Origin: Prochlorococcus marinus str. MIT 0919
Lineage (GTDB): Bacteria > Cyanobacteriota > Cyanobacteriia > PCC-6307 > Cyanobiaceae
Reading direction: 5' to 3'
NCBI RefSeq assembly: GCF_027359375.1
Contig: NZ_CP114779.1
Location: forward strand, 1 to 64,000
Length of the DNA stretch: 64,000 nucleotides
A model generated the notes under the pieces. The model was not told the origin of the DNA and ran no database searches. It saw only the letters and a program-made list of their open reading frames with translations. A program made the position numbers and the translations under genes. This document shows, piece after piece, positions 1-64,000 of this stretch (positions are counted from its first letter, which is position 1; every line of letters begins with the position of its first letter).

Positions 1-86
1 TTGAGGAACATCTTTTAAGATCTCATCTTCTGATTAAAGAATGTCTTTTCACAAATAAATGCTTAGATTCATCGTCTAAATAGGTA

Positions 87-1487
87 ATGCCAGTGCTAAC
101 TGGGAATGAGCTTTGGGCAAGAGTTCAGCAGGCTCTTAGGGAGAACCTAAGCAAGCCTTCTTACGAGACTTGGATTAGCCCCACGACATTTTGCAGTTTT
201 AAAGGAGGAGAATTGACCCTTAGTGCTCCTAATAGTTTTTCTAAGGTGATGCTCAATAATAATTACTCTAGAGCGATAGAGGATGCTGCAGAGGCGATAG
301 CTGGTCAGCCCATAAAGGTGGTTGTAATAGTGCAGGACAATAATTCTCAGCAATCTGAACAGCTTCAGCCTGCAAGAGTCACTATTCCGAGTGCTAATAG
401 ATCTAGTGAGTTGAATTTTTCGAATAACCCTTCTAAAAATGGACTTAAGCAGTTACAGCCTGGACTCAACCTAAGATACGTTTTCAATAAATTTGTGGTT
501 GGCCCTAATAGTCGTATAGCTCATGCTGCGGCTATGTCTGTTGCAGAAGCTCCTGCTCGTGAATTTAACCCACTTTTTATTTGTGGTGGTGTTGGTCTTG
601 GGAAGACCCATTTAATGCAAGCAATAGGGCACTATCGTTTGGAGATCGACCCGGGAGCAAAAGTTTCATATGTTTCTACAGAAACTTTTACTAATGATTT
701 AATCCTTGCAATTCGACAAGATGGCATGCAAGCTTTCAGAGATAAATATAGAGCTGCCGACTTGATTCTTGTTGATGACATTCAGTTTTTAGAAGGTAAA
801 GAGTATACCCAAGAAGAGTTTTTTCATACGTTCAATGCTTTGCATGAATCTGGAACTCAGATCGTTCTTGCCAGTGACAGACCTCCTAATCAAATCCCTC
901 GATTGCAAGAACGTTTGATTTCTAGATTTTCAATGGGATTAATTGCTGATGTGCAATCTCCAGATTTGGAAACAAGAATGGCAATTCTTCACAAAAAAAC
1001 TGAGCAAGACAAAGTGAGGCTCCCTAGGGATCTTATTCAATTTATTGCAGGCCGCTTTACTTCTAATATTCGCGAGCTTGAAGGGGCTCTTACGAGAGCG
1101 GTGGCATTCGCTTCTATTACAGGCCTTCCAATGACAGTGGAGTCGATTGCTCCAATGTTAGACCCAAGTGCTTCGGGTGTTGAAGTTACTCCTAAGCAAG
1201 TAGTAGAAAAAGTTTCAGAAGTCTTTGAAGTTAGTTCAGAGGAAATGTTTAGTGCAAGTAGACGACGACCTGTAAGTCAGGCTAGGCAAGTTGGTATGTA
1301 CCTAATGAGGCATGGTACCGATTTAAGCCTTCCTCGCATTGGGGAGGTTTTTGGTGGTAAGGATCATACGACTGTTATGTATGCGATTGAGCAAATTGAA
1401 AAGAAATTGTCTAGCGACCCGCAGCTTGCAAGTCAAGTTCAGAAAGTGAGAGATTTGTTACAAATAGATTCACGCAATAGACGCTGA
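87..1487 (+). CDS. dnaA: Chromosomal replication initiator DnaA
   Basis: DnaA binds origin DNA and, with ATP, opens it and recruits the helicase. The 466 residues show the usual four parts: an N-terminal interaction domain (about 1-85), a polar linker (about 86-125), an AAA+ ATPase with Walker A GGVGLGKT (167-174) and Walker B LILVDDIQ (226-233), and a C-terminal DNA-binding domain with the signature [10 protein letters not shown] (424-433). Length and all motifs are normal. The ATG at 87 gives a standard N-terminus. As in other cyanobacteria there is no dnaN beside it, and I see no cluster of DnaA boxes upstream, so the gene does not mark an origin here. Confidence 0.98.
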
Positions 1488-1493
1488 TCATTC

Positions 1494-2153
1494 TTATTTA
1501 AGAAGTCTCTCAAAAGTAGACGAGTTTTGAGAAGTCATCAGCTTACGAGCTTGAGGAAGTGCAGGAGATAACTTTTGTGATGTAAACGGTGGTAAAGGCA
1601 TGCGCCTTAACCAACTAGCCCATTTAAATTCGTAATATGGGACCAATGGGTGAGAAGTGAGTACACCTTCTTGTTTTAATTGCCAAACAAGGCTTCTATA
1701 AGGATCATCTTCTAGACTAAGAAGACTTTTTGGTAAATTTTGTATAGGTTGAGGGCCTACCCCTCTCGAATTATAGAGATACAACCATCCTCTACTTTCT
1801 AAGAACTCAAGTATCTTTGAGTCTTCCTTTGTTTTGATTTCTTTGACAACATAGCCATACACTTCTGCATCTTTTTCTATCTCTAGAAGGGCTCTTAGTC
1901 GGTGGTGCCTGTCAAGCATCCAGAAAGAACCATAGCTATTACTTACGAGAGGAACAGGCTTTGTTTTTATGTAATTAAGCCTTGCTTCCTTACTTTCTTT
2001 TAAGAAGTCAACTTTTCTATTAATTACTTCGGCTAATCCTATGCACATTTGAGTAGGGAGAAGGGAATTGATTTTGACTTTTAAGTAATTATTTCTTGAA
2101 CTAGCTTTTGGAATTTCCTCATATTTAGATTGGCCAAATAGATTGCTTTTCAT
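1494..2153 (-). CDS. ParB-like nuclease fold protein (ParBc_2 type)
   Basis: A 219-residue protein converging on dnaA with a 6-bp gap. It has a ParB-box-like motif, LDRHHRLRAL, near residue 80, and a W/P-rich C-terminal half (for example PYYEFKWASWLRR) typical of the stand-alone 'putative ParB-like nuclease' family. There is no helix-turn-helix like that of true chromosome-partition ParB. A core picocyanobacterial hypothetical; the biochemical role is unknown and nuclease activity is only a family label. Confidence 0.7.
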   Translation of the reverse strand: MKSNLFGQSKYEEIPKASSRNNYLKVKINSLLPTQMCIGLAEVINRKVDFLKESKEARLNYIKTKPVPLVSNSYGSFWMLDRHHRLRALLEIEKDAEVYGYVVKEIKTKEDSKILEFLESRGWLYLYNSRGVGPQPIQNLPKSLLSLEDDPYRSLVWQLKQEGVLTSHPLVPYYEFKWASWLRRMPLPPFTSQKLSPALPQARKLMTSQNSSTFERLLK

Positions 2154-2218
2154 GTGGGAAGAAATTTTCTCTATAGCTTTTACCTTTAAGCAATTTCCAA
2201 TTATTATAGGAGTTTTTT

Positions 2219-3457
2219 CTATTCGTTCCGAAATCGACGAGGATCTTGATCTAAGCGATTATTGATAGGTATTGCTGGACCTTGCAAGCTACTGTCAAGA
2301 CTAGCAGTGTATTCTAAGGCTTGACGTAGTTTTCGTGCCGCTATTACTGGCATGTCTCTAGGTACAGAGATTCTATCTTTCAAATATCTTAAACCTATAG
2401 CAGACCCTTCTTCCGGATAATAGGCCTTGCTGGAAATCATTCTACTTAGAGCGGCTCTTAACGGTTGGTCGATCAATAATGCTCCCATAGGGTTTGAATT
2501 CATAATTGCGGACCTGTGTTTCAGTACTCTTGCTAAGGCGATAGCTTCAGGGGGAGGAGTTGTTTGTTCATAAGTTGTTTCAAGCGGTCCTAAACCTTTT
2601 CCACTATCGATTAAAGATGACATTTCTTTTTGTATGGGTTCGTTGTTTGCCCAACAGCTTCCCATTTGCGGGGGGAGATCATGTGCATGTGTATGAAAAT
2701 CTCCTTGGGTCCCCCGGTAAACATCTGTTGCTTCTAGGCTTGATAGCCATTTGTCAATAGCTGGGAACTCCTTGCGAAGATTGAAACCTTTGTAGTAAGC
2801 AAGCGAAGCGTTCATCCTTTCTAAATAAGGGATGAAAATTACATCTGCACTCCCTGGAGTTGACTGACCTAGATTGTCTACTGCTGGATCAAGCCAAGGC
2901 CCATTTGCTTTTGATAAATAACCTTCCATCTCCTTTGCAAGAGTTTTGAATTCATTCTCTTTGTGAGTTTCTTGGCTGGATGTCAAAGAAGGTGAACAAA
3001 GCCATTTGCACCACGATTGAAAGAGTAGTCGCTCAAATCTTCTTAAAATTAGAGTTTTTGGATCTTTCATAGAGCGACCTAAAGCTCCATATTGATCTTC
3101 TAACGCAAGAAGGATCCTGTCACTTTCAGTAAAGATTCTCTTCTCTATTTCAATTGCAGGAAACATTCCTGATGGAACTTTTTTGAGGTACCAAGCTTCT
3201 TTAGTTCCATAGCAACGCATTGATGCTTTTTTTATTTCATAGGGGATTCTTTTCCACTCAAGCCATAACCAAACTTTCTGACAATATGGACACCAAGCAT
3301 GATTATCCCTATAAAGCGTTACTCGAATATTTTGCTCCAATTGGCCAAAGAGTCTTTTGAATGCATAGGAAGTATTGGGCCCTTCCGTTAAAGATTTGTC
3401 TTGTGGTGCAAATTTTGCAAGTTCTTCCCAACTGAGGGGGTTTATGGCTTCTTTCAT
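2219..3457 (-). CDS. Glutathione S-transferase family protein, CPYC type
   Basis: A 412-residue protein with a thioredoxin/glutaredoxin-like N-terminal half containing CPYC (56-59), followed by an all-helical GST C-terminal region (about 125-250) and a long lineage-specific tail. The CPYC cysteines suggest glutathione-dependent thiol chemistry rather than a classic conjugating GST. It is divergent from the adjacent glutathione reductase gene (45 bp between starts), which supports a shared role in glutathione metabolism. The substrate is unknown. The tail after about residue 250 has no domain I recognise. Confidence 0.8.
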   Translation of the reverse strand: MKEAINPLSWEELAKFAPQDKSLTEGPNTSYAFKRLFGQLEQNIRVTLYRDNHAWCPYCQKVWLWLEWKRIPYEIKKASMRCYGTKEAWYLKKVPSGMFPAIEIEKRIFTESDRILLALEDQYGALGRSMKDPKTLILRRFERLLFQSWCKWLCSPSLTSSQETHKENEFKTLAKEMEGYLSKANGPWLDPAVDNLGQSTPGSADVIFIPYLERMNASLAYYKGFNLRKEFPAIDKWLSSLEATDVYRGTQGDFHTHAHDLPPQMGSCWANNEPIQKEMSSLIDSGKGLGPLETTYEQTTPPPEAIALARVLKHRSAIMNSNPMGALLIDQPLRAALSRMISSKAYYPEEGSAIGLRYLKDRISVPRDMPVIAARKLRQALEYTASLDSSLQGPAIPINNRLDQDPRRFRNE

Positions 3458-3501
3458 GAAAGGGGTGGAGAATTGTAGTAGCGAGTAAAGGATTTATTTT
3501 C

Positions 3502-4863
3502 TTGGATAAAGAATTTGATTTGGTTGTATTAGGGGCCGGCTCAGGAGGATTAGCGGCTGCCAAGAGAGCTGCTAAGTATGGAGCTCATGTGGGAGTTGTT
3601 GAAGGCGATCGGGTTGGCGGCACATGCGTTATAAGAGGTTGTGTCCCTAAGAAGCTATTAGTTTATGGATCAAAGTATCGAGAATATCTTGAGTCTGCAT
3701 CAAGTTTTGGAGTTGATATTAAAAGTGCTCGCATAGATTCGAGTGTTTTATTGGCTAACGTTAGGAGAGAAGTCCAACGATTGAATGAGTTCCATATTCA
3801 ATCTCTAAAGAAGTGTGGAGTAAAACTAATTCATGGATGGGGAAGCCTGAAGAAGAATAATTGCATTTCTGTAGAAAACGCTAGCGATTCTCAACTTTCT
3901 CGAGATATCTATGCAAGAAACATTTTAATAGCTGTTGGTGGAAGACCAATACTTCCAAAACTCCCTGGTTCTTCCTTGGGCTGGGTTAGTGATGATATGT
4001 TTTTGCAGAATAAATTTCCTAACAAAATTTTAATAGTAGGTGCAGGTTTCATCGCTTGTGAATTTGCTTGTATTCTTAATGGTCTTGGTGTTGAAACTAT
4101 TCAGTTAATTAGGGGCAGTCGCCTGTTAAAAGGCTTTGATAAAGAAATTTCAACCTTCCTTGCTGAGAGAATGCAGGAAAAAGGAATTAATTTGCAATTT
4201 AATCAATCACTTCTAGCAATTAAAGGGAGTAAAGGAGAACTCAATGTAGAAATTAATTCTGGGAACGAAATTAATTGTGAGGGAGTATTGTTTGCCACCG
4301 GAAGAAGACCATTCTTAGAAGGGTTAAACCTAGATGTTGTAGGTATCAACTATGACTCAAAAAGTATCAAAACAGATTTTAATAATGCGACTAACATTCC
4401 AGGTATTTTTGCAATAGGTGATGTAACCGACAAGATAAACCTTACACCAGTTGCGATAGAAGAAGGAAGGGTGCTCGCTGATAATTTATTTGGTGGTAAA
4501 AGTCGAAAGGTTGATTATAGATTTATACCTAAAGCAGTTTTTAGTCAGCCTGAGATAGCCTCAGTTGGACTTACTGAGGAAGAAGCTATAGAAAAAAATG
4601 GATTATCAAGCATAAAAGTATTCCGTTCAAAGTTTAGACCTATGTCACAGTCACTTCAAAAAAGTGAAAGCAAAGTCTTATTAAAATTGATTATTGATAT
4701 AAGAACCGATAAGGTATTGGGCTGCCATATCGCTGGCGAAGACTCTGCTGAAATCATTCAAATGGCTTCTATAGCTATTTCTATGGGAGCAAAGAAAGCA
4801 GACTTCGACAAAACCATGGCTTTGCATCCTACTATTGCGGAGGAATTTGTTACAATTAATTGA
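3502..4863 (+). CDS. gor: Glutathione reductase (NADPH)
   Basis: A cytosolic flavoenzyme that reduces glutathione disulfide with NADPH. The 453 residues contain the FAD-binding GAGSGG (11-16), the redox-active disulfide CVIRGC (42-47) in the context typical of glutathione reductase rather than lipoamide dehydrogenase, a second Rossmann motif VGAGFIACEFA for NADPH, and the C-terminal HPT (442-444) that supplies the catalytic histidine to the partner subunit. The start is TTG at 3502; no ATG fits before the FAD motif. Divergent from the GST-like gene. Confidence 0.95.
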   Translation: MDKEFDLVVLGAGSGGLAAAKRAAKYGAHVGVVEGDRVGGTCVIRGCVPKKLLVYGSKYREYLESASSFGVDIKSARIDSSVLLANVRREVQRLNEFHIQSLKKCGVKLIHGWGSLKKNNCISVENASDSQLSRDIYARNILIAVGGRPILPKLPGSSLGWVSDDMFLQNKFPNKILIVGAGFIACEFACILNGLGVETIQLIRGSRLLKGFDKEISTFLAERMQEKGINLQFNQSLLAIKGSKGELNVEINSGNEINCEGVLFATGRRPFLEGLNLDVVGINYDSKSIKTDFNNATNIPGIFAIGDVTDKINLTPVAIEEGRVLADNLFGGKSRKVDYRFIPKAVFSQPEIASVGLTEEEAIEKNGLSSIKVFRSKFRPMSQSLQKSESKVLLKLIIDIRTDKVLGCHIAGEDSAEIIQMASIAISMGAKKADFDKTMALHPTIAEEFVTIN

Positions 4864-4892
4864 GCATTAATAATTTTAAAGAAATTTAATTA

Positions 4893-5984
4893 TCAGTTGG
4901 TAATTCTTTTATACCTCCAGTATTTAATTGTTTTAAAAATTATAAAGCTCATTGTTAATGGTAGAAGAATGCATGCAGCTATAAACCGGAACTGTGCCTG
5001 AAATGTTGGCAGAGTATGAGGAATAATTTGATCTCCTAGATATAATATATAAAGGGCTAAAAGTATTCCTCCTTCAAGCCTACTTATTCTGCCCTTAGTC
5101 CAAAATATTGGCATACAAGCCAGGGTCGTAAGAACCATTATCGGGAAGTCTCTATTTATTAATATCTTGTCTATATCGAGCCCTTCGTTCCCTGAAATAA
5201 AAGCACAACTTCCAAGAACAAGTAGTTGGTTTAGTAAGCTGCTACCAACTACATTTCCAATCGCAAGATCTGTTTGCCCACGAAGAGATGCAACTAAGGA
5301 TGTTATTAACTCTGGCATGGAAGTTCCTGCTGAAACAATTGTTAGTCCGATAACTGCCTCACTCCAACCATATAAAGTTGCCAGAGATTTGGCCCCGTTA
5401 ATTAAAAGATTTGACCCTAATGCCAGTAGTAGCATTCCTGCGGAAATTTTCCCTAGTGCCTTCAGCCATCCATTGGCCACAGATTGAGTATTTATTTTAG
5501 GCTCTGCTTCCTTTATTCCATTCGGTTCCTCTCTCGCAGTACGAATTTCCCAAATTGTATTTATTACCAGTGCAGTAAGAAGCGCAACCCCTGCTTGCCA
5601 AGTTACTTTGCCAGATGATGCCATTCCCCACACTGCTGCAGATACAGCTAGAAGTACAGGAACATCCCTCTTTACTAAACGACTTTCTACCTTTAAAGGC
5701 ATTACTAGTGCACTACTTCCAAGGACTACCAAAACGTTAAAAATATTGCTCCCTACAACATTGCTTACTGCTAGTGAATCGGACTTTTTGAAAAAAGAGC
5801 CGATACTTACAAATAGCTCAGGGGCACTAGTTCCGAGAGAAACTACGGTGAGACCAATGACAAGTTGAGGTATCCCAAGTATTAATGCGAGTCTTGCAGC
5901 TCCTTGCACAAATAGTTCTCCACCTCCAAAAAGCACAATTATGCCAGTGATTATTTCTATAGATGAGGGCATCAATGTTGACAT
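4893..5984 (-). CDS. Ca2+/cation antiporter (CaCA family, YrbG-like)
   Basis: An inner-membrane exchanger of 363 residues with about ten hydrophobic segments arranged as an internal duplication. Each half carries an alpha-repeat signature: GTSAPE at 51-56 and GTSMPE at 220-225, each followed by a GNVVGS/SNVVGS motif. This is the classic Na+/Ca2+ or H+/Ca2+ exchanger architecture. Ion specificity cannot be read from the sequence. It converges on gor with 29 bp between. Confidence 0.92.
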   Translation of the reverse strand: MSTLMPSSIEIITGIIVLFGGGELFVQGAARLALILGIPQLVIGLTVVSLGTSAPELFVSIGSFFKKSDSLAVSNVVGSNIFNVLVVLGSSALVMPLKVESRLVKRDVPVLLAVSAAVWGMASSGKVTWQAGVALLTALVINTIWEIRTAREEPNGIKEAEPKINTQSVANGWLKALGKISAGMLLLALGSNLLINGAKSLATLYGWSEAVIGLTIVSAGTSMPELITSLVASLRGQTDLAIGNVVGSSLLNQLLVLGSCAFISGNEGLDIDKILINRDFPIMVLTTLACMPIFWTKGRISRLEGGILLALYILYLGDQIIPHTLPTFQAQFRFIAACILLPLTMSFIIFKTIKYWRYKRITN

Positions 5985-6124
5985 TGTGGATAACTTTGAA
6001 CGCTGTTCTTGCGTTTAAGCTCGACTTGTAATTTGATTAGAATAGTTACTCGGTTGCATAACTATTCAAGTCATTTTTAGACTAATGCTAATTAAGTTAC
6101 AGATCTCATTAGGGACTGACTGAT

Positions 6125-7192
6125 TTGAATTTGTCCCCACAGAAAATTATTTTGCGTCAGCCAGATGACTGGCATTTACATCTAAGAGATGGAGAAATTT
6201 TACATGCGGTTTTGGTGCCTACTGCTCGAGTTTTCGGACGAGCAATTGTCATGCCAAATCTTTCGCCGCCAATAACCAGTATTCAAGATGCAATTAATTA
6301 TAAGAAAAGAATTTTGAAGGCTATCCCCGAAGGGAGCACATTTAACCCCTTGATGACTGTATATCTTACGGAAGAAGCCAGCCCTGAATTAATTAAAGAA
6401 GGTGCAGAACGGGATGTTTTTTTTGCAGCAAAGTTGTATCCAGCCAATGCAACCACCAATTCCAATTTTGGGGTTGCTGATATAAGCAAGATTAACGTGG
6501 TTTTAGAGACGATGGAGGAAATAGGGCTGCCATTACTTATTCACGGAGAAGTAACAGATCCCGATGTGGATATTTTTGATAGGGAAGCAGTTTTTATAGA
6601 ACGTCATCTTGACCCTTTATTAAGACAGTTCCCTGAAATGAAGGTTGTACTTGAGCATATAACCACTGAAGACGCTGTTGATTATGTAAGAGAAAGCAAG
6701 TCCAAATTAGCTGCAACTATAACTCCTCATCATTTACACATAAATCGCAATGCAATGTTTGAAGGGGGATTGAGAACAGATTTTTATTGCTTGCCTGTTG
6801 TAAAAAGGGAGCGACATCGACGCTCGTTGAGACGCGCGGCAACAAGTGGAAACCCTAGATTCTTCTTGGGAACCGATTCTGCTCCACATTTAAGAGCATC
6901 TAAGGTGTCGGCTTGTGGTTGTGCAGGTATTTTTAATGCTCTAAATGCGATTGAAAGTTATGCAGAGGTTTTTGATCAGGAAGGAGCCCTAGATCTCCTA
7001 GAAGGCTTTGCGAGTGAATTTGGTGCAGTTTTTTATGGACTACCCTTGAATGAAACTTTTATTGAACTTGAGAAAAAGTCTCATGTTGTTCCAAAACAGT
7101 TCACAATCAATGCTTGCTCAAGAAAGGATGATTTCATTGTTCCTTTTCACGCTGGAGAGTCTTTAAATTGGTTTCTGACCAGTCTGCATTAG
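6125..7192 (+). CDS. pyrC: Dihydroorotase (type II)
   Basis: Zinc amidohydrolase that cyclises carbamoyl-aspartate to dihydroorotate in pyrimidine synthesis. Metal ligands are visible: HLH at 17-19, the lysine that is carboxylated (K103 in AAKLYP), H140, H178 and the catalytic aspartate D251 in LGTDSAPH. At 355 residues it matches the E. coli-type class. The start is a TTG at 6125 just ahead of the conserved RQPDDWHLHL. Confidence 0.95.
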   Translation: MNLSPQKIILRQPDDWHLHLRDGEILHAVLVPTARVFGRAIVMPNLSPPITSIQDAINYKKRILKAIPEGSTFNPLMTVYLTEEASPELIKEGAERDVFFAAKLYPANATTNSNFGVADISKINVVLETMEEIGLPLLIHGEVTDPDVDIFDREAVFIERHLDPLLRQFPEMKVVLEHITTEDAVDYVRESKSKLAATITPHHLHINRNAMFEGGLRTDFYCLPVVKRERHRRSLRRAATSGNPRFFLGTDSAPHLRASKVSACGCAGIFNALNAIESYAEVFDQEGALDLLEGFASEFGAVFYGLPLNETFIELEKKSHVVPKQFTINACSRKDDFIVPFHAGESLNWFLTSLH

Positions 7193-7235
7193 TACTAGGC
7201 AATTCAAAATATTATCTTTTAGATACTTTTGTTTA

Positions 7236-7321
7236 TGGGAGCAGGGGGACTTGAACCCCCACAGCCTTTTACGACCTGCGGATTTTAAGTCCGCTGCGTC
7301 TACCAATTCCGCCATGCTCCC
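7236..7321 (-). tRNA. trnL-UAA: tRNA-Leu(UAA)
   Basis: An 86-nt class II tRNA with long variable arm, 7-bp acceptor stem (GGGAGCA), and anticodon TAA between GCGGA and TCCGC stem halves. The CCA is not encoded. There is no group I intron in the anticodon loop, unlike tRNA-Leu(UAA) of many other cyanobacteria. Confidence 0.97.
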
Positions 7322-7383
7322 TTGAAAAGGTTGGGTGAGAACCTTTATCCTGATAATAGATTCATAATTGTAATTTTCTCATA

Positions 7384-7635
7384 GTGTCTTTTTTTATTGT
7401 TGTCAGCCAAATTGCCAACAACCCTTTAATTATCTTGGGAGCCTATCTATTTATAGGATTTTTGTATTTGGTTGCAATCCCATTATTTCTTTATTTTTGG
7501 ATGGACACAAGGTGGAATTTTATGAATAAGTTTGAGAGGTTAGCCATTTATTCTTTAGTGTTTCTATTTTTCCCAGGTTTAATACTGTTTGCTCCGTTTT
7601 TGAATCTTAGGATTCGTGGGCAAGGGGAGATTTAG
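7384..7635 (+). CDS. ndhL: NAD(P)H dehydrogenase-like complex subunit NdhL
   Basis: A small thylakoid membrane subunit of the cyanobacterial NDH-1 (ferredoxin:plastoquinone oxidoreductase) complex used in cyclic electron flow and respiration. The 83 residues form two to three hydrophobic helices, with the typical [18 protein letters not shown] segment between them. GTG start at 7384. The next gene follows 3 bp later, an arrangement kept across cyanobacteria. Confidence 0.93.
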
Positions 7636-7638
7636 AAG

Positions 7639-7962
7639 TTGACTCGTGCCAATGTTATTCAACTAGGTTTTCTAGTATTTGCCTTAGGCGCAACGGCTTA
7701 TGTAAGTCTGCTTGCTTTTGGAATTGATGGCTTTAATGCTGGATTATTCTCTGAGACTTTGCTTCTCATTTTGCTTGTAGGGTGGATAAGTTCTTACTTT
7801 TTTCGAGTTTTTCAAGGAAAAATGACGTTTATGGAGCAGCGTAAACGCTATAGAGAAGCTTATGAGCAGTTAGCTAATCGTGAAGTTCAAGAAAAATTTG
7901 ATTCAATGTCTGAGGAAGAGCAGAAGAAATTAATAAATCAGCTTGAAATTGATAACAATTGA
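7639..7962 (+). CDS. DUF3007 membrane protein, ndhL partner
   Basis: A 107-residue protein with two N-terminal transmembrane helices and a charged C-terminal helix (from about residue 60). This family sits directly after ndhL in most cyanobacterial genomes, so a role linked to NDH-1 assembly is a fair guess, but I know of no direct evidence. TTG start at 7639, 3 bp after ndhL, so probably translated from the same mRNA. Confidence 0.85.
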   Translation: MTRANVIQLGFLVFALGATAYVSLLAFGIDGFNAGLFSETLLLILLVGWISSYFFRVFQGKMTFMEQRKRYREAYEQLANREVQEKFDSMSEEEQKKLINQLEIDNN

Positions 7963-8013
7963 TTTATCAGATTAATTATAAAATTCTCTGCTTCTATAAA
8001 GAAGTATTCTTTA

Positions 8014-8853
8014 ATGACAGCGAAGGAAATCTTTTTGCGAAAAGACTCGATGCATTGCTCAAGCATTAATAGATGCTTTTCACGGTTAAAAAATGAAGGG
8101 CGAACAGCCTTAATGCCTTTCGTTATGGCTGGTGACCCTGACTTGAAAACCTCTGCAGAAATTTTGCTGAGATTACAAGAAAAAGGAGCAGATATAATTG
8201 AGTTAGGGATTCCTTATAGCGACCCACTTGCTGATGGTCCAATAATTCAGTTAGCAGCTTCACGAGCACTTTCTTCAGGCACATCCCCTGGGAAGGTTCT
8301 TGAAATGTTGGCAAACCTACAAGGCAAGCTAACCATTCCAGTCGTACTTTTTACTTATAGCAACCCTTTGTTGAATTTGGGGATGGAAAATTTTTGTAAA
8401 GTAGCCTCAGAATCAGGAGCGGCAGGATTAGTTGTACCTGATTTGCCTTTGGAAGAAGCAGATAAATTATCTCCAATTGCTTTTGCCAACGGGCTGGATT
8501 TAGTACTTCTAGTTGCACCTACTACACCTCCTGAGAGGATGAAAAGGATCTCAAATAAGAGTAAAGGCTTTACTTATCTTGTAAGTGTTACGGGGGTAAC
8601 TGGAGAACGTTCTGGTTTGGAGAGTCGTGTGCAGTCTCTTATTAGCCAATTAAGGGAATTTGGATCTAACCCTATAGCAGTTGGATTTGGGATTTCTGAA
8701 CCTAAGCATATTTCTCAGGTTAGGAGTTGGGGTGCCGATGGAGCAATAGTAGGTAGTGCTTTGGTTAAAAGAATTTCAAATGCTAAATATGACAAGGCAG
8801 TTGATGTAGCAGGGGAGTTTTGTAATGAACTTCGAAAAGCGGCTGACTCATAG
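8014..8853 (+). CDS. trpA: Tryptophan synthase alpha subunit
   Basis: Cleaves indole-3-glycerol phosphate to indole, which passes to TrpB. A 279-residue TIM barrel with the catalytic glutamate E63 in [12 protein letters not shown]74 in PLADGP, and the phosphate-binding glycine-rich segments GFGISEP and GAIVGSA. The annotated ATG gives about 12 extra residues at the N-terminus compared with most TrpA; a start at the internal ATG (8050) is possible. Same strand as ndhL and its partner. Confidence 0.96.
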
Positions 8854-9012
8854 TCATAATTTAACAAGTATTTTTTTAGTATTAAATGTAAGATTAATCT
8901 TGATAAGCTTCTTAGGTAACTTCTTGGAGGCTCTTAAAATCTTTTAGGAGGTAATCAAGACTTAGATTATAATTATTAGCCTTAACTCCTACTCTGTTTT
9001 GATTGTGTATTT

Positions 9013-9282
9013 ATGGAACTATTTGTACTTTATGGTAGATACTGTGAAAACGCGCTTGAAAAGCGAGTCCCTTTTCGAAAAGAGCACCTTGAAAGACTTG
9101 GCAAGTTAAAGAAAGAAGGAACAATTATTACACTAGGCCCAACAAAATGTAATAAATATGTTTTTGGAATTTTCAAATCTACTTCTCTTGAAGAAGTCAG
9201 AACAATCTTAGAAAATGATATTTACTATAAAAAAGGTATTTGGATATCCTTAGATATTTATTCTTGGATCCAAGCTTTTTGA
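9013..9282 (+). CDS. YciI-like domain protein
   Basis: An 89-residue alpha/beta protein of the YCII-related family, a dimeric ferredoxin-like fold. The conserved pattern of a first strand (LFVLYGRYC), the R..HLERLGKL helix and a G(T/P)-containing turn is visible. The family sometimes has hydrolase or dehydrochlorinase-like roles; none can be assigned here. The 3' end overlaps the convergent cytochrome gene by 25 bp. Confidence 0.75.
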   Translation: MELFVLYGRYCENALEKRVPFRKEHLERLGKLKKEGTIITLGPTKCNKYVFGIFKSTSLEEVRTILENDIYYKKGIWISLDIYSWIQAF

Positions 9283-9614
9283 GCTTTAGATAATACCCAT
9301 TCTGCAACTAGAATATCTCCTTCTGGACCAAGAACTTCCTCGTAACCACTCATTATTCCCACCCCTTCTCTTGCTACTTGGGCAATATTCTCGATATTAT
9401 CAAGTTTGTTTCGCTGTAAGTCTTTTATTTTTAATGTTTTATTCCTTCTAATTACATTCCCGCCATTAATATGACAACCTGCGCAATGTTGCATAAAAAG
9501 ACTTTCTCCTTTATTGCTATCAAGAGCAGAAATTTTGCAAGGTATAGAAATTATTGAAAAAAATATTAAAGATACAATTAAAAGTGCTTTCATTACTTTA
9601 TAGAAAATTTTCAA
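9258..9614 (-). CDS. Secreted c-type cytochrome (cytochrome c6-like)
   Basis: A 118-residue protein with an N-terminal signal peptide (about 1-30) and one haem site CAGCH (44-48). M88 in GIMSGYE is the likely sixth ligand. This is the size and layout of class I soluble cytochromes that shuttle electrons in the thylakoid lumen. It is divergent from standard PetJ around the haem (INGGN after CH), so a c6-like paralogue (c6B/C type) is as likely as petJ itself. Confidence 0.8.
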   Translation of the reverse strand: MKIFYKVMKALLIVSLIFFSIISIPCKISALDSNKGESLFMQHCAGCHINGGNVIRRNKTLKIKDLQRNKLDNIENIAQVAREGVGIMSGYEEVLGPEGDILVAEWVLSKAQKAWIQE

Positions 9615-9643
9615 AAAAAATATACTTGATTCTGATATTCATC

Positions 9644-9958
9644 TCAATTAGTGCAATCTTCTTTTAGCTTTTCTAGCAGAAGGTCCAATTGCCCAAATGG
9701 GTCAGAAGCGACTTCCCCTTTTGGCGCAATTAAATTTTTATTAGACCATGTTTTCTCAATGGAGCAAAGCCTTGTTGCCAATTTGCTTATTCCACCTTTC
9801 AAGTAATCTTTTTTAAGAACTTCAATTAGAGCAGGAATCCTTTCAGAATTGGCATTAAGGATTAATTTCAGATCTTTTTGTGTTTTGTTTTGTTGCTTGA
9901 GCCAATCCTTTATAAAAAGTGTTAGCTCATCTTCAATTTCTTTTGACCATTTAGCCAT
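9644..9958 (-). CDS. Conserved picocyanobacterial protein, helical
   Basis: A 104-residue, mostly helical, charged protein with no signal or membrane segment. The start chosen is the ATG at 9958 (MAKWSKE): it lies 2 bp after the stop of the upstream DUF1232 gene, whereas the longer reading frame would overlap that gene by 70 bp. Function unknown; co-transcribed with the DUF1232 gene. Confidence 0.7.
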   Translation of the reverse strand: MAKWSKEIEDELTLFIKDWLKQQNKTQKDLKLILNANSERIPALIEVLKKDYLKGGISKLATRLCSIEKTWSNKNLIAPKGEVASDPFGQLDLLLEKLKEDCTN

Positions 9959-9960
9959 TT

Positions 9961-10326
9961 TTATAAGGGGAACCAAGCATCGAGTCTCTGACGAGCTCGA
10001 TCTTTTATTGAAGGAGTCATATGCTGGCTCCATAGACTTATTACTGCTGTTAATGCAACTAAATCATCACTAAAGCCTGCAACAGGAATTATGTCTGGCA
10101 TTAAATCAATTGGCATTATTAAATAAGTTAGCGCAGCGATTAATGAAACTCTGGCTTGTGGAGGTGTTGAATCAGCAAGAACCATTTCAAATGCTTCTAT
10201 GGCTGGTTTAGCTATTATTCTTCCTGCTTTATTGAGTACTTTTCTGAAAGCCCCTTCATCAATTACAGAGCTGTCAATTACCTCGGCTTCTAAAACTTCT
10301 TGATTAAAATTGTTTTTTTGAGACAT
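9961..10326 (-). CDS. DUF1232 (YkvA-like) membrane protein
   Basis: A 121-residue protein with the DUF1232 core in its second half: YLIMPIDLMPDIIPVAGFSD (about 68-87) followed by a second hydrophobic helix. The family is small, membrane-associated and widely found, with no settled function. First gene of a two-gene unit with the helical protein that starts 2 bp after its stop. Confidence 0.85.
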   Translation of the reverse strand: MSQKNNFNQEVLEAEVIDSSVIDEGAFRKVLNKAGRIIAKPAIEAFEMVLADSTPPQARVSLIAALTYLIMPIDLMPDIIPVAGFSDDLVALTAVISLWSQHMTPSIKDRARQRLDAWFPL

Positions 10327-10414
10327 ATCTTTTTAGGATTTAAAAGTACAAATTGGTGTAGCCCTAATTAAGTGCAAGATTCTTCAAGACTTTATAAATT
10401 CAGAATGACACAAG

Positions 10415-11338
10415 TCATTGGTTGATTTCAACAAGACCAGTTTGGATGCCAGTTTTGCGGAGTTTTCTAAGAGCTCTTTGTACAACTTGCCTACAATATT
10501 CTCTACTACAATTCATGTGTTTTGCAACCTCTGCCAAAGTACGCCACTCATTGCTTCCATCAAGACCAAAACGAAGACTAACAATAGTTCTTTCTTTAGG
10601 CGTGAGATTGGCTTTGTCTAGTAATGACCAGGCTGAATCATTCCTTTCTGCTAATTCAGCCACTTCCATAGGAGGTATTTCTTCACTAGGAAGTACATCG
10701 CCTAATTCGGAAGGATCAGATTTTGATTGAACAACTCCCTGAAGACTTACCGTGATACTTCTAAGTTCACATTGCAGTAGCTCTTCGACTTCCTCTTTTT
10801 GGAGATGCATTTTTTTTGCAAGTAAATCAGCGGATGGTGGAAGTCCATTGGCTTGCATTAAATGGGATTTTGCAGCTCTAAGCTTGGTTAGCTTTTCATT
10901 GATATTTACCGGTATTCTGATCGTCCTGCTTTGCGTAGAAAGGGCTCTATTAAGACCTTGTCTAATCCACCAGTATGCATAAGTTGAAAAGCGATGTCCT
11001 CTCTTGGGATCATATTTTTCAACCGCTCTAGTAAGACCAAGCGTCCCTTCTTGTATTAGGTCAAGTAAGTCAAGTCCTTTACCTTGGTATCTTTTCGCTA
11101 AATTGACTACAAGTCTTAAATTCGACGTGATCATTTGATTCTTTGCTCTTTCTCCCTGTCTAATAGTTCTTCGTTCAATATCTGTATAGTCACAAGCTGG
11201 TCCTTTGCCTCCTGCCAAGTTGCATCTCTCATTAAGAGCAACCATTGCCTGAACTTTTCTCCCCATTGTGAGTTCTTCTTCAGGTGTTAGTAGATGATGA
11301 CGTCCGATTTCTCCAAGAAAGTCACTTAATGAGCTCAC
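10415..11338 (-). CDS. Group 2 RNA polymerase sigma factor (RpoD-like)
   Basis: A 307-residue sigma-70 family factor. Region 1.2 begins almost at the N-terminus (SDFLGEIGRHHLLTPEEE), so region 1.1 is missing as in non-essential group 2 factors. Region 2 (NLRLVVNLAKRY, then LIQEGTLGLTRAVEKYDP and FSTYAYWWIRQG), region 3 and region 4 with its helix-turn-helix (TLAEVAKHMNCSREYCRQ) are complete. Such factors in Prochlorococcus respond to light, growth phase and stress. GTG start at 11338 preceded by the near-ideal GGAGG in GGAGGTACAAATC. Confidence 0.92.
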   Translation of the reverse strand: MSSLSDFLGEIGRHHLLTPEEELTMGRKVQAMVALNERCNLAGGKGPACDYTDIERRTIRQGERAKNQMITSNLRLVVNLAKRYQGKGLDLLDLIQEGTLGLTRAVEKYDPKRGHRFSTYAYWWIRQGLNRALSTQSRTIRIPVNINEKLTKLRAAKSHLMQANGLPPSADLLAKKMHLQKEEVEELLQCELRSITVSLQGVVQSKSDPSELGDVLPSEEIPPMEVAELAERNDSAWSLLDKANLTPKERTIVSLRFGLDGSNEWRTLAEVAKHMNCSREYCRQVVQRALRKLRKTGIQTGLVEINQ

Positions 11339-11596
11339 GATTTGTACCTCCTTGATTCTTAAAATTTAGGTCGAAATTGTTAACTTTCCTATGTCGTAAT
11401 AAAGAGTTCCAAATTGAACTTGTTGCTAATTAACATTTGTCATATTTTACTGTTGAATCTTTGTTCAATATAGTGCGTCTTTTTTGTTGTGCTTTCTGTG
11501 CTTAATAATTCTGCTAGTAGTGATCAGAATGATAATCATTTAAACCTTAAAAGTCTTTAAGCCATTTTTTTTACAATGGTATTAAGAAAACATTTT

Positions 11597-12256
11597 TTAT
11601 TTTGTAGCCCTTCTCAGAGCCAATACTTCAAGAACATCTCTCCAGTTAACATCATGAGATGCAAGTGCAACTTGTAAATGGTATATCAAGTCTGCTGCTT
11701 CATTCGCAATATCGTTTTTGTTGTTGTCTTTGCACGCCATTACGAACTCCACACTCTCTTCTCCAATCTTCTTCAGGATTTTATTATCCCCTCCTTCTAG
11801 AAGAATATTTGTGTAGCTACCTTCCTCAGGACTTAAGCATCTTTGTTTAATTATTTTGAAAACCTCGCTGCAAGAATCTGTTGGTGGTGGTAAGAAAATT
11901 TCTTTATCCAAAGAAGGAGTTTTTTCACTTTGAAAGAAGCAAGATCTTGCCCCCTTGTGACAAGAAATCAACCCGACTTGTTCAATAGTGAGAAGTAAGC
12001 TATCTGCATCACAGTCATATCTAATATCTTTGACATTTTGGATGTGCCCACTGGTTTCACCTTTCCGCCATAATTTGTCTCTTGAACGACTCCAGTAATG
12101 TACTTCTCCCGTCCTAATGGTTTCTTCTAGTGAATGCTTGTTCATCCAAGCCATCATTAAAATGGCTCCATCTAGCCAGTCTTGGGCAATAGCAGGTATA
12201 AGTCCGTTTTCATTAAAACGAAGCTGGTTTATGAAATCTTTGCTCGTTTGCGTCAT
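11597..12256 (-). CDS. hisIE: Bifunctional phosphoribosyl-AMP cyclohydrolase / phosphoribosyl-ATP pyrophosphatase
   Basis: Catalyses steps 2 and 3 of histidine synthesis. The N-terminal half (about 1-110) is HisI, with WSRSRDKLWRKGETSGH and the metal-binding DCDADSLL and CHKGARSCF motifs. The C-terminal half (about 120-219) is HisE, with GEESVEFVMACK and NEAADLIYHLQV. The 219-residue fused form is standard. Divergent from the PTPS-like gene (57 bp). Confidence 0.95.
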   Translation of the reverse strand: MTQTSKDFINQLRFNENGLIPAIAQDWLDGAILMMAWMNKHSLEETIRTGEVHYWSRSRDKLWRKGETSGHIQNVKDIRYDCDADSLLLTIEQVGLISCHKGARSCFFQSEKTPSLDKEIFLPPPTDSCSEVFKIIKQRCLSPEEGSYTNILLEGGDNKILKKIGEESVEFVMACKDNNKNDIANEAADLIYHLQVALASHDVNWRDVLEVLALRRATK

Positions 12257-12313
12257 ATCCTTAATTGGAAAAAATGTTTGGATCCTTTAATAGTTTCCTC
12301 AAATATGCAGTAG

Positions 12314-12787
12314 ATGTCTATCAAAAACAAAAGCTATAGTTGCAGTAAGCGTTTTGAAGGCTTCCCATGTTGCCATAGGCAATGGAGACATGCTGGTCAC
12401 TGTAAGTTTGTTCACGGGTATAGCAGAAGTTTTAGGTTTTGGTTTAGTGCAACAAAATTAGATGAGAATGGATTTATTGTTGACTTCTCAAATTTGCAAT
12501 CATTGCAAGAAAAATTGAAGGAACATTTTGACCACACTTTTTTAGTTAATTCTGATGACCCGCTGCTTTCGACATGGAAAGAGCTTCACTCCAATGGTGC
12601 TTTGGATTTGAGAATTATGAAAAATGTCGGAATGGAGTCCACCGCTGAATTGATTTGGGGATGGGCTAATTCAATTTTATTAGAAATAGACAAGGGTCGA
12701 ACTTGTTGTACTCGTACTGAAGCAGCTGAAAATGATTTCAATGCTGCATGTTTTAGTGCTATTCCTGAATGGTTTAAATTTGATTAA
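12314..12787 (+). CDS. 6-pyruvoyl-tetrahydropterin / 6-carboxy-tetrahydropterin synthase-like protein
   Basis: A 157-residue PTPS-family enzyme. The metal-site region reads CHRQWRHAGHCKFVHGYSR: the family's usual HGH is HGY, so one typical zinc ligand is changed while a histidine earlier in the motif may compensate. I believe this variant forms its own subfamily in marine bacteria. VDFSNLQSL and the later ESTAELIWGWA segment are typical. It could act in pterin or queuosine-related metabolism; the exact product cannot be assigned. Confidence 0.75.
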   Translation: MSIKNKSYSCSKRFEGFPCCHRQWRHAGHCKFVHGYSRSFRFWFSATKLDENGFIVDFSNLQSLQEKLKEHFDHTFLVNSDDPLLSTWKELHSNGALDLRIMKNVGMESTAELIWGWANSILLEIDKGRTCCTRTEAAENDFNAACFSAIPEWFKFD

Positions 12788-12828
12788 GCGAATCCTCTGT
12801 AAAGTGTTTAATTGGAGAGATTTCTTAA

Positions 12829-13443
12829 ATGCCAAAGCTCAGAACACTTCCTGTTAAAGGTGCCTATAGAAACTTTTATTTTTTATTAGGCTTGCTCTTT
12901 TTACTTGCTTGTTTTATTGCATTGCCTGTTCAAGCTCATCATCCATGGGAAGGGCAGGAAAAGAACTTGAATCTTCTTCAAGGTTTTGTAAGTGGTTTAG
13001 CACATCCAGTATTAGGGTTTGACCATTTTCTTTTTCTCATGTCAATAGGTTTGATTGGGGGGATGGCGCCGATCAAAAGAATCCCCCCTCTGGTTAGTGT
13101 TGGCTTACTAGGTGCTATCAGCTCTCAGTTCTTCCCTTTATTTCCTGCTGCAGAGTTGATAATTAGCTTGAGCCTTGTGGCTTCTGCGTTAGTAGCTTTA
13201 GGTAAGCTCCCTATTAGACTGATCTTTCCTATGATTTATTTACATGGATATGTTCTAGGCAATGCCATGATAGGTGTTGAAATGAGCCCTTTGTCAGGAT
13301 ATCTTCTTGGACTCTTAATTAGTGAAAGCTTAGCTATTTGGCTCGGAATTTTGACGCTTAAACGTTTGTTGATTCATAAGGATATCTTTTGCGGTGTTGT
13401 ATTAGGAGCAGGTCTCATAATGGCTGGGAATACAGGCTTTTAA
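12829..13443 (+). CDS. hupE: HupE/UreJ family membrane protein
   Basis: A 204-residue inner-membrane protein with a leading hydrophobic segment and five to six further helices. The family signature SGLAHPVLGFDHFLFLMSIG lies near residue 55-75; its histidines and aspartate are thought to bind Ni or Co. A metal permease role is likely from the family. It starts 41 bp after the PTPS-like gene and converges on crtH. Confidence 0.85.
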   Translation: MPKLRTLPVKGAYRNFYFLLGLLFLLACFIALPVQAHHPWEGQEKNLNLLQGFVSGLAHPVLGFDHFLFLMSIGLIGGMAPIKRIPPLVSVGLLGAISSQFFPLFPAAELIISLSLVASALVALGKLPIRLIFPMIYLHGYVLGNAMIGVEMSPLSGYLLGLLISESLAIWLGILTLKRLLIHKDIFCGVVLGAGLIMAGNTGF

Positions 13444-13453
13444 GTTTTTAATT

Positions 13454-15004
13454 TTAATCTGGTAGATTCCATGGATTTATCCCTAAGTGAGCACCAATCT
13501 TATGGGCACAAGCAAAACCACTGAAAGCGACAGCATTTAGTCCTTGGCCTGGGAAGCAAGAATCCCCTACGCAATAGAGTTTTTTAATACTGGTCGTGTT
13601 AAACGGCATCGTTAATAGGCCTGGAAGAGTTTTGGTAGGAATTGGTCCATAGCTTCCATTGTGTCGCCCAAGAAACCTTCTATGACTTTTAGGAGTCCCT
13701 ACTTCCTTGTGGGTAATACTCTCTTCGATATCAGGAAAAATTTGTTTAATTTTTTGGATCAAAAGGTTCGAATCAACTTCCTTCTTTTTCGCGTAGTCCG
13801 ATGGACTTAATCCTTTCCATTTATTCATTGAAGAAGGGGTAAAAGCATGAATGATGTGATTCCCATGAGGAGCCAAAGAAGAATCGAGTACTGTTGGTAT
13901 TGAAATGAAAACCACACCTTGCTCGTTTTCCATCTCACTCCAATTATTGACAATTAAATGATGGCAATGTGCCTTAGAGGGTATTAGATTTTTCTTGACT
14001 CCTAGATGTAGTGATAGGAAGGAAGGAGAAGGCTTGTACCTTGTCCTCCATTTTTGCTCTGGTAGTGGTTGATTCTTTACATCTACCAAAGGTTCTTTAA
14101 CCCCTTCACCACCAAAAGTGTCCCATCGTGTTGAGTTGGATATTATATGTTTCCCGAAAATCTTTTCTCCGTTAGCAAGCTGTACACCTATTGCTGCTTT
14201 GTCTTTTAAGAGAATTCTCTTTACTCTAGCTTTATAAAGAATTTCCCCTTTGTTCTTTTTCAACCCTGAAACTAGTTTTTCAGCGATAACACCAACTCCT
14301 CCTTTGGGGTAGTTAATTCCCCCAGCATGTCGATCTGAAAAAACCATACCTGCATTAATGATTGGAGTTTGATCTGCAGGCATCACAGACCAGCAGAAGC
14401 ATTCAATATCAATAAAACGCAATAAATTTTCGTCTTTTATATACTTTCTGGCTATTTTCCCAACATTGAAAGGCAACCAACGAGCTAGTCCTAAGCATGC
14501 CATTGGGGCTTTAAAGAAAACCTTTGCTAAATATGCAGGATCTTCTATAGATAAAAGAGGCATTGCATCAAGGCAATTGAAAATTTGCCAGCAAACTTTA
14601 TAAAATGCTTTGATGCCAGAAGCTTCATGGGGGAAAATATCAATCAACCCTGAGATGAATTCCTTATAATCTCTATTTACGATTACTTCAAGCCCCTCTG
14701 GAAGATGATATGCGAGTTGAGTGGGATCAGGTATTGTTTCACATTGTTCATCAATATCTGAAAGTGCACGAGTTAAAAGGTTGGTATAACCTTTATCTCC
14801 AAAACCAAAGATCATTGATGCACCTACATCAAATGTAAAGCCATTTCTTTTAAAAGAACCGCTGCTGCCGCCAGGTATTGTGTAACGCTCTAAAACAAGC
14901 ACACTTGCTCCTTTTGAAGCTAATTGTGTTGCTGTTACTAGACCTCCAATACCTGATCCAATGACTATTGCATCCCAAGTTTTGCTGTAATCATTAGTAG
15001 CCAT
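13454..15004 (-). CDS. crtH: Carotenoid (prolycopene) isomerase CrtISO
   Basis: FAD-dependent isomerase that turns poly-cis lycopene into all-trans lycopene before cyclisation to carotenes. The 516-residue protein opens with the dinucleotide fold GSGIGG (16-21) and the ERYTIPGGSSGSF segment of the CrtISO/phytoene desaturase family, and ends with CVGDSCFPGQGLNAVAFSG, the family's C-terminal FAD motif. ATG at 15004. Upstream on the same strand is trmFO with 41 bp between. Confidence 0.93.
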   Translation of the reverse strand: MATNDYSKTWDAIVIGSGIGGLVTATQLASKGASVLVLERYTIPGGSSGSFKRNGFTFDVGASMIFGFGDKGYTNLLTRALSDIDEQCETIPDPTQLAYHLPEGLEVIVNRDYKEFISGLIDIFPHEASGIKAFYKVCWQIFNCLDAMPLLSIEDPAYLAKVFFKAPMACLGLARWLPFNVGKIARKYIKDENLLRFIDIECFCWSVMPADQTPIINAGMVFSDRHAGGINYPKGGVGVIAEKLVSGLKKNKGEILYKARVKRILLKDKAAIGVQLANGEKIFGKHIISNSTRWDTFGGEGVKEPLVDVKNQPLPEQKWRTRYKPSPSFLSLHLGVKKNLIPSKAHCHHLIVNNWSEMENEQGVVFISIPTVLDSSLAPHGNHIIHAFTPSSMNKWKGLSPSDYAKKKEVDSNLLIQKIKQIFPDIEESITHKEVGTPKSHRRFLGRHNGSYGPIPTKTLPGLLTMPFNTTSIKKLYCVGDSCFPGQGLNAVAFSGFACAHKIGAHLGINPWNLPD

Positions 15005-15045
15005 AACAAATTAGTACTGTTTAGTCGGTTGAATGAAGAAAAATT

Positions 15046-16464
15046 TTAATTGACATTTAAGAGGCTTTCCTTAGAAAGCTTTGTGAGTTTGGATAGCTGA
15101 TCAGACTCATTGATCATTTGATTTAGTTTATTCAATGCACGATCTCGATACTTTCCATATCTAGTTCGTTTGTCACGAACTCGTGTTTTCAATGCTGGTA
15201 AAAGTCCGAAATTAGGTGGCATGGGTTGGAAATTATTTTTACTTTTACTTAGCCCCAAATCACTAATGAAATCGGTTAGGGCACCAATCATCGTTTCTTT
15301 AGGGAAAATTATCGGAGGTTCTTTCATGGCTAATAAGGCAGCATTAGTTCCTGCGAGCCATCCTCCAGCAATTGCTGCAGCATAACCTTCAGTTCCAGTT
15401 ATTTGTCCTGCAGCTAAAAGTCGCTCACGTTTCCTGAATTGAAGTGATGGATTCAATAATTTAGGCGATTCTAAAAAAGTGTTGCGATGCATTACTCCAA
15501 AACGAACAAATTCAGCTTTTTGCAAACCAGGAATCATTCTTATTACTTGCTTTTGCTCATTCCACTTTAGGTTGGTTTGAAAACCAACTAAATTCCAGAG
15601 CTTACCTTCTCTATCTTCTTGACGGAGTTGGACAACTGCATATGCTCTTTTGGAACGTCTAAGATCTCGATCGTTAAGATCTCCCCACCTGCTGTCCCAT
15701 AGCCCAATAGGTTTTAATGGCCCATATCTCATAGTATCTTCCCCTCTCCTGGCAAGTTCTTCTATAGGGAGGCAGCCTTCAAAAAAATTGGCTGAGTTTT
15801 TATCAAAGTCTTTTAATTCGGCTTGCTCTGCTTCTACAAGGTATTTGCGGAATAATAGATATTGAGATTTGTCCATAGGACAATTGATGTAATCAGCATC
15901 ACCTTTGTCATATCTACTTCCCCTAAAAGCAACTGAAAAATCAATAGTTTCTCCTTCAATTATTGGACTGGCTGCATCAAAGAAGTGACATTCTTCAAGG
16001 CCTGTTAATGATTTCAGATCTTTCGCAAGAGCATCGCTAGTAAGTGGTCCTGACGAAATAATTGAGATTTGACTATCAGTAGGTAAAACCTTTAATTCTT
16101 CTCTATGTACGTTGATTAATGGATGTAAGGAAAGTTTTTCAGTGATATATGAACTAAATCTGCTTCTATCAACAGCCAGTGCACCACCTGCAGGTACGGA
16201 AAATTTGTCTGCTATAGCTATTACAAATGAATTAAGACGTCTAAGCTCTTCTTGAAGCAAGCCAGCTGCACGATCTGTATTTAATGATCCAAAGCTATTG
16301 CTACAAACTAACTCGGCAAAATCACTTGTGTGGTGAGCTGGAGACCTCATAACAGGCCTCATCTCAAAAAGATTCACATTAAAACCGGCACTGGCAGCCT
16401 GCCAGGCGGCTTCTGCCCCTGCTAATCCTGCTCCAGCAATCGTTATTGAATCGTCAGCATTCAA
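15046..16464 (-). CDS. trmFO: Methylenetetrahydrofolate-tRNA-(uracil-5-)-methyltransferase TrmFO
   Basis: Folate/FAD-dependent enzyme that makes m5U54 in the T-loop of tRNAs. 472 residues, FAD motif [10 protein letters not shown] (11-20), the family-specific [13 protein letters not shown]-like region (here [13 protein letters not shown]) and [18 protein letters not shown]-terminal YGKYRDRAL is also typical. TTG start at 16464, the only start that keeps the full FAD strand. Confidence 0.95.
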
Positions 16465-16508
16465 GAGCGAAAGTGCGTTGGTTTAATGCTAATTTAATGG
16501 ACTTTTCT

Positions 16509-16634
16509 CTAGAAAGCCTTGTTGTTATCGTCAAATTGCCTTTGCCATTGCTCTTTAGCAGGCTTTTGAATATTGAATACAACCCAAGTCACTGCTGCGA
16601 GGATTGGAAGGGTTACGACTAGTAGGCTCAGCAT
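16509..16634 (-). CDS. psbY: Photosystem II protein PsbY
   Basis: A 41-residue single-helix thylakoid protein. It has the PsbY pattern: short N-terminus, [13 protein letters not shown] helix, then a Q-rich tail ([12 protein letters not shown]). PsbY sits at the edge of the PSII core near cytochrome b559. Size and motif fit the family well, and it lies in its own transcription unit after trmFO. Confidence 0.85.
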
Positions 16635-16856
16635 GGCTTAAATAGTTGATTTGAGATTAGTGCTGGATTTTACAGAAGAGATGTAAAAAAATGAACCCCA
16701 TAATTAATTTTTCTCCTATTCGGGCTCTATCAGTCTTCATTTTAAACGTTGTTTTATGTGGTTACTCAAATTTGATGACCCAAAAGCAATAACTTTTTAA
16801 ATCAAAACATGTAACGTGATAGTTTTCTTTCGTGCCTTCAAGGCATTCCTTCCCAA

Positions 16857-16928
16857 GGGTCGCTAGCTCAGTGGTAGAGCATCCGGCTTTTAACCGGCTG
16901 GTCCTGAGTTCGAATCTCAGGCGACCCA
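16857..16928 (+). tRNA. trnK-UUU: tRNA-Lys(UUU)
   Basis: A 72-nt tRNA with acceptor GGGTCGC, anticodon TTT within CCGGCTTTTAACCGG, and a TTCGAAT T-loop. CCA is not encoded. Confidence 0.97.
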
Positions 16929-16946
16929 TTATCTTTAGCTGTTGAA

Positions 16947-17300
16947 ATGCTGGGAAAGAAAATAGGTTTATTTAGGTTGATTTTTTATTCGATCTCAATT
17001 CTCTATGCTTCAAACTTTTTTGTTTATGCAGGTCTTGATACATTTACAACTTTAGATGAATTTGACGATTGGACTATAGAAAGAAAGGTGGAATCTCAAA
17101 CAAATCAATTGTTCTGCAGAGCTTCCATGCCTCGTTATGGCTCATGGTTTGGTTCTCGAATAAGACTTGATTCTCAAGATAAACTTTTATATCCGCAGTA
17201 CTTGGAAAAAAATTATGAGATTAGCCCTGAGTTGATGGGGAAATTAAGAAATGCTCTTCACAAATGCCGTTCAAGCATTATTTATTCATCTGGAGAATAA
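16947..17300 (+). CDS. Secreted conserved hypothetical protein
   Basis: 117 residues with a signal peptide (about 1-28, cut near YAGLDTF) and a mature part of about 90 residues with two cysteines (in FCRASM and HKCRSS). Starts 18 bp after tRNA-Lys. Appears to be a picocyanobacterial family; function unknown. Confidence 0.7.
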   Translation: MLGKKIGLFRLIFYSISILYASNFFVYAGLDTFTTLDEFDDWTIERKVESQTNQLFCRASMPRYGSWFGSRIRLDSQDKLLYPQYLEKNYEISPELMGKLRNALHKCRSSIIYSSGE

Positions 17301-17393
17301 ACTTGAAGCAAGATCGCATGTGTTGGGTGCCTGACAAAAGCTCGCCTTAGCAAAAGCCATTCGCTCCATTAAGTATGTCTATTGAGTTTAAAA

Positions 17394-17477
17394 ATGAAAT
17401 TTGCTTCCGTTGTCGTTGCTATTGGAGCCAATGTATCGTTATATTTCTGGGCTTTGATTAACAACTCAGTCTTTTAA
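17394..17477 (+). CDS. Possible 27-residue single-helix membrane peptide
   Basis: Starts MKFASVVVAIGANV and continues as one transmembrane helix (to about residue 23), ending NNSVF. The size and helix resemble the small photosystem or cytochrome b6f subunits, but I cannot match it to a named one. Upstream spacing is weak in ribosome-binding signal. Confidence 0.4.
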   Translation: MKFASVVVAIGANVSLYFWALINNSVF

Positions 17478-17683
17478 TCTGGCTTTCACTTTCTGATTGG
17501 CTTGCAAAATTTTAATTTTGCGTACTTTTTAAGATTTCAAATTTTGATCTAATTAAGAAGCTAAATACTACTTATTTTGAAAGTCTTTATTTTTAACTAG
17601 TGCTACAGGAAATTTCAGAGAGCAACTTTTATTATTTAGAAGCAGTTTTTAGTTGCATCCTAAGAATAAGCGTTTAAACCTTA

Positions 17684-18004
17684 ATGGATAAAAAATCCTC
17701 TGGTATTTCCAAAACAAGTACCCCTTGGTTATGGAAATGGTCCGAACCAGAAAGTGTTTTGACGGTGATACCCAAGTCAAAGACGCAGCGTTTGGCTAAG
17801 CAAGCCAAGTTGGCAAATGTCGATGCTGAAAAGGCTATTAATAGGGCTTACCAGCAGGAACTCCTAAGGGTAAAGGCTATAGGCGAGGCAATGTTTAAAT
17901 CTGGTAAAGCCGTGAGATACACTTTTGCGAGTTCTGGAAGACAGCTTGCATTAAGAGTTGCTGGAGTAACAAGGAGGCTGCGCTCTTGGGTTTCTAATAG
18001 TTAG
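17684..18004 (+). CDS. Conserved picocyanobacterial protein, basic helical
   Basis: 106 residues, strongly basic, no membrane segment. The middle (about 35-80) is predicted helical and rich in K, A and Q. It lies alone between tRNA-Lys and the DUF3303 gene. Function unknown. Confidence 0.6.
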   Translation: MDKKSSGISKTSTPWLWKWSEPESVLTVIPKSKTQRLAKQAKLANVDAEKAINRAYQQELLRVKAIGEAMFKSGKAVRYTFASSGRQLALRVAGVTRRLRSWVSNS

Positions 18005-18119
18005 ACCTTGTTATTGAGGGATAAAATTATAGCCTTTAAAATTTTAATTAAAATTGAATTTTTCTCTTTACACTGTTTTTGATTTATCTTTGGACGATAC
18101 AAAATCACCCTTGTTTTGA

Positions 18120-18419
18120 ATGCAGCTATACGTAGTCACCTGGCAATTCGAGTCATCTGAAGATCAGACATTCGCAGCAGATGCTTTGATTGATTATGTA
18201 GAGAGTGGCAAATCAGAAGATTTTCCAGAGGGATATGAACGTCTGGCATGGATTCATACACCACAAGATGGTACTGGAACAGTTATTTGTCGTGCGGCTA
18301 GTGCTTCAGTCTTATATGAAGTATTTGGACCTTGGCGTGAAAAATTTGGAATGGTTTGGGAATTTAAACCCGGTATATCTACAGAGGACCTTTTGCCGTT
18401 ATTAAAAAAATCAACCTAA
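18120..18419 (+). CDS. DUF3303 family protein
   Basis: A 99-residue alpha/beta protein of the DUF3303 family: first strand LYVVTWQF, the GTGTVICRAAS strand-turn and WEFKPGISTEDLLPL near the end. The fold is a ferredoxin-like dimer in related proteins. Common in marine picocyanobacteria; role unknown. Confidence 0.75.
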   Translation: MQLYVVTWQFESSEDQTFAADALIDYVESGKSEDFPEGYERLAWIHTPQDGTGTVICRAASASVLYEVFGPWREKFGMVWEFKPGISTEDLLPLLKKST

Positions 18420-18606
18420 CTCTATAGCGGAATTTTGCAGGATGTTTACAACTTGATTGAGCATTTTGCTTTTCACCTAATCCTGGGATTGGAAAAAGTC
18501 TATAAAGAAAAATTTTAATGGATTTTAAGGACCTTTGGAAGCATAAGACTAATAGAGTTGATGTCTTACTTATGATTAGAGAGCTATCTCCGAGAAGGTT
18601 TTGAGG

Positions 18607-18745
18607 CAAAAAAAAAGACCCTCGTGTATTACGTGGGCCTGGGTGATGGGGAATCTTCTTTCTAGGTGAAGTAAGGCAGAAAAACAAGCCCCATAAATAG
18701 TGTTTTAAAATCTTCTACGATGCTATCTGTAGTGTTTTAAGTAAT
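18607..18745 (-). ncRNA. Probable structured small RNA with intrinsic terminator, copy 1
   Basis: On the minus strand, GATTCCCCATCACCCAGG leads into a hairpin CCC-A-CGU...ACG-A-GGG followed by a run of nine T. A second copy on the plus strand at 42830-42962 has the same motif and hairpin, but with GCGUAUUACGC in the stem: the paired bases differ in a compensating way. About 90 bp upstream of the motif is also loosely similar in both, starting near ACACTA. No open frame is shared. I read this as a small RNA family; a shared terminator alone is the minimum claim. Confidence 0.5.
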
Positions 18746-18971
18746 TGTTTTTTTAAAATAAGCAATTAACAGTCTTTTGCTGAGATTATTGAAGCGATTT
18801 TTAGAAGCAGGTACTCTTAAAATGGGAACATAAGAGTTTGTTGAAAGCAATTCTGCTACTTAATCCATAATTATGTTAAGGAGATATAAATAGTTCTCTT
18901 TTGTCAATTTCATGCACATATGAATTCCCAGCTTGTTAATTTTAGAATTCTTCGCTTTTGGGACGTCAAAG

Positions 18972-19217
18972 CTATTCTTTTCTCTTATTGATTGCAGTAA
19001 ATACGATTTCAATCAAGACTGCCGTAAAAAATATGCTAATTACAGGGATAAACAAGGGAAACCACAGCAATTGGAATACTCTGTAGAAAATGTCTACTCC
19101 ATTTAGGCTAAAGATTACAGATATTAAAAATAGGAGAGCCCCTGCCACCACAAGAAAAAAATTAAGCACTAAAAATTTATCCAACCATTCTTTTGCTAGG
19201 CCTACTTTAGAATCCAT
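18972..19217 (-). CDS. Small two-helix membrane protein
   Basis: 81 residues: short cytoplasmic start, helix 1 (about 15-37), helix 2 (about 48-73), basic tail NKRKE. No recognised family. Typical size for the flexible gene set around it. Confidence 0.55.
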   Translation of the reverse strand: MDSKVGLAKEWLDKFLVLNFFLVVAGALLFLISVIFSLNGVDIFYRVFQLLWFPLFIPVISIFFTAVLIEIVFTAINKRKE

Positions 19218-19402
19218 TGCGGTGAAATACTCATTGTATAACTTACATCTAAACTATCCCTGTAAAGGATTTTAGAGTTAATTTTAAAATTTATTTTCAA
19301 CCGCTAACATTTGAGGAAAAAAATGATTAAATCTTGTTTAGTATAACCTACCTGAAAAGGCTTATTAGGGAAAAATTATGTTGAATATAAGAAATTATTT
19401 AT

Positions 19403-19513
19403 TTAAAATATAAGAGAGTTCCTTAGCCAAATAATCAATGCAGCGACAACAGATAAAATATACATAAAAGCAAGGATATCCTTTATTAATCCTGACTTAG
19501 TGTATTTAGACAT
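19403..19513 (-). CDS. 36-residue single-helix membrane peptide
   Basis: Starts MSKYTKSGLIKDILAF, then one hydrophobic helix (about 10-30) and ends WLRNSLIF. Amphipathic start plus helix looks like a real membrane peptide. Function unknown. Confidence 0.45.
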   Translation of the reverse strand: MSKYTKSGLIKDILAFMYILSVVAALIIWLRNSLIF

Positions 19514-19606
19514 CTTAAATAGAAAAAGCTTATATTTTAGTTTATTACCTGAATGTATTTTGACCGCCCTTTCCTTTAAGTTATGAAATTAAGGATATCA
19601 GCTTAA

Positions 19607-19969
19607 CTAAGATGTAAATTTTAGATCATCCAAATCATTTATATCAAATTCATAGTAATTACAGGTATCTGCAAGTCCATCTAAGATTTTATTTTTCACA
19701 GCTTGTAAGTTGAGGCTATCGGTTAGTGGGTTTTTGGCGAACTCCACTTCTGTTTCTCCAATTGCAAATTTCAATGAACCTTCTTCTGAAATTCCAAATC
19801 CAGAGGCATTGCAAAACGTTTTAGCAAATTTTTTGGCGACTTTATTTTCTAGTTGAGCTACGTTTTTGTCTAGATCTTGTGCAGCCTGGCCTGGAACAGT
19901 TGATATCAAAGAAATAACTGTCAGTATGACTGCAAGGATAATCCTTCTCATGGATTCTGGTTTTTTCAA
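19607..19969 (-). CDS. Secreted protein with KKFAKTFC motif
   Basis: 120 residues. A signal peptide (cut after PGQA, about residue 30) precedes a helical mature domain with VAKKFAKTFCNASGFG and a second cysteine in LADTCNYYEF. The same arrangement (SKKFSEKFCASIGNG, then a C in FDECGNYLG) is found in the gene at 37962, so the two are paralogues. The first Met gives a 6-residue extension; MRRIIL may be the true start. Role unknown; probably periplasmic or lumenal. Confidence 0.6.
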   Translation of the reverse strand: MKKPESMRRIILAVILTVISLISTVPGQAAQDLDKNVAQLENKVAKKFAKTFCNASGFGISEEGSLKFAIGETEVEFAKNPLTDSLNLQAVKNKILDGLADTCNYYEFDINDLDDLKFTS

Positions 19970-20046
19970 TGAGATTTCTAATTCACACCTTATATCAAAA
20001 TAGGATGTGCAAGTAAGTATATTGATGTAGATTGTATTTTTTAACT

Positions 20047-20238
20047 TTAAGAAAATCCCTTAGGGAAATCATTTTTTATTGGATGCTTCTTAGCCCTCAA
20101 CTTTAATTGTATTTGTTTAAATAAAACAATTCCCAATCCTGTAATAAGAATGCCAAGGAATATCATCATGGACCATACAACCCATGAAGTGGTTCTGTTT
20201 GTTCCATTTAGTTGAATAGCTTTTAGAAGGTCTATCAT
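20047..20238 (-). CDS. Small single-helix membrane protein
   Basis: 63 residues with one strong transmembrane helix (about 19-40) and a basic, proline-containing C-terminus. No recognised family. Confidence 0.5.
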   Translation of the reverse strand: MIDLLKAIQLNGTNRTTSWVVWSMMIFLGILITGLGIVLFKQIQLKLRAKKHPIKNDFPKGFS

Positions 20239-20579
20239 CTTCCAATTCTCATTGTATTTATCTTAATACACGTGCAGTATCTTTAATTGCTATTTGCTTT
20301 CAATGTTTAATTTTAAAAATTTTACTATAGTTTTGCAATAATCTTAATCTTATTTGGCTAAATAAAAATTTAATAGGCGAGTATTCAATTGAGCTATTAA
20401 ATCAATTGAACGTGATTAGTTTAAATTTTGTAGAGCATCTCACTTGATTAATGATGAAAAATAAGTGAGTACATTTATTGAATTATCTAGTAGGCCTTTC
20501 CTTTGAGGCTAGCAAGTTGACTGGCAGAAAAGGACTTTTCGCAAGTTATACTTTCTCGAAGGATTGCGTAAAAACCTGG

Positions 20580-20617
20580 TTGACAAGCCAAGAAGGCGCC
20601 AGTAGTATACCTGTACT
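20580..20617 (+). promoter_or_regulatory. Sigma-70 promoter with LexA-like operator, copy 1
   Basis: TTGACA (20580-20585), a 17-bp spacer and TAGTAT (20603-20608). The palindrome AGTATACCTGTACT (20604-20617) overlaps the -10 box. It is close to the cyanobacterial LexA consensus AGTACWNWTGTACT. The rest of 20239-20644 shows no gene. Two more promoters of identical build occur at 32184 and 36630. Confidence 0.65.
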
Positions 20618-20644
20618 ATCTTGAATGAAGAATTAAGAGCTGTT

Positions 20645-20818
20645 ATGAGTAGACATTATTTCGTTTTAAGGATATCTCGTCAGATTTACAGAGGTAATGA
20701 TCTCAAAGAGAGATTCACTTGTTACCAGCTTGTGCATAATTATTTCGATGCCTTCTCTTTTAAAGAGCTGCTTTCAATGGCTGGATGTTTTGATATTGAT
20801 CCTATTGAATCGAATTAA
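20645..20818 (+). CDS. Small protein under an SOS-like promoter
   Basis: 57 residues from ATG 20645 (MSRHYFVLRISRQ). A longer version from TTG 20621 would begin only about 3 bp after the operator, so the ATG is preferred. The protein is soluble, with several aromatic residues and two cysteines. No family recognised; the LexA-like operator 28 bp upstream suggests induction by DNA damage. Confidence 0.5.
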   Translation: MSRHYFVLRISRQIYRGNDLKERFTCYQLVHNYFDAFSFKELLSMAGCFDIDPIESN

Positions 20819-20886
20819 TACCTGATCGCTTTCCTTTTGGGACTATAAATATCTATGCTTAGGCCCGGACTCTTTGCTGCAGTCTG

Positions 20887-21027
20887 TTATTGGATAAATT
20901 TTTGAACAACCTTAAGTATGTCTGGAGCAGAACCTATAACAAAAAGACCAACGCCTCCAAGGACGGCTATATAAGCAATATCATAAAGTAGATCTAATGT
21001 TTTGTATTTTGGTTTTTTCTCCACTTT
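20887..21027 (-). CDS. 46-residue membrane peptide
   Basis: GTG start at 21027 (or TTG 21033), sequence begins MEKKPKYKTTLDLLYDIAY, then a glycine-rich helix and an amphipathic end. Codon use and the regular basic start plus helix make it a likely gene. Function unknown. Confidence 0.5.
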   Translation of the reverse strand, partial: KVEKKPKYKTLDLLYDIAYIAVLGGVGLFVIGSAPDILKVVQKFIQ

Positions 21028-21060
21028 CAACAGCGCTTATTTTTTCTTATTATAATTTCT

Positions 21061-21141
21061 ATGTTTTCGAAATATTTAATCACATTGATACTTGTATTAA
21101 TTTTCTATCAAATATTTAGTCTAGAACTTTCTAATAAATAG
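21061..21141 (+). CDS. Possible 26-residue membrane peptide
   Basis: One hydrophobic helix (MFSKYLITLILVLIF) with a short polar end. It is the size of small membrane peptides here but has little else to support it. Confidence 0.3.
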   Translation: MFSKYLITLILVLIFYQIFSLELSNK

Positions 21142-21215
21142 ACTCAAGTAGATTTGTTAATAGTTACTTCGAACCTTCACAATTCGCGATTCTTGTCCAT
21201 TCTAGCTTTTGCGTA

Positions 21216-21533
21216 TTATTTTCCTTCAAGGCAAATAAACGACCTGTTTCCCTCTCTGAGGTAGGATCTTTTAGGTGATCTCCAACGTCTCCCTTGCTCT
21301 TGACATTGAGGAAAACCTTTCATTTCTATTTTTGCACTAAAAGAACTTTCATTTGCACTGCTATGAATAATTAGCCAAATACTCTTTTCTTTTTCGTTGT
21401 GTATACGAGCTTGCTTTATGACTGGATTGATATACCAACCAAAGATAATTAATACCGCACTAAACGTAATTATTTTTCGGTGATTTTTCCACCACTCGTA
21501 TGCTTCATGGATTAGCTTCTCTTTCCAGTACAT
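21216..21533 (-). CDS. Membrane-anchored conserved hypothetical protein
   Basis: 105 residues: a basic, Trp-rich start, one transmembrane helix (about 20-40) and a soluble C-terminal domain with two cysteines and a RRWRSPKRSY basic patch. Probably exposed to the periplasm or lumen. No recognised family. Confidence 0.55.
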   Translation of the reverse strand: MYWKEKLIHEAYEWWKNHRKIITFSAVLIIFGWYINPVIKQARIHNEKEKSIWLIIHSSANESSFSAKIEMKGFPQCQEQGRRWRSPKRSYLREGNRSFICLEGK

Positions 21534-21945
21534 AATCTTCTATAAATTATCCTCAATAATCTAGACTAAATAATGTTATAAATACTTCAACATTAATCCG
21601 TTGAAGGATGACTGTCTAATTTAATGCCGTTTTTAAGTTTTGTTCATAGATCTACTTCATAAGAGTTTTTGCTGGTGTCAAGATTCTTATTAAATACAGT
21701 CAAAGCTCATTTTACTTTTCTTATCATGCGATCAACACTTGTTGAGCCACAGCTGTTTAGAGAATGCATGCTGATCTTGATTTAAATATTAAAACTATTA
21801 TTTTGTTTGGTTATTTACTTCTATTTAGCAAGCAATGTGTTATGTTCTATGGATCTCATTAGAGATAAAGCTAGGGATAAAACTCTCAAGCAGAAGTGAT
21901 ATTGGTTAGTCCAATTCATTAACACAACATACCAAAGGAGTATTG
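21534..21945. other. Gene-free stretch
   Basis: AT-rich, no convincing frame on either strand. The last 50 bp hold the leader and ribosome-binding site (AAAGGAG) of the next gene. Confidence 0.5.
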
Positions 21946-22107
21946 ATGGCTAAAAAACTATTAAATATTGAATATGCTGAATTAATGCTCCAGGCTGAAG
22001 AGGCAGTAGGGAGAAAGGAAGCTGTAGGCCTGCTTCACAAGGCTTATAGAATTAGAAAAAAGATTTATCGACAAGAAGCTGAGAGTTCTCAGCTCGAGAG
22101 TAAATAA
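21946..22107 (+). CDS. Small helical protein, conserved type
   Basis: 53 residues, starts MAKKLLNIEYAELML, predicted to be two amphipathic helices, soluble and basic. A strong ribosome-binding site (AAAGGAG, 5 bp before ATG) and a perfect terminator directly after the stop show it is a real single-gene unit. Function unknown. Confidence 0.7.
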   Translation: MAKKLLNIEYAELMLQAEEAVGRKEAVGLLHKAYRIRKKIYRQEAESSQLESK

Positions 22108-22112
22108 AAAAA

Positions 22113-22139
22113 AGAGTTGATTACAAAGTAATCAACTCT
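22113..22139 (+). terminator. Intrinsic terminator
   Basis: Perfect 12-bp stem AGAGTTGATTAC / GTAATCAACTCT with a 3-nt loop, A-run before and TT after; 5 bp past the stop of the 53-residue gene. Confidence 0.8.
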
Positions 22140-22362
22140 TTAATTAATAGGTCTTTATAGAGAACCTATATAAACCTATTAATTATGAAACCTTTCAAGG
22201 CGTGAGTCATTGAGACCTCAACTGATTTAATCCCCATTGACTCTTGACCGATCGGTAGATACGACAATGGATCACCTCCGTAATGAAACTATCTATAAAG
22301 TAGCTAAGATTAATCTTTTTTTGCCAGAATTAAGACTATTTTAAAATATTCCTAGTCTTTAA

Positions 22363-22646
22363 TTAGTTGTAGATCCATTCATGATGGTGATATTTGTGTC
22401 AGTGGTATTGGATCACCGTAATGTGCTCAATTCTTTCTAATCTGCTCTCTGGTAAATTTCTTGTGATGGAAATTGAATAATCACGGCTAATTCCTCTACT
22501 TGCTCTTCAACTGTTTTGGGCCCGAGGTCTTTAGCAAAGATAGATCCACCCATTAACTGAATCTAAGAGGAAAAGTCTTGAACATATTCATTAAATCCTT
22601 CTTGATTAGTTACGGTTGTTGTGACAAGGCACTATACATTAGCCAT
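22363..22646 (-). pseudogene. Degenerate DUF1330 gene
   Basis: The minus strand reads as a broken copy of the DUF1330 proteins at 41559 and 44815. Recognisable pieces are TTTVTNQEGFNEYVQDF, GGSIFAKDLGPKTVEEQ, ELAVIIQFPSQEI and DTNITIMNGS, in the right order. At least three in-frame stops interrupt it, and the total length is not a multiple of three, with a small deletion after FPSQEI. The residue pattern is closest to the 44815 copy. Confidence 0.75.
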
Positions 22647-22933
22647 ATTTGAAAATTAAAAATTCCAAGAGGTCACTCTAAAATGTTCAGATTTTAAAGG
22701 GTAAGCTGGAAAAAATAGGCTCTTTGAAAAATCATCCTGAAAGTAAGGAGCCTGCTGGAACCTACCTTGGTTATTGATAGATTTGTGCAAGCCTAGTTTT
22801 GACTTAGTACATAAATCCGTGTTTTGGTGGGATTTAAGAGTTCCTTGTGATTTGAAAATCTTTGTGGAGAATTTAAATAAGGGCCAAAAGCATTTATTTT
22901 GCTTTAGCTTTTATTTGTATGAATATGAGAGCC

Positions 22934-23071
22934 TTAACCAAATATTGCTGAGACTACAGCGCCAACAGCAATAATAATTCCTCCCCACTTTATTACAGGC
23001 TCATTCTTGTCGTAAGTTGATGAGACAAGAATTGCAGCAAGAAGGATCTGTGTGAGATTGTCAGTAATCAT
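22934..23071 (-). CDS. 45-residue two-helix membrane peptide
   Basis: Starts MITDNLTQILLAAILV, a short polar turn (STYDKNEPVIKW) and a second helix. Good hydrophobic pattern and acidic/basic turn make it a likely gene. Function unknown. Confidence 0.5.
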   Translation of the reverse strand: MITDNLTQILLAAILVSSTYDKNEPVIKWGGIIIAVGAVVSAIFG

Positions 23072-23163
23072 GTGAAGTAACCCGAAAAGTATTAGTTGTT
23101 ACTTTTTAGATTTAGCAGGGCTTTCATGACTGGTCCATTCAATATTAAGAATGCAACTAAAAA

Positions 23164-23280
23164 TTGCGGCAACTTAGGGATTGGCACAATCGATTCCCCA
23201 ATGCATTAAGGGCAAAGTCTTGGAATGCAAGAGCTGCTGAAATGGCTTCTTTGGAAGAAATCTTTTTTCTTTTCTTTTGA
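23164..23280 (+). CDS. Possible 38-residue protein
   Basis: A TTG-start frame rich in R, W and N (RDWHNRFPNALRAKSWNA), ending in FFLFF. The composition of the first 30 residues looks coding, but there is no clear ribosome-binding site. It could also be the 3' fragment of a lost gene. Confidence 0.3.
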   Translation: MRQLRDWHNRFPNALRAKSWNARAAEMASLEEIFFLFF

Positions 23281-23386
23281 AACTTCAAGCCTTATTCTGA
23301 GAACCGAGTAAGAATACTTGCGTAAGAACCGAGGTTTAAAAAACAATTAAAATCATTTAGAAAGAAAATGTTCGAATAGGAGGATT

Positions 23387-23554
23387 ATGAAATTGTTTTT
23401 TACTCCTTTCACTGTTATCCAAAATTTCATCAGTGATATTGGTAGAATGCATGACTTTTTATATGAAATTCCAGCTGAAACACATGATGAATTTTGGCAG
23501 AGGGAATGTGCAAAATATCCAACAGCTCAAACTTGCAAGACATATGATTCCTAA
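23387..23554 (+). CDS. 55-residue conserved-type protein
   Basis: Begins MKLFFTPFTVIQNFISD, then an acidic, aromatic region and two C-terminal cysteines (CAKYPTAQTC). A strong AGGAGG lies 4 bp before the ATG. Possibly membrane-associated through the first 20 residues. Function unknown. Confidence 0.6.
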   Translation: MKLFFTPFTVIQNFISDIGRMHDFLYEIPAETHDEFWQRECAKYPTAQTCKTYDS

Positions 23555-23707
23555 TAGAAATAATTGCTTAAAACTTATTAAATAACTAAAATCTTCAAAA
23601 TATAAAAAAGAGTTTGAAATTTTTTCATCTGTGATTAACTTTTAAATTTTACTAGTCAGGAAGTGATAGCTAGAGCAAAATATGTTCAGAGATGAGGCCC
23701 TTCAGCT

Positions 23708-24103
23708 ATGAAACAACAAGAGATTAACTTCCTCAGTGATCTTAGAAGAATTAATTCTGCTCCAGTGCTTCATGAAAACCAAAAGATTAAATTGTTAAAC
23801 GAATTAGCTCCATACCTTAATAAGGCTGATTGGTTCACTGTAGGGATAATGGCTTCATCGTCTATGCAGGCAATTATTGCTTTAAAAACAATGGAAAATA
23901 GGTTTAATTGGACTGCGATGAAATTAGTGACCCAAGTAAAGGAAAATGGACCAGTATTCCTGAAAGCGAATCAAAAAACCGGAGATATTCATGTCCGCAT
24001 TGAGTTTGGATTAGGAGAAGGCATTCTTTTGGGATGTCAATATAATGAAGAATCTAAAAATGCAGATACTTTAGGCCCCTTCCCGTTGAACTTCTTTGAC
24101 TAA
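23708..24103 (+). CDS. DUF1824 family protein
   Basis: 131-residue soluble alpha/beta protein of a cyanobacterial family, with the family-like segments WFTVGIMASSSMQAIIALK and GEGILLGCQY. Found across cyanobacteria; function unknown. Confidence 0.75.
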   Translation: MKQQEINFLSDLRRINSAPVLHENQKIKLLNELAPYLNKADWFTVGIMASSSMQAIIALKTMENRFNWTAMKLVTQVKENGPVFLKANQKTGDIHVRIEFGLGEGILLGCQYNEESKNADTLGPFPLNFFD

Positions 24104-24162
24104 TTGTTAGCTTATTGGCCCTGAAATTATTTCGTTTGTAGTATCTAAGAAAGATTGCGTCA

Positions 24163-24324
24163 ATGAATAGTCTTTCGAAAATTTCTAAAATTGGTTTTCC
24201 TTCTATTGTTGGCTTAGGAGTCGCTTGGCTGGGAATAAAATTTATAAGTAGCGAAAGTAGACTTTTGGAGAGGAAAATGGAATTAGAGATTCAGCTAGGG
24301 GCTAAATCAATTAAATCCTATTAG
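24163..24324 (+). CDS. 53-residue membrane-anchored peptide
   Basis: One helix (about 10-28) with a polar start, followed by a charged amphipathic helix. Similar in layout to other small genes here. Function unknown. Confidence 0.5.
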   Translation: MNSLSKISKIGFPSIVGLGVAWLGIKFISSESRLLERKMELEIQLGAKSIKSY

Positions 24325-24540
24325 ATATTTAACGCATAAAGAACTAGTCTTTTGAAATTAACCATTTCCAAAATCGTTATAAATTCCTTAGTGAGTCAAA
24401 ATTTGATCCTTCTTTCTTCATACTGCTTTAAGAAAACCTCTTGCATTCTTGTATTACTTCTAGGGTTGCAAAAATAGGTGTAAAGACTTACTTGAATGAT
24501 TGCTTGAGGAGGTTACGTTTGGAGCCCTCACCCTTTTAAA

Positions 24541-24699
24541 ATGACTCCTAATAAATTTGATGTAATCATTGATGATCTCTTTTTAGATGGTGCCGCGAGA
24601 ATAAGGTCATTCAAGTATTACAACAAAATCAATCCAAGAGCCGTAAAGATTATTTCAGATTTCTGTGATGAGGAAAAGAAAAATCTTAGGGCTGCCTAA
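24541..24699 (+). CDS. 52-residue soluble protein
   Basis: Starts MTPNKFDVIIDDLFLDG; acidic front half and basic middle, no membrane segment. Reads as a real short protein by composition. Function unknown. Confidence 0.5.
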   Translation: MTPNKFDVIIDDLFLDGAARIRSFKYYNKINPRAVKIISDFCDEEKKNLRAA

Positions 24700-24740
24700 C
24701 TATCATTAGTCACTTAAGTTCATTCCCAAGAAGATAAAAA

Positions 24741-25016
24741 ATGGGTGATTCATTTCAGAAGGCTTTTCTCTTTGTCAATTGCATGGCCCTTTGCGTAATA
24801 GCCGTCCAGCTCATACCCTTTAGTCGAGAAAAAGAACTCTCTAATTTTTGCAGGGAATACTATGCACTCACAAAAGAAAAAGATGAACTATCTCAAAATT
24901 CAAAAATATCTTCAAAGCTTGTCTTGAAGAGGGGAGTGATTTCCAAAAAAACAGGTTTAAATACTGAAAAAAATGTTGATGATTTTTGTAATTCCTTCTA
25001 TTTTAACCAGCAATGA
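24741..25016 (+). CDS. Membrane-anchored hypothetical protein
   Basis: 91 residues: N-terminal helix (about 8-26), then a charged soluble region with cysteines in NFCREYY and DDFCNSFY. The stop overlaps the start of the next gene (ATGA), so the two are translationally coupled. Confidence 0.55.
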   Translation: MGDSFQKAFLFVNCMALCVIAVQLIPFSREKELSNFCREYYALTKEKDELSQNSKISSKLVLKRGVISKKTGLNTEKNVDDFCNSFYFNQQ

Positions 25017-25111
25017 ACTGGCTTAGAAATATATTATTTTTAACTCTTTCTATCTCTGCAGCTTATTTTTGTGGGAGAGATCTTATTGACCCTGATTGGT
25101 ACTTGCGTTAA
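25013..25111 (+). CDS. 32-residue membrane peptide, coupled to upstream gene
   Basis: ATG overlaps the preceding stop in ATGA. One helix (about 5-20) and a polar end (GRDLIDPDWYLR). The coupling is the main support. Confidence 0.5.
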   Translation: MNWLRNILFLTLSISAAYFCGRDLIDPDWYLR

Positions 25112-25234
25112 TTTAATTAGCTATCTAGGTAAGATTTGGAATGATTCGAAGATGAATATTGAGCTAATTAAATAGATTGGAAGTATTTGTAAATATGCAG
25201 CTTTTTAATCAATCATAGTTCAAGATCTTTCTCA

Positions 25235-25281
<47 letters not shown>

Positions 25282-25296
25282 ACAAAAAAGACAAAA

Positions 25297-25818
25297 TTAC
25301 TTTGTCAAACCAATGCTTCTTGAGGGGTCAAGGAAATTTAATACCGCAGGTATTAAAAGGAGTACTGTGATTAATCTTACAGCGTGTAGTGCTGCCACAG
25401 CTGCGCCTACGCCGAACTCGGCGCCAACAAGGCTCATGCCTATAGTCCCTCCAGGAGCTGCTCCTAAAATGGCAACGACTTTTTCTACGCCTAAGTATTT
25501 ACTAATCAATAATCCAACAACAATTCCTGTTAGCAATAAAGTAAAGGTTATAACTAACGCAGGTTTCCAAAGAGATTGCAATTCCCCAAGTGTATCCCTA
25601 TTAATTCCAGTTCCAATAACTGTTCCTATACCAATTCCTAAAACTGTTTTTGTACCTAAAGGCCATGCGGCTACTTCTAGTTGGCCACTAACGCTTAATA
25701 AGCCGGCTCCTAGGATTGCTCCCAAGAGTGGAGCGGCTGGAATGCCTGTGAGGAGAAGAACAGCACCTAAGGCACTTCCTGCCATGACGTATAACAACAA
25801 ATTCACAAAAGATGGCAT
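25297..25818 (-). CDS. AbrB-family (PF05145-like) membrane protein
   Basis: 173 residues with five to six hydrophobic helices and the glycine/proline pattern of the AbrB duplication protein family (GIPAAPLLGAILGAGLL early, AAPGGTIGMSLVGAEFG later). It has one repeat unit; classic AbrB proteins have two, so this is a half-size form. Once labelled 'ammonia monooxygenase regulator'; likely a transporter or channel-like membrane protein of unknown substrate. Confidence 0.8.
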   Translation of the reverse strand: MPSFVNLLLYVMAGSALGAVLLLTGIPAAPLLGAILGAGLLSVSGQLEVAAWPLGTKTVLGIGIGTVIGTGINRDTLGELQSLWKPALVITFTLLLTGIVVGLLISKYLGVEKVVAILGAAPGGTIGMSLVGAEFGVGAAVAALHAVRLITVLLLIPAVLNFLDPSRSIGLTK

Positions 25819-26074
25819 TGAATTTGGAATGACTACTCTCCAAGTTTCTCTCTTTAAGAAATTATTAACAAGGGCTATGTTTAATTGAATTTAACTTCAA
25901 GGCAAGTTTTCTATGATGTGTTACCTAAATGAATGAGCCAATTGCGTTGAAATAATCCTTTTTCCTTTAATAGGCAATATTTCAAGATTAATTTTTATAA
26001 TTAGTTTAGTTTGTTGCAAAAGGGGTTTACCAAAATATTGTGTAGAGAATAGTCATTCCGCTAATTCAACTTTA

Positions 26075-26302
26075 ATGGCTGATCTTAAAGAAGAAGCTAA
26101 ACTTGATTGGATCAAAATCCTCTCGGGATTTGCTCTAGTTATTTGTGCTTTCTGCCTTGCTTTGATTGTTGTGAGTTTACGTCCTCTAGCTAAATGGGCT
26201 AATTATCAAAGTATTTGTGTAGAACAACAAATTGAAAAAGCACCTATTTCTTGGGCTGTTAGAAAGTGTAATGGCCGCTCAAAGGTATATCAAGTGAAGT
26301 AA
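26075..26302 (+). CDS. Membrane-anchored hypothetical protein
   Basis: 75 residues with one helix (about 14-34) and a C-terminal region with two cysteines (SICVEQQ, VRKCNGR). Probably faces the periplasm or lumen. Function unknown. Confidence 0.55.
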   Translation: MADLKEEAKLDWIKILSGFALVICAFCLALIVVSLRPLAKWANYQSICVEQQIEKAPISWAVRKCNGRSKVYQVK

Positions 26303-26418
26303 AAGGGGCAGCAAAAATAAAAATTAGGCAAGGAACATCAAACCAGGTTGAAAGTAAAATATTCCTTGGCAATTGGTCCAAATCAAACAAATTAACTTTG
26401 AGAACTTTATTTTGTTCC

Positions 26419-26802
26419 TTAAGCACTCTTTTCTGGAACGATTTCTTTAAGCTCTCCTTTCTCAATCTCTTTTAATAAACCCCTTACAACGCCCCACATG
26501 GGAGCACCGGTTGCAAAAGCCAGTATTAATGAGGATACAAATGAATTAAAGGGAGAGAAAGTAAATATTTCGAGTACGCCTGTAAACATTATTGTGAATC
26601 CAGCAAGTATTGAGCAATAGCTTGTTATCGATAAGAATCCTTCTAATGGAAGCGGTGAAATCCTTTTATCCTTCCATTTTTGAATCTTTATTTGGATCAC
26701 GTATATAAAGACAAAGGAGAAAAAAACAATAAATGATCCTCCAATCCAAGCAATCGTTTTAATTTCAATCATAGTCACACAATACATTAGTAGGCTTTTC
26801 AC
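26419..26802 (-). CDS. Three-to-four-helix membrane protein
   Basis: 127 residues; helices near 18-36, 58-75, 85-105. The start could be MIEIKTIAW (11 residues later), which removes an unlikely front piece. Ends with the acidic tail EIVPEKSA. No family recognised. Confidence 0.5.
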   Translation of the reverse strand: MKSLLMYCVTMIEIKTIAWIGGSFIVFFSFVFIYVIQIKIQKWKDKRISPLPLEGFLSITSYCSILAGFTIMFTGVLEIFTFSPFNSFVSSLILAFATGAPMWGVVRGLLKEIEKGELKEIVPEKSA

Positions 26803-26941
26803 TTCCTAATGGATATAGCTATTTGACTTGAAAACTCTCTTGGTTACGATCCCTCTTAAAGCGAGTCTTGTTAATGTTGAAGTGATATATATGGCTGGAA
26901 AGCCTGGCTGGGAGTAGTAAATGGAATTCCCTTATTAATTA

Positions 26942-27208
26942 TTATTCAAAACTTTTGACAGCACACTCATACCCTGACTCTTGCACGTTTTTGTTTTTGT
27001 CCACTATGAGCTCTAGGGCACAATCACAGTAATTTTCTATAGAATTCTCAGAAACACCTTTAATTGCAATGTTCTCTTTTGCGCTAGCAATACAATCTAC
27101 CAGTTGTTCTTTTTCATATGCACTTGCTGATGAAGCAAATATTACTAGAGCAAAAACAACCAAAGGGATAAGGAAAACTTGCTTGAATCTGTTCATATAA
27201 TCATTCAT
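26942..27208 (-). CDS. Small secreted cysteine-containing protein
   Basis: 88 residues with a signal peptide (cut after SSASA, about 30) and a helical mature domain with four cysteines: DCI, NYCDCAL and YECAV. The spacing suggests two disulfides. Function unknown. Confidence 0.6.
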   Translation of the reverse strand: MNDYMNRFKQVFLIPLVVFALVIFASSASAYEKEQLVDCIASAKENIAIKGVSENSIENYCDCALELIVDKNKNVQESGYECAVKSFE

Positions 27209-27527
27209 GAGGAAAATATTCTGTATTCACCTAAAAGATAGTTGCAAGCTAGAAATATTTTCTTAGATTTCAAAATATTTTTTACATACAGTTGAATTAG
27301 GATGAGGTGATTTTATCAGGTGACTTAGGCTACTTAGATAAGTTCGCTCTAATAGCAAGCAAAACATATACCTACTTACCCTCTAGGACAAGCAAATCTA
27401 GAAGATGAATATCTGATGGGACTTGCCAATCCATTCACTTTATAAATAAACAGAAGGAGGGCTATAGCTTTGATTGTTTGCTAGAAACTCAGATCTACTG
27501 TTTATAACTTATATAGCCTTTGAGAAA
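27209..27527. other. Gene-free stretch
   Basis: No convincing frame, repeat or hairpin; AT-rich spacer. Confidence 0.5.
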
Positions 27528-27698
27528 TCACTCCTCTTCTTGCCTTGCGTAATAGAAGAATTGACTCATCCCAAAAAATGCACCCAACCCACAAAGTGCT
27601 GGACCCAAATTGAAACCTCCTGAGGGCTTTATGATCCCTATGTCCGAAGGATGAGGAAGTTGGGTTGCAAAATCAAGAAGGTGGTTAGGATCAATCAT
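27528..27698 (-). CDS. 56-residue conserved-type membrane peptide
   Basis: Starts MIDPNHLLDFATQLPHP, one glycine-rich helix (about 32-48) and an acidic end (ARQEEE). The soluble front part and single helix look like a small photosynthetic-membrane protein. Lies just upstream of, and divergent from, pcb. Confidence 0.6.
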   Translation of the reverse strand: MIDPNHLLDFATQLPHPSDIGIIKPSGGFNLGPALCGLGAFFGMSQFFYYARQEEE

Positions 27699-27916
27699 TG
27701 GAATTCGGATGAATAGCTTTTTATAAATAACCGCAGGTTGCCACTTTGCTAAACCCGCGCAGAGGGACTTTACATGAGGTTTAATAAAAGAAAAGCAATG
27801 TCAACTGAAGATTGACAAACTAATAAAGATAAAGACCTTTAACTATTCTGTAGATATTTATTTGGCTGCATGTAGTGTTCGTGAGGTATAACGCCGTTTT
27901 CGCACAAAAAAAGATT

Positions 27917-28984
27917 ATGCAGACCTACGGTAATCCAGATGTCACTTATGACTATTGGGCTGGTAATGCTTCAGTTACCAATCTTTCTGGTCGATTTATT
28001 GCCTCGCATGCTGCCCACACTGGCTTGATTGCCTTTGGCGCCGGTTCAAACACTTTGTTTGAGCTTTCACGTTTTGATCCCTCCTTGCCTATGGGTGATC
28101 AGGGGTTAATATTCCTCCCTCACCTAGCAACCATTGGAGTTGGTTTTGACGAAGCAGGTGTTTGGACTGGGGCAGGTGTATTAACTATTGCAATAGTTCA
28201 TTTAATCCTCTCTATGGTTTATGGAGCAGGAGGTTTAATGCATGCCATTTATTTCCCAGATGATATGCAGAAGAGCAATGTTGCTCAAGCTAGAAAGTTT
28301 AAGTTGGAATGGGACAACCCTGACAACCAAACTTTTATTCTTGGTCACCATTTAATTTTGTTTGGCATAGCCTGTGCTTGGTTTGTTGAATGGGCAAGAA
28401 TACATGGGATATATGATCCAGCCATTGGTGCAGTTAGGCAGGTTAATTACAACCTTGACTTGTCAATGATTTGGGAAAGACAAGTTGACTTCTTAAGTAT
28501 TGATAGCTTGGAAGATGTCATGGGGGGGCATGCTTTCTTGGCATTTGTAGAGATTATTGGTGGCTGTTTTCATGCAATTGCAGGCTCCACTAAATGGGAA
28601 GACAAACGCCTTGGTTCATACGACAAACTAAAGGGAAAGGGTTTGCTTTCTGCCGAAGCAATTCTATCTTTCAGCCTTGCAGGTATTGGTTGGATGGCTA
28701 TTGTGGCCTCTTTCTGGGTTTCTCAAAATACAACCGTTTTCCCAGTTGAATTTTATGGAGAACCTTTAAACCGCGCTTTCATAGTTGCTCCGGCTTTTGT
28801 GGACTCTATTGATTACTCTAATGGCATAGCCCCTTTAGGCCATTCTGGACGTTGCTGGACAGCTAATTTCCATTACATAGCTGGTTTCTTTGCATATCAG
28901 GGTCATCTTTGGCATGCGCTCCGTGCCATGGGGTACAACTTTAAAGACATAGGTGCCAAATTGAACTTTGGTAATGCAACATAG
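27917..28984 (+). CDS. pcb: Divinyl chlorophyll a/b-binding antenna protein Pcb
   Basis: The Prochlorococcus light-harvesting protein, a six-helix relative of PSII CP43 and IsiA that binds divinyl chlorophylls in the thylakoid. The ATG at 27917 gives the standard N-terminus MQTYGNPDVTYDYWAGN; the frame is open 42 bp further upstream but that part has no family match. At 355 residues it shows the conserved SHAAHTGL, HLILSMVYGAGGL, GHHLILFGIACAWFVEWAR and GFFAYQGHLWHALRAMG segments whose histidines hold chlorophylls. The large lumenal loop of CP43 is absent, as expected. Several pcb genes usually occur in low-light strains; which one this is (pcbA-H) I cannot say. Confidence 0.95.
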   Translation: MQTYGNPDVTYDYWAGNASVTNLSGRFIASHAAHTGLIAFGAGSNTLFELSRFDPSLPMGDQGLIFLPHLATIGVGFDEAGVWTGAGVLTIAIVHLILSMVYGAGGLMHAIYFPDDMQKSNVAQARKFKLEWDNPDNQTFILGHHLILFGIACAWFVEWARIHGIYDPAIGAVRQVNYNLDLSMIWERQVDFLSIDSLEDVMGGHAFLAFVEIIGGCFHAIAGSTKWEDKRLGSYDKLKGKGLLSAEAILSFSLAGIGWMAIVASFWVSQNTTVFPVEFYGEPLNRAFIVAPAFVDSIDYSNGIAPLGHSGRCWTANFHYIAGFFAYQGHLWHALRAMGYNFKDIGAKLNFGNAT

Positions 28985-29095
28985 GCTTTTCTAAAAGTTC
29001 AATAAATCTCAGAACTTTTTTGTAAATGCTTGTTTGTCTAGATAGAGGCCCTTAAGACTTCAAACTAGATAAAAACTTTTCAATCAGATTTTCAC

Positions 29096-29125
29096 AGGGC
29101 TGGCATTTTGCCAGTCCTTTTTTTG
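29096..29125 (+). terminator. pcb terminator
   Basis: AGGGCTGGC-ATTTT-GCCAGTCCT hairpin followed by seven T, about 110 bp after the pcb stop. Confidence 0.85.
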
Positions 29126-29198
29126 TAGAAATCGCAAAGCAAGCACTTGCATATGCTTTTATCTAAAGGATTATTAGATAAGAATTCAAGTTAAGAGT

Positions 29199-29492
29199 AT
29201 GAACGATGAGAATTGGAAAGAAGAATTCAAGGAATGGAATCCTAATCTCAAGCCTTACCAAATTAAATTGCTTGATGAAGGAGCTAAAAGTAATAGTCAG
29301 ACGCTCATGCTTAGTGACATGTGGCTTAAATGGAAAGGCCTTGCAGTCCAAAGAAAGCTGAATGAGATTGACAACAATCAGATTGGCTTGGATCCTTGGG
29401 ATGATAGGAGTTCAGAGATTCCCCAACCTTGTAAAGGCTTAACCCCTTTAGAGATCGATGAGGAACTTTTAAAGAAAGTAAAGTCACTATGA
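29199..29492 (+). CDS. Hypothetical protein, W-x-EEF type
   Basis: 97 soluble residues. It starts MNDENWKEEFKEW and continues with a region (LLDEGAKSNSQTLMLSDMWLKWK) that resembles the island proteins at 61985 and 62154 (W..EF..., L.DGP, then an L/W-rich helix). It therefore seems to be a core relative of an island family. Function unknown. Confidence 0.55.
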   Translation: MNDENWKEEFKEWNPNLKPYQIKLLDEGAKSNSQTLMLSDMWLKWKGLAVQRKLNEIDNNQIGLDPWDDRSSEIPQPCKGLTPLEIDEELLKKVKSL

Positions 29493-29654
29493 AATTTTGC
29501 TTATCTTAAGAAGCGTTGAGATTGCTCCAAGATTGGATAGTCGTTGCACCCTTAAGAAGACTTAATTATTTAAAAGGCATTAACTTTTCACAAATGATTC
29601 TGCTAATAAACGAAATTGCGTCAAACTATGTTTTAAAGGCAGAACCATTTAGCA

Positions 29655-29840
29655 ATGCACTTATTAAATCTCTTCGCAATGTATGGCCAACCAGGAGTCC
29701 CATGGGATTTCTACCTACTTACTTTTTTTCATGCTTTGTTTGTTATACCAGTGCATATAGTCCTTTTCCGTTGGAGGGCTAAAGAAGGCTATACCAGTTT
29801 CTATGCTAAGGATATTTATCCAGCAGTCGTCAAGAAATAG
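29655..29840 (+). CDS. Small single-helix membrane protein
   Basis: 61 residues, or 53 from the ATG at 29679 (MYGQPGVPWDFY), which looks like the better N-terminus. One long helix (about residues 20-38) then a basic, tyrosine-rich end. A strong terminator follows the stop. Confidence 0.6.
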   Translation: MHLLNLFAMYGQPGVPWDFYLLTFFHALFVIPVHIVLFRWRAKEGYTSFYAKDIYPAVVKK

Positions 29841-29866
29841 GTATTGCTGAAGCATTCTTATTTACA

Positions 29867-29908
29867 AGCATCAGAAAAGCCGCATTTTTAAACGGCTTTT
29901 TTGATGCT
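29867..29908 (+). terminator. Intrinsic terminator
   Basis: AGCATCA-GAAAAGCCG ... CGGCTTTTTTGATGCT long hairpin with an internal T-run, 27 bp past the preceding stop; it can work in both directions. Confidence 0.85.
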
Positions 29909-29927
29909 TATTTAATGAAATATTTAA

Positions 29928-30095
29928 TTAATCTATCTTTGTTTGATTTGGGTGGTTGCCTGCCTTTGATAGGTTTGGAATAGATAGTTCAAGCTGTTTC
30001 CAATCTAAAGAATCTTTGGCGGGGAAATTTTCTAGCCAGGCAATAGGTATTGAGACAAGAACCAGAAATGAAAAATTAACTATTTTAGCTATAAA
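29928..30095 (-). pseudogene. Short coding-like frame without a start codon
   Basis: An open minus-strand frame of 55 codons with a signal-like front (FSFLVLVSIPIAWLEN) and a polar, proline-containing tail. Between the upstream in-frame stop at 30096-30098 and the hydrophobic segment there is no ATG, GTG or TTG. Either the start was lost or an unusual start (ATA) is used. About 200 bp upstream of it (30099-30305) is empty. Confidence 0.3.
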
Positions 30096-30305
30096 CTATT
30101 TTCCTTTTGATTAGGAGTGCATTTGTTGTAGAGCTGGAATGATTAAAATCTATGGACTCTAAAAGTTAGAATCATAGATTACAAATAGAGCTGGATTAAT
30201 AGTTGTAATATTCATATTAAACTTATTCAAAATATTATAAAGCTATGCTACCGAATTCTCTTATGCAATTTCTGTCTATATGGCTTGTAAAGATTTAGAG
30301 CTTAT

Positions 30306-30497
30306 TTAAAAACCTCCTTGTTTAATTATATTTATAGCAATAGGCGCTATACAAATAACTGCTATGAGAGCTGTTATTGCTATGCGAACTAATGGTAGTA
30401 TTTTGTCAGGTTTCATAGGCTCAACTCCACCTTCCCGATTCTTTTCTGTACCTTCTGTGGTGAACATTTTTGTAAGAATCTTATCTTTAAATGTCAT
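30306..30497 (-). CDS. Small single-helix membrane protein
   Basis: 63 residues; a polar front (MFTTEGTEKNREGGVEP may be the true start, 10 residues in) and one strong helix near the C-terminus. Topology resembles small antenna-associated proteins, but there is no chlorophyll-binding ExNGR motif, so it is not an Hli protein. Confidence 0.5.
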   Translation of the reverse strand: MTFKDKILTKMFTTEGTEKNREGGVEPMKPDKILPLVRIAITALIAVICIAPIAINIIKQGGF

Positions 30498-30725
30498 AAA
30501 TTATTCTTTTTAATGCAATAACTATATCGCATTAAGGAATGAAAGATAGCATTTTTGATCTCTAGTAATTTAAAATGATTATCAAAGGCCTTATGCAGTA
30601 ATGAGTTTATTTTCTCTTTTGTGCTTTGGGGTTTAATCGAACTGGCAGAATGGATGAGATACTCTAATGAATGCTCCTTAATGAAAAATGCTTTTTTCTT
30701 GGTAGTTGATACCTATCAAAACCAG

Positions 30726-30866
30726 ATGGAAGCACAATATAGTGAAGTCTCTATGCTCACTAATTTGTTTACAGAAAATAAATTCTTTGGATGGGCTGGA
30801 TTAGCTGCAATTGCTATTGCAATAGGAGTCATCCTTTGGAGCTTTTACCCAGAGGATGAATACTAA
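30726..30866 (+). CDS. Small single-helix membrane peptide
   Basis: 46 residues from ATG 30726; a 37-residue version from 30753 (MLTNLFTENKFFGWAG) is equally likely. One helix then an acidic end (YPEDEY). The frame is open further upstream without coding character. Confidence 0.5.
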   Translation: MEAQYSEVSMLTNLFTENKFFGWAGLAAIAIAIGVILWSFYPEDEY

Positions 30867-31384
30867 CAATTTGACTTTCTACTGAACTCTACATTTTTTG
30901 AGTGACAAGAACTTTAGAAATCTTTTGTGGGTTTGATTTTTAAATATGGTTTTTTAAAAAGAATACTCGTTTATAAATTGATGCAATGCATTTTGGGGTT
31001 TATTGCGACCAAAGCACAGCATTGCTTGAACCCATTTGGATAAGTATGAATAAAAAAGCCTTTGATAATAACCAGCCAATGCCAAGACAAATTACAACGG
31101 TTTTGATTAGATTCATTTCTCTTTTGCATGAAGAAGGGGGGGTATTGAGATGCCCCCCTTTGAGTCCAGCCCTTATTTGTCAACCTTTGAGCTTGGACTC
31201 CTTTCAACTTTCTAGCAAGAACTTTGAAAGACTCCAAGAGCAAAAACACCTGTTTTGAGAAACGCTAATTTCGATTGCTTCTAAGAAATTAACGTTGGAG
31301 ATAAATTAATAGTTTTGTTTGGCTCTGAATCAAATTTTAGCTAGTTGCAAGAGTCATTACGTTATAAAATGACTAATCTCTAAA
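30867..31384. other. Gene-poor stretch with two hairpins
   Basis: At 31131-31160, AAGGGGGG...CCCCCCTTT forms a very GC-rich hairpin, followed at 31160-31201 by GAGTCCA...TTGGACTC. The pair may be a terminator or a structured RNA. A 90-residue plus frame (30986-31258) runs through both hairpins and is not convincing. Confidence 0.4.
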
Positions 31385-31552
31385 TTAATGACGTTTGGCA
31401 ATTTCTACTTGTGGGGAGTGGTATGCCATTTCTTCGCTAATGCATTCAGTTGGATAGGGTATGACGTTTCTTGCAGTAAAACTAGTCCCTATTGCGAATG
31501 CTCCAATCACAAGTATCCATTTAGACCTCTCATTGGCAAGAAAATTTTTCAT
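31385..31552 (-). CDS. Membrane-anchored 55-residue protein, coupled pair
   Basis: Begins MKNFLANERSKWILVIGAFA with one helix (about 11-27) and a polar tail. Its ATG shares a base with the stop of the upstream gene (TAATG), so it is translated by coupling. Function unknown. Confidence 0.6.
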   Translation of the reverse strand: MKNFLANERSKWILVIGAFAIGTSFTARNVIPYPTECISEEMAYHSPQVEIAKRH

Positions 31553-31716
31553 TAGTAGTTGCATGCATCATATAAACGATAAGCTTTCTGCTGATCTTCG
31601 CATTTTTTTAGCTTCTTTTCTAGCTCTTGAACTTCTCTTTCTGCCTCGTTTATTAACGCTAAAGACCATTCCCAATTACGCTCAATACAATGCGTTCTAG
31701 CTGAATTCCAATCCAT
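31552..31716 (-). CDS. 54-residue coiled-coil protein, relative of island gene at 62575
   Basis: Begins MDWNSARTHCIERNWEWSL, then a charged helix. The same start pattern (DWN.AR.HC.E.NW.W.L) is found in the protein at 62575, which is also followed by a TAATG-coupled single-helix membrane peptide. The pair is therefore a paralogous two-gene module present both here and in the island. Confidence 0.7.
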   Translation of the reverse strand: MDWNSARTHCIERNWEWSLALINEAEREVQELEKKLKKCEDQQKAYRLYDACNY

Positions 31717-32183
31717 AACTCAAAGAAATAAACGGTTTGTAGGCTTGCTATTGAAGCATGAATAGCAAATTATGGCTTTTTAACTCTTTATATTAATTCT
31801 GCCTTCACAGAGTTAGAACTTAATAGTGAGAACAGGATGCCTCAAATATGACGAACAATCATATGAGTTCTCTCAATGCTTCTGCATGAATTTATTTGCA
31901 ACCTGGTTAACTATTTATAGCTAATGATCAGTATTGTTATGTCCTTGTAGTGGATTTGCCTAGGTGAAATTACACTGAATGATCAATTCATTCCTGAGAG
32001 TATGTCGCACTAGTAACCTTCAACAGTAGCTACATTCCTTGCGATATTGGTAAACGAAAATAGTCAACAAACCATTAAGACAAAGAATTCCTTGTCCTCC
32101 TATGCGAACTTTTGACTGAAGACTTTTAGCAAAAGGAGTCTCGCTAGCAGCGCTCCTCCTTGGGATGGTTCTTGCTCGACTTG
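31717..32183. other. Gene-free stretch
   Basis: No convincing frame. A hairpin AGGAG...GCTAGCAGC...CTCCT (near 32137-32158) may end or attenuate a transcript before the SOS-like promoter. Confidence 0.4.
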
Positions 32184-32225
32184 TTGACAAGTACGATAGT
32201 TAACTAGTAGTATACCTGTACTACT
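32184..32225 (+). promoter_or_regulatory. Sigma-70 promoter with LexA-like operator, copy 2
   Basis: TTGACA (32184-32189), 18-bp spacer, TAGTAT (32208-32213), overlapped by the extended palindrome AGTAGTATACCTGTACTACT (32206-32225). It shares 18 consecutive bases with the site at 20601 and stands 11 bp before the next start codon. Confidence 0.7.
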
Positions 32226-32236
32226 AAAGAAGATAC

Positions 32237-32601
32237 ATGGCTCCAGCTTCCTCACCTTATGCCGTTTTTAGGGCATCTGATTGGAGCCCTGTAGTAGCCT
32301 CTCCTATCGGTATTGGTCAATGCATTCGCTTAACTCCCAAAAAGTACTACCAAACAAAAAATGCGCCGAAGAAGAAGGTTGGGGCTATCTCGAAGAAGGA
32401 ACACTCAGGATGTCACGTTCAGCTTGCGTTTGCATGACTTGCCAATATTTTGGCTATGCATGCGATATGTATTCCAAATCACTACTTACATGCCGTGCCC
32501 ACCATAAGCTTATCCCCCAAGGATCGCATTTGACCTGTAGATGTCCTTTATGGCATACAGGTTCTGAGGATCAATATGGTTTTTGTCCCGAAGTAGCTTA
32601 A
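32237..32601 (+). pseudogene. Cys-rich protein with a frameshift, under an SOS-like promoter
   Basis: Two overlapping frames look like one gene. The first starts at ATG 32237 (MAPASSPYAVFRASDW) with an AAGAAG site; the second continues from about 32362 as CAEEEGWGYLEEGTLRMSRS and ends at 32601 with nine cysteines (CVCMTC, YACDM, LTCR, LTCRCPLW, GFCP) that suggest metal binding. They would join into about 122 residues if the run of six A at 32356-32361 had seven. Either a real frameshift, a homopolymer error, or slippage. If it is broken, a shorter gene from ATG 32410 (63 residues) may still be made. Confidence 0.55.
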
Positions 32602-32604
32602 AAG

Positions 32605-32781
32605 ATGATTAAAGATCAACTTGCTTTCATAATCTCTTTAGCGATGCATAGTTGCCCTGAGGATAATTTGAATTCTTTTAGCGAACATCTCAATACCTAT
32701 CAGAGTCTATGTCATTACTTTCAAGAACTTTCAATTGAGGATATAGAGGAAATAGCAAGTAGTTATGGAGTCTCATTGTAA
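32605..32781 (+). CDS. 58-residue acidic helical protein
   Basis: Starts 3 bp after the stop of the Cys-rich gene, so it is probably in the same SOS-like transcript. MIKDQLAFIISLAMHSC front, then acidic helix ELSIEDIEEIASSYG. The stop lies 2 bp before the left arm of the histone inverted repeat. Confidence 0.6.
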   Translation: MIKDQLAFIISLAMHSCPEDNLNSFSEHLNTYQSLCHYFQELSIEDIEEIASSYGVSL

Positions 32782-32783
32782 AT

Positions 32784-33357
32784 CTCTAATATGTCGCTGA
32801 CCTTGTCTTCATTTGTAATTCTTACCCTATCTGTGATAGATGTAGAAAGTGGACTTAACTACTCAATATGTCTCAACTAACCATCAAAGTTTCAGCCAAG
32901 GCTGAGGCAATGATAGCCACTCTTCAGAAGGAGATCTTTAACCGTCGTCGTAAAAAAGTAACTGCACAAGGTGTAGTTGAAACTCTTGTCGAAAGCGGTG
33001 CAAAGTCTCAATCTGACAAGCGCTATGCAGCTTCTTGGAAGAATCTTATTAAGGACATCGAGAAGGCTGCCAAGTCAGCTGAAGTGCACGGCAACAAGCC
33101 TGCCAATGTTTCTTCCGAAGAATGGGCTTTAATCGTTGCTCATCGCACACGCAAAGGATCAGGTGTCTCGAAAGCAGCCCCTAAGAAGCGTGCTGTTAAG
33201 AAAGCTGTTGTGAAGAAGTCTGCAGCTAAAAAAACTGCAGCTAAAAAAACAGTTACTAAGAAATCTGTAGAAAAGAAAGCTTCACCTTTAGCAGCAGCTA
33301 AGCCAAGGAAGGCTAGACGTGCAAGAAGAGCAACCAAAGCTGTAGCAGCTAAGTAGT
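32784..33357 (+). repeat. Inverted repeat, left arm (574 bp)
   Basis: Contains the promoter region and whole H1-like gene. Pairs with 35655-36228 in opposite orientation; identical wherever I compared it, with sharp ends one base past the stop codon and 84 bp before the start codon. Confidence 0.92.
32868..33356 (+). CDS. Histone H1-like DNA-binding protein, copy 1
   Basis: 162 residues. The first 45 (LTIKVSAKAEAMIATLQKEI...) look like a ribbon-helix-helix DNA-binding unit; about 100-162 is a Lys/Ala-rich tail with KKAVVKK, AAKKTAAKK-type repeats typical of eukaryotic-like H1 C-termini. It should bind DNA non-specifically and may act in chromosome packing. The copy at 35656 has exactly the same protein sequence. 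Confidence 0.85.
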   Translation: MSQLTIKVSAKAEAMIATLQKEIFNRRRKKVTAQGVVETLVESGAKSQSDKRYAASWKNLIKDIEKAAKSAEVHGNKPANVSSEEWALIVAHRTRKGSGVSKAAPKKRAVKKAVVKKSAAKKTAAKKTVTKKSVEKKASPLAAAKPRKARRARRATKAVAAK

Positions 33358-33516
33358 CTCTTTGTAGTACCCGATGATCTTCTGAGCGTTTTCTTCTGTT
33401 AGACAACTAATTCTTGAAGTCGCTGGAATGTCAAGCAATGCGCAGATGGCAATTATGTCGTCTGTGCTTTTTTTTATTTGCTTAGATAGTTCTAATACTC
33501 TTAGCAGCTTTCTCAT
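33349..33516 (-). CDS. 55-residue helical protein inside the inverted-repeat spacer
   Basis: Starts MRKLLRVLELSKQIKKSTD and ends IIGYYKETT. Its last three codons overlap, tail to tail, the end of histone copy 1, so its stop codon lies in the inverted repeat arm. Helical with a hydrophobic middle. Function unknown. Confidence 0.5.
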   Translation of the reverse strand: MRKLLRVLELSKQIKKSTDDIIAICALLDIPATSRISCLTEENAQKIIGYYKETT

Positions 33517-33758
33517 TATGTAGAACTCTTATTAGATTTAATTACAAGGTCGTCTAATACTTCCATGCTTCTTGCAAATGCATAATCAGTGACATTCCTC
33601 TTGGGTTAAGAATTGTCTGGAAATTTTATTTTTTAATAATAACGCAATATCAAAAGTATTATTGGGTCGTCACTTCGTTTTTTTATCATTTTTTTTCGGG
33701 TTGGTTGCTTTGTAATGATGAGGTAGAAACAATAAATGATGTGTGTTTTTGTAAGTCC

Positions 33759-33944
33759 ATGACAGAAGAGAAAAAACAAAGAGGTTTTCTCAAAAGGTTC
33801 GGTAAATGGGCTCCAATAATTGGTGGGGCTTGGATTGTCCTTAATATTGTTATCCCTTTGGCTTTATTGCGTATTCCAGTCATTCATGAATACCTAGTAG
33901 TTCAATTGGACAAGCTTCCCTTTAATTTTCCAGGGATTGGATAG
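33759..33944 (+). CDS. Small single-helix membrane protein
   Basis: 61 residues from ATG 33759 (MTEEKKQRGFLKRFGKW): basic front, helix with APIIGGAWIVLNIVIPL, and a second hydrophobic patch. The frame is open upstream but without coding character. Confidence 0.6.
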   Translation: MTEEKKQRGFLKRFGKWAPIIGGAWIVLNIVIPLALLRIPVIHEYLVVQLDKLPFNFPGIG

Positions 33945-34083
33945 ATCCGAGTAAAAATAAATTTTTACCTGCTTGATATCAAAGCGCAACATCTAAATGC
34001 TTGCCAAGCCTTTACTCACAGATTTCACCCTGTGACCGAATTTGTTTTTTAGATGCCTCAATTTGCAAAAAGGTAACTACTGC

Positions 34084-34227
34084 ATGATTTGGAACAATGC
34101 TCTTGAAATTCAATTTAGAAGGTATGCCTATGCGTCCTCAGCATTAGGCAAAAAAAATTCTTTTGCTAGTACAAAGGGAAATCCCTACTTTGCTGCCTTG
34201 AGGGTTCAGCCCAAAATTAAGAAATGA
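34084..34227 (+). CDS. 47-residue basic protein, coupled to the next gene
   Basis: Starts MIWNNALEIQFRRYAYAS; basic and soluble. Stop overlaps the next start in ATGA, which supports both genes. Confidence 0.5.
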   Translation: MIWNNALEIQFRRYAYASSALGKKNSFASTKGNPYFAALRVQPKIKK

Positions 34228-34370
34228 TTCCTGAAATCTTTCAATCACCTCAACAAGTACGACATCTCTCTCTTTGGGGACCTGTAGTTGGAATGATTAT
34301 TCTTTTTTTTGGAATGAATATGAGGATTGAGTTCCATATTCAAAGAGAAGAAAAAGAAGACGAAGAATGA
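34224..34370 (+). CDS. 48-residue single-helix membrane peptide
   Basis: One helix (about 17-33, VVGMIILFFGMN) between a polar front and a strongly acidic end. Coupled to the upstream gene by ATGA. Confidence 0.6.
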   Translation: MIPEIFQSPQQVRHLSLWGPVVGMIILFFGMNMRIEFHIQREEKEDEE

Positions 34371-34422
34371 ATTATTTTGAACTACCTAGGGTTTGATGCC
34401 ATATTTAAAAAAGCCTAATTAA

Positions 34423-34626
34423 TTGGGTTTTATATTTGCCTGGAGTCAAGCATTGACAGCTCTCTTTTTACTCCTAGTTGCTTTTTTAGGTCTTCAAGCA
34501 TATATAGCTTTGCAAGTTATTCGAAATAAAAGGAATGAACCATTGATTCTCAACCGAACACAAAAGTTTTATCTTCACCAATGGGCTTTAAAGAAATTCG
34601 GGAAAATCCACACTAGGAAAGACTAG
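34423..34626 (+). CDS. Small single-helix membrane protein
   Basis: 67 residues, TTG start; N-terminal helix (about 4-28) then a basic helix (NKRNEPLILNRTQKFYLHQW). No family recognised. Confidence 0.5.
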   Translation: MGFIFAWSQALTALFLLLVAFLGLQAYIALQVIRNKRNEPLILNRTQKFYLHQWALKKFGKIHTRKD

Positions 34627-34761
34627 TTCATTCAAGACGATGAGCACTGGTTGCAAGCTCTTTGAAAGTGAAAAGATCAAAACAAGAAGCGATTACTTGT
34701 TACCAGGACAGTTACTAAAGGACATCGAAAACCTAAATTAGAAAGAAAGCGAGCTGTCCTG

Positions 34762-35073
34762 ATGAGTCGATACTATTGCCCTTATTGCTCACCCATTTAT
34801 CAGTTTCATAAGCAAAGGTCAGACGGGGTAATGGTTTGTGGTCAATGTGGTGATCCTTTAATCAAGAGATCTGTTGTCAAGCCAACTCAAATTTTTGCAC
34901 TAATTGCTGCGACAGCGATGATTGCTCCCTTTGTTTTCATGGTTGTTAGTTCTTTAAAGAACCTAAACAGACGCAAACCTCAAAACAGCAATGGAACAAT
35001 TGCAATGATTCTTGTAGCTAAGAGAGATCCTAGTGACAAATTATTCGGAGATAATATCGAAAGCAAGGGATAA
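34762..35073 (+). CDS. Zinc-ribbon membrane protein
   Basis: 103 residues: an N-terminal zinc ribbon with YCPYCSP and VCGQCGD (two CxxC pairs), one transmembrane helix (about 44-66), then a basic tail. Similar small zinc-ribbon proteins are common in picocyanobacteria. Function unknown. Confidence 0.65.
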   Translation: MSRYYCPYCSPIYQFHKQRSDGVMVCGQCGDPLIKRSVVKPTQIFALIAATAMIAPFVFMVVSSLKNLNRRKPQNSNGTIAMILVAKRDPSDKLFGDNIESKG

Positions 35074-35131
35074 AGAACCCCTCCTTTAGTTAAGCTATAC
35101 CTGAAGTCCGAGCATGATTGTCTTTGTCATC

Positions 35132-35311
35132 TTATTTTCTGAGTAGAGCTTCTAATCGCTTTTTCTGCTCTGCTAACGAGTCTTTAGTAGTTCCTGCTAC
35201 TACTTCTTGCTCTTGCCCATTCTTTACAATCATTTTTATCCACCAAAGCTGAAGAGCAAAGAAAATCACTCCAAATATTGCTAATTCAAAGCTTCCTTGC
35301 TGAATTGACAT
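35132..35311 (-). CDS. Single-helix membrane protein with C-terminal helix
   Basis: 59 residues from ATG 35311 (MSIQQGSFELAIFGV); one helix then a charged helix ending EQKKRLEALLRK. An 8-residue longer start is possible. Confidence 0.55.
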   Translation of the reverse strand: MSIQQGSFELAIFGVIFFALQLWWIKMIVKNGQEQEVVAGTTKDSLAEQKKRLEALLRK

Positions 35312-35600
35312 GTGCTTAATTATGGAATTTAGCAAGACATCTATTTGTTTTGAGATAATTCTTTATTAGTGAAGATTGAGTCCCTATACAATTTATCAAT
35401 CAGGGTTGAAAGATTTTGCTTAGGATAGAGTTTCTGAAAAAATTGCTTTCAGAGTTGCAAGTCCAGACTTATAAGAGTGAAGTGGTTCGCACTTAAATCC
35501 TAATTTAGATAATCTCTTTGATAACTCTAAACTTCAAATGAGGGATGTAAGAGCAGTAATTAATAAAAGCATTAAAATCTTGCCAATAGGTGAACATAAT

Positions 35601-35635
35601 AAGAGCTCAGAAAGCATCTCACTTTCTGAGCTCTT
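35601..35635. terminator. Strong hairpin after histone copy 2
   Basis: Perfect 14-bp stem AAGAGCTCAGAAAG / CTTTCTGAGCTCTT with 7-nt loop, 20 bp past the stop of the minus-strand histone gene. The T-run is poor, so it may instead protect the mRNA end. Confidence 0.7.
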
Positions 35636-35654
35636 GATTCCATTGGTAATAAGA

Positions 35655-36228
35655 ACTACTTAGCTGCTACAGCTTTGGTTGCTCTTCTTGCACGTCTAGC
35701 CTTCCTTGGCTTAGCTGCTGCTAAAGGTGAAGCTTTCTTTTCTACAGATTTCTTAGTAACTGTTTTTTTAGCTGCAGTTTTTTTAGCTGCAGACTTCTTC
35801 ACAACAGCTTTCTTAACAGCACGCTTCTTAGGGGCTGCTTTCGAGACACCTGATCCTTTGCGTGTGCGATGAGCAACGATTAAAGCCCATTCTTCGGAAG
35901 AAACATTGGCAGGCTTGTTGCCGTGCACTTCAGCTGACTTGGCAGCCTTCTCGATGTCCTTAATAAGATTCTTCCAAGAAGCTGCATAGCGCTTGTCAGA
36001 TTGAGACTTTGCACCGCTTTCGACAAGAGTTTCAACTACACCTTGTGCAGTTACTTTTTTACGACGACGGTTAAAGATCTCCTTCTGAAGAGTGGCTATC
36101 ATTGCCTCAGCCTTGGCTGAAACTTTGATGGTTAGTTGAGACATATTGAGTAGTTAAGTCCACTTTCTACATCTATCACAGATAGGGTAAGAATTACAAA
36201 TGAAGACAAGGTCAGCGACATATTAGAG
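35655..36228 (-). repeat. Inverted repeat, right arm (574 bp)
   Basis: Reverse complement of 32784-33357. The flanking bases on both sides differ, so the duplicated unit is exactly promoter region plus gene. Confidence 0.92.
35656..36144 (-). CDS. Histone H1-like DNA-binding protein, copy 2
   Basis: The 162-residue product has the same sequence as copy 1 at 32868 and lies in the opposite orientation; the same 84 bp precede the start, so both should be expressed alike unless the different far-upstream DNA matters. The two genes point toward each other, with 2.3 kb of small genes between. Gene dosage for a DNA-packing protein is a possible reason to keep both. Confidence 0.85.
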   Translation of the reverse strand: MSQLTIKVSAKAEAMIATLQKEIFNRRRKKVTAQGVVETLVESGAKSQSDKRYAASWKNLIKDIEKAAKSAEVHGNKPANVSSEEWALIVAHRTRKGSGVSKAAPKKRAVKKAVVKKSAAKKTAAKKTVTKKSVEKKASPLAAAKPRKARRARRATKAVAAK

Positions 36229-36234
36229 TCTGTT

Positions 36235-36477
36235 TTAAGCAACTAGATCGTGGAATTGAAGGTGTCTCCAGCCATTTCCTATCAGCTCGTTCCATGTCTC
36301 TATTGCTGGCTGAATATCAACTTTCCTTCTATTTCTGAATTTTGAAGGTGTTCCCTGAGAGGTTGAATCCCACTTGTCCATAAAGATTTTAGGTGATCCT
36401 TTGAGGCCCATAGGCTCTTTTTGGAATAGCAATAAGCATTTACCTTTTGGGTCTATAAGCCATCCGTTTGGAATCAT
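36235..36477 (-). CDS. DUF1651 family protein
   Basis: 80 residues from ATG 36477 (MIPNGWLIDPKGKCLLLF). The Prochlorococcus-enriched DUF1651 family has this start and the core EPMGLKGSPKIFMDKWD and RRKVDIQPAIETWNEL. A 12-residue longer form starts at 36513. Transcribed from the LexA-like promoter at 36630, with a short frame between. Function unknown. Confidence 0.75.
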   Translation of the reverse strand: MIPNGWLIDPKGKCLLLFQKEPMGLKGSPKIFMDKWDSTSQGTPSKFRNRRKVDIQPAIETWNELIGNGWRHLQFHDLVA

Positions 36478-36596
36478 TTTTTTGTGGAGAATCTGTGAGA
36501 GTAAGAGAGCCATGCTTCGTTAGACGAACGTCTTCTAGTTGTCCGTGAAACTGTGAGGAGCTTTTTGAATGGCATTGAAGAAACAAGTGAAATCAT
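36474..36596 (-). CDS. Possible 40-residue basic peptide before DUF1651
   Basis: MISLVSSMPFKKLLTVSR start, Arg/Ser-rich; its stop overlaps the DUF1651 start as ATGA. It is the first frame after the SOS-like promoter. The coupling is the only strong support. Confidence 0.35.
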   Translation of the reverse strand: MISLVSSMPFKKLLTVSRTTRRRSSNEAWLSYSHRFSTKK

Positions 36597-36629
36597 CTTC
36601 TCGAAAAAACTTGGCACGATTAAGTGAGT

Positions 36630-36667
36630 GGTACAAATATACTATCCTGACGTCAGGTGGTTGTCAA
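36630..36667 (-). promoter_or_regulatory. Sigma-70 promoter with LexA-like operator, copy 3
   Basis: Read on the minus strand: TTGACA (36667-36662), 17-bp spacer, TAGTAT (36644-36639), with AGTATATTTGTACC (36643-36630) over the -10 box. Same build as the promoters at 20580 and 32184. It points toward DUF1651. Confidence 0.65.
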
Positions 36668-36693
36668 TGCATCGATCGAAAATATATGTTTTA

Positions 36694-36876
36694 TTAGTAG
36701 CTGCTTTTAGTAAAAACTAACCTTTTCAAGGAATGCTGGAAGACGCTTCTAGAAACTGCTAAGGCTCTAAGCAGAATTGAAATGATCAATCTTTTAAAGG
36801 CTCGTTTTATCAACAAAGACTTGCAATTAGATGCCCAGATATCTTTTAGCGAATCTTCGGTTATATCTTGCTTCAT
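36694..36876 (-). CDS. Possible 60-residue basic helical protein
   Basis: Starts MKQDITEDSLKDIWASNC, then a basic amphipathic helix (KRAFKRLIISILLRALA). Could bind a membrane or nucleic acid. No family; moderate coding look. Confidence 0.4.
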   Translation of the reverse strand: MKQDITEDSLKDIWASNCKSLLIKRAFKRLIISILLRALAVSRSVFQHSLKRLVFTKSSY

Positions 36877-37019
36877 AAATGATTGAAGACTGGATGTCCT
36901 TTCCCTTCTTAGGCGAGCCGTCCTTTTACTGTGTGCTTCTTCGAGCTATCCCTTGACCATTTGCATCAGCTTCTGATGATTGGTGGGCATTAAGTAATGA
37001 GTTTCGAATTCACCACCTT

Positions 37020-37157
37020 ATGCTCGAGGTTCGCTTTGATGATCCAGAACGACTTTTAAAGCAACATTCATTTTATTTTTTGCAACTGTCACTTGAAGGA
37101 AATATCAGACATTTTCTTTCTAGGCTTGTTAGCAAGCGATTTTTAACTATTAATTAA
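37020..37157 (+). CDS. Possible gene or 3' gene fragment
   Basis: 45 residues from ATG 37020 (MLEVRFDDPERLLKQHSF). The coding look continues upstream of this ATG back to about 36967 (SDDWWALSNEFRIHH) without a start codon there, so this may be the remains of a longer gene. Confidence 0.35.
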   Translation: MLEVRFDDPERLLKQHSFYFLQLSLEGNIRHFLSRLVSKRFLTIN

Positions 37158-37233
37158 TGATTCAACGTACTCAAAACGGTAGTCGTTATGAAAAAATCAT
37201 AGTCCTAAAAGAATTTTTATCAGGTGCATTCAA

Positions 37234-37359
37234 GTGGCAAATGCTACAAAGGAACAAAAACAGAAGAAATATGCTTCAGTAGAACTCAATTATGAAAGGA
37301 CTGAAGCAATTAAAATCAGTAAGAAATTTGCTGAAGAGACTAGAAAGAATTGGCTTTGA
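37234..37359 (+). CDS. 41-residue charged peptide
   Basis: GTG start; K/E-rich helical peptide (ATKEQKQKKYASVELNYE) ending RKNWL. Starts a run of three close small genes. Confidence 0.45.
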   Translation: MANATKEQKQKKYASVELNYERTEAIKISKKFAEETRKNWL

Positions 37360-37362
37360 CAA

Positions 37363-37512
37363 ATGCTAGAACTTCCCAAAATCCATTGCCAACTGTGCAG
37401 GAAAGATATAAATAATTCCTTTTGGTCTAGGAAAGGATTGTTTTTGTGTATTGAATGCAAACGGAAGTTAGATGCTTCGCTTCCGAAGGAATGCGAAGTT
37501 TTATACTCTTAA
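37363..37512 (+). CDS. 49-residue zinc-ribbon-like protein
   Basis: Two CxxC pairs, HCQLCRKD and LCIECKRK, 20 residues apart: a small zinc-binding unit. Starts 3 bp after the preceding stop. May bind nucleic acid or protein. Confidence 0.6.
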   Translation: MLELPKIHCQLCRKDINNSFWSRKGLFLCIECKRKLDASLPKECEVLYS

Positions 37513-37613
37513 TTAATTAAGAGCAAAGTTAATTTTCCAGAAGTTTTCCCTTTCTTGTTTTACTTATTTCCCCTTCTTCAAGCAGAAGATGGTAATTATA
37601 TCCATCGGTTTTA

Positions 37614-37877
37614 ATGAGATGGCCACCTAATAAAGCTTGGACTTCTTTGCAAAAGCGAGAAGGGTATCGCCACTTCGAGGTGAAACATTATGGTGGCAAG
37701 GGAGCTAAACGATGGATAGAGCTATTTTCAGTCCTTCAAAAAGAATTCTCAATCATAGTTTCTATAGCTGAGCTAAAGGACAAAAATGTATGGGAAAGTG
37801 GTTGGTGCCAGTTGCCTGAAGATGAAAGTTGTCACTCAAGAAAAAATGACAATACTAACTTTTTAGTCGACAGCTAG
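37614..37877 (+). CDS. Trp-rich TIGR02450-like protein
   Basis: 87 residues. The front (MRWPPNKAWTSLQKREGYRH) and the ELKDKNVWESGW segment match the Trp-rich TIGR02450 family, small soluble proteins of cyanobacteria and proteobacteria. The last 20 residues are extra. Function unknown. Confidence 0.7.
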   Translation: MRWPPNKAWTSLQKREGYRHFEVKHYGGKGAKRWIELFSVLQKEFSIIVSIAELKDKNVWESGWCQLPEDESCHSRKNDNTNFLVDS

Positions 37878-37961
37878 TCGACAACTCTTGTTATGCCTGG
37901 CTTGTGTTTCAATCTTTTTGAGAATCCGGGTATAATTAGTATTTATGGCATACATGGAAAT

Positions 37962-38378
37962 ATGAAACGATTAGTACTTGCCTGGCTTATTGCTATAACA
38001 TTTTTTCTTACCCCAATTGTGACTTTTGCATCTACTGCAGGCTTGTCACCTGCGGTTTCAGATCTAAGCAAGAAGTTTTCAGAGAAGTTTTGTGCTTCTA
38101 TTGGGAATGGGAACACTCCTGAAAAAGCCGGAGAGAGTGCTGCGGCTCAATTATCAAAAGGCTTATTGTTTTCTCCTATCATTAAAGAAATCATGTCAGC
38201 CTCGAAAGAGGATTTAGCTGCATCTCTGTCTAACAATATTTTTGACGAATGTGGGAACTATCTTGGGGGTACAAAAGTAGAACTTGATTCTTATCTCGCT
38301 CAATTGGCAAATAAAGTGCCAAGTAAAACCTCTACTGGCTTGCAATTCCCTCCAACTCGACAGCGACCTGTTAATTAA
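37962..38378 (+). CDS. Secreted protein with SKKFSEKFC motif
   Basis: 138 residues from ATG 37962; signal peptide cut near TFASTAG. The mature domain has LSKKFSEKFCASIGNG and IFDECGNYLGG, matching the paralogue at 19607. Upstream in-frame codons are not part of the protein because the signal peptide begins at MKRLVLAW. Role unknown. Confidence 0.65.
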   Translation: MKRLVLAWLIAITFFLTPIVTFASTAGLSPAVSDLSKKFSEKFCASIGNGNTPEKAGESAAAQLSKGLLFSPIIKEIMSASKEDLAASLSNNIFDECGNYLGGTKVELDSYLAQLANKVPSKTSTGLQFPPTRQRPVN

Positions 38379-38869
38379 CAAGCTTTCAATTCCTTCTTGT
38401 CGCAGCTCTAATGTCGATATTTATCACTCAGCTATCTTCCTGTTCATTCAGGCTCTCTTTGGCCCATATGGTTTTTGCGGAGGGCGTAAAGCCCTCCTAA
38501 AGCCATAAGACTCTAAGCCCAACACCCACAGCCCTTGGCTTCTGTATAGATATCTACTTCAAACTTCTAAGAAATAAAAGTGCACAAACACCCAAGTATT
38601 TTAACTGTGGTATTTACCCTAATTCTTTGAAAGAGGGGATAGATAATCAATTTTACCTTCAGCAATGAGATAAGGGAGGCTATTCTCTAGCTCAAGTTCT
38701 ATTTCAAGTAGGTTTCAGTGATGAATTGATTTGTAAAGCAGCATGAGGACTTCCACCTTTGCTGCATGATTCTCTAAAATTGAAGAGAGTGAGAGAAATT
38801 ATTTTCGATAGTGAGTGAGGATGAAAGATTAGTTTCAATTTTGATTGCTCTTAATAAATAATTGAAGAC
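38379..38869. other. Gene-poor stretch
   Basis: Contains only the terminator at 38478; several short frames lack ribosome-binding sites. Confidence 0.4.
38478..38500 (+). terminator. GC-rich hairpin
   Basis: GGAGGGC-GTAAA-GCCCTCC stem about 100 bp past the stop of the secreted-protein gene; no T-run. Confidence 0.6.
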
Positions 38870-38971
38870 TTGAGCCCGCAAAATCGATATGAACTTTATT
38901 CTTTGTGGGGCAAAGTCATTGCTGCTATTCAAAAAATTAGAGTAGAGAAAGAGTCCCTTTTTAATAGATAG
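38870..38971 (+). CDS. Possible 33-residue peptide
   Basis: TTG start; SPQNRYELYSLWGKVIAAIQ is an amphipathic helix with coding-like composition. No ribosome-binding site seen. Confidence 0.3.
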   Translation: MSPQNRYELYSLWGKVIAAIQKIRVEKESLFNR

Positions 38972-39131
38972 TCAAAACTCGTAAGATTATTGCTGAGAAC
39001 CTTGAAGGAAATAAATTGTGTAAAAAACAAATAAGGACCCTCCTATACAAATAGGCTCCTTATTGACTTGAAGCTCTATTGTCACGCAAAACAAGTCTAA
39101 ATACTTTGTTAGCTAAAAAGAAATTAAACCT

Positions 39132-39224
39132 ATGAATCAAAATGAAAAGTATCTTGAAGATAATCTCTATGCAGTTTTGGATAAACTCCTTTACAGGGCC
39201 ATATCAAGGCAGCCCAAAAACTAA
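39132..39224 (+). CDS. Possible 30-residue peptide upstream of selO
   Basis: [20 protein letters not shown], charged helix, ends 5 bp before the selO start. Could be a leader for translation of that gene. Confidence 0.4.
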
Positions 39225-39229
39225 GAGTA

Positions 39230-40948
39230 ATGGATGATCGACTCATGTCCTCCTCCTCGAGCATGCTCGAATCGCCGAAAACTAAAACTTTTAAAGAGTT
39301 TTCACAACGTGCTGACTATTCGCTTTTGGATTCACTCCAAGCGGATCCTCATGCGACTGCGGATGGGCACGATCATCGCCCTCGCCAAGTCTTTTCAGGC
39401 CATTATGTGCCTGTTACCCCTACAGCTATTCAAGCGCCGGAATACATTTCTCATAGTAAATGCTTGTTTGATGAACTTGGCTTGAGCTATGAGCTAGCTT
39501 TTGATGAAAAATTTCGCCGTCTATTTTCCGGGGACATCACAGTTGCACTACAGCCAATGCGACCGTTTGGTTGGGCGACGGGCTATGCTCTTTCGATCTA
39601 TGGCACGGAATATATACAGCAGTGCCCATTTGGAACGGGCAATGGATACGGCGATGGCCGTGCGATCTCGGTCTTTGAAGGCCTCTTCAACGGCAAACGC
39701 TGGGAGATGCAATTGAAAGGCGGCGGGCCGACCCCCTATTGCCGAGGTGCTGATGGACGTGCCGTTCTCCGTTCAAGCGTGCGCGAGTTTTTAGCGCAGG
39801 AGTATATGCAGGCGCTTGGAATACCGACTTCACGTTCTCTCACATTGTATGTGTCTCGATCTGAAACAGTTCGTAGGCCTTGGTATTCTCAGGACTCCAC
39901 GTCTATCGACCCCGATATTATGGTGGACAATCCTGTGGCGATCACAACACGAGTGGCACCCTCGTTTTTACGTGTTGGGCAACTTGAGCTTTTCGCTCGT
40001 CGTGCACGTAGCAATACACATAAGGGTTCTTTGAACGAGTTACAGATGATCGTAAAGCACCTTATTGCGAGGAACTACCAGCAGGCGATTGATCCAAGAC
40101 TTGCTTTTATAGATCAAGTGGTGGAGTTGGCGCATTTGTTTCGCGAACGACTGTCATCATTGGTAGCCAATTGGATACGAGTTGGCTATTGCCAGGGTAA
40201 TTTTAATAGTGATAACTGCGCCGCGGGTGGCTTCACCCTCGACTACGGTCCCTTCGGATTCTGTGAATTGTTCCACCCTAAATTCCAACCCTGGACCGGA
40301 GGGGGCGAACACTTTTCATTCTTCAACCAAATGGCTGCTGCTGAAGCTAATTACCAGATGTTTTGCTCAGCGATACGTCCCTTGCTTGTTGGTAACAAGA
40401 AGGCTCTTGTCAGTCTCGACCAGATCCGAGAGGGGTTTGCGGAAGCAATGAAGCAGCAAATAGAGGCAATGTGGGTTAAGAAGCTCGGCCTGTTTAGTTA
40501 TGACGAAACCTTGGTCAATGAACTTCTGCAACTGATGTTTCTCTCAAAGGTCGACTTCACGATCTTTTTTCGAAAGCTGTCTTTTCTTCCAGATGAACTT
40601 ACACCTTTAAAAGACAGCTTTTACATGGCTAGTTCTGATGAGATCGATTCCCAGTGGAATCGCTGGCTGAAACGGTGGCGTAATCACATCGCAAAGAATT
40701 GCGATATGAGAATTACAGCTGAAGCTATGAAACGTGTTAACCCGAAGTACACCTGGCGTGAATGGTTGATCGCGCCTGCTTACCAGAAGGCTGAACAAGG
40801 AGATTACAGCCTGATCAAGGAGGTTCAGGATGTGCTTAGGAATCCCTATGACGAGCAAACAACTGAGGTGGAGAGGAAGTACGATAGACGAAAACCTTTT
40901 GAATTCTTTAATGCTGGCGGAGTATCTCATTACAGTTGTTCATCTTGA
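39230..40948 (+). CDS. selO: SelO/YdiU family protein adenylyltransferase
   Basis: Pseudokinase that transfers AMP to Ser, Thr or Tyr of target proteins in studied members, linked to redox stress. 572 residues. Visible: GDGRA (141-145), the ATP-site lysine K163 in [10 protein letters not shown], the [15 protein letters not shown] segment, NSDN (326-329) and DYGPFGF (338-344) metal/ATP motifs. The C-terminus HYSCSS keeps the redox Cys that is Sec in animals. The GTP-like 'NTDN' of relatives is NSDN and the residues after it differ (CAAGGF for MSILGL). The gene is clearly GC-richer than its neighbours, with codons such as CGC, GCG and GGC that are rare around it, which suggests horizontal transfer. 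Confidence 0.92.
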
Positions 40949-41243
40949 CGGGGCAAAATTTTAAGAAGACTAAACTAATTTATTTATCAGCTCCCATTTT
41001 CAGAGTATTACTAAAGCTAAGTCTTGGTAATGGTTCTAGAGGACATGTCAAGGTTTTTTGTAGATAGTAAATGTTAAAAAAGAAGTAAAGAAACGTGTCT
41101 TACTTTTTCTACTCGATGTCCTAACTGTGGCCATTGCTATAAGTGTTGAAACTTTTTCGCTTTTTCTCAATTTTTAGGAAGTAATGCCGATGGCAGTTAT
41201 GTATCGAGCAGATATTTTGTAAGTAGTAAGCGGAGAAAAGATT
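40949..41243. other. Gene-free stretch after selO
   Basis: AT-rich again; no frame, hairpin or repeat that I can support. A ribosome-binding GGAGA precedes the next gene. Confidence 0.4.
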
Positions 41244-41396
41244 ATGAAAAATGCTTGGAATGAGATTAGTGATACAAAAGACAGAGAAGCGATAGATGAT
41301 TACTTTGAATGCATGTCTTTTTGTTCAATTGATGAAACTACCAATGATTGTGAAACCGTATGCATGGAGAAGTTTCTCAAAGGACAATACTTTTAA
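41244..41396 (+). CDS. 50-residue acidic Cys-rich protein
   Basis: Begins MKNAWNEISDTKDREAIDD; four cysteines spaced through ECMSFCSIDETTNDC and VCME. The spacing suggests disulfides or a metal site, but no signal peptide is present. Good ribosome-binding site (GGAGA). Confidence 0.6.
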   Translation: MKNAWNEISDTKDREAIDDYFECMSFCSIDETTNDCETVCMEKFLKGQYF

Positions 41397-41558
41397 AGAA
41401 GGATTACTGGGCGGCTTACTTAAAAGGTACATGAAACTTTGTGCTTACCTGTCTCCGTTGTTCTATTTTCCCTTCTTTAAGTGTGATAACAATTCACCAA
41501 AGAGATATGTCTTCAATGGCACCAGCTAATAAAGCGATAGATGATTGAGCAGGATTCA

Positions 41559-41900
41559 CTATTTGCCCATAGCCCTTCTTAATTTTGTTGCTTCATCCAT
41601 GCCTTCCATGATCGTGAAGGTTGCATTCTCTGTAGCAGCTTTACGGATTTTGCTGAGTTCTTGATATTCCACTGATTCATAAGCTTCAACTGCTGCACGC
41701 ATTGAAGGAAATTCACAAATTACTGCTAGGTTTGCTAACTGAGTTTGTTCTTTGCCTTGAGGCTCAGTATCTTTTGCGAATACTTCACCGCCAATTTTTT
41801 TTAGCCAAGGCCCTACCTTTTCTACGTATTCAGAAAAGAGGTCTTGATTAATAATTGTTGAAGTTGAGATCCAATAACCTTTGGCACCTTTTTTGTCCAT
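41559..41900 (-). CDS. DUF1330 family protein, copy 1
   Basis: 113 residues, ferredoxin-like dimer fold: AKGYWISTSTIINQDLFSEY, GGEVFAKDTEP, VICEFPSMRAAVEAYESVEYQ and FTIMEG. Close relative of the gene at 44815 and the pseudogene at 22363. The family is of unknown function, possibly a small-molecule-binding protein. Confidence 0.85.
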   Translation of the reverse strand: MDKKGAKGYWISTSTIINQDLFSEYVEKVGPWLKKIGGEVFAKDTEPQGKEQTQLANLAVICEFPSMRAAVEAYESVEYQELSKIRKAATENATFTIMEGMDEATKLRRAMGK

Positions 41901-42054
41901 AAAACCATTTAGTCATATCTCTAGTTCCCTTTGTAGCTTATTTAATTTAAATCTTCATCTCTCTAGGCATTGACTACCACAAAGAGGGGGTGGGTGGGTT
42001 GTTTGGATTCGGGCTTTGATGCATGAGAGGGGCTTGTATTCCCTTCGCCCAGAA

Positions 42055-42228
42055 TCAAAAAAAAGGATCTGGACTTTTGTTAACAAACAGGCCAGCAAAT
42101 TTAGTTACTATCCAAAATGCCAACGCACCTTCTAAAAAACCATACCAATAGAGAGCGTAATTAGATATCCCTAGTTGTTTTTGTGCTTTTTCTACGAATG
42201 ACTTATGCCAATCAATAATTTTATGCAT
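42055..42228 (-). CDS. 57-residue membrane peptide, relative of island gene at 62424
   Basis: MHKIIDWHKSFVEKAQKQLG then SNYALYWYGFLEGALAFWIV. The pattern (W..., QLG.S.Y.L.W..F..G) is also in the 47-residue peptide at 62424 and more loosely at 62736. Frame ends in a T-run giving PFF. Confidence 0.6.
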   Translation of the reverse strand: MHKIIDWHKSFVEKAQKQLGISNYALYWYGFLEGALAFWIVTKFAGLFVNKSPDPFF

Positions 42229-42303
42229 TTTCAATGATCTCCATTCCGCAAATTTAGTTTTTCCTCTTTAGCAGAAAAAAGGTCGCTCTGAATGAAGGAC
42301 TTT

Positions 42304-42402
42304 CTATTTATTAGTAGGTCTAATGATTATTTCTCTGCCCTTTTGAAACTGTTTTTCCCAAAAGCTAATAAAAGAGTCAGGAATAGGTTTGTTGATAGGC
42401 AT
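42304..42402 (-). CDS. MPINKPIPDS leader-type peptide, copy 1
   Basis: 32 residues starting MPINKPIPDSFISFWEK and diverging after residue 17. Two further copies (44331, 53971) keep the same first 17 residues with different ends. Their shared start over an unrelated end is unusual; see findings. Confidence 0.5.
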   Translation of the reverse strand: MPINKPIPDSFISFWEKQFQKGREIIIRPTNK

Positions 42403-42494
42403 AATTTGAGTTTATTAATGAGCCAGGACGTGCCATGCTTAACTTCTGAGATCCAAGTGCTTGCAATATGTTTAGGCAATAGTGTCTATAAAAT

Positions 42495-42701
42495 TTAAGT
42501 TGTACCTACCTCAAAGCATAAATAACAGTCTTTCTTCTCTTTAAAAACTCCTTGAAAAGAAAAAAGAACATGTGAGTGCGAGTAACACCTAAACAAAGGG
42601 ATAAAAATCCTAGAGCGACACAAATAGGGCAGTGTGGGAATCCCATTTGGATCAAAAGCACATTTCCATTCTACTTTTTCATGAAGACAGTGTTTAGACA
42701 A
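42495..42701 (-). CDS. Possible His/Cys-rich gene or fragment
   Basis: The front, MSKHCLHEKVEWKCAFDPNG, looks like a small metal-binding protein, but the second half (from about residue 30) is of low quality. Perhaps a truncated gene. Confidence 0.3.
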   Translation of the reverse strand: MSKHCLHEKVEWKCAFDPNGIPTLPYLCRSRIFIPLFRCYSHSHVLFSFQGVFKEKKDCYLCFEVGTT

Positions 42702-42704
42702 TAA

Positions 42705-42730
42705 AAAAACCCTTCTAATAGAGGGGTTTT
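42705..42730. terminator. Bidirectional hairpin
   Basis: AAAACCC-TTCTAATAGA-GGGGTTTT hairpin flanked by A- and T-runs. About 20 bp later, AATCCCCATCACCCGGGCC (42740-42758) resembles the conserved RNA motif and may be a decayed third copy. Confidence 0.65.
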
Positions 42731-42829
42731 AATGATCCGAGTAATCCCCATCACCCGGGCCTTTTGGTTGGAACTATACTAATAAAATTTTAAATACAAA
42801 TGAGTAGAATCTCTTATTTATTTAGATTG

Positions 42830-42962
42830 TAGACACTATCCGTAGTGTGGTGTGATGGAAGTTTTAGCGACATATGTGGGGGTTGATTTCTTGATTTAGA
42901 TGGACTAAAAATAGATTCCCCATCACCCAGGCCCAGCGTATTACGCAAGGGTCTTTTTTTTG
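42830..42962 (+). ncRNA. Probable structured small RNA with intrinsic terminator, copy 2
   Basis: AGATTCCCCATCACCCAGG followed by CCC-A-GCGUAUUACGC-AA-GGG and eight T. Compensating changes against copy 1 (18607) keep the hairpin. An inverted pair ACACTATCC-GTAGTGT at 42833-42848 could be a 5' hairpin. A minus-strand frame through this region has no coding character. Confidence 0.5.
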
Positions 42963-43071
42963 TCTTTAACCCACATGGGTCATTCAATAGAGCTGCACGA
43001 TAGAAATTATCCTTACTCAAATAATTAACTACTAGCAATGCCTTTAAGCTCGCAAGAGAGAGATCTTTAGC

Positions 43072-43266
43072 ATGAAATTAGCCAAAATACCTGGTTTATG
43101 TAGTAGCTTTCTAGTAACTAGAAAGCTACTAATATGCCTAATATGTGGCAAAAAACAAATCAAGCCAGCTTTATCGGGCTTGCTAACTCTAGAAGCTTTT
43201 GAGAGCGAGAAATTCTATATTATTGGTTGTGAACCAGATATTCCAACACCAAGAGATTGGTGTTGA
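43072..43266 (+). CDS. Possible 64-residue Cys-containing protein
   Basis: MKLAKIPGLCSSFLVTRKLL start with CLICGKK (CxxC) and two further cysteines. A perfect 31-bp palindrome (43101-43131) lies inside the frame, which is unusual for coding DNA. Confidence 0.35.
   Translation: MKLAKIPGLCSSFLVTRKLLICLICGKKQIKPALSGLLTLEAFESEKFYIIGCEPDIPTPRDWC
43101..43131. repeat. Perfect 15-bp palindrome
   Basis: TAGTAGCTTTCTAGT, one base, then ACTAGAAAGCTACTA. No T-run, so not a simple terminator. Confidence 0.85.
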
Positions 43267-43368
43267 TTTATATCCAATACTCTATTCTTTAAGGGATCTG
43301 ATTAAGTGATTTAACCCTTTAAGGAGTTTTGTCCAGGACATTTAGATACATGAAGAAAAAAAAGAACA

Positions 43369-43788
43369 ATGATTAAAGGGTGCTTCGGCTGCGTAACAGA
43401 TTTGTTCAAGATTGGTTTTGGAGCTTTAATTGTTATCGTTGGGATCAATTACTACTCCAACAGAAGTGCTTTAGTAACTATTAAAAGCTGTTATGACGGT
43501 GACACTTGTACAACCACGAAAGGTGAAAAAATACGACTAGCATGTATCGATACACCTGAACTACGTGGTTCAAGAGCTGATCCTGTACCAGCAAAAGCAG
43601 CTAGAGATTATCTCAATAAGTTAGTTGCTGGCGAACAAGTTTCGATTCGCCGAATAAACATAGATCGTTTTGGACGAACAGTTTCAGAGATATCTAAAGA
43701 TCGAATGAACATTCAAAAGATACTCGTCTCAAAAGGATATGCGCAAATCTCTCAACGTTATGCAGACCAATGTCGGTGGTCTAGATAA
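43369..43788 (+). CDS. Membrane-anchored SNase-like nuclease
   Basis: 139 residues: an N-terminal anchor (about 10-30), then a staphylococcal-nuclease (TNase) domain. All catalytic positions are seen: DGDT (43-46), R56, D61-T62-P63-E64 and R103 in DRFGRTV. Expected to cut DNA or RNA outside the membrane with Ca2+. Such anchored forms could degrade incoming or environmental DNA. Confidence 0.88.
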   Translation: MIKGCFGCVTDLFKIGFGALIVIVGINYYSNRSALVTIKSCYDGDTCTTTKGEKIRLACIDTPELRGSRADPVPAKAARDYLNKLVAGEQVSIRRINIDRFGRTVSEISKDRMNIQKILVSKGYAQISQRYADQCRWSR

Positions 43789-43932
43789 CTGGCCTTCTGT
43801 TTTCGGCTAACCCAACATTATAGTAGTGGCAACCGATCTGAGTAGTAGAGACCGAATAGGAGACTTCGGTTTACATCCTTCTATATTCGAACTACTCGGT
43901 GCAAAGTAGTTATGTACTTCGCAAAGGCCACC

Positions 43933-44193
43933 ATGCATACATCACTCTTTGATAGCTTCTTTTCTGATTCTTTCTTTGCTCCTTATCGAACTGTTTATGT
44001 CGTCTCTGATAGTCAACTAGAGGAGCTCAAAAAGAGACAGCATCAAGAGGAACTCGACAACCTCACTGAATCACGCAAGCGCCTTGAGGCCAATTATCAA
44101 TCACGTATCAAAATTCTTGATGAACGTGAAACTGAATTGAAGGAGGAACTCAAAGCACTAGCTCCAGCCGAGAAAGAGGTAGTTAAAGCATAA
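43933..44193 (+). CDS. Coiled-coil protein
   Basis: 86 residues from ATG 43933 (MHTSLFDSFFSDSFF); a 7-residue longer start at 43912 has a poorer site. After an aromatic front it is one long coiled coil (about 35-80). AGTAGTTATGTACT at 43905-43918 differs by one base from the LexA consensus. Strong terminator follows. Confidence 0.6.
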   Translation: MHTSLFDSFFSDSFFAPYRTVYVVSDSQLEELKKRQHQEELDNLTESRKRLEANYQSRIKILDERETELKEELKALAPAEKEVVKA

Positions 44194-44235
44194 AGCTTAC
44201 CAATATTCGGTGATTAGGATCACTGAGGACAAGGC

Positions 44236-44270
44236 GATAAGGGGCTGTGATGGCCCCTTATCCTTTTTTT
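44236..44270 (+). terminator. Intrinsic terminator
   Basis: GATAAGGGGC-TGTGAT-GGCCCCTTATC with eight T. The T-run ends exactly where the integrase fragment begins. Confidence 0.9.
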
Positions 44271-44342
44271 GTTCCTGATGGAACTGCTGATCTTTACGCT
44301 AAAAGAAATAAAACGATTGAAAGTTTCAACCTAATTATTTAG
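44271..44342 (+). pseudogene. Fragment of integrase 3' end, copy 1
   Basis: GTTCCTGATGGAACTGCTGA and what follows match the last 15 codons of the recombinase at 55260 (VPDGTADLYAKRNKT) with one silent change, then diverge into another end. No upstream part of the gene is left. Confidence 0.85.
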
Positions 44343-44471
44343 GAAGACGTTTCTATGGAACGAAACTCCAGTTGCTTTTACAGGTTCTTTCTTTCCGTTG
44401 CGTTTGAGATCAATTATTAGCTTTTTCCAAAAGCTAATAACAGAATCAGGAATAGGCTTTGTAAAGGGCAT
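44331..44471 (-). CDS. MPxxKPIPDS leader fused to nuclease N-terminus, copy 2
   Basis: 46 residues. The first 18 are the MPFTKPIPDSVISFWKK leader; residues 20-36 (IDLKRNGKKEPVKATGV) are the same as the start of the PD-(D/E)XK protein at 58334, after which the frame ends. It overlaps the stop of the upstream DUF2905 gene as TAATG. It looks like the front of a recombined gene whose body is lost. Confidence 0.55.
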   Translation of the reverse strand: MPFTKPIPDSVISFWKKLIIDLKRNGKKEPVKATGVSFHRNVFLNN

Positions 44472-44674
44472 TAGGAGGACCGGAACAAGTTAAAGAGAAC
44501 CGAAACAAGCAAACTAATAGCAATGCAACTAACTATTGGAAAATAAAAAGTTGAGTTTTCTACCTTCAGAATTATGTCCCCTGGCAGTTGTCCTAAACCT
44601 AATTGCCTTAAATAAGGGTAGAGAACACCTATAGCGGCAATTCCAAGCCCGAGAGTGATTAGCAGTTTTTGCAT
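44471..44674 (-). CDS. DUF2905 family membrane protein
   Basis: 67 residues, two helices with the family signature LGLGQLPGDIILKVENSTFY between. Widespread in bacteria; function unknown. First ATG is 3 bp after the stop of the 40-residue peptide upstream, and its own stop overlaps the next start. Confidence 0.85.
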   Translation of the reverse strand: MQKLLITLGLGIAAIGVLYPYLRQLGLGQLPGDIILKVENSTFYFPIVSCIAISLLVSVLFNLFRSS

Positions 44675-44677
44675 TAT

Positions 44678-44800
44678 TTATTTCCCCAAAAACCTTTTGA
44701 ACTGCCAAGCCAAATAGGCAGAGGTTCCAATAAACAAAAACAGTCCAATAGTCCCAACTGCTCTATTTGCTGCTTCTACTGTTGGCATCTCACCCATCAT
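44678..44800 (-). CDS. 40-residue single-helix membrane peptide
   Basis: MMGEMPTVEAANRAVG front, then LFLFIGTSAYLAWQFKRF. The end resembles the 30-residue peptides at 45190 and 54666 (LLVGSTIYLVWMFQRF). Ribosome-binding AAAGGAG precedes ATG 44800. Operon with DUF2905. Confidence 0.65.
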   Translation of the reverse strand: MMGEMPTVEAANRAVGTIGLFLFIGTSAYLAWQFKRFLGK

Positions 44801-44814
44801 TTTCTCCTTTACTT

Positions 44815-45114
44815 TTAGTGAGTTACTGAGGCATCCATAATTATGATGTTGGTATCACTAGAGTTGGCCCAGCGTAATTTACTTAACTCTTGATAGTCGG
44901 CTCTGTTATAAGCCTCTGAAGCTACTTCTTTAGATGGAAATTCAATGATCACAGCAAGATGACCGCCTTTACCTTCAACAGTTTTTGCATCTAGATCTTT
45001 AGCAGCAACCTTGCCACCAATTGATTCAATCCAGGTAGCAAAGCCTTCTACATATTCTCCAAACCCTTCTGGATTAGTGACTGTTGTTGTAACGATCCAA
45101 TACCCCTTAGACAT
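44815..45114 (-). CDS. DUF1330 family protein, copy 2
   Basis: 99 residues from ATG 45114 (MSKGYWIVTTTVTNPEGF). Conserved pieces: GGKVAAKDLDAKTVEG, LAVIIEFPSKEVASEAYNRA, NIIIMDAS. Paralogue of 41559. First gene of a run with the two small membrane genes downstream. Confidence 0.85.
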   Translation of the reverse strand: MSKGYWIVTTTVTNPEGFGEYVEGFATWIESIGGKVAAKDLDAKTVEGKGGHLAVIIEFPSKEVASEAYNRADYQELSKLRWANSSDTNIIIMDASVTH

Positions 45115-45189
45115 GAAAATTTTGTATAAGAATGAGGAGCATCTCATATTGGACCTGTCAAAGGGCAACACTTCAGTCAGTTTTAAAAG

Positions 45190-45282
45190 CTATGAATCTT
45201 TCTTCTTAAAAAACCTTTGGAACATCCAAACCAAGTAAATGGTTGAACCAACTAGCAACAACATTGGGAAAAGGGTATCCAT
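45190..45282 (-). CDS. 30-residue single-helix peptide at an element end, copy 1
   Basis: Starts MDTLFPMLLLVGSTIYLVW and ends RFFKKKDS. An almost identical gene stands in the same place relative to the second tRNA copy (54666), and a truncated one at 47876. It lies 31 bp from the arm-like repeats. Confidence 0.65.
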   Translation of the reverse strand: MDTLFPMLLLVGSTIYLVWMFQRFFKKKDS

Positions 45283-45312
45283 AAGTCCTTTTAACTCCTC
45301 TTAAAACCCTAT

Positions 45313-45334
45313 TTTGGGATAAATTTGGGATAAA
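45313..45334 (+). repeat. Arm-site-like direct repeats, TTTGGGATAAA x2
   Basis: Two perfect adjacent 11-bp units ending 25 bp before the tRNA-Pro fragment. Confidence 0.75.
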
Positions 45335-45359
45335 GCCAAAATCCCATTCCTTGAAAGCC

Positions 45360-45400
45360 AGTCGGGGCGACAGGATTCGAACCTGCGACCTAGTGCTCCC
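45360..45400 (-). repeat. Partial tRNA-Pro (3' part), putative att site 1
   Basis: The same bases as in the 3' half of the tRNA-Pro gene at 63044: anticodon stem end, variable loop, T-arm and acceptor, 39 bases of the gene plus two flanking. It stops at the anticodon loop and cannot make a tRNA. Confidence 0.93.
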
Positions 45401-45446
45401 TAAGCAGTTGTAGGCATTGGACTTTTGACTATTGAAGCAATGAGTT

Positions 45447-45659
45447 TTAACAACAAGAGCAATCGTCATCACCTTCAGCGACAGGTGACTCAAAGGCATC
45501 TGCAATATCTTTAAGCATTACAGCAATAAACTCTGGAGGACATTGAAGTTGATTGATATATCCAGCACATTGCTTGGCTATATCCTGCATGCCAGGAAGA
45601 ATGATTTTATCCACTTGTTCTTCTGTTGGTTGCCACGTCATCTCGCAGTTGTCAGCCAT
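45447..45659 (-). CDS. W-x-PTEEQ small protein, copy 1
   Basis: 70 residues from ATG 45659 (MADNCEMTWQPTEEQVDK). Shares the pattern W.PT.EQ, a helix, then CP.EFI with the protein beside the integrase at 55052. Ends with a CSCC tail that may bind metal. Being next to att in both segments suggests a link to integration or excision. Confidence 0.65.
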   Translation of the reverse strand: MADNCEMTWQPTEEQVDKIILPGMQDIAKQCAGYINQLQCPPEFIAVMLKDIADAFESPVAEGDDDCSCC

Positions 45660-45830
45660 TAATTGAAAAGCAATTATCAATCCATCATGCCAAAGCACCG
45701 AACAGCATATTGGTAACACTAGTTTTTTACGCTATAGTTATTTTTTAGCTTAATTTTGCCGAGTTTGTCATGACAAATAAAGCAATATTTGTCCGCATAT
45801 TTAAAATAAATAAAAGGTAACTTTGACAAA

Positions 45831-46553
45831 ATGGCTACCAGAATAAATAAATATTTAAGTGAAGTCGGTTACTGTTCTAGAAGAGTCGCAGATAGACTAA
45901 TTGAAGAAGGAAAAGTAGACATTAATGGTAAAATTCCAGAAATGGGTACCAAGGTAGAGGAAGGTGATCAAGTAACAGTTGAAGGTCAAAGAATAGAAAA
46001 ATCAACGAACCCAAAAAACATATACTTAGCCTTTAATAAACCTGTTGGAATTGTTTGCACAACCGATAGAAGAGTAGAACCCGACAATATTATAGATTTC
46101 ATTAAATATCCTACAAGAATTTTTCCTATTGGAAGATTGGATAAGCCCAGTGAGGGATTGATTTTTTTAACTAACGATGGAGATATCGTAAATAAAATAC
46201 TCAGAGCAAGAAATAATCATGAAAAAGAATACATCGTAAGCGTTAATCGTCCGATTAATAGAGACTTTATTCAAAATATGAGTAATGGAGTTAAAATATT
46301 AGAAACCATAACTAAGAATTGTTTCGTAAAACAATTGGGGGCAAAAAAATTTAAAATTATACTCACTCAAGGACTTAACCGTCAGGTTAGGAGAATGTGT
46401 GAGTCCTTAGGCTACAGAGTACAATCATTAAAGCGTGTAAGAATTATGAATATTAAGTTAGACGTACCAACAGGAAAATATCGCGAATTTACCAAAGAAG
46501 AACTCTTAGAATTAAATAGATTACTCGAAAACTCTTCAAAAACATTTGACTAA
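45831..46553 (+). CDS. rluF: 23S rRNA pseudouridine synthase, RluF-like
   Basis: 240 residues: an N-terminal S4 RNA-binding domain (about 4-50) and an RsuA/RluB/E/F catalytic domain with GRLDKPSEGL carrying the catalytic D104, and LTQGLNRQVRRMCE. RluF modifies U2604 of 23S rRNA in E. coli. The island location and a sequence style closer to Bacteroidetes-like RluF (NGVKILETITKNC region) suggest transfer. Rare cargo for a picocyanobacterial element. Confidence 0.88.
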   Translation: MATRINKYLSEVGYCSRRVADRLIEEGKVDINGKIPEMGTKVEEGDQVTVEGQRIEKSTNPKNIYLAFNKPVGIVCTTDRRVEPDNIIDFIKYPTRIFPIGRLDKPSEGLIFLTNDGDIVNKILRARNNHEKEYIVSVNRPINRDFIQNMSNGVKILETITKNCFVKQLGAKKFKIILTQGLNRQVRRMCESLGYRVQSLKRVRIMNIKLDVPTGKYREFTKEELLELNRLLENSSKTFD

Positions 46554-46727
46554 TCAAATATCACCTCTTTTTTAGCTCAGTTCATTAGCTATAAATGTCA
46601 ATAAAAACAATGAGTAATGGAATTTTGACTTTCCCAAAATTCTTTATTTATAACCTTCTTCAATTAGTTTTTCATAATTATCCCAACAGTAAACCTACGC
46701 TAAAGAACCTTTGAGCCAGTCCCTTAA

Positions 46728-46979
46728 TCAATCCAATAAAGTACCGCCTGATAAACCTCCACCTAGATAAACCTGGCAGTATTGATAGACATATTCGTAA
46801 TCGGGTAACTTTGAACCCCTCATATTCTTAAGTCCTAATCGTTTTAATGCCTGCTTAGCTGTGAATTGAGCTGCATAATATCGAGCACAAGTATCTTTAA
46901 CTTTGAAGTCTTTCTCAGACGCAAAAGCAGCAGGTGTCAAAAGGGTTAAGAACAGCGGTGCAAGTAGTAGTCGCTTCAT
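46728..46979 (-). CDS. Small secreted protein
   Basis: 83 residues; signal peptide cut after AAFAS (about 21) and a mature domain with two cysteines (TCARYY, YCQVYL). Good ribosome-binding context. Function unknown. Confidence 0.6.
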   Translation of the reverse strand: MKRLLLAPLFLTLLTPAAFASEKDFKVKDTCARYYAAQFTAKQALKRLGLKNMRGSKLPDYEYVYQYCQVYLGGGLSGGTLLD

Positions 46980-47045
46980 AGAATAAGGAGGTCGTAGCGC
47001 AGAGCTTGTTGGCTCTCCATCGACAAAAGCATTTCTCTAAATCTA

Positions 47046-47201
47046 ATGAACATCACTAAAGCGTCCAGTAAGGACGAGGTGATTACTTCTGCTTGCGAGT
47101 TGGTCGATCAGCAAGAAGCGGTAATCAAAAACCTCAAAGAACAACAACAAGCACTTATTTATTTTTTAGGAGGTCTAACAATTATTTCTCTGATTTTTTA
47201 A
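47046..47201 (+). CDS. 51-residue protein with C-terminal membrane helix
   Basis: MNITKASSKDEVITSACELV front, a Q-rich helix, then FLGGLTIISLIF. The first 21 codons and about 30 bp upstream are repeated in inverse orientation at 57619-57715, where the rest of the gene is missing. Confidence 0.65.
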   Translation: MNITKASSKDEVITSACELVDQQEAVIKNLKEQQQALIYFLGGLTIISLIF

Positions 47202-47207
47202 AGCAAT

Positions 47208-47231
47208 AAAAAAGGGGACATAAAGCCCCAT
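47208..47231 (-). terminator. Terminator
   Basis: On the minus strand GGGGC-TTTAT-GTCCCC then six T, past the end of the 169-residue gene; may also serve the plus-strand 51-residue gene. Confidence 0.65.
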
Positions 47232-47264
47232 AGCAATATTTATGTTTTATATTTTGATTGATAG

Positions 47265-47774
47265 TTATTGCATGAAGTCGGGCAATAAGGGTTTTACATA
47301 CTTAATAATAAATTCTGGGTATTTTTTGCTAATTTTTTTATAGCAATCATACCTTTCGTCGTTAGTAATAAAACCATCACTACCAGCTTTGACAAGGCAA
47401 TTACAAAGGTATCGGCTATATTTTTTTGGAATTTGACGGCTACCTTCTGGAAGACTTTTGTCAAATTGTCTTATGCATTCACTTGTAGTAGCCCAAGGAG
47501 TTACTTCCACCTTATCTACATAGTTTTTGGAATCTGGAATTAATATCGAAAAATACATACTCAGTGGTGCCCCAATCAATCCAATTAATGCCCAATACTT
47601 AAATCTATTTGGTTGTTTCTCATCACTCTCCTTAAGCTTTTTATTTAATAGGTATAAAACCAATGGTGATGTAATCCATCCAATTTGCCCGCCAAGAGTC
47701 CCACCAAGTATGGCTAAAAGATAACCTCTTTTTTTACTAGATAAAGGTCTCTGACCTTTTTTATTAGAAGACAT
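47265..47774 (-). CDS. Membrane protein with Cys-containing C-terminal domain
   Basis: 169 residues: two helices (about 18-44 and 62-80) followed by a soluble domain of about 85 residues with four cysteines (TSECIR, YLCNCLV, RYDCYK). A second ATG 32 bp upstream (47806), in another frame, sits at the position where cargo genes begin after the integrase fragment. Function unknown. Confidence 0.6.
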   Translation of the reverse strand: MSSNKKGQRPLSSKKRGYLLAILGGTLGGQIGWITSPLVLYLLNKKLKESDEKQPNRFKYWALIGLIGAPLSMYFSILIPDSKNYVDKVEVTPWATTSECIRQFDKSLPEGSRQIPKKYSRYLCNCLVKAGSDGFITNDERYDCYKKISKKYPEFIIKYVKPLLPDFMQ

Positions 47775-47798
47775 GAAAAAAAGATACTCAACAAGCTT

Positions 47799-47931
47799 TT
47801 CATATCTGAATTATGCCGCCTTAGCAGTTTTATTTCTTTTTAGATGATCCAGCTCAACACTTCATGCAGCTAGGAATCCTTCTTCTTAAACAACCGCTGG
47901 AACATCCATACCAAGTAAATGGTTGAACCAA
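47799..47931. repeat. 133-bp repeat, copy 1 (integrase end plus truncated peptide gene)
   Basis: Nearly identical to 54595-54727. On the minus strand it carries the end of the integrase gene (RNKTAKAA and stop), then upstream of that the C-terminal 19 or so codons of the 30-residue membrane peptide. The peptide gene is cut at 47931, 2 bp before the SAP-like gene's stop. Confidence 0.88.
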
Positions 47932-47932
47932 T

Positions 47933-48286
47933 TCACATCAACAGATTCACCAGGTCAACCAACTCTTTCTTTGAAAGGCTATTTATTGGCCTTGCTGGTG
48001 GCTCTACGCCCTTCTCTTTAAGAGCAGTTATTAGTCCAGCCTTTTTGAGCTTGTTAAATCCTTTGACCCCGTTTTCTTTGCAAAGAGATTGAAGAGTCTT
48101 GTTTGTCTGTTTCTCAAATGTTCCAGAGCCAAGAAGATCTTTAACAGATTCAGGTAAAGCATTGTCAGGACTTGTTTTAGACTTGCCAATACTGTTGAGC
48201 CCTTCTTCTAAAGCTCTAAGGCTTCTGGCATCTGATTGAGCAACCTTTTGAAGATTTGCACGTAAAGCGTCAGCTATCTGTCCCAT
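47933..48286 (-). CDS. SAP-like domain protein
   Basis: 117 residues. The C-terminal half has two helix-turn units of SAP/Rho-N type: CKENGVKGFNKLKKAGLITA and then NSLSKKELVDLVNLLM. Such domains bind DNA or RNA. It starts 4 bp after the coiled-coil gene's stop, so the two form an operon facing away from the nuclease-ParA gene. Confidence 0.65.
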   Translation of the reverse strand: MGQIADALRANLQKVAQSDARSLRALEEGLNSIGKSKTSPDNALPESVKDLLGSGTFEKQTNKTLQSLCKENGVKGFNKLKKAGLITALKEKGVEPPARPINSLSKKELVDLVNLLM

Positions 48287-48290
48287 TGCT

Positions 48291-49163
48291 CTATTTGGGT
48301 ATCTCTTTCATTGACCCTTGCTTGTCAAGTAAAGGCTTGATCTCCTCTTTGGTGTTACTCCAAATTTTGTTGAAGCTACTTACGGCATTAGTCAATTCTG
48401 CGATCGGTGCACCACCTGAATAATTTCTTCTTCCTGTCTGATACTCCTTATACCCAGCGGCGAGGGCATCACCGACATCTTCTAATTCTTCAATGATTTT
48501 AAGTAGTACTTCAAGAGTCTGATAGGCATCTTTTCTAACTGATCCCTCTCTTCTGGCTGTACCTGTAAAAAATTCCCTTATTCGATCTGGAAAGCCTTTT
48601 GAAACCTGAGCTTCCAACTCTTCTGTGAGTTCTTGTTCCTTTACCTGGCTGATCTCCAGCTGTTGTTTTAACGAAGATATTTCATCATTACCTTGTTTTA
48701 TGGCTTGCAGGTTTTCTTTGATTACTACTTCTTGGTCATCACATTGCTTCAACTTGTCTTTTAAGTGCTCCTTTAATCCAGCGATTTCTTCTTTGCTGTT
48801 TTGTAATTCGCGAACTTGTCTCTCCTGGAGGTTACGGAGGGTTTGACGTGCTTCTAATTCTTTCGCTTCACTTGCCTCTAATTTCTCTCGCAAATCAACG
48901 ATTTCTTTACTGTCTTGCTCTAGTTTCCTTTTGACTTGCTTTAATTCGCTTAGGCATTGATCTCGTTCTGATGCTTTGGCTTCACTAGTTTCCAGTTTGT
49001 ATTCAAAAGAAGCGATCTGCTCGTTCTTTAGTTGGATCTCCTTGAGATATGGGGTAGGACCATCTAGCAAAAACCTTGGCAGTCTTAGCAAGCCTTTGAG
49101 AAGAGCTTTCGACGATGCAAATAATCTTGCAAGAAGCTGGTATGTGGAGGTGCCATCTTTCAT
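48291..49163 (-). CDS. Long coiled-coil protein
   Basis: 290 residues. After a basic, amphipathic front (about 1-40) there is a coiled coil of about 150 residues with regular heptads, then a helical C-terminal domain (about 195-290, RREGSVRKDAYQTLEVLLKI). It resembles structural or tethering proteins, not a known enzyme. Divergent from the nuclease-ParA gene with 156 bp of shared promoter space. Confidence 0.65.
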   Translation of the reverse strand: MKDGTSTYQLLARLFASSKALLKGLLRLPRFLLDGPTPYLKEIQLKNEQIASFEYKLETSEAKASERDQCLSELKQVKRKLEQDSKEIVDLREKLEASEAKELEARQTLRNLQERQVRELQNSKEEIAGLKEHLKDKLKQCDDQEVVIKENLQAIKQGNDEISSLKQQLEISQVKEQELTEELEAQVSKGFPDRIREFFTGTARREGSVRKDAYQTLEVLLKIIEELEDVGDALAAGYKEYQTGRRNYSGGAPIAELTNAVSSFNKIWSNTKEEIKPLLDKQGSMKEIPK

Positions 49164-49319
49164 CCCTTGTCGACCGTGATCTTCTTCATAACAATAGTTT
49201 GGATCTTGTATTTAGCTTTTTCTCCAAATTGAAATGAATAGCAGGGAATTGCATTTGTTTAAATTGGAAGGAAGAAATTTCCAGAAAGGACTGCTAGACC
49301 ATATGAAGAGGGAGGCTCT

Positions 49320-50750
49320 TTGGAAAGAATGGGAACGTCAAAGCAAACTCAAAGTTTAATAAATCAAATAGCCCAAAAATGTGAGTATTGGGAAAAAGAT
49401 CAGAATGTCTACGAAGGTTCTGAGAAGGAAGTCGAAATTCTTACTCTCCATCTTCTAGATATTTTAGGAATTTCCCAAGAAAATATAAAAGCTCCTTATC
49501 AATGTGGTGCGAGCAAAAAAGTTGACTTTGCAGCAAAGTTTGAGTCATCGGTTCAAACTTCAACTTTCGCAAAACCAGATTTAATTATTGAATGCAAATC
49601 ACCTTCGATTTCTTTTACAGATGAGACAAAGAAATATGCTGACACAGTATTTCAACTCCAAGGGTATTTGCGAGGCATTAAATGTAAGTCAGTTAGTTAT
49701 GGAATTATTTTCAATGGGCTAAATGTACAGCTCTTTAGAAAACATGGAATGCTATCTTACCCAATCAGTCCAATATTATCTGTAAACCAGAAAAACATCA
49801 GTCAAACAATTAAATACCTCCAGCAGAATATTCAGACGAATAATAATAAAAGAGGTACAATTATTACTGTTTGGAATAATAAAGGTGGTGTAGGGAAAAC
49901 AACCATTGCGCAAAGCCTTGCTATTTTACTTAATGAGAAAATTACTTATGGAAACAAAGAAAAAAACAGAGTCTTGTTAGTTGATTATGATCATAACCAA
50001 GGAGACTTGACAGCCAATTGCAAAATGGATCCTAGCGAAGGAGAAACAAAAAGACTTTTAGATGCAGACTATTTAAAAAAGTTGACGACAGAAGATATAA
50101 ACAACTCTCTACATTCATTTACAAATATTCCAGTTAAAGGTAGAAAACCAAGATTCTCCTTTGAAGTCAAGGTGCTTAGAGCAGATCAAGAGTTAAGTCG
50201 CTTAAGTAGTGAATATATTAAAGATTTTGCAGCTAATGAGAGATTAGCGCTAAGGAAATTATGCTTAAGAATGGCAAAGAATTTTGATTACATAGTTATA
50301 GATGCACCTCCTAATTATGAGCAGAGCATCTTCTCCAAAGAAGCAGTAAGTGCAGCAGATTGTATACTTCCAGTCGCTCTATATCAAAATGATAATTCAA
50401 TAAGAAATTATGCAAGAGCTGCAATTGATCATATCCAATCTACACAAAAGATACGTAAAGATGGTGGTCCCTATAGCCTAGGTATCTGGTTTAACAGATG
50501 GAGATCCACATGGATTGCGACTGTGACAAGAAACTCCGTGAAGAAACAGATTGATGCTGCTAGTAATACTAAAAACCAAATAGAATTAAAACGAATATTT
50601 TATAAGAATAAAGGACGTGAACTAAGAAAGATTGTTGAGACAGCAGATATTGCAAGGTCAATCATGGATGCCAAGGGACTACCAGGCGTTGTTCGTTTTA
50701 TCAGGGCAAGAAGTGCCTTTGATTTTCTTTTAAATGAATTTTCCGATTAA
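49320..50750 (+). CDS. Nuclease-like domain fused to ParA ATPase
   Basis: 476 residues. Part 1 (about 1-165) resembles the N-terminal nuclease domain of type I restriction HsdR: conserved acidic E35/E38 region, VDFAA, and PDLIIECKSPS with D87, E91 and K93 as a D...ExK site, then a YGIIFNGLNVQLFRK strand. Part 2 (about 175-476) is a ParA/MinD-type ATPase: deviant Walker A NNKGGVGKTT (186-195), LLVDYDHNQGD and IVIDAPPN (about 325-332). TTG start at 49320 with GGGAGG 5 bp before; ATG 49329 is possible. I do not know this fusion from a named system. Confidence 0.8.
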   Translation: MERMGTSKQTQSLINQIAQKCEYWEKDQNVYEGSEKEVEILTLHLLDILGISQENIKAPYQCGASKKVDFAAKFESSVQTSTFAKPDLIIECKSPSISFTDETKKYADTVFQLQGYLRGIKCKSVSYGIIFNGLNVQLFRKHGMLSYPISPILSVNQKNISQTIKYLQQNIQTNNNKRGTIITVWNNKGGVGKTTIAQSLAILLNEKITYGNKEKNRVLLVDYDHNQGDLTANCKMDPSEGETKRLLDADYLKKLTTEDINNSLHSFTNIPVKGRKPRFSFEVKVLRADQELSRLSSEYIKDFAANERLALRKLCLRMAKNFDYIVIDAPPNYEQSIFSKEAVSAADCILPVALYQNDNSIRNYARAAIDHIQSTQKIRKDGGPYSLGIWFNRWRSTWIATVTRNSVKKQIDAASNTKNQIELKRIFYKNKGRELRKIVETADIARSIMDAKGLPGVVRFIRARSAFDFLLNEFSD

Positions 50751-50752
50751 TC

Positions 50753-51694
50753 ATGAGCCAAACATCTATTGATCTAATCCGTATACCAACCAAGGACATC
50801 TTTATTGAAGATGATCCAGAAATGGATGACATTAAAATTTTAGGTTTATCAAATAATTACTTAGAGAATAAAGACTCTTTAAATTTCATTCCTATTACAG
50901 TTATTCCAGAAAGAGGTGGTAATTATCGACTGATTCAAGGGCACGAAATATTTCATGCTCTTATGCAGGCCGGAAAAGAATGGGTACTCGCTCTCCGAAT
51001 TGGTGTTGACGAAATTTCAGGAGAAGTCTGGAAGTATGAACTTGGTCTTTCAAATCCTAGGTTGAATATCTGCAATTTAGATGCCAATGAATTTGAAACT
51101 GCACTGGAATATATTCAAAGAACGATCAAGAAATTTTCGAAGATAAAAGTAGAAAAGCTAGTCCAAGAATTTGCTAATGACCCCACAAGAAGATTTTGGT
51201 CATCTCTAGAAATTTTGGGTGAAGCAAAATGCGGAATCACAAAAACAAATTTTCCTTTACTTTCACAGTTTTTATATGCATCACCTGATCTCTCTGAGTT
51301 AGAGCCATTAGCTCCTATAAATATAAATCGTGCTTCAGAGGACGAGATTGCCAATCAGATACAGCGCCTGAAGATCGAACCAGACGCTGGGAAATTAAGG
51401 AAGATCGATGCCTTATCAACCGCTAGAGCCATTGTTGCGGAAGAGGATCGAATTTATTGGTCTCTCAGCAAACATCTGTTCAGTGCAAAAACAGGGCTCA
51501 CAAAACCTTTATGGCCTCTAGTTGAAACAGGCTTTTTCTTTGAACCTGCTCCGACTCCTGTCCCGAACACTTCTAAGTTCTTATTGGGTCAACTTTCTAA
51601 AGCTCAATTGGTAAAAGAGGCAAAATCTCGTAACCTTGATACTGCAAGACTACTAAAGCATGCGCTAGTGGATCTACTCAGTTCGAATCAATAA
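50753..51694 (+). CDS. ParB-like protein with helical middle and SAP-like end
   Basis: 313 residues, 2 bp after the nuclease-ParA gene. The front has a ParB-fold core: FIPITVIPERGG, YRLIQGHEIFHAL (59-71) in place of ParB's GERR-type box, and WVLALRIGVDE. The middle holds ININRASEDEIANQI, like a helix-hairpin-helix, and the end (about 278-313) LSKAQLVKEAKSRNLD is SAP-like, similar to the end of the protein at 47933. Probably the DNA-binding partner of the ParA. Confidence 0.7.
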   Translation: MSQTSIDLIRIPTKDIFIEDDPEMDDIKILGLSNNYLENKDSLNFIPITVIPERGGNYRLIQGHEIFHALMQAGKEWVLALRIGVDEISGEVWKYELGLSNPRLNICNLDANEFETALEYIQRTIKKFSKIKVEKLVQEFANDPTRRFWSSLEILGEAKCGITKTNFPLLSQFLYASPDLSELEPLAPININRASEDEIANQIQRLKIEPDAGKLRKIDALSTARAIVAEEDRIYWSLSKHLFSAKTGLTKPLWPLVETGFFFEPAPTPVPNTSKFLLGQLSKAQLVKEAKSRNLDTARLLKHALVDLLSSNQ

Positions 51695-51816
51695 TTAGGC
51701 CGCTTCGAAAAGTAATTGAAAGTGTGAATAATTGATCCTGATGAGTCTTTTCTTAGGCATGGCAGCAGACCTTTATTAATCAATAGAGAATTGCTGAAAA
51801 TGATCTAATTGGTTAC

Positions 51817-52179
51817 TTATAAAATCCACACATCATCTGCAGGCAAGAAGTAGGAAGACGAAACGTCTTCTTCTACTGGATCCCTTTTTGCATTTCTATA
51901 GGGATCTTTGCGAGAAAAGAACCAGATAAGACTTTTCCCAATATTTCCTAGTTTTAGAAATAGATTTGTCTTAGAAGCAGATAGGAATAGAGACTTTTCC
52001 AGACTTTTTATTTGAGTTTCTTTTTCTTTCATGACCAACTTTACGATGTGATGAAACTCGTCATCAATAGAAGATTCACCATGTCGTTGATAATGTTTAT
52101 TCAGGTCAATTAGTTGTTCGTATGAGAGGGCTGATGTGTCTTGGTAGCACTCCTCCCAGACGTCGGGCTCTAAGCACAT
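51817..52179 (-). CDS. Hypothetical protein, helical
   Basis: 120 residues, mostly helical, with a weak hydrophobic stretch near 75-90 (LGNIGKSLIWFF). Possible start of MCLEPDVWEECYQ. It is upstream of nothing on its strand and converges on the ParB-like gene. Function unknown. Confidence 0.5.
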   Translation of the reverse strand: MCLEPDVWEECYQDTSALSYEQLIDLNKHYQRHGESSIDDEFHHIVKLVMKEKETQIKSLEKSLFLSASKTNLFLKLGNIGKSLIWFFSRKDPYRNAKRDPVEEDVSSSYFLPADDVWIL

Positions 52180-52214
52180 GGACTTTTCGGTGATAGGGGT
52201 TTAAAAAATAAGTT

Positions 52215-53015
52215 TTATTCGACAATGAAAGTGACTCCCATTACGGCCGTAATATCTTTTCTGATCGTTGTTGTGTCATAAGAACCCCAGCTGCTGACCT
52301 TGGTTGAGTTGGGGACTGTTATTTGAAAAACACCAGTATCAACTTTCTTCACAGTGCCAAGACTTGAACCTGCTTGCCGGACAATTGCCTCTGCTCGCGT
52401 TCGTGCATCTTTAGTTGCCTTAGAAAGCATGTCGACTCGTTTTGCTGCAAGCTTTGTATATGTGAACTTTGGCCGACTAGGCTTTACAAGGACTCCCTGG
52501 CCAAGAAGTGCACTGATTTTTCGATATGTCTTATCAATATTAAAAACATCATTACTTTCAATTTCTATCCATTGAGTAGTGATCCATTTTGTGGAAATAA
52601 TTTCACCTGTTTTTGAATTTTTGGTTTTCACCACGGATGTCGAAGCAGGTAGTAAGGCTACAGATTGAGAGTCATTCGTTCGAACCCCATTGCGATTAAG
52701 AAACTCGATAGTTTTTCTTATGGATTCCTGATGCTTTTTATAGGAGTTCACTTGTGATTTCCCTTCTGCCTGTATTTTGATGTCCCACTTTGCGATGTCA
52801 CTTTCTATCGGTTCTGTACTCGCTCCCGTTACAGTGATGTAATTCACAGGAGGCTTGAGTCCATCTACCAAGATTTTTGATGCGCTTATAAATCCAATAA
52901 GTCCGCCAACTGATAAAACTGTCGTGGCAAAAACAAGAGGAGGTGTGCGCCGAATAATTTTAACCGCATTAAGAGGTAAAGCTCTTATGCGAGATAGAAC
53001 TTCCATTGGATTCAA
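52215..53015 (-). CDS. SIMPL domain (DUF541) protein
   Basis: 266 residues: an N-terminal anchor (about 25-48) and a SIMPL domain, with ITVTGASTEPIESDIAKWDI at its start and TKDARTRAEAIVRQAGSSLG, the family's central helix. SIMPL proteins are periplasmic or surface proteins with a role in stress or signalling; none is settled. Common in genomic islands. Confidence 0.85.
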   Translation of the reverse strand: MNPMEVLSRIRALPLNAVKIIRRTPPLVFATTVLSVGGLIGFISASKILVDGLKPPVNYITVTGASTEPIESDIAKWDIKIQAEGKSQVNSYKKHQESIRKTIEFLNRNGVRTNDSQSVALLPASTSVVKTKNSKTGEIISTKWITTQWIEIESNDVFNIDKTYRKISALLGQGVLVKPSRPKFTYTKLAAKRVDMLSKATKDARTRAEAIVRQAGSSLGTVKKVDTGVFQITVPNSTKVSSWGSYDTTTIRKDITAVMGVTFIVE

Positions 53016-53319
53016 TTGTGAGGAGTCGTATTTAGCGAAAAATCAATTCAATTCAATGAATCTCTGGTCTTCTGTTTTTGACCAAGGAACTGGTATTTCG
53101 CTTCCCATCAGGACACAGTTGTCAGACGTGCCAATTTGTGAGTTGGTTCCCAATCTTGCCGTGACCTTTCGATGTTGGCAAGACTTCTTTCGACAAATTA
53201 TGAATATTATTTTTAAGCGACAAGAGGTCCTTCTGCTCTTTTTCTTTGATCGATCTATTTTGCAGGGAATACATCGATTAAGCTAGTAAAGATAGCTTAT
53301 ATAGTAAGAGTTATTTTTT
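53016..53319. other. Gene-free stretch
   Basis: Holds the start region of the SIMPL gene and the promoter of the next gene. A plus-strand frame (53056-53286) is open but has no ribosome-binding site and an unlikely composition. Confidence 0.4.
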
Positions 53320-53607
53320 ATGAAAAAGTTTTTTTTAGGTCCACTATTGCTTGGCTTTATATCTCTCATTTGTCCTGAGTCAATTAATGCTGATATTCGA
53401 TCAAATTGTTTTAAAGAGTGGGGAGATGATTATTCAATGGTTGAATTCTGCATAGAAGAACAGACCAAAGCTCGAAACAATGTCTATAGAAGTCCAGGTA
53501 ACAACATAAAAAATAATTGTTTGAATGAGTGGGGAGATGATTATTCAATGGTTGAATTCTGCATAGAGGAACAATCTGGTGCATTGAAAAGACTTCAGGG
53601 TTACTAG
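53320..53607 (+). CDS. Secreted protein with a tandem repeat
   Basis: 95 residues: signal peptide (about 1-24, cut at SINADI) then two near-identical units, NCFKEWGDDYSMVEFCIEEQ and NCLNEWGDDYSMVEFCIEEQ. Each unit has two cysteines and the DNA of the core is also nearly identical, so the duplication is recent. A disulfide within each unit is likely. Confidence 0.7.
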   Translation: MKKFFLGPLLLGFISLICPESINADIRSNCFKEWGDDYSMVEFCIEEQTKARNNVYRSPGNNIKNNCLNEWGDDYSMVEFCIEEQSGALKRLQGY

Positions 53608-53627
53608 TAACTTGATTTTTTTTACTA

Positions 53628-53915
53628 TTAAAAAGAAGAGGGTTCTTCCAGAGGTGAAATAGCATCAAAGTGAATCCATTTGCCATTTTTAATCTTCCAA
53701 TGTTGTCCAGGTGCACCAGGATACCAACGTCCAGTTTTAAACAACTTCTTCGCATCTTCAAAAACTTTTAGACTCTCTTTTAACTTCTCCTTAGATTCAG
53801 GAGAGCATTGGGGGTCTAATAATTTGGCTTGCGTTTCTTTTATGTCCTCTTCTACTTGACGTAATAACTGCTTAATTCTCTGTTCTCGCTTTTCTTCGTC
53901 TGATTTTTCATTCAT
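53628..53915 (-). CDS. Coiled-coil protein with aromatic C-terminal motif
   Basis: 95 residues: charged coiled coil (about 1-55), then WYPGAPGQHWKIKNGKWIHF, an aromatic glycine-rich module. Function unknown. Confidence 0.6.
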   Translation of the reverse strand: MNEKSDEEKREQRIKQLLRQVEEDIKETQAKLLDPQCSPESKEKLKESLKVFEDAKKLFKTGRWYPGAPGQHWKIKNGKWIHFDAISPLEEPSSF

Positions 53916-53970
53916 TAGTCTTTTTCTCGTATCACCTTCTAGCGAATCTATCTGAACTCTTCATGCAGCT

Positions 53971-54063
53971 TTAACCTGATTTTTTAAATCTCGCCTTAAG
54001 GTCTTTAAAGAACTTTTTCCAAAAGCTAATAACAGAGTCAGGAATAGGTTTATTGATAGGCAT
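53971..54063 (-). CDS. MPINKPIPDS leader-type peptide, copy 3
   Basis: 30 residues: MPINKPIPDSVISFWKK then FFKDLKARFKKSG. The first 17 residues match copies at 42304 and 44331; the basic helical end is its own. Probably membrane- or nucleic-acid-binding if made. Confidence 0.55.
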   Translation of the reverse strand: MPINKPIPDSVISFWKKFFKDLKARFKKSG

Positions 54064-54110
54064 GATTTTAGTTTATTGAGCAAGTCATACAGAAAGGACC
54101 CTTCACTGAA

Positions 54111-54599
54111 TCAATAACCTGAAGTGTAATTACGTCGACCTTCTATTCTTTCAGCTTTAGGGGGTTCTTTATAAGGAGCTTCACAAGTACTCGACCATCC
54201 TATTTGAGGATCCCCATTCGGACATTGATTATTATTTCCAGCACGAACCTTTGGACCTGGTTCTAAATTAGCCCTTGTTTCTCCAGGCTTCGGGGTACAT
54301 TTCCATTTTTTTCCAGCAAGTAAAGGATTATTCCGCCCTCCCATTTTGCAAATAACCTCAGCGCAATATCCTTGTCCGATAAACGCATAACCATAAGGAC
54401 AGGAATTGCCTCTAGAGCTAGCTGTCCCTGGATTGTTGAAAACCTCTACAGAGTTGGATCTCCCAACATTTGCATTGACACAACCTTGATAATCCTTTGC
54501 TTGTAGACACATCTTGTGAACCTTCTTACTTACTTCAGCTTGAACAGGTAAAGCCAGACCAGCAGTTAGGGCAACCAGTAATAAGAGTTTCTGTTTCAT
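54111..54599 (-). CDS. Secreted Cys-rich protein
   Basis: 162 residues with a clear signal peptide (cut after PVQA, about 22). The mature part has eight cysteines and repeated CPYGYAF / CPNGDPQ turns, so a disulfide-rich extracellular protein is likely. Its ATG is 9 bp past an integrase stop codon fragment, in the same arrangement as the lipoprotein gene at 56458. Confidence 0.65.
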   Translation of the reverse strand: MKQKLLLLVALTAGLALPVQAEVSKKVHKMCLQAKDYQGCVNANVGRSNSVEVFNNPGTASSRGNSCPYGYAFIGQGYCAEVICKMGGRNNPLLAGKKWKCTPKPGETRANLEPGPKVRAGNNNQCPNGDPQIGWSSTCEAPYKEPPKAERIEGRRNYTSGY

Positions 54600-54727
54600 A
54601 TCTGAATTATGCAGCCTTAGCAGTTTTATTTCTTTTTAGATGATCCAGCTCAACACTTCATGCAGCTAGGAATCCTTCTTCTTAAAAAACCTTTGGAACA
54701 TCCAAACCAAGTAAATGGTTGAACCAA
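54595..54727. repeat. 133-bp repeat, copy 2
   Basis: Same as 47799-47931: integrase 3' end on the minus strand followed by the membrane peptide gene, which is complete here. Marks the end of an element unit next to att. Confidence 0.88.
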
Positions 54728-54758
54728 CTAACAAAAGCATTGGGAAGATTGTTTCCAT
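54666..54758 (-). CDS. 30-residue single-helix peptide at an element end, copy 2
   Basis: METIFPMLLLVGSTIYLVW then MFQRFFKKKDS. Differs from copy 1 (45190) in two residues. It lies 41 bp from the arm-like repeats and 87 bp from the tRNA fragment. Confidence 0.7.
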   Translation of the reverse strand: METIFPMLLLVGSTIYLVWMFQRFFKKKDS

Positions 54759-54799
54759 AAGTCCGTTAAATCCCTTTAAATTCGGTGATCCTCCTTACC

Positions 54800-54820
54800 T
54801 TTTGCGTGAATTTTGCGTGA
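54800..54820 (+). repeat. Arm-site-like direct repeats, TTTTGCGTGA x2
   Basis: Two 10-bp units at 11-bp period (54800-54809, 54811-54820), ending 24-25 bp before the att region. Confidence 0.75.
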
Positions 54821-54844
54821 CCCTGTGTAGGGCTATTCCCTCAG

Positions 54845-54893
54845 ATCCTAGTCGGGGCGACAGGATTCGAACCTGCGACCTAGTGCTCCCAAA
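54845..54893 (-). repeat. Partial tRNA-Pro (3' part), putative att site 2
   Basis: ATCCTAGTCGGGGCGACAGG onward, 49 bases shared with the right end (63038-63086), covering the tRNA 3' half to the anticodon loop. It defines the left end of the right segment. Confidence 0.93.
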
Positions 54894-55000
54894 ACACTAG
54901 GTGTACTTACCGCCATTACTAGAGTTATAAGCTACAAAGCCAGTTCTCAGCTAAAATTAAAATCCACTCTTGTTCAGAAAAGATCACAATAAGTTGCTTC

Positions 55001-55019
55001 TTTAGCACGCCTTTAGCAC
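55001..55019 (+). repeat. Arm-site-like direct repeats, TTTAGCAC x2 (left end)
   Basis: Two 8-bp units at 11-bp period, 107 bp inside att site 2. The same pair occurs at 62995, so both ends of the right segment carry it. Confidence 0.75.
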
Positions 55020-55051
55020 AATGATACCTATTGACCCCCAAGCACTAGGTG

Positions 55052-55270
55052 ATGCCAGATAAGTGGAAACCAACCCAAGAGCAACAGACAGGAGTGATCT
55101 CTAGCGTCAATGAATTTATTACCGATGAACTGAACGAATTGCAGAAAGCGCTGGATTGTCCCGATGAATTTATCTATGACTTCCTAGAAGAAATCAGAAA
55201 TCGTTGGTCACCAGATAGTTGCCATTCCAAAGCAAGACAACATAAAAAGGAGAATCCAGATGCCTATTAA
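55052..55270 (+). CDS. W-x-PTEEQ small protein, copy 2
   Basis: 72 residues from ATG 55052 (MPDKWKPTQEQQTGVISS); a GTG 3 bp earlier is possible. Shared pattern with 45447: W.PT.EQ and CPDEFI. It overlaps the integrase start by 11 bp, so it is translated with it; a recombination-direction role is an inference from this place. Confidence 0.7.
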   Translation: MPDKWKPTQEQQTGVISSVNEFITDELNELQKALDCPDEFIYDFLEEIRNRWSPDSCHSKARQHKKENPDAY

Positions 55271-56450
55271 GACTGAAACTGATCCTTGGGTAGGGAACTT
55301 TAGGGATTTATTAAAAGCTTCTATTGCAGATGGCGATCAATGGTTCGTTACTAACTACAAGGGCAAAATGCGCCTTCAAGTGAAAGTCGATGGAAAAGTT
55401 TCAACAAGAATCCTTCCTTTTGATTGGACTAAATCAGGAGCAGCCAAAGCACTTCCTTATATTCAGCAAATTTACAAAAGATATTCTTTAGCCAAAGGGA
55501 AAAAGACACTTGCTCAAGCCTGTGAAGTTACAAGTGCATCAGATTCAAAGCATGAATTGAAATGGGATGAGCTAATTACAGACTTCAGAAAGTTTGTTCC
55601 TAATGCTGGGGAATTGACGTGGAAGAAAAGTTATATACCCGTTCTTACGAAAGCTGGCGTATTAATGCAGCGGGCTAAAGGTAAACCGATTGATGGTGAA
55701 TCATTAATGCTCAAATCTTTAGAGCAATGGGAGCAAGGAACACGAGGAAGACAAATTGCTCGCCGTAGTCTTAGGAACTTTCTTGATTGGGCTGTTTTAC
55801 GTGGAAAGCTTCCAGCCGCTTATGCACCGCCTGCAACAGTTCCAGAAATCAGGAAGCCTAAAAGAATAGGGTTTGCTTTAAGTGATGTTCAGATACTTCG
55901 ATTAATTGAATCTGAAACCGATGAGAAGTGGAGATTCGGCCTACAACTTTTAAGCGTTTATGGATTACGTCCTGAAGAATTGAGATTTTTAAGGTTCAAA
56001 GGCAATGAACTTTGGTCGATCTATCAAAAATCAAAAGGTGGAACAAAAGGAGATAAAACTGAACCTCGCAGATTGCATCCTTTACTGCTTACCAATATGG
56101 ATGGAGAGATTATTGATTGGAAGTTAGAGAAGCGATTAAAAGCTGGTGAATCACTCCCACCTTTAGGACAAGAAGGTAAAGGATCTGAAGCACTTCGTAC
56201 ACGCTTAAGAGGTAAAGCTGTTTGGAAAGCACTCCAAAAAGAAGCGGAACATATAGGAGAGGTTTTAGTCCCCTACACATTCCGCCATCGGTATGCAAAA
56301 CAATCTCATGCTGCTGGTTTCCCTGTTTCTAATATTGCCGCTGCGATGGGGCACACGATTGAAGTTCACTTAGAAAGTTATGCCCGCTTTGTTCCTGATG
56401 GAACTGCTGATCTTTACGCCAAAAGAAATAAAACTGCTAAGGCTGCATAA
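55260..56450 (+). CDS. int: Tyrosine recombinase (integrase)
   Basis: 396 residues. An N-terminal arm-binding region (about 1-95), a core-binding domain (about 100-190) and a catalytic domain with R237 (YGLRPEELRF), the FRH triad R342-H343, GH (364-365) and the tyrosine nucleophile Y374 in LESYARF. The usual first histidine of HxxR is a tyrosine (Y339), a change seen in some active families. It should recombine att in the tRNA-Pro 3' half. Three fragments of its 3' end lie elsewhere in the island. Confidence 0.93.
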   Translation: MPIKTETDPWVGNFRDLLKASIADGDQWFVTNYKGKMRLQVKVDGKVSTRILPFDWTKSGAAKALPYIQQIYKRYSLAKGKKTLAQACEVTSASDSKHELKWDELITDFRKFVPNAGELTWKKSYIPVLTKAGVLMQRAKGKPIDGESLMLKSLEQWEQGTRGRQIARRSLRNFLDWAVLRGKLPAAYAPPATVPEIRKPKRIGFALSDVQILRLIESETDEKWRFGLQLLSVYGLRPEELRFLRFKGNELWSIYQKSKGGTKGDKTEPRRLHPLLLTNMDGEIIDWKLEKRLKAGESLPPLGQEGKGSEALRTRLRGKAVWKALQKEAEHIGEVLVPYTFRHRYAKQSHAAGFPVSNIAAAMGHTIEVHLESYARFVPDGTADLYAKRNKTAKAA

Positions 56451-56457
56451 TTCAGAT

Positions 56458-56847
56458 ATGAAACGCTTACTACTTCCCCTACTCGCTGCGCTGGCACTCT
56501 CAATAGTGGGGTGTAAGAGTAATCAATCTGAAAAGGATCTTGTCTATCTGGAGTGCTCTAGGACTCTTCAAGACAATGGAGAAAAATGGATTACAAAATA
56601 CGCCATCAATATTGAGGCGAATACAGTTGATTTTTATAGCCAATTAGATTCTTTCTCTAAGCCAGTCAAATATGGACCAGACAAGGTTGAAATTACAGAT
56701 ACTAATATCATCATTTCTGGCCATGGAGTCTCTATGGATTTAGGCGGAGAGACAACAATCAATAGATCTACTTTGAAGTTGAGATTTAAATATCCTCATG
56801 GAGCTAGTCTTGAAGCTTCTTGTAAAAGCATTGAAGACCCTGCATGA
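56458..56847 (+). CDS. Lipoprotein
   Basis: 129 residues, starts 7 bp after the integrase stop. Signal peptide with lipobox ALSIVGC (C at about 19) and a beta-rich mature domain. The same spacer and ATG recur before other exported genes (54599, 47806), so this spot receives exported cargo. Function unknown. Confidence 0.7.
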   Translation: MKRLLLPLLAALALSIVGCKSNQSEKDLVYLECSRTLQDNGEKWITKYAINIEANTVDFYSQLDSFSKPVKYGPDKVEITDTNIIISGHGVSMDLGGETTINRSTLKLRFKYPHGASLEASCKSIEDPA

Positions 56848-56901
56848 AGACCTGAGCTAGGTCAGCTATAAAGGGGATAAGAGAGGAGGGCTATTGGAAT
56901 T

Positions 56902-57615
56902 ATGAAAAAAGTAAAGAATGACTTTCTGTTAAAAGATAAAGATGGAAAAGAACTATGGCTATGGACTGAAGCTGATACTGCTTTCGATTCAATTAAGAAT
57001 GCATGTGATATTGATACTTTAAGGTATTATGTGTTGACCGGTGTATATAGGTTAAATTTAAAGATAACTGACTGGTATGTCGAAAATACCCAGCAGAGTA
57101 TCTATACCGAAACCGTTAATTTCTTCGATAAACATGAAGATGAAATTGTTAGATATGTTATGGATAATAGCAATATGCTTAAGGAAGGAATTGATCTCAA
57201 TGTGTTTGCCAAAACTGATTTTGTATCGACATATATTGAATTGATTTCAGAGAAAATTTACAATGAAGCTAAGCCCAACTCTGCATTATGGGAACTTTAC
57301 CTCGACTATGAAGAAGAGGATCTAGAAAATATTTGGTGCGGGAGTAGATGCATTGGAGGAGCAGCACATTGTCATCAAACTGAGGCTGAAACTGTTCCAT
57401 TCTTTGATAAACATGAAGATGAAATTGTTAGCTATATTATTAATCACTGGGATGAGTGTATCCTTACCGATTTGTTTGAGGAAAGCAAAGGCAATCTAAA
57501 CAAGTATAAGAATGATGTTGTCTGGTTTTATATTGAATGGGCTGCGCAAAGACATCTGCCTTTCATATATAAACAAGAAGAAGAAGAAGAAGAAGACTAC
57601 GATGACGAGGAATGA
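56902..57615 (+). CDS. Protein with two FFDKHEDEIV repeats
   Basis: 237 residues, acidic and helical. The segment ETV.FFDKHEDEIV occurs twice (about 70-85 and 165-180), so it is a duplicated domain. The C-terminus is a run of E and D. Resembles phage-borne 'DUF7222-like' proteins in composition; I cannot confirm this. Cytoplasmic. Confidence 0.6.
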   Translation: MKKVKNDFLLKDKDGKELWLWTEADTAFDSIKNACDIDTLRYYVLTGVYRLNLKITDWYVENTQQSIYTETVNFFDKHEDEIVRYVMDNSNMLKEGIDLNVFAKTDFVSTYIELISEKIYNEAKPNSALWELYLDYEEEDLENIWCGSRCIGGAAHCHQTEAETVPFFDKHEDEIVSYIINHWDECILTDLFEESKGNLNKYKNDVVWFYIEWAAQRHLPFIYKQEEEEEEDYDDEE

Positions 57616-57618
57616 GAA

Positions 57619-57715
57619 ATCGACCAACTCGCAAGCAGAAGTAATCACCTCGTCCTTACTGGACGCTTTAGTGATGTTCATTAGATTAAAAAAAATGCTT
57701 TTGTCGATGGAGGAC
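57619..57715 (-). pseudogene. Inverted fragment of the 47046 gene
   Basis: On the minus strand, the first 21 codons (MNITKASSKDEVITSACELV) and 5' flank of the 47046 gene, with a few changes, joined to the end of the FFDKHEDEIV gene. It is a junction of exchanged modules. The rest of the gap (57716-57893) has no gene. Confidence 0.85.
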
Positions 57716-57893
57716 TCATGCCCTTCGCTGTCGACCTACTAAGTCTAGGTTCTTCTGGGCTTTATAACAGTGGGTTATCCGAAAGGCAGACAAATTGTTT
57801 AGCGTAGGCTTTCTAAAGTAGGGACACAAGCAGAAATAGAGTCATACAAAGGGATTTAATGAATTTGTTAAGTAGATTCAATCAAAGTTACCT

Positions 57894-58115
57894 TTACAGT
57901 TGCTTGTGAAGTACTCCAGTAGGTCGCCATTGTGTAATCCCTGCCATGTGTTCCTTTAATGGAGCCTTGCCGCGAGGTTCTAATTCCAAATATTTACGCC
58001 CATTGACCTCCTTTAAATAGTCATCGAGCCAACCATCAGAAATCATCCGATAAATTTGTGATCTCGACTTGTAGCCCAACTGTTTGGCGGTTTCGCCTAT
58101 AGAACAAAGTTTCAT
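57894..58115 (-). CDS. Excisionase-like HTH protein (AlpA/MerR type)
   Basis: 73 residues with a winged helix-turn-helix near the start (CSIGETAKQLGYKSRSQIYR). Such small proteins act as recombination directionality factors or as repressors of the element. The place in the segment supports that use, but it is inferred. Confidence 0.7.
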   Translation of the reverse strand: MKLCSIGETAKQLGYKSRSQIYRMISDGWLDDYLKEVNGRKYLELEPRGKAPLKEHMAGITQWRPTGVLHKQL

Positions 58116-58333
58116 GATGGAATGGTTTTGGTTTTAAAAAAGTGTCTGTACTTATTTCTGTTAAAACCCTTTAAACACTCGTTAATTGTCGGTAAAATAT
58201 TTAATTGCCGTCAACTTGTCCATGCTTTAAAAAGCTGTGGCTAGCTGAAATTTGAGGTGCGAATATACCCTCAAAAGATTGATATAAAAGGACCCATGCA
58301 ACAAGTTCATAATATTTACTGTTACTTCTTGAA

Positions 58334-59191
58334 TCAAGAAAAGAATGAGCCTTGGACATTCTCCCTTTGCTTACTGTCAGCTTGATGAACTGCTTTTGCA
58401 TACTGTTCTGAATAAGCACAGTTTTTACAACACTCATTCGGTTCAGGGATTTGATGCTGATTCATAAGAGCAACCATCTCATCAACTTCTTCTTCGATCC
58501 AATAGCTATTCCAGTTATAGGGAACGAGGTATTCGTCAAAGTTCATCGTCTTATGGAAGCCATCGTCATCTCTTTTGGCATTGCAGACCAAGAAGTAAGA
58601 CGTTGGATGGACATCAAACCCCATACCTGAAAGCAGATAGGCATAGAAATCCATTTGAATCTTGTATCCATCGTGATATGGATCATCTAAATAGTCTTGC
58701 TTATCAACAACACCATTCTTTGCTTGAGATTTGTAGTCCACCACGATTAACTGCTTGGTTCTGGTGTCCTGCCATATATCGTCGACTCCTCCCGTCAAAA
58801 TAATGCTGGTGTCTTTGTGTCTAAGCATCAATCCACGATGAAGAGAATTTCTCCAGTTATCCATTTCTGGATGATCAAAAGGAACTACATGTCCTAACCC
58901 ATTAGCAGCAAATAAACGATGTGGTGTCTGAGTTTCTCGGCACTCATCAAATTCTTTTTTAAGTAGAAGGTCAGTGGTTTCATTGAGAGTCCAACCGGGT
59001 GTTCCAGGCGGATCAAGACCCATGACTCGATCTAGATAAAAGCATCTTTTACAAGTCAGGAAGTTTGAGAAACGACCTCTACTGATCTTGAAATCTGCTG
59101 TTTGATTAGGTTTATAAGAAGACGATTCTCTACTACGGACTCCAGTTGCTTTTACAGGTTCTTTTTTGCCGTTTCTTTTGAGGTCAATCAT
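58334..59191 (-). CDS. PD-(D/E)XK nuclease, Cas4/RecB-like
   Basis: 285 residues. Catalytic core GGVDDIW (134-140) and VVDYKS (D152, K154). Cysteines at 47 and 50 (CKRCFYLDRVMGL) and a C-terminal group (ECCKNCAYSEQY, about 252-264) could hold a 4Fe-4S cluster as in Cas4 and AddB. Expected activity: DNA end trimming. No CRISPR nearby. Last gene of the TPR operon; the first 17 codons are duplicated at 44331. Confidence 0.85.
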   Translation of the reverse strand: MIDLKRNGKKEPVKATGVRSRESSSYKPNQTADFKISRGRFSNFLTCKRCFYLDRVMGLDPPGTPGWTLNETTDLLLKKEFDECRETQTPHRLFAANGLGHVVPFDHPEMDNWRNSLHRGLMLRHKDTSIILTGGVDDIWQDTRTKQLIVVDYKSQAKNGVVDKQDYLDDPYHDGYKIQMDFYAYLLSGMGFDVHPTSYFLVCNAKRDDDGFHKTMNFDEYLVPYNWNSYWIEEEVDEMVALMNQHQIPEPNECCKNCAYSEQYAKAVHQADSKQRENVQGSFFS

Positions 59192-59194
59192 TTA

Positions 59195-59359
59195 TTAATC
59201 GCTTCTTGTTATCCCCATGTTTCCCATTTCTCTATCTTTTTTCATCTCTTCTTTGATCTTTTCGTAATAAGCAACTTCTTCAGGATCTTCTGAGCCAAGA
59301 CCATATCCCATAGTCGCTGCTATATAAATCTTGTGTTGCCTATGCGAGCTCAAAGTCAT
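59195..59359 (-). CDS. 54-residue helical protein
   Basis: MTLSSHRQHKIYIAATMGYG front then an acidic/basic helix. Stop is 3 bp before the nuclease start, and its start is next to the stop of the upstream gene, so it is an operon member. Function unknown. Confidence 0.6.
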   Translation of the reverse strand: MTLSSHRQHKIYIAATMGYGLGSEDPEEVAYYEKIKEEMKKDREMGNMGITRSD

Positions 59360-59548
59360 TTAATTACCACTCCAAAACTTCAAAATTGATAGAACAGTAA
59401 TTGCAATCACTCCGTAGGTCCATATAGTTCCACTGTTGTCCGATAACTTCTCCATCCATAACGGCAGACCTTTGTTGTCAATAATTAGGATATAGACGAA
59501 CCCAAGTATTAAAACAGGTATTACAAAGGCTAGGAACAATTCATTCAC
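59360..59548 (-). CDS. Two-helix membrane protein
   Basis: 62 residues: helix 1 (about 4-24), a polar loop (DNKGLPLWMEKLSD), helix 2 (about 40-57). Overlaps the upstream TPR gene by 8 bp. Confidence 0.65.
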   Translation of the reverse strand: MNELFLAFVIPVLILGFVYILIIDNKGLPLWMEKLSDNSGTIWTYGVIAITVLSILKFWSGN

Positions 59549-60350
59549 AATGCTGCTTCAATAATTCAGCCGTATCTTCATCACCTAATTCTGCTGCTTT
59601 CTTCCAATCTTCACAGGCACCTTTGATGTCTCCGGAAGACAACTTTAAATTAGCTCGATTATTATATGCAAGTACCTTTAGGGGGTCAATTTCTATTGCT
59701 TTGGTGTAGTCAGATAGTGCATCTGGAAGTTGATTAAGCGTAAATTTAATGTATCCCCGATTATTGAATGCATCATAATTGTTAGAGTTAATCTCAATTG
59801 CCTTCGAGTAGTCCTCGATTGCTCCTCTAAAATCATTTAGTTGAACTTTTGCATTCGCTCGATAAATGAAAGCAATTTCTAAAAGTGGATCAAGCCTAAT
59901 TGATTGAGTGTAATCATCAATAGCATCTGCATATTGCTCTAAGTCAAACTTGCAGAGTCCACGGTTCAAAAACGACCCAATAATAAGGTCTAAATCAACG
60001 GCTATAGCCTTCGTATAATCATCTGTACCACCCAACATAGTTCTCGTATAATCATCTATAGCACCATTTAAATCTCCTAACTGAGTCTTAACATTGCTGC
60101 GATTGTAATAAGCAAGAGCATATTTTGGATTAATTTCTATTGCCTTTGTTAAATCATCTAATGCACCTTGATAGTCACCTAACTTTCCCTTAGCATTACT
60201 ACGATTGAAATAAGCAATGTAATCTTTTGGGTTCAGCTCAATTACTTTATTGAATTCTAAAAGTGATCCAGAGTAATCATTGCAATTAAATTTTTTGTTG
60301 CCATTCTCGTAATACTCTTCGATTAAACGTTGACTTTCTTCTTCCATCAT
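59541..60350 (-). CDS. TPR-repeat protein (269 aa)
   Basis: About seven tetratricopeptide units, each with A.A...R...K..LGD...A..D...AI pattern (for example SNAKGKLGDYQGALDDLTKA). The last unit (GDIKGACEDWKKAAELGDED) is shared with the upstream protein. TPRs bind proteins. No signal peptide. Starts on the last base of the upstream stop. Confidence 0.85.
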   Translation of the reverse strand: MMEEESQRLIEEYYENGNKKFNCNDYSGSLLEFNKVIELNPKDYIAYFNRSNAKGKLGDYQGALDDLTKAIEINPKYALAYYNRSNVKTQLGDLNGAIDDYTRTMLGGTDDYTKAIAVDLDLIIGSFLNRGLCKFDLEQYADAIDDYTQSIRLDPLLEIAFIYRANAKVQLNDFRGAIEDYSKAIEINSNNYDAFNNRGYIKFTLNQLPDALSDYTKAIEIDPLKVLAYNNRANLKLSSGDIKGACEDWKKAAELGDEDTAELLKQHCE

Positions 60351-61573
60351 TAGTCAGCATGTTCCTTCAATAATTCCGCCGCACCCTCATCACCTAAATC
60401 TGCTGCTTTTTTCCAATCTTCACAGGCACCTTTGAGGTCTCCTAATGCTTTTTGTGCACGACCTCTCTCAAAATAAAAAGATGCATCTATATACTCATCT
60501 CCAGATGCAACATTGTTAATAACAATGTTGGTTAGTCGATTTGCTGCTATTTCATCATCTATCCACTTAATTGCATCCTCATGTCTACCTAGATCATTAT
60601 AATATGATGCAATATCTGTATCTAAATCATCTAATTTAGGATCAATTTTATATGCTTTAAGTGCATCAGATAGTGCTCCTTCATAGTCTTTTAAGTAGTT
60701 TCTCGCTTTAGATCGAGTAAAGTAAGCATAAGCATTTGTCTGATCTAATTCAATTGCTTTGTCTAAATATTTGATTGATTCTGCTTCAGAGTTAGATATT
60801 TCACTGTAAAGAATATCTCCTAATTTATAATATGCATCAGCACGCTTTGGATCAATTTCGATAACTTTTTTGAAATCGACTACTGCTTCTTCAAAGTCAT
60901 AATTTCCCTCGTATGCTAGACCTCTATTAAAGTAAGCATCACTGTTGCTTGGGTCAACCTCTATTGAATTTGTATAAAAAGGAATCGCTTCTTCTTCACC
61001 TTCAGAATCCAAGTATAAATTACCAAGATTAAAATATGCTTTTGCATTATTAGGGTTTATCTCTATCGATTTATTGAAATCATTAATTGCACCTTGTAGA
61101 TCATTATTCTTATAATTGCAAGCACCACGATTAAAATATGCACTAGCATTATTTGAATTAATGTCTATTGCTTTATTGAAATCATTAGTTGCTTCTAAAA
61201 GGTTTCCTAAGTTCATTTGACATCCACCCCTTATGTTAAACAATGCTGAACTCTGAGGATCATTTAGGGATGTCTCATTAACTTCTATTGCTTGATTTAG
61301 TTCATCAAGTGCCCCGTTTTGATCTCCAACCTTCAACTTTTCCATAGCATTCATAACTAATTCTTTTTCCTTCTCTTTATTAGAGTCTTGACTTTGATTT
61401 TCGGGGTGAGCATTCAGTCCCTTTTCATCTCTTCCAGCAATCATCAAACCTCCCGCAAAAAAAACAACAGTCGATCCAATAATGACTGGTTTATCTACTT
61501 TCAACAAAGAAAGACCAGCAGCAGCAGCAGCAGCACCAATCCCTAAGGCAATCGCAGTATTCCTGAATTTCAT
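60350..61573 (-). CDS. Membrane-anchored TPR protein (407 aa)
   Basis: Two N-terminal hydrophobic segments (about 6-24 and 30-46) anchor a TPR domain of about ten units (from about 70), such as DLQGAINDFNKSIEINPNNA. Ends with LGDLKGACEDWKKAADLGDE. Probably a scaffold at the membrane for the rest of the operon, including the nuclease. First gene; its A-rich GCA codon run near the start is a short repeat. Confidence 0.85.
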   Translation of the reverse strand: MKFRNTAIALGIGAAAAAAGLSLLKVDKPVIIGSTVVFFAGGLMIAGRDEKGLNAHPENQSQDSNKEKEKELVMNAMEKLKVGDQNGALDELNQAIEVNETSLNDPQSSALFNIRGGCQMNLGNLLEATNDFNKAIDINSNNASAYFNRGACNYKNNDLQGAINDFNKSIEINPNNAKAYFNLGNLYLDSEGEEEAIPFYTNSIEVDPSNSDAYFNRGLAYEGNYDFEEAVVDFKKVIEIDPKRADAYYKLGDILYSEISNSEAESIKYLDKAIELDQTNAYAYFTRSKARNYLKDYEGALSDALKAYKIDPKLDDLDTDIASYYNDLGRHEDAIKWIDDEIAANRLTNIVINNVASGDEYIDASFYFERGRAQKALGDLKGACEDWKKAADLGDEGAAELLKEHAD

Positions 61574-61660
61574 TCAGACCGTCTGACTACCTAGGTAATC
61601 TAGGAATGCAGTCGATCCCGTTAGAAAATTGTAAATTTTAGTATTGAACAATAGATAAAA

Positions 61661-61831
61661 GTGATATTCAAATCTGATGACGGCAAATCCTTTAACCAAG
61701 AACAAGCAATAGATCTGTTGGTGTCCTTAGTTGCGACTGACCTCAACTCAGAAAAGAAGTGGAGAGGTTTCTATAACTCACTATCAAGTACTGAACTTCA
61801 AGGAGAGTGGGACTATTACTGGAAGAAATAG
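61661..61831 (+). CDS. 56-residue soluble protein
   Basis: GTG start; IFKSDDGKSFNQEQAIDLL front, then a Trp-rich end (GEWDYYWKK). First of six small plus-strand genes ending before tRNA-Pro. No clear ribosome-binding site. Confidence 0.5.
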   Translation: MIFKSDDGKSFNQEQAIDLLVSLVATDLNSEKKWRGFYNSLSSTELQGEWDYYWKK

Positions 61832-61984
61832 GGGTATAAAAAGCAAAATATTTTATACCTACGCAGAATTTACAGCATCTATATCAGAAGTAGTACTGGA
61901 ATAGTGAGGGGATGGATGCAGTTTCCCTTCACGCGTATTGGAATTAGATTGCAGGTCCCTTCTCAATCTTTGCTAAAAAACAAA

Positions 61985-62161
61985 ATGAGTACTGATTGGC
62001 AAGACAATTCATGGCAACAAGAATTTTTAGAGATGAAAGCACATAAACCTAAAGACATAAAACTATTAATGGATGGGCCTAGAGGTTTGATGGATGCAAT
62101 GAAACTTGGTTCTCTCCATGAGGAATACAAGCGATTGAAGAAGAGGCAAAACAATGAGTGA
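61985..62161 (+). CDS. 58-residue W-x-EF family protein
   Basis: From ATG 61985 (MSTDWQDNSWQQEFLEMK), with LLMDGPRGLMDAMKLGSL. Shares W.x.EF and L.DGP with the next gene and with 29199. Overlaps the next start by 8 bp. Confidence 0.6.
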   Translation: MSTDWQDNSWQQEFLEMKAHKPKDIKLLMDGPRGLMDAMKLGSLHEEYKRLKKRQNNE

Positions 62162-62417
62162 CATCAATTGGAGAGAAGAATTATTGGACTCTGCAAAGTT
62201 CAATCAAAAAGAAGACAAGTTTTTGAAGGATGGTCCAAAGTCATTAACTGATAGTTGGTTTCTTAGCGCTCTGTATACACGTTGGAAAAAGATGAAAGGT
62301 TATAGAGAACCTCCTACATCTAATTACCAAAGTTCATTTCTGGAATGGGAGCATCGACTTGCAAAAGGAGAGTTTTATGTCCTTACTGAAAAGGACTTCT
62401 CCTATCCAGACTGGTAG
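62154..62417 (+). CDS. 87-residue W-x-EE family protein
   Basis: MSDINWREELLDSAKF then FLKDGPKSLTDSWFLSALYT: the same plan as the upstream protein. Soluble. The two look like a tandem duplication with divergence. Confidence 0.65.
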   Translation: MSDINWREELLDSAKFNQKEDKFLKDGPKSLTDSWFLSALYTRWKKMKGYREPPTSNYQSSFLEWEHRLAKGEFYVLTEKDFSYPDW

Positions 62418-62423
62418 CAACCT

Positions 62424-62567
62424 ATGCAATTGATTGAACAGCACAAGAAATTTATTGCTTGGTATCAAGAGAAACTTGGTCTGTCTGATTATGGATTGCT
62501 TTGGTTTGTTTTTTTTAAAGGAGTATTCCTCACTCTGATCATTGAGCGACTAATCATTCATCGTTGA
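62424..62567 (+). CDS. 47-residue single-helix membrane peptide
   Basis: MQLIEQHKKFIAWYQEKLG then SDYGLLWFVFFKGVFLTLII. Relative of 42055 (QLG.S.Y.L.W) and of 62736. 6 bp after the preceding stop. Confidence 0.65.
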   Translation: MQLIEQHKKFIAWYQEKLGLSDYGLLWFVFFKGVFLTLIIERLIIHR

Positions 62568-62574
62568 GGTTCCT

Positions 62575-62736
62575 ATGACTATTGATTGGAATATTGCCAG
62601 AAAGCATTGCACTGAAAAGAACTGGAAATGGACGCTGGATTTGATCGACAAATATCAGAAGGAGATGGAAGAACTAAAGGATGAGAATGTGAAACTCAAG
62701 CGACAATTAGTTCTTCGCTCTCAACTGAATAAGTAA
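62575..62736 (+). CDS. 53-residue coiled-coil protein, relative of 31552
   Basis: MTIDWNIARKHCTEKNWKW then a charged helix. Homologous to the protein at 31552. Its stop shares a base with the next start (TAATG). Confidence 0.7.
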   Translation: MTIDWNIARKHCTEKNWKWTLDLIDKYQKEMEELKDENVKLKRQLVLRSQLNK

Positions 62737-62885
62737 TGCTTGCAACCATCCGACAAGTACATGACTCGACCATTGATCGCTATAGAAGGTTGGGTCTAAA
62801 CAACTCCACGATTGCTTGGTTGCTATTTGCCGAAGGTTTGTTTGTGGTTCTAGCAGGCAAAACGATCGCGGGGATTATTCACTAG
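62736..62885 (+). CDS. 49-residue single-helix membrane peptide
   Basis: MLATIRQVHDSTIDRYRRLG then NNSTIAWLLFAEGLFVVLAG. Coupled by TAATG to the upstream gene, as in the 31385/31552 pair. Last gene before the arm-like repeats and tRNA-Pro. Confidence 0.65.
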   Translation: MLATIRQVHDSTIDRYRRLGLNNSTIAWLLFAEGLFVVLAGKTIAGIIH

Positions 62886-62994
62886 CTGTTGTCTTTCCAG
62901 AAAGGCAAATAAAACTAATGTCACGAGACTCCTGTCGAAATTAGTGCTAACCAATATCGGCCCCTCATAAAAAAGCAGTCATACCCAAGAAGCT

Positions 62995-63013
62995 TTTAGC
63001 ACTCCTTTAGCAC
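62995..63013 (+). repeat. Arm-site-like direct repeats, TTTAGCAC x2 (right end)
   Basis: Units at 62995-63002 and 63006-63013, period 11, ending 25 bp before the att region in tRNA-Pro. Same sequence as at 55001. Confidence 0.78.
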
Positions 63014-63043
63014 AACTGTTTTTACTATTCCCTGAAATCCTAG

Positions 63044-63117
63044 TCGGGGCGACAGGATTCGAACCTGCGACCTAGTGCTCCCAAAGCACCCGCGCTACCA
63101 AACTGCGCCACGCCCCG
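63044..63117 (-). tRNA. trnP-UGG: tRNA-Pro(UGG), intact, island integration target
   Basis: 74 nt: acceptor CGGGGCG/CGCCCCG, anticodon TGG in GTGCTTTGGGAGCAC, T-loop TTCGAAT. CCA not encoded. Its 3' end faces the island, and its 3' half is repeated at 45360 and 54845, so integration keeps a working tRNA. Confidence 0.97.
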
Positions 63118-63320
63118 AATAGAAATTATTTTAGAGCTACATGAGCTATTAAGCATTAAAGAATTGATTTCCAGACTGACTAGTTGATTTGCATGACAGA
63201 TTAAAAAGGATATTTATATCGGTATTTTCATTCCAATTATAGTTTTTTTATAAAAAGCAGTGCTTTTGTTTCCCAAAGGTATTTTTTCTTGTCAAAGTGG
63301 TGTTAGGGACTTAATTAAAT

Positions 63321-63530
63321 ATGCTAAATGAACATAAAAGGCTTCAGGGAGAGGAGCTTGCTTCTTATATCAAAAAAAATGGACATAAGTTTCATGGGGA
63401 TGGAGATCAATTGTGCGTCGCAGTAGGATATGGAATTGCTGCAGATGATGGTTCTATAAAATGCAATCTGTCTCATTTTACTAATGAGCTTGATAAAGTT
63501 TCTGATTCTCATAGTGAGGAAGATTATTAG
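63321..63530 (+). CDS. 69-residue soluble protein
   Basis: MLNEHKRLQGEELASYIKKN front, HKFHGDGDQLCVAVGYG and an acidic His-containing end. First chromosomal gene past the island; looks like a conserved picocyanobacterial protein. Function unknown. Confidence 0.6.
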   Translation: MLNEHKRLQGEELASYIKKNGHKFHGDGDQLCVAVGYGIAADDGSIKCNLSHFTNELDKVSDSHSEEDY

Positions 63531-63668
63531 CTCTTCACCCAACAGCTCGTTTTTTACTTGTGAATTGCTTTAGATCATCTCTCTTCAACCAATAAACTTT
63601 TGACTACAGATTTCTTTTTCTCAATTTTGTTTAGGTTACTTTCTTTTCTTTTTTCAGGAGTTAATTCT

Positions 63669-64000
63669 TTGTCTAATCAAATACCGAAACAAATTTGGAG
63701 TTCAGTTGAACACTTAGTCCATCTCAGTGAGTTGAAGTATAAACTTAGAGATTTTAGAGGAGCTATTGAAGATAAAAGAAAGGCAAGAGAATTGATATCT
63801 TTATGTTTAAATATAAAAGGTGCAGAAGGTCAATTTAAAAAATTAATTAGGCTGTCTAAAGGTGATAAAATTAAGTATGATTTAATAGATGATTACAAGG
63901 GGAAATTAGATTTCACTAAAAGAGAAGAACTTGTATTTAAGCTTGAGCAAGTAAGCGAAGAAAAATATAACTCTGGAGACTATAAAGGGTCTATAAGAGC
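63669..64000 (+). CDS. TPR-like protein, partial at window end
   Basis: Starts TTG 63669 (MSNQIPKQIWSSVEHLVHL) with CAGGAG 8 bp before. Two units of TPR type: YKLRDFRGAIEDKRKA and YNSGDYKGSIRA. At least 110 residues; the 3' end is beyond the window. Confidence 0.6.
   Translation, partial: MSNQIPKQIWSSVEHLVHLSELKYKLRDFRGAIEDKRKARELISLCLNIKGAEGQFKKLIRLSKGDKIKYDLIDDYKGKLDFTKREELVFKLEQVSEEKYNSGDYKGSIR

What the first reader, a model, noticed from the sequence alone, without database searches (positions are those of the whole stretch)
47933..51694. Candidate new system: nuclease-ParA fusion, ParB-like/SAP protein and a divergent coiled-coil/SAP operon
A D...ExK nuclease-like domain of the HsdR N-terminal type joined to a complete ParA ATPase is unusual. 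Its partner has a ParB-like fold, a helix-hairpin-helix-like middle and a SAP-like end; a SAP-like protein and a long coiled-coil protein face it across 156 bp. ParA/ParB logic (ATP-driven positioning) linked to DNA cutting could serve element segregation, or defence against phage or rival elements. No standard type I methylase is present.
Basis: partly seen in the sequence, partly recalled or inferred. Interest (0 to 1): 0.88.

Follow-up and report, generated by a model that had tools for sequence, protein, structure and literature searches.

The report
Nuclease-ParA/ParB-like gene pair, cyanobacteria
Two adjacent genes in a small marine cyanobacterium encode a DNA-cutting enzyme domain fused to a DNA-segregation motor, plus its DNA-binding partner; the same pair occurs, with its cutting site intact, on chromosomes, plasmids and mobile islands across cyanobacteria, and its job has not been described.

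Summary
The core is a two-gene operon: a restriction-type (HSDR_N, PD-(D/E)xK) nuclease domain fused to a complete ParA ATPase (49329-50750+), and a partner with a ParB N-terminal fold and a SAP/Rho_N tail (50753-51694+). In 60 of 386 cyanobacterial genomes the nuclease profile matches (43 of them at E<1e-40), and the partner lies directly downstream in 37 of 42 loci examined. The nuclease residues are conserved in 48-50 of 50 homologues. The partner lacks ParB's CTP motif and ParA-binding motif (0 of 45).

The facing coiled-coil/SAP pair is a separate cassette. It usually occurs without the operon, and in two genomes it is the only recognised gene pair in a ~2 kb tRNA-Pro-flanked segment. Here both sit in a tRNA-Pro island made of tandem integrated elements.

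In two relatives an intact HEPN RNase domain is fused in front of the nuclease-ParA. In another, the operon shares an element with an integrase and an AAA_25 ATPase gene. I favour a ParA/ParB-type module that cuts DNA to favour its carrier (exclusion or defence, about 0.4) over a plain partition system (about 0.3). No activity has been shown.

The parts
49329..50750 (+). Gene 1: PD-(D/E)xK (HSDR_N-type) nuclease-ParA fusion, 473 aa from ATG 49329 (476 aa from TTG 49320)
49332..49829 (+). Nuclease domain; in TTG numbering E35, D69, E91-x-K93, Q112 (QxxxY)
   Evidence: HSDR_N_2 in 14 of 18 members; residues conserved 50, 49, 50, 48 and 50 of 50; helix-helix-strand-strand-helix-strand-strand order predicted
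49857..50747 (+). ParA ATPase domain (deviant Walker A KGGVGKTT with signature lysine)
   Evidence: AAA_31 at 49857-50375; fold matches pNOB8 ParA, Soj, ParF, TP228 ParA with Z 11-12.5
50753..51694 (+). Gene 2: ParB_N-fold partner with duplicated central unit and C-terminal SAP/Rho_N-like end (313 aa), 2 bp after gene 1
48291..49163 (-). Coiled-coil protein with a conserved C-terminal domain (residues about 190-286); independent neighbouring cassette, not part of the module
47933..48286 (-). 117-aa SAP/Rho_N-like protein, operon partner of the coiled-coil gene; independent cassette
45346..45406 (-). Partial tRNA-Pro copy (att remnant, 93.5%), left end of the segment that holds the finding
54833..54897 (-). 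Partial tRNA-Pro copy (att remnant, 95.4%), right end of that segment
63043..63117 (-). Intact tRNA-Pro(TGG), integration site
55260..56450 (+). Divergent tyrosine integrase, first gene of the adjacent element; its homologue shares one att-bounded segment with genes 1 and 2 in genome G005
45305..58312 (.). 13 kb present here but replaced by about 0.78 kb at the same tRNA-Pro locus in same-genus genome G002

Best explanation
What it is (well supported): an accessory two-gene operon, seen so far in cyanobacteria, that encodes a restriction-type nuclease fused to a ParA ATPase, plus a ParB-fold/SAP DNA-binding partner. In this genome it is cargo of a tRNA-Pro integrative element. How it most likely works (inferred): ATP-bound ParA dimerises and coats non-specific DNA, as ParA proteins do. 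That would pair two nuclease domains and license double-strand cutting. The partner loads on its own DNA through its SAP/Rho_N end and ParB-like domain and switches the ATPase off there, so carrier DNA is spared while competing plasmids, elements or phage DNA are cut. It is thus a DNA-exclusion or restriction module on a ParA/ParB chassis rather than plain segregation machinery. The nuclease site and ATPase are shown by sequence only; target, cutting, partner contact and biological effect are all inferred.
For: Nuclease residues E, D, ExK and Q conserved in 48-50 of 50 distinct homologues, as expected for an active enzyme rather than a leftover fold. The closest confident relatives of the domain are restriction domains, in single-chain N6-methylase restriction enzymes. 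In two genomes (G010, G064) the same protein carries an extra N-terminal HEPN_Swt1 RNase domain (1.5e-25, 2e-26) with an intact RNKWAH motif; HEPN domains of this family are repeatedly tied to restriction and conflict systems (PMC3710099). Patchy distribution: nuclease profile in 60 of 386 cyanobacteria, 43 at E<1e-40, with decayed copies (L286, L290). Tree: plasmid and IMG/VR copies nest among chromosomal ones and one family (f31) appears in separate places. Nostoc plasmids that carry it also carry ParM or a separate ParA(B), so it is not needed there for partition.
Against: No cutting, phage or plasmid phenotype is known. Neighbours of chromosomal copies show no clear defence-island enrichment: 117 PADLOC families matched among 133 neighbours against 93 among 133 control genes, few of them defence-specific. 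No modification gene or other self-marking activity was recognised. In at least one genus (g116) the locus appears stable and vertically inherited. On Pseudanabaena plasmid ABRG53g a divergent member is the only annotated ParA-like gene, and on phage-plasmid pLBA the only one in the parts read, which fits partition. In G005 it shares an element with an integrase and an AAA_25 ATPase, a replication-plus-partition look.
Confidence: 0.42

Rival explanations
1. A variant plasmid/element partition system: the nuclease-like domain takes the place of the N-terminal DNA-binding domain of larger ParAs, and the ParB/SAP partner binds a centromere, so that excised or plasmid forms are inherited. The nuclease domain would bind or resolve DNA rather than restrict it.
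For: ParA plus directly adjacent ParB_N-fold, DNA-binding partner; presence on Nostoc, Pseudanabaena and Leptolyngbya plasmids; only annotated ParA-like gene on ABRG53g and in the parts of pLBA read; in G005 one att-bounded segment holds integrase, the operon and an AAA_25 ATPase gene. CTP-independent ParB-like partners exist (PMC12260392).
Against: Most copies found are chromosomal; only 7 of 72,556 plasmid records carry the partner. 0 of 45 partners have the CTP motif or the LG[RK]G ParA-binding motif. No repeat or palindrome shared among loci was seen upstream. Does not explain strict conservation of the nuclease site or the HEPN fusion.
Confidence: 0.3
2. An addiction or toxin module: the nuclease (and in some relatives the HEPN RNase) is held in check by the ATPase and partner, and loss of the element releases it.
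For: Nuclease and RNase domains in one operon with a small DNA-binding partner; island and plasmid carriage.
Against: A large ATPase is unusual for toxin-antitoxin pairs. In family f26 the fusion persists without any partner next to it, so the partner is not an obligatory antidote.
Confidence: 0.12
3. A housekeeping DNA-maintenance or repair factor of cyanobacterial chromosomes.
For: Conserved chromosomal location in genus g116 and in the f26 lineage.
Against: Found in a minority of genomes, mobile, absent from same-genus genomes G001 and G002, with decayed copies.
Confidence: 0.1
4. The four genes together form one new system, as first proposed.
For: The two gene pairs are neighbours in G000 and G035.
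Against: They occur apart in nearly all other genomes, their relative orientation differs between G000 and G035, and the coiled-coil/SAP pair alone fills ~2 kb tRNA-Pro-flanked segments in G033 and G079.
Confidence: 0.04

Closest known systems
Type I ParABS partition systems (P1/SopA-type ParA with extra N-terminal domain; Soj/Spo0J)
   Same: ParA ATPase with deviant Walker A, followed by a gene for a ParB_N-fold DNA-binding protein
   Different: N-terminal domain is a restriction-type nuclease; partner lacks the CTP (GERR) and LG[RK]G motifs, shows no ParB HTH match and has a SAP/Rho_N end; mostly chromosomal accessory locus; no parS-like repeats seen
ParATS of SCP2 (PMC12260392)
   Same: ParA with a ParB-like partner that works without CTP
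   Different: ParT lacks the ParB CTPase domain altogether; mainly Actinomycetota when paired with ParA; no nuclease
ParB-CTPase-fold fusions surveyed in PMC12704722
   Same: ParB_N fold joined to lineage-specific domains
   Different: That survey reports only the DUF3850 fusion as consistently next to parA; it used Pfam gathering cut-offs, which the partner described here falls below, so this family was probably missed
HSDR_N domain of type I R subunits and of single-chain N6_Mtase restriction enzymes
   Same: Nuclease fold and E...D...ExK...Q residues
   Different: No translocase helicase and no methylase; joined to ParA instead
Tycheposons / tRNA-bound integrative elements of Prochlorococcus (Hackl et al. 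2023, not readable here)
   Same: tRNA integration site, tyrosine recombinase, variable cargo, repeated partial tRNA copies
   Different: The integrase here is very divergent (Pfam 0.0039) and sits at tRNA-Pro; not compared with their element families. A separate new picocyanobacterial integrase family (PMC10187409) uses tRNA-Phe or tRNA-Cys

Membership tests
PD-(D/E)xK / HSDR_N nuclease | Catalytic D, ExK and accessory E/Q residues in the right order | tested here: met
   E35 50/50, D69 49/50, E91 50/50, K93 48/50, Q112 50/50; hhalign 98.6%
PD-(D/E)xK / HSDR_N nuclease | Nuclease fold in three dimensions | tested here: inconclusive
   Predicted secondary-structure order fits, but the model is of modest confidence (N-terminal pLDDT about 40-79) and Foldseek/VIA hits covered only the ParA part
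PD-(D/E)xK / HSDR_N nuclease | DNA cleavage | not testable with these tools
   needs biochemistry
ParA ATPase | KGGVGKT deviant Walker A and ParA fold | tested here: met
   AAA_31 3.2e-18; fold matches to Soj, ParF, pNOB8 ParA
Type I ParABS | Partner has ParB N-terminal fold | tested here: met
   ParB_N in 13 of 19 members; partner profile finds true ParBs next to ParAs; fold search
Type I ParABS | CTP-binding GERR-type motif in partner | tested here: not met
   0 of 45 partners
Type I ParABS | ParA-activating LG[RK]G peptide in partner | tested here: not met
   0 of 45 partners
Type I ParABS | Centromere repeats next to the operon | tested here: inconclusive
   No three-fold repeats upstream in 24 of 26 loci and no element shared among loci; a single short site could escape
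Known anti-phage defence systems (PADLOC) | Match to a described system | tested here: not met
   No credible match for genes 1 and 2; only coiled-coil similarity to JetC for the neighbouring gene
tRNA-bound integrative element | Partial tRNA copies bounding the segment, intact tRNA and integrase nearby | tested here: met
   45346-45406, 54833-54897, 63043-63117; same arrangement in G005
Tycheposon | Integrase and core genes of the published tycheposon families | not tested
   defining paper and its profiles not available here

The most novel reading that the evidence does not exclude
A ParA-driven restriction system: ATP-dependent ParA dimers on DNA pair nuclease domains and cut DNA not protected by the ParB/SAP partner, giving carrier elements and cyanobacterial hosts a way to exclude plasmids or phages that uses segregation machinery and no methylation.
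Probability: 0.35. Interest if true: 0.88.

Novelty: new variant of a known kind. Interest (0 to 1): 0.62.

Why it matters
ParA and ParB are known for moving DNA and other cargo, not for cutting it. A cyanobacterial operon that keeps an intact restriction-type active site on a ParA, with a ParB-fold partner that has lost the CTP and ParA-binding motifs, suggests the segregation chassis was reused for DNA conflict, or that some partition systems need a nuclease. Either answer would be new. The module is short (about 2.4 kb) and simple to test in E. coli or Synechocystis.

Tried and rejected
Four-gene system: rejected by co-occurrence and orientation. Known defence system: no PADLOC match for genes 1 and 2. 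Defence-island association: not clearly above a control set of 133 genes from the same genomes. Shared centromere-like repeats upstream: none found. Wide homologue scan in GTDB contigs: the KGGVGKTT pattern pulled in ordinary ParAs, so it gave only one distant nuclease-ParA, L104. Viral contigs: one member, L184, in 2.9 million contigs. In 49 genomes reached through those other ParA hits (various non-cyanobacterial phyla) the nuclease profile gave one weak match in a 130-aa frame, so outside cyanobacteria the fusion is at least rare; this sample is small. Profile search of the nuclease domain in PDB sequences gave only chance hits. Structure model of the partner is confident only in its N-terminal domain, so the helix-hairpin-helix middle stays unproven. 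Fold search of the fusion model returned only ParA-type matches; that says nothing about the nuclease domain. Literature: no description of a nuclease-ParA fusion found in the papers searchable here.
Full report
Observation. The four ORFs are present as described. The coiled-coil gene (48291-49163, minus) and the 117-aa SAP-like gene (47933-48286, minus) face it. The host is a 1,716,770-base single-contig genome in the same genus as G002, whose length of 1,688,963 bases I recall as that of Prochlorococcus MIT 9211 (from memory). Only one match to the fusion exists in the genome.

The fusion. The C-terminal two thirds are a ParA ATPase: Pfam AAA_31 3.2e-18, PHROG ParA-like 1.9e-26, motif NNKGGVGKTT, and a model whose best structural neighbours include pNOB8 ParA, Soj, ParF and TP228 ParA with Z 11-12.5 (the model is of modest confidence, mean pLDDT 51.5). 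The N-terminal 165 residues hit Pfam HSDR_N_2 below its cut-off for this protein (7.4e-4), but 14 of 18 homologues hit it (best 7.8e-8) and 6 hit HSDR_N. A profile of the domain aligns with genuine HSDR_N domains of N6_Mtase restriction proteins at 98.6% probability, E 1.3e-15, over the E, D, ExK, Q, G and N positions. In 50 distinct strong homologues the residues equivalent to E35, D69, E91, K93 and Q112 are kept in 50, 49, 50, 48 and 50. The Q lies in a Q-x-x-x-Y arrangement, as in RecB/HsdR-type nucleases (established knowledge). Such conservation over about 30% sequence identity argues for an active nuclease; cutting itself is untested.

The partner. Single sequences score poorly, but 13 of 19 family members hit ParB_N, 10 hit Rho_N and 8 hit SAP. 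The family profile picks out true ParBs lying next to true ParAs in unrelated bacteria (E 2e-7 to 0.03), and the N-terminal model matches ParB, Noc, SerK-like and sulfiredoxin structures (only that part of the model is confident). None of 45 members has a GERR/GCHR-type nucleotide motif or an LG[RK]G ParA-binding motif. So it has the ParB fold but not two features that define canonical ParB. In the Prochlorococcus members the central unit (R-x-W ... K-x-G-hT-K) occurs twice; in most others once.

Distribution. Among 149 relatives, about 25 have a full-length fusion, and the partner was found in 23 genomes. In a sample of 386 genomes of the phylum, 60 match the nuclease profile and 43 do so at E<1e-40. 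Of 42 loci examined widely, 37 have the partner directly next to the fusion or within one small ORF of it; the exceptions are three members of one family (f26), G411, and one locus cut by a contig end. No other gene family is shared widely by these neighbourhoods. Copies lie on large chromosomes, on Nostoc plasmids, and on one IMG/VR contig; a divergent subfamily lies on a further Nostoc plasmid, Pseudanabaena ABRG53g and the Leptolyngbya phage-plasmid pLBA. A maximum-likelihood tree nests the Nostoc plasmid and IMG/VR copies among chromosomal ones and places members of family f31 in separate places, which means movement between replicons and hosts. In genus g116 the location is conserved, so the operon can also settle.

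The second pair. The coiled-coil protein's C-terminal domain and the 117-aa SAP-like protein form their own gene pair in about 15 other picocyanobacterial genomes, of which only G035 has the fusion operon; by chance about 0.9 shared genomes would be expected against 2 seen (from the counts). In G035 the two pairs are adjacent but on the same strand, not divergent. In G033 and G079 this pair is the only recognised gene pair in a segment of about 2 kb between an intact tRNA-Pro and a partial tRNA-Pro copy. It is an independent cassette of the same integration hot spot.

Island. The window holds an intact tRNA-Pro(TGG) at 63043-63117 and partial copies of its 3' half at 45346-45406 and 54833-54897. 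The finding lies between the two partial copies; the next segment starts with a divergent tyrosine integrase (55260-56450; Pfam 0.0039). In same-genus genome G002 the same locus lacks 13.0 kb (45305-58312), replaced by about 0.78 kb. In G005 the operon lies between partial tRNA-Pro copies at 437269 and 448610, with an integrase 61% identical to the window's at the segment's start and an AAA_25 ATPase gene right after the partner; AAA_25 includes plasmid RepA helicases (established knowledge). In G035 the operon is about 9 kb from tRNA-Pro. This is cargo of tRNA-bound integrative elements, resembling the tycheposons reported for Prochlorococcus; that paper could not be read here.

Function. Two readings compete. 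For conflict or exclusion: the nuclease site is under strict selection; the domain's nearest confident kin are restriction domains; and in G010 and G064 the fusion carries an additional HEPN_Swt1 domain (1.5e-25 and 2e-26) with an intact RNKWAH motif, a family repeatedly associated with restriction and other conflict systems (PMC3710099). The Nostoc plasmids have ParM or a separate ParA(B) as well. For partition: the ParA plus ParB-fold architecture, plasmid carriage, the lack of another annotated ParA on ABRG53g and in the parts of pLBA read, and the integrase/AAA_25 company in G005. Against a simple partition role: mostly chromosomal carriage, no shared repeats upstream, missing ParB motifs, and no reason to keep a nuclease site. 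Against defence: no convincing enrichment of defence genes nearby compared with 133 control genes (117 against 93 PADLOC families matched, few of them defence-specific). I put exclusion/restriction at about 0.42 and partition at about 0.3. The proposed switch, ATP-bound ParA dimers pairing nuclease domains on DNA with the partner turning this off on its own DNA, is inference throughout.

Known kinds. The nearest kinds are type I ParABS, the CTP-independent ParATS (PMC12260392), and ParB-fold fusions (PMC12704722), whose survey reports only the DUF3850 fusion as consistently next to parA and used cut-offs the present partner does not reach. No description of a nuclease-ParA pair was found in the searchable literature, which does not include most subscription journals. 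I class it as a new variant of the ParA/ParB kind.

Noticed in passing
window 47933-49163; L092 8057-10200; L093 786-2834: Coiled-coil/SAP gene pair that is the only recognised gene pair in ~2 kb tRNA-Pro-flanked segments in two genomes: a candidate minimal non-autonomous integrative cassette.
   Followed up: partly
L029 8782-11004 (-), L030 11622-13688 (+): Nuclease-ParA fusions with an extra N-terminal HEPN_Swt1 domain and intact Rx4H motif (RNKWAH).
   Followed up: partly
window 32784-33362 and 35651-36228: 579-bp inverted repeat, 99.8% identical, each arm with the same 162-aa Lys/Ala-rich histone-H1-like ORF.
   Followed up: no
window 58334-59191 (-): PD-(D/E)xK/Cas4-like nuclease gene (PDDEXK_1 1e-10) near tRNA-Pro, 95-97% identical in same-genus genome G002.
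   Followed up: partly
window 55260-56450: Very divergent tyrosine integrase; no relative among 50,697 phage records; a 61% homologue and a second, 29% homologue each lie next to a partial tRNA-Pro copy in G005.
   Followed up: partly
L028 12896-13819: Mrr-type restriction endonuclease gene in the next tRNA-Pro-bounded segment of G005.
   Followed up: no
L316-L320 and L321: The same nuclease domain type occurs in single-chain N6-methylase restriction enzymes (~660 aa); a weaker match lies in a 1333-aa Eco57I-type protein.
   Followed up: partly
window 25237-25276: 40-bp perfect palindrome.
   Followed up: no
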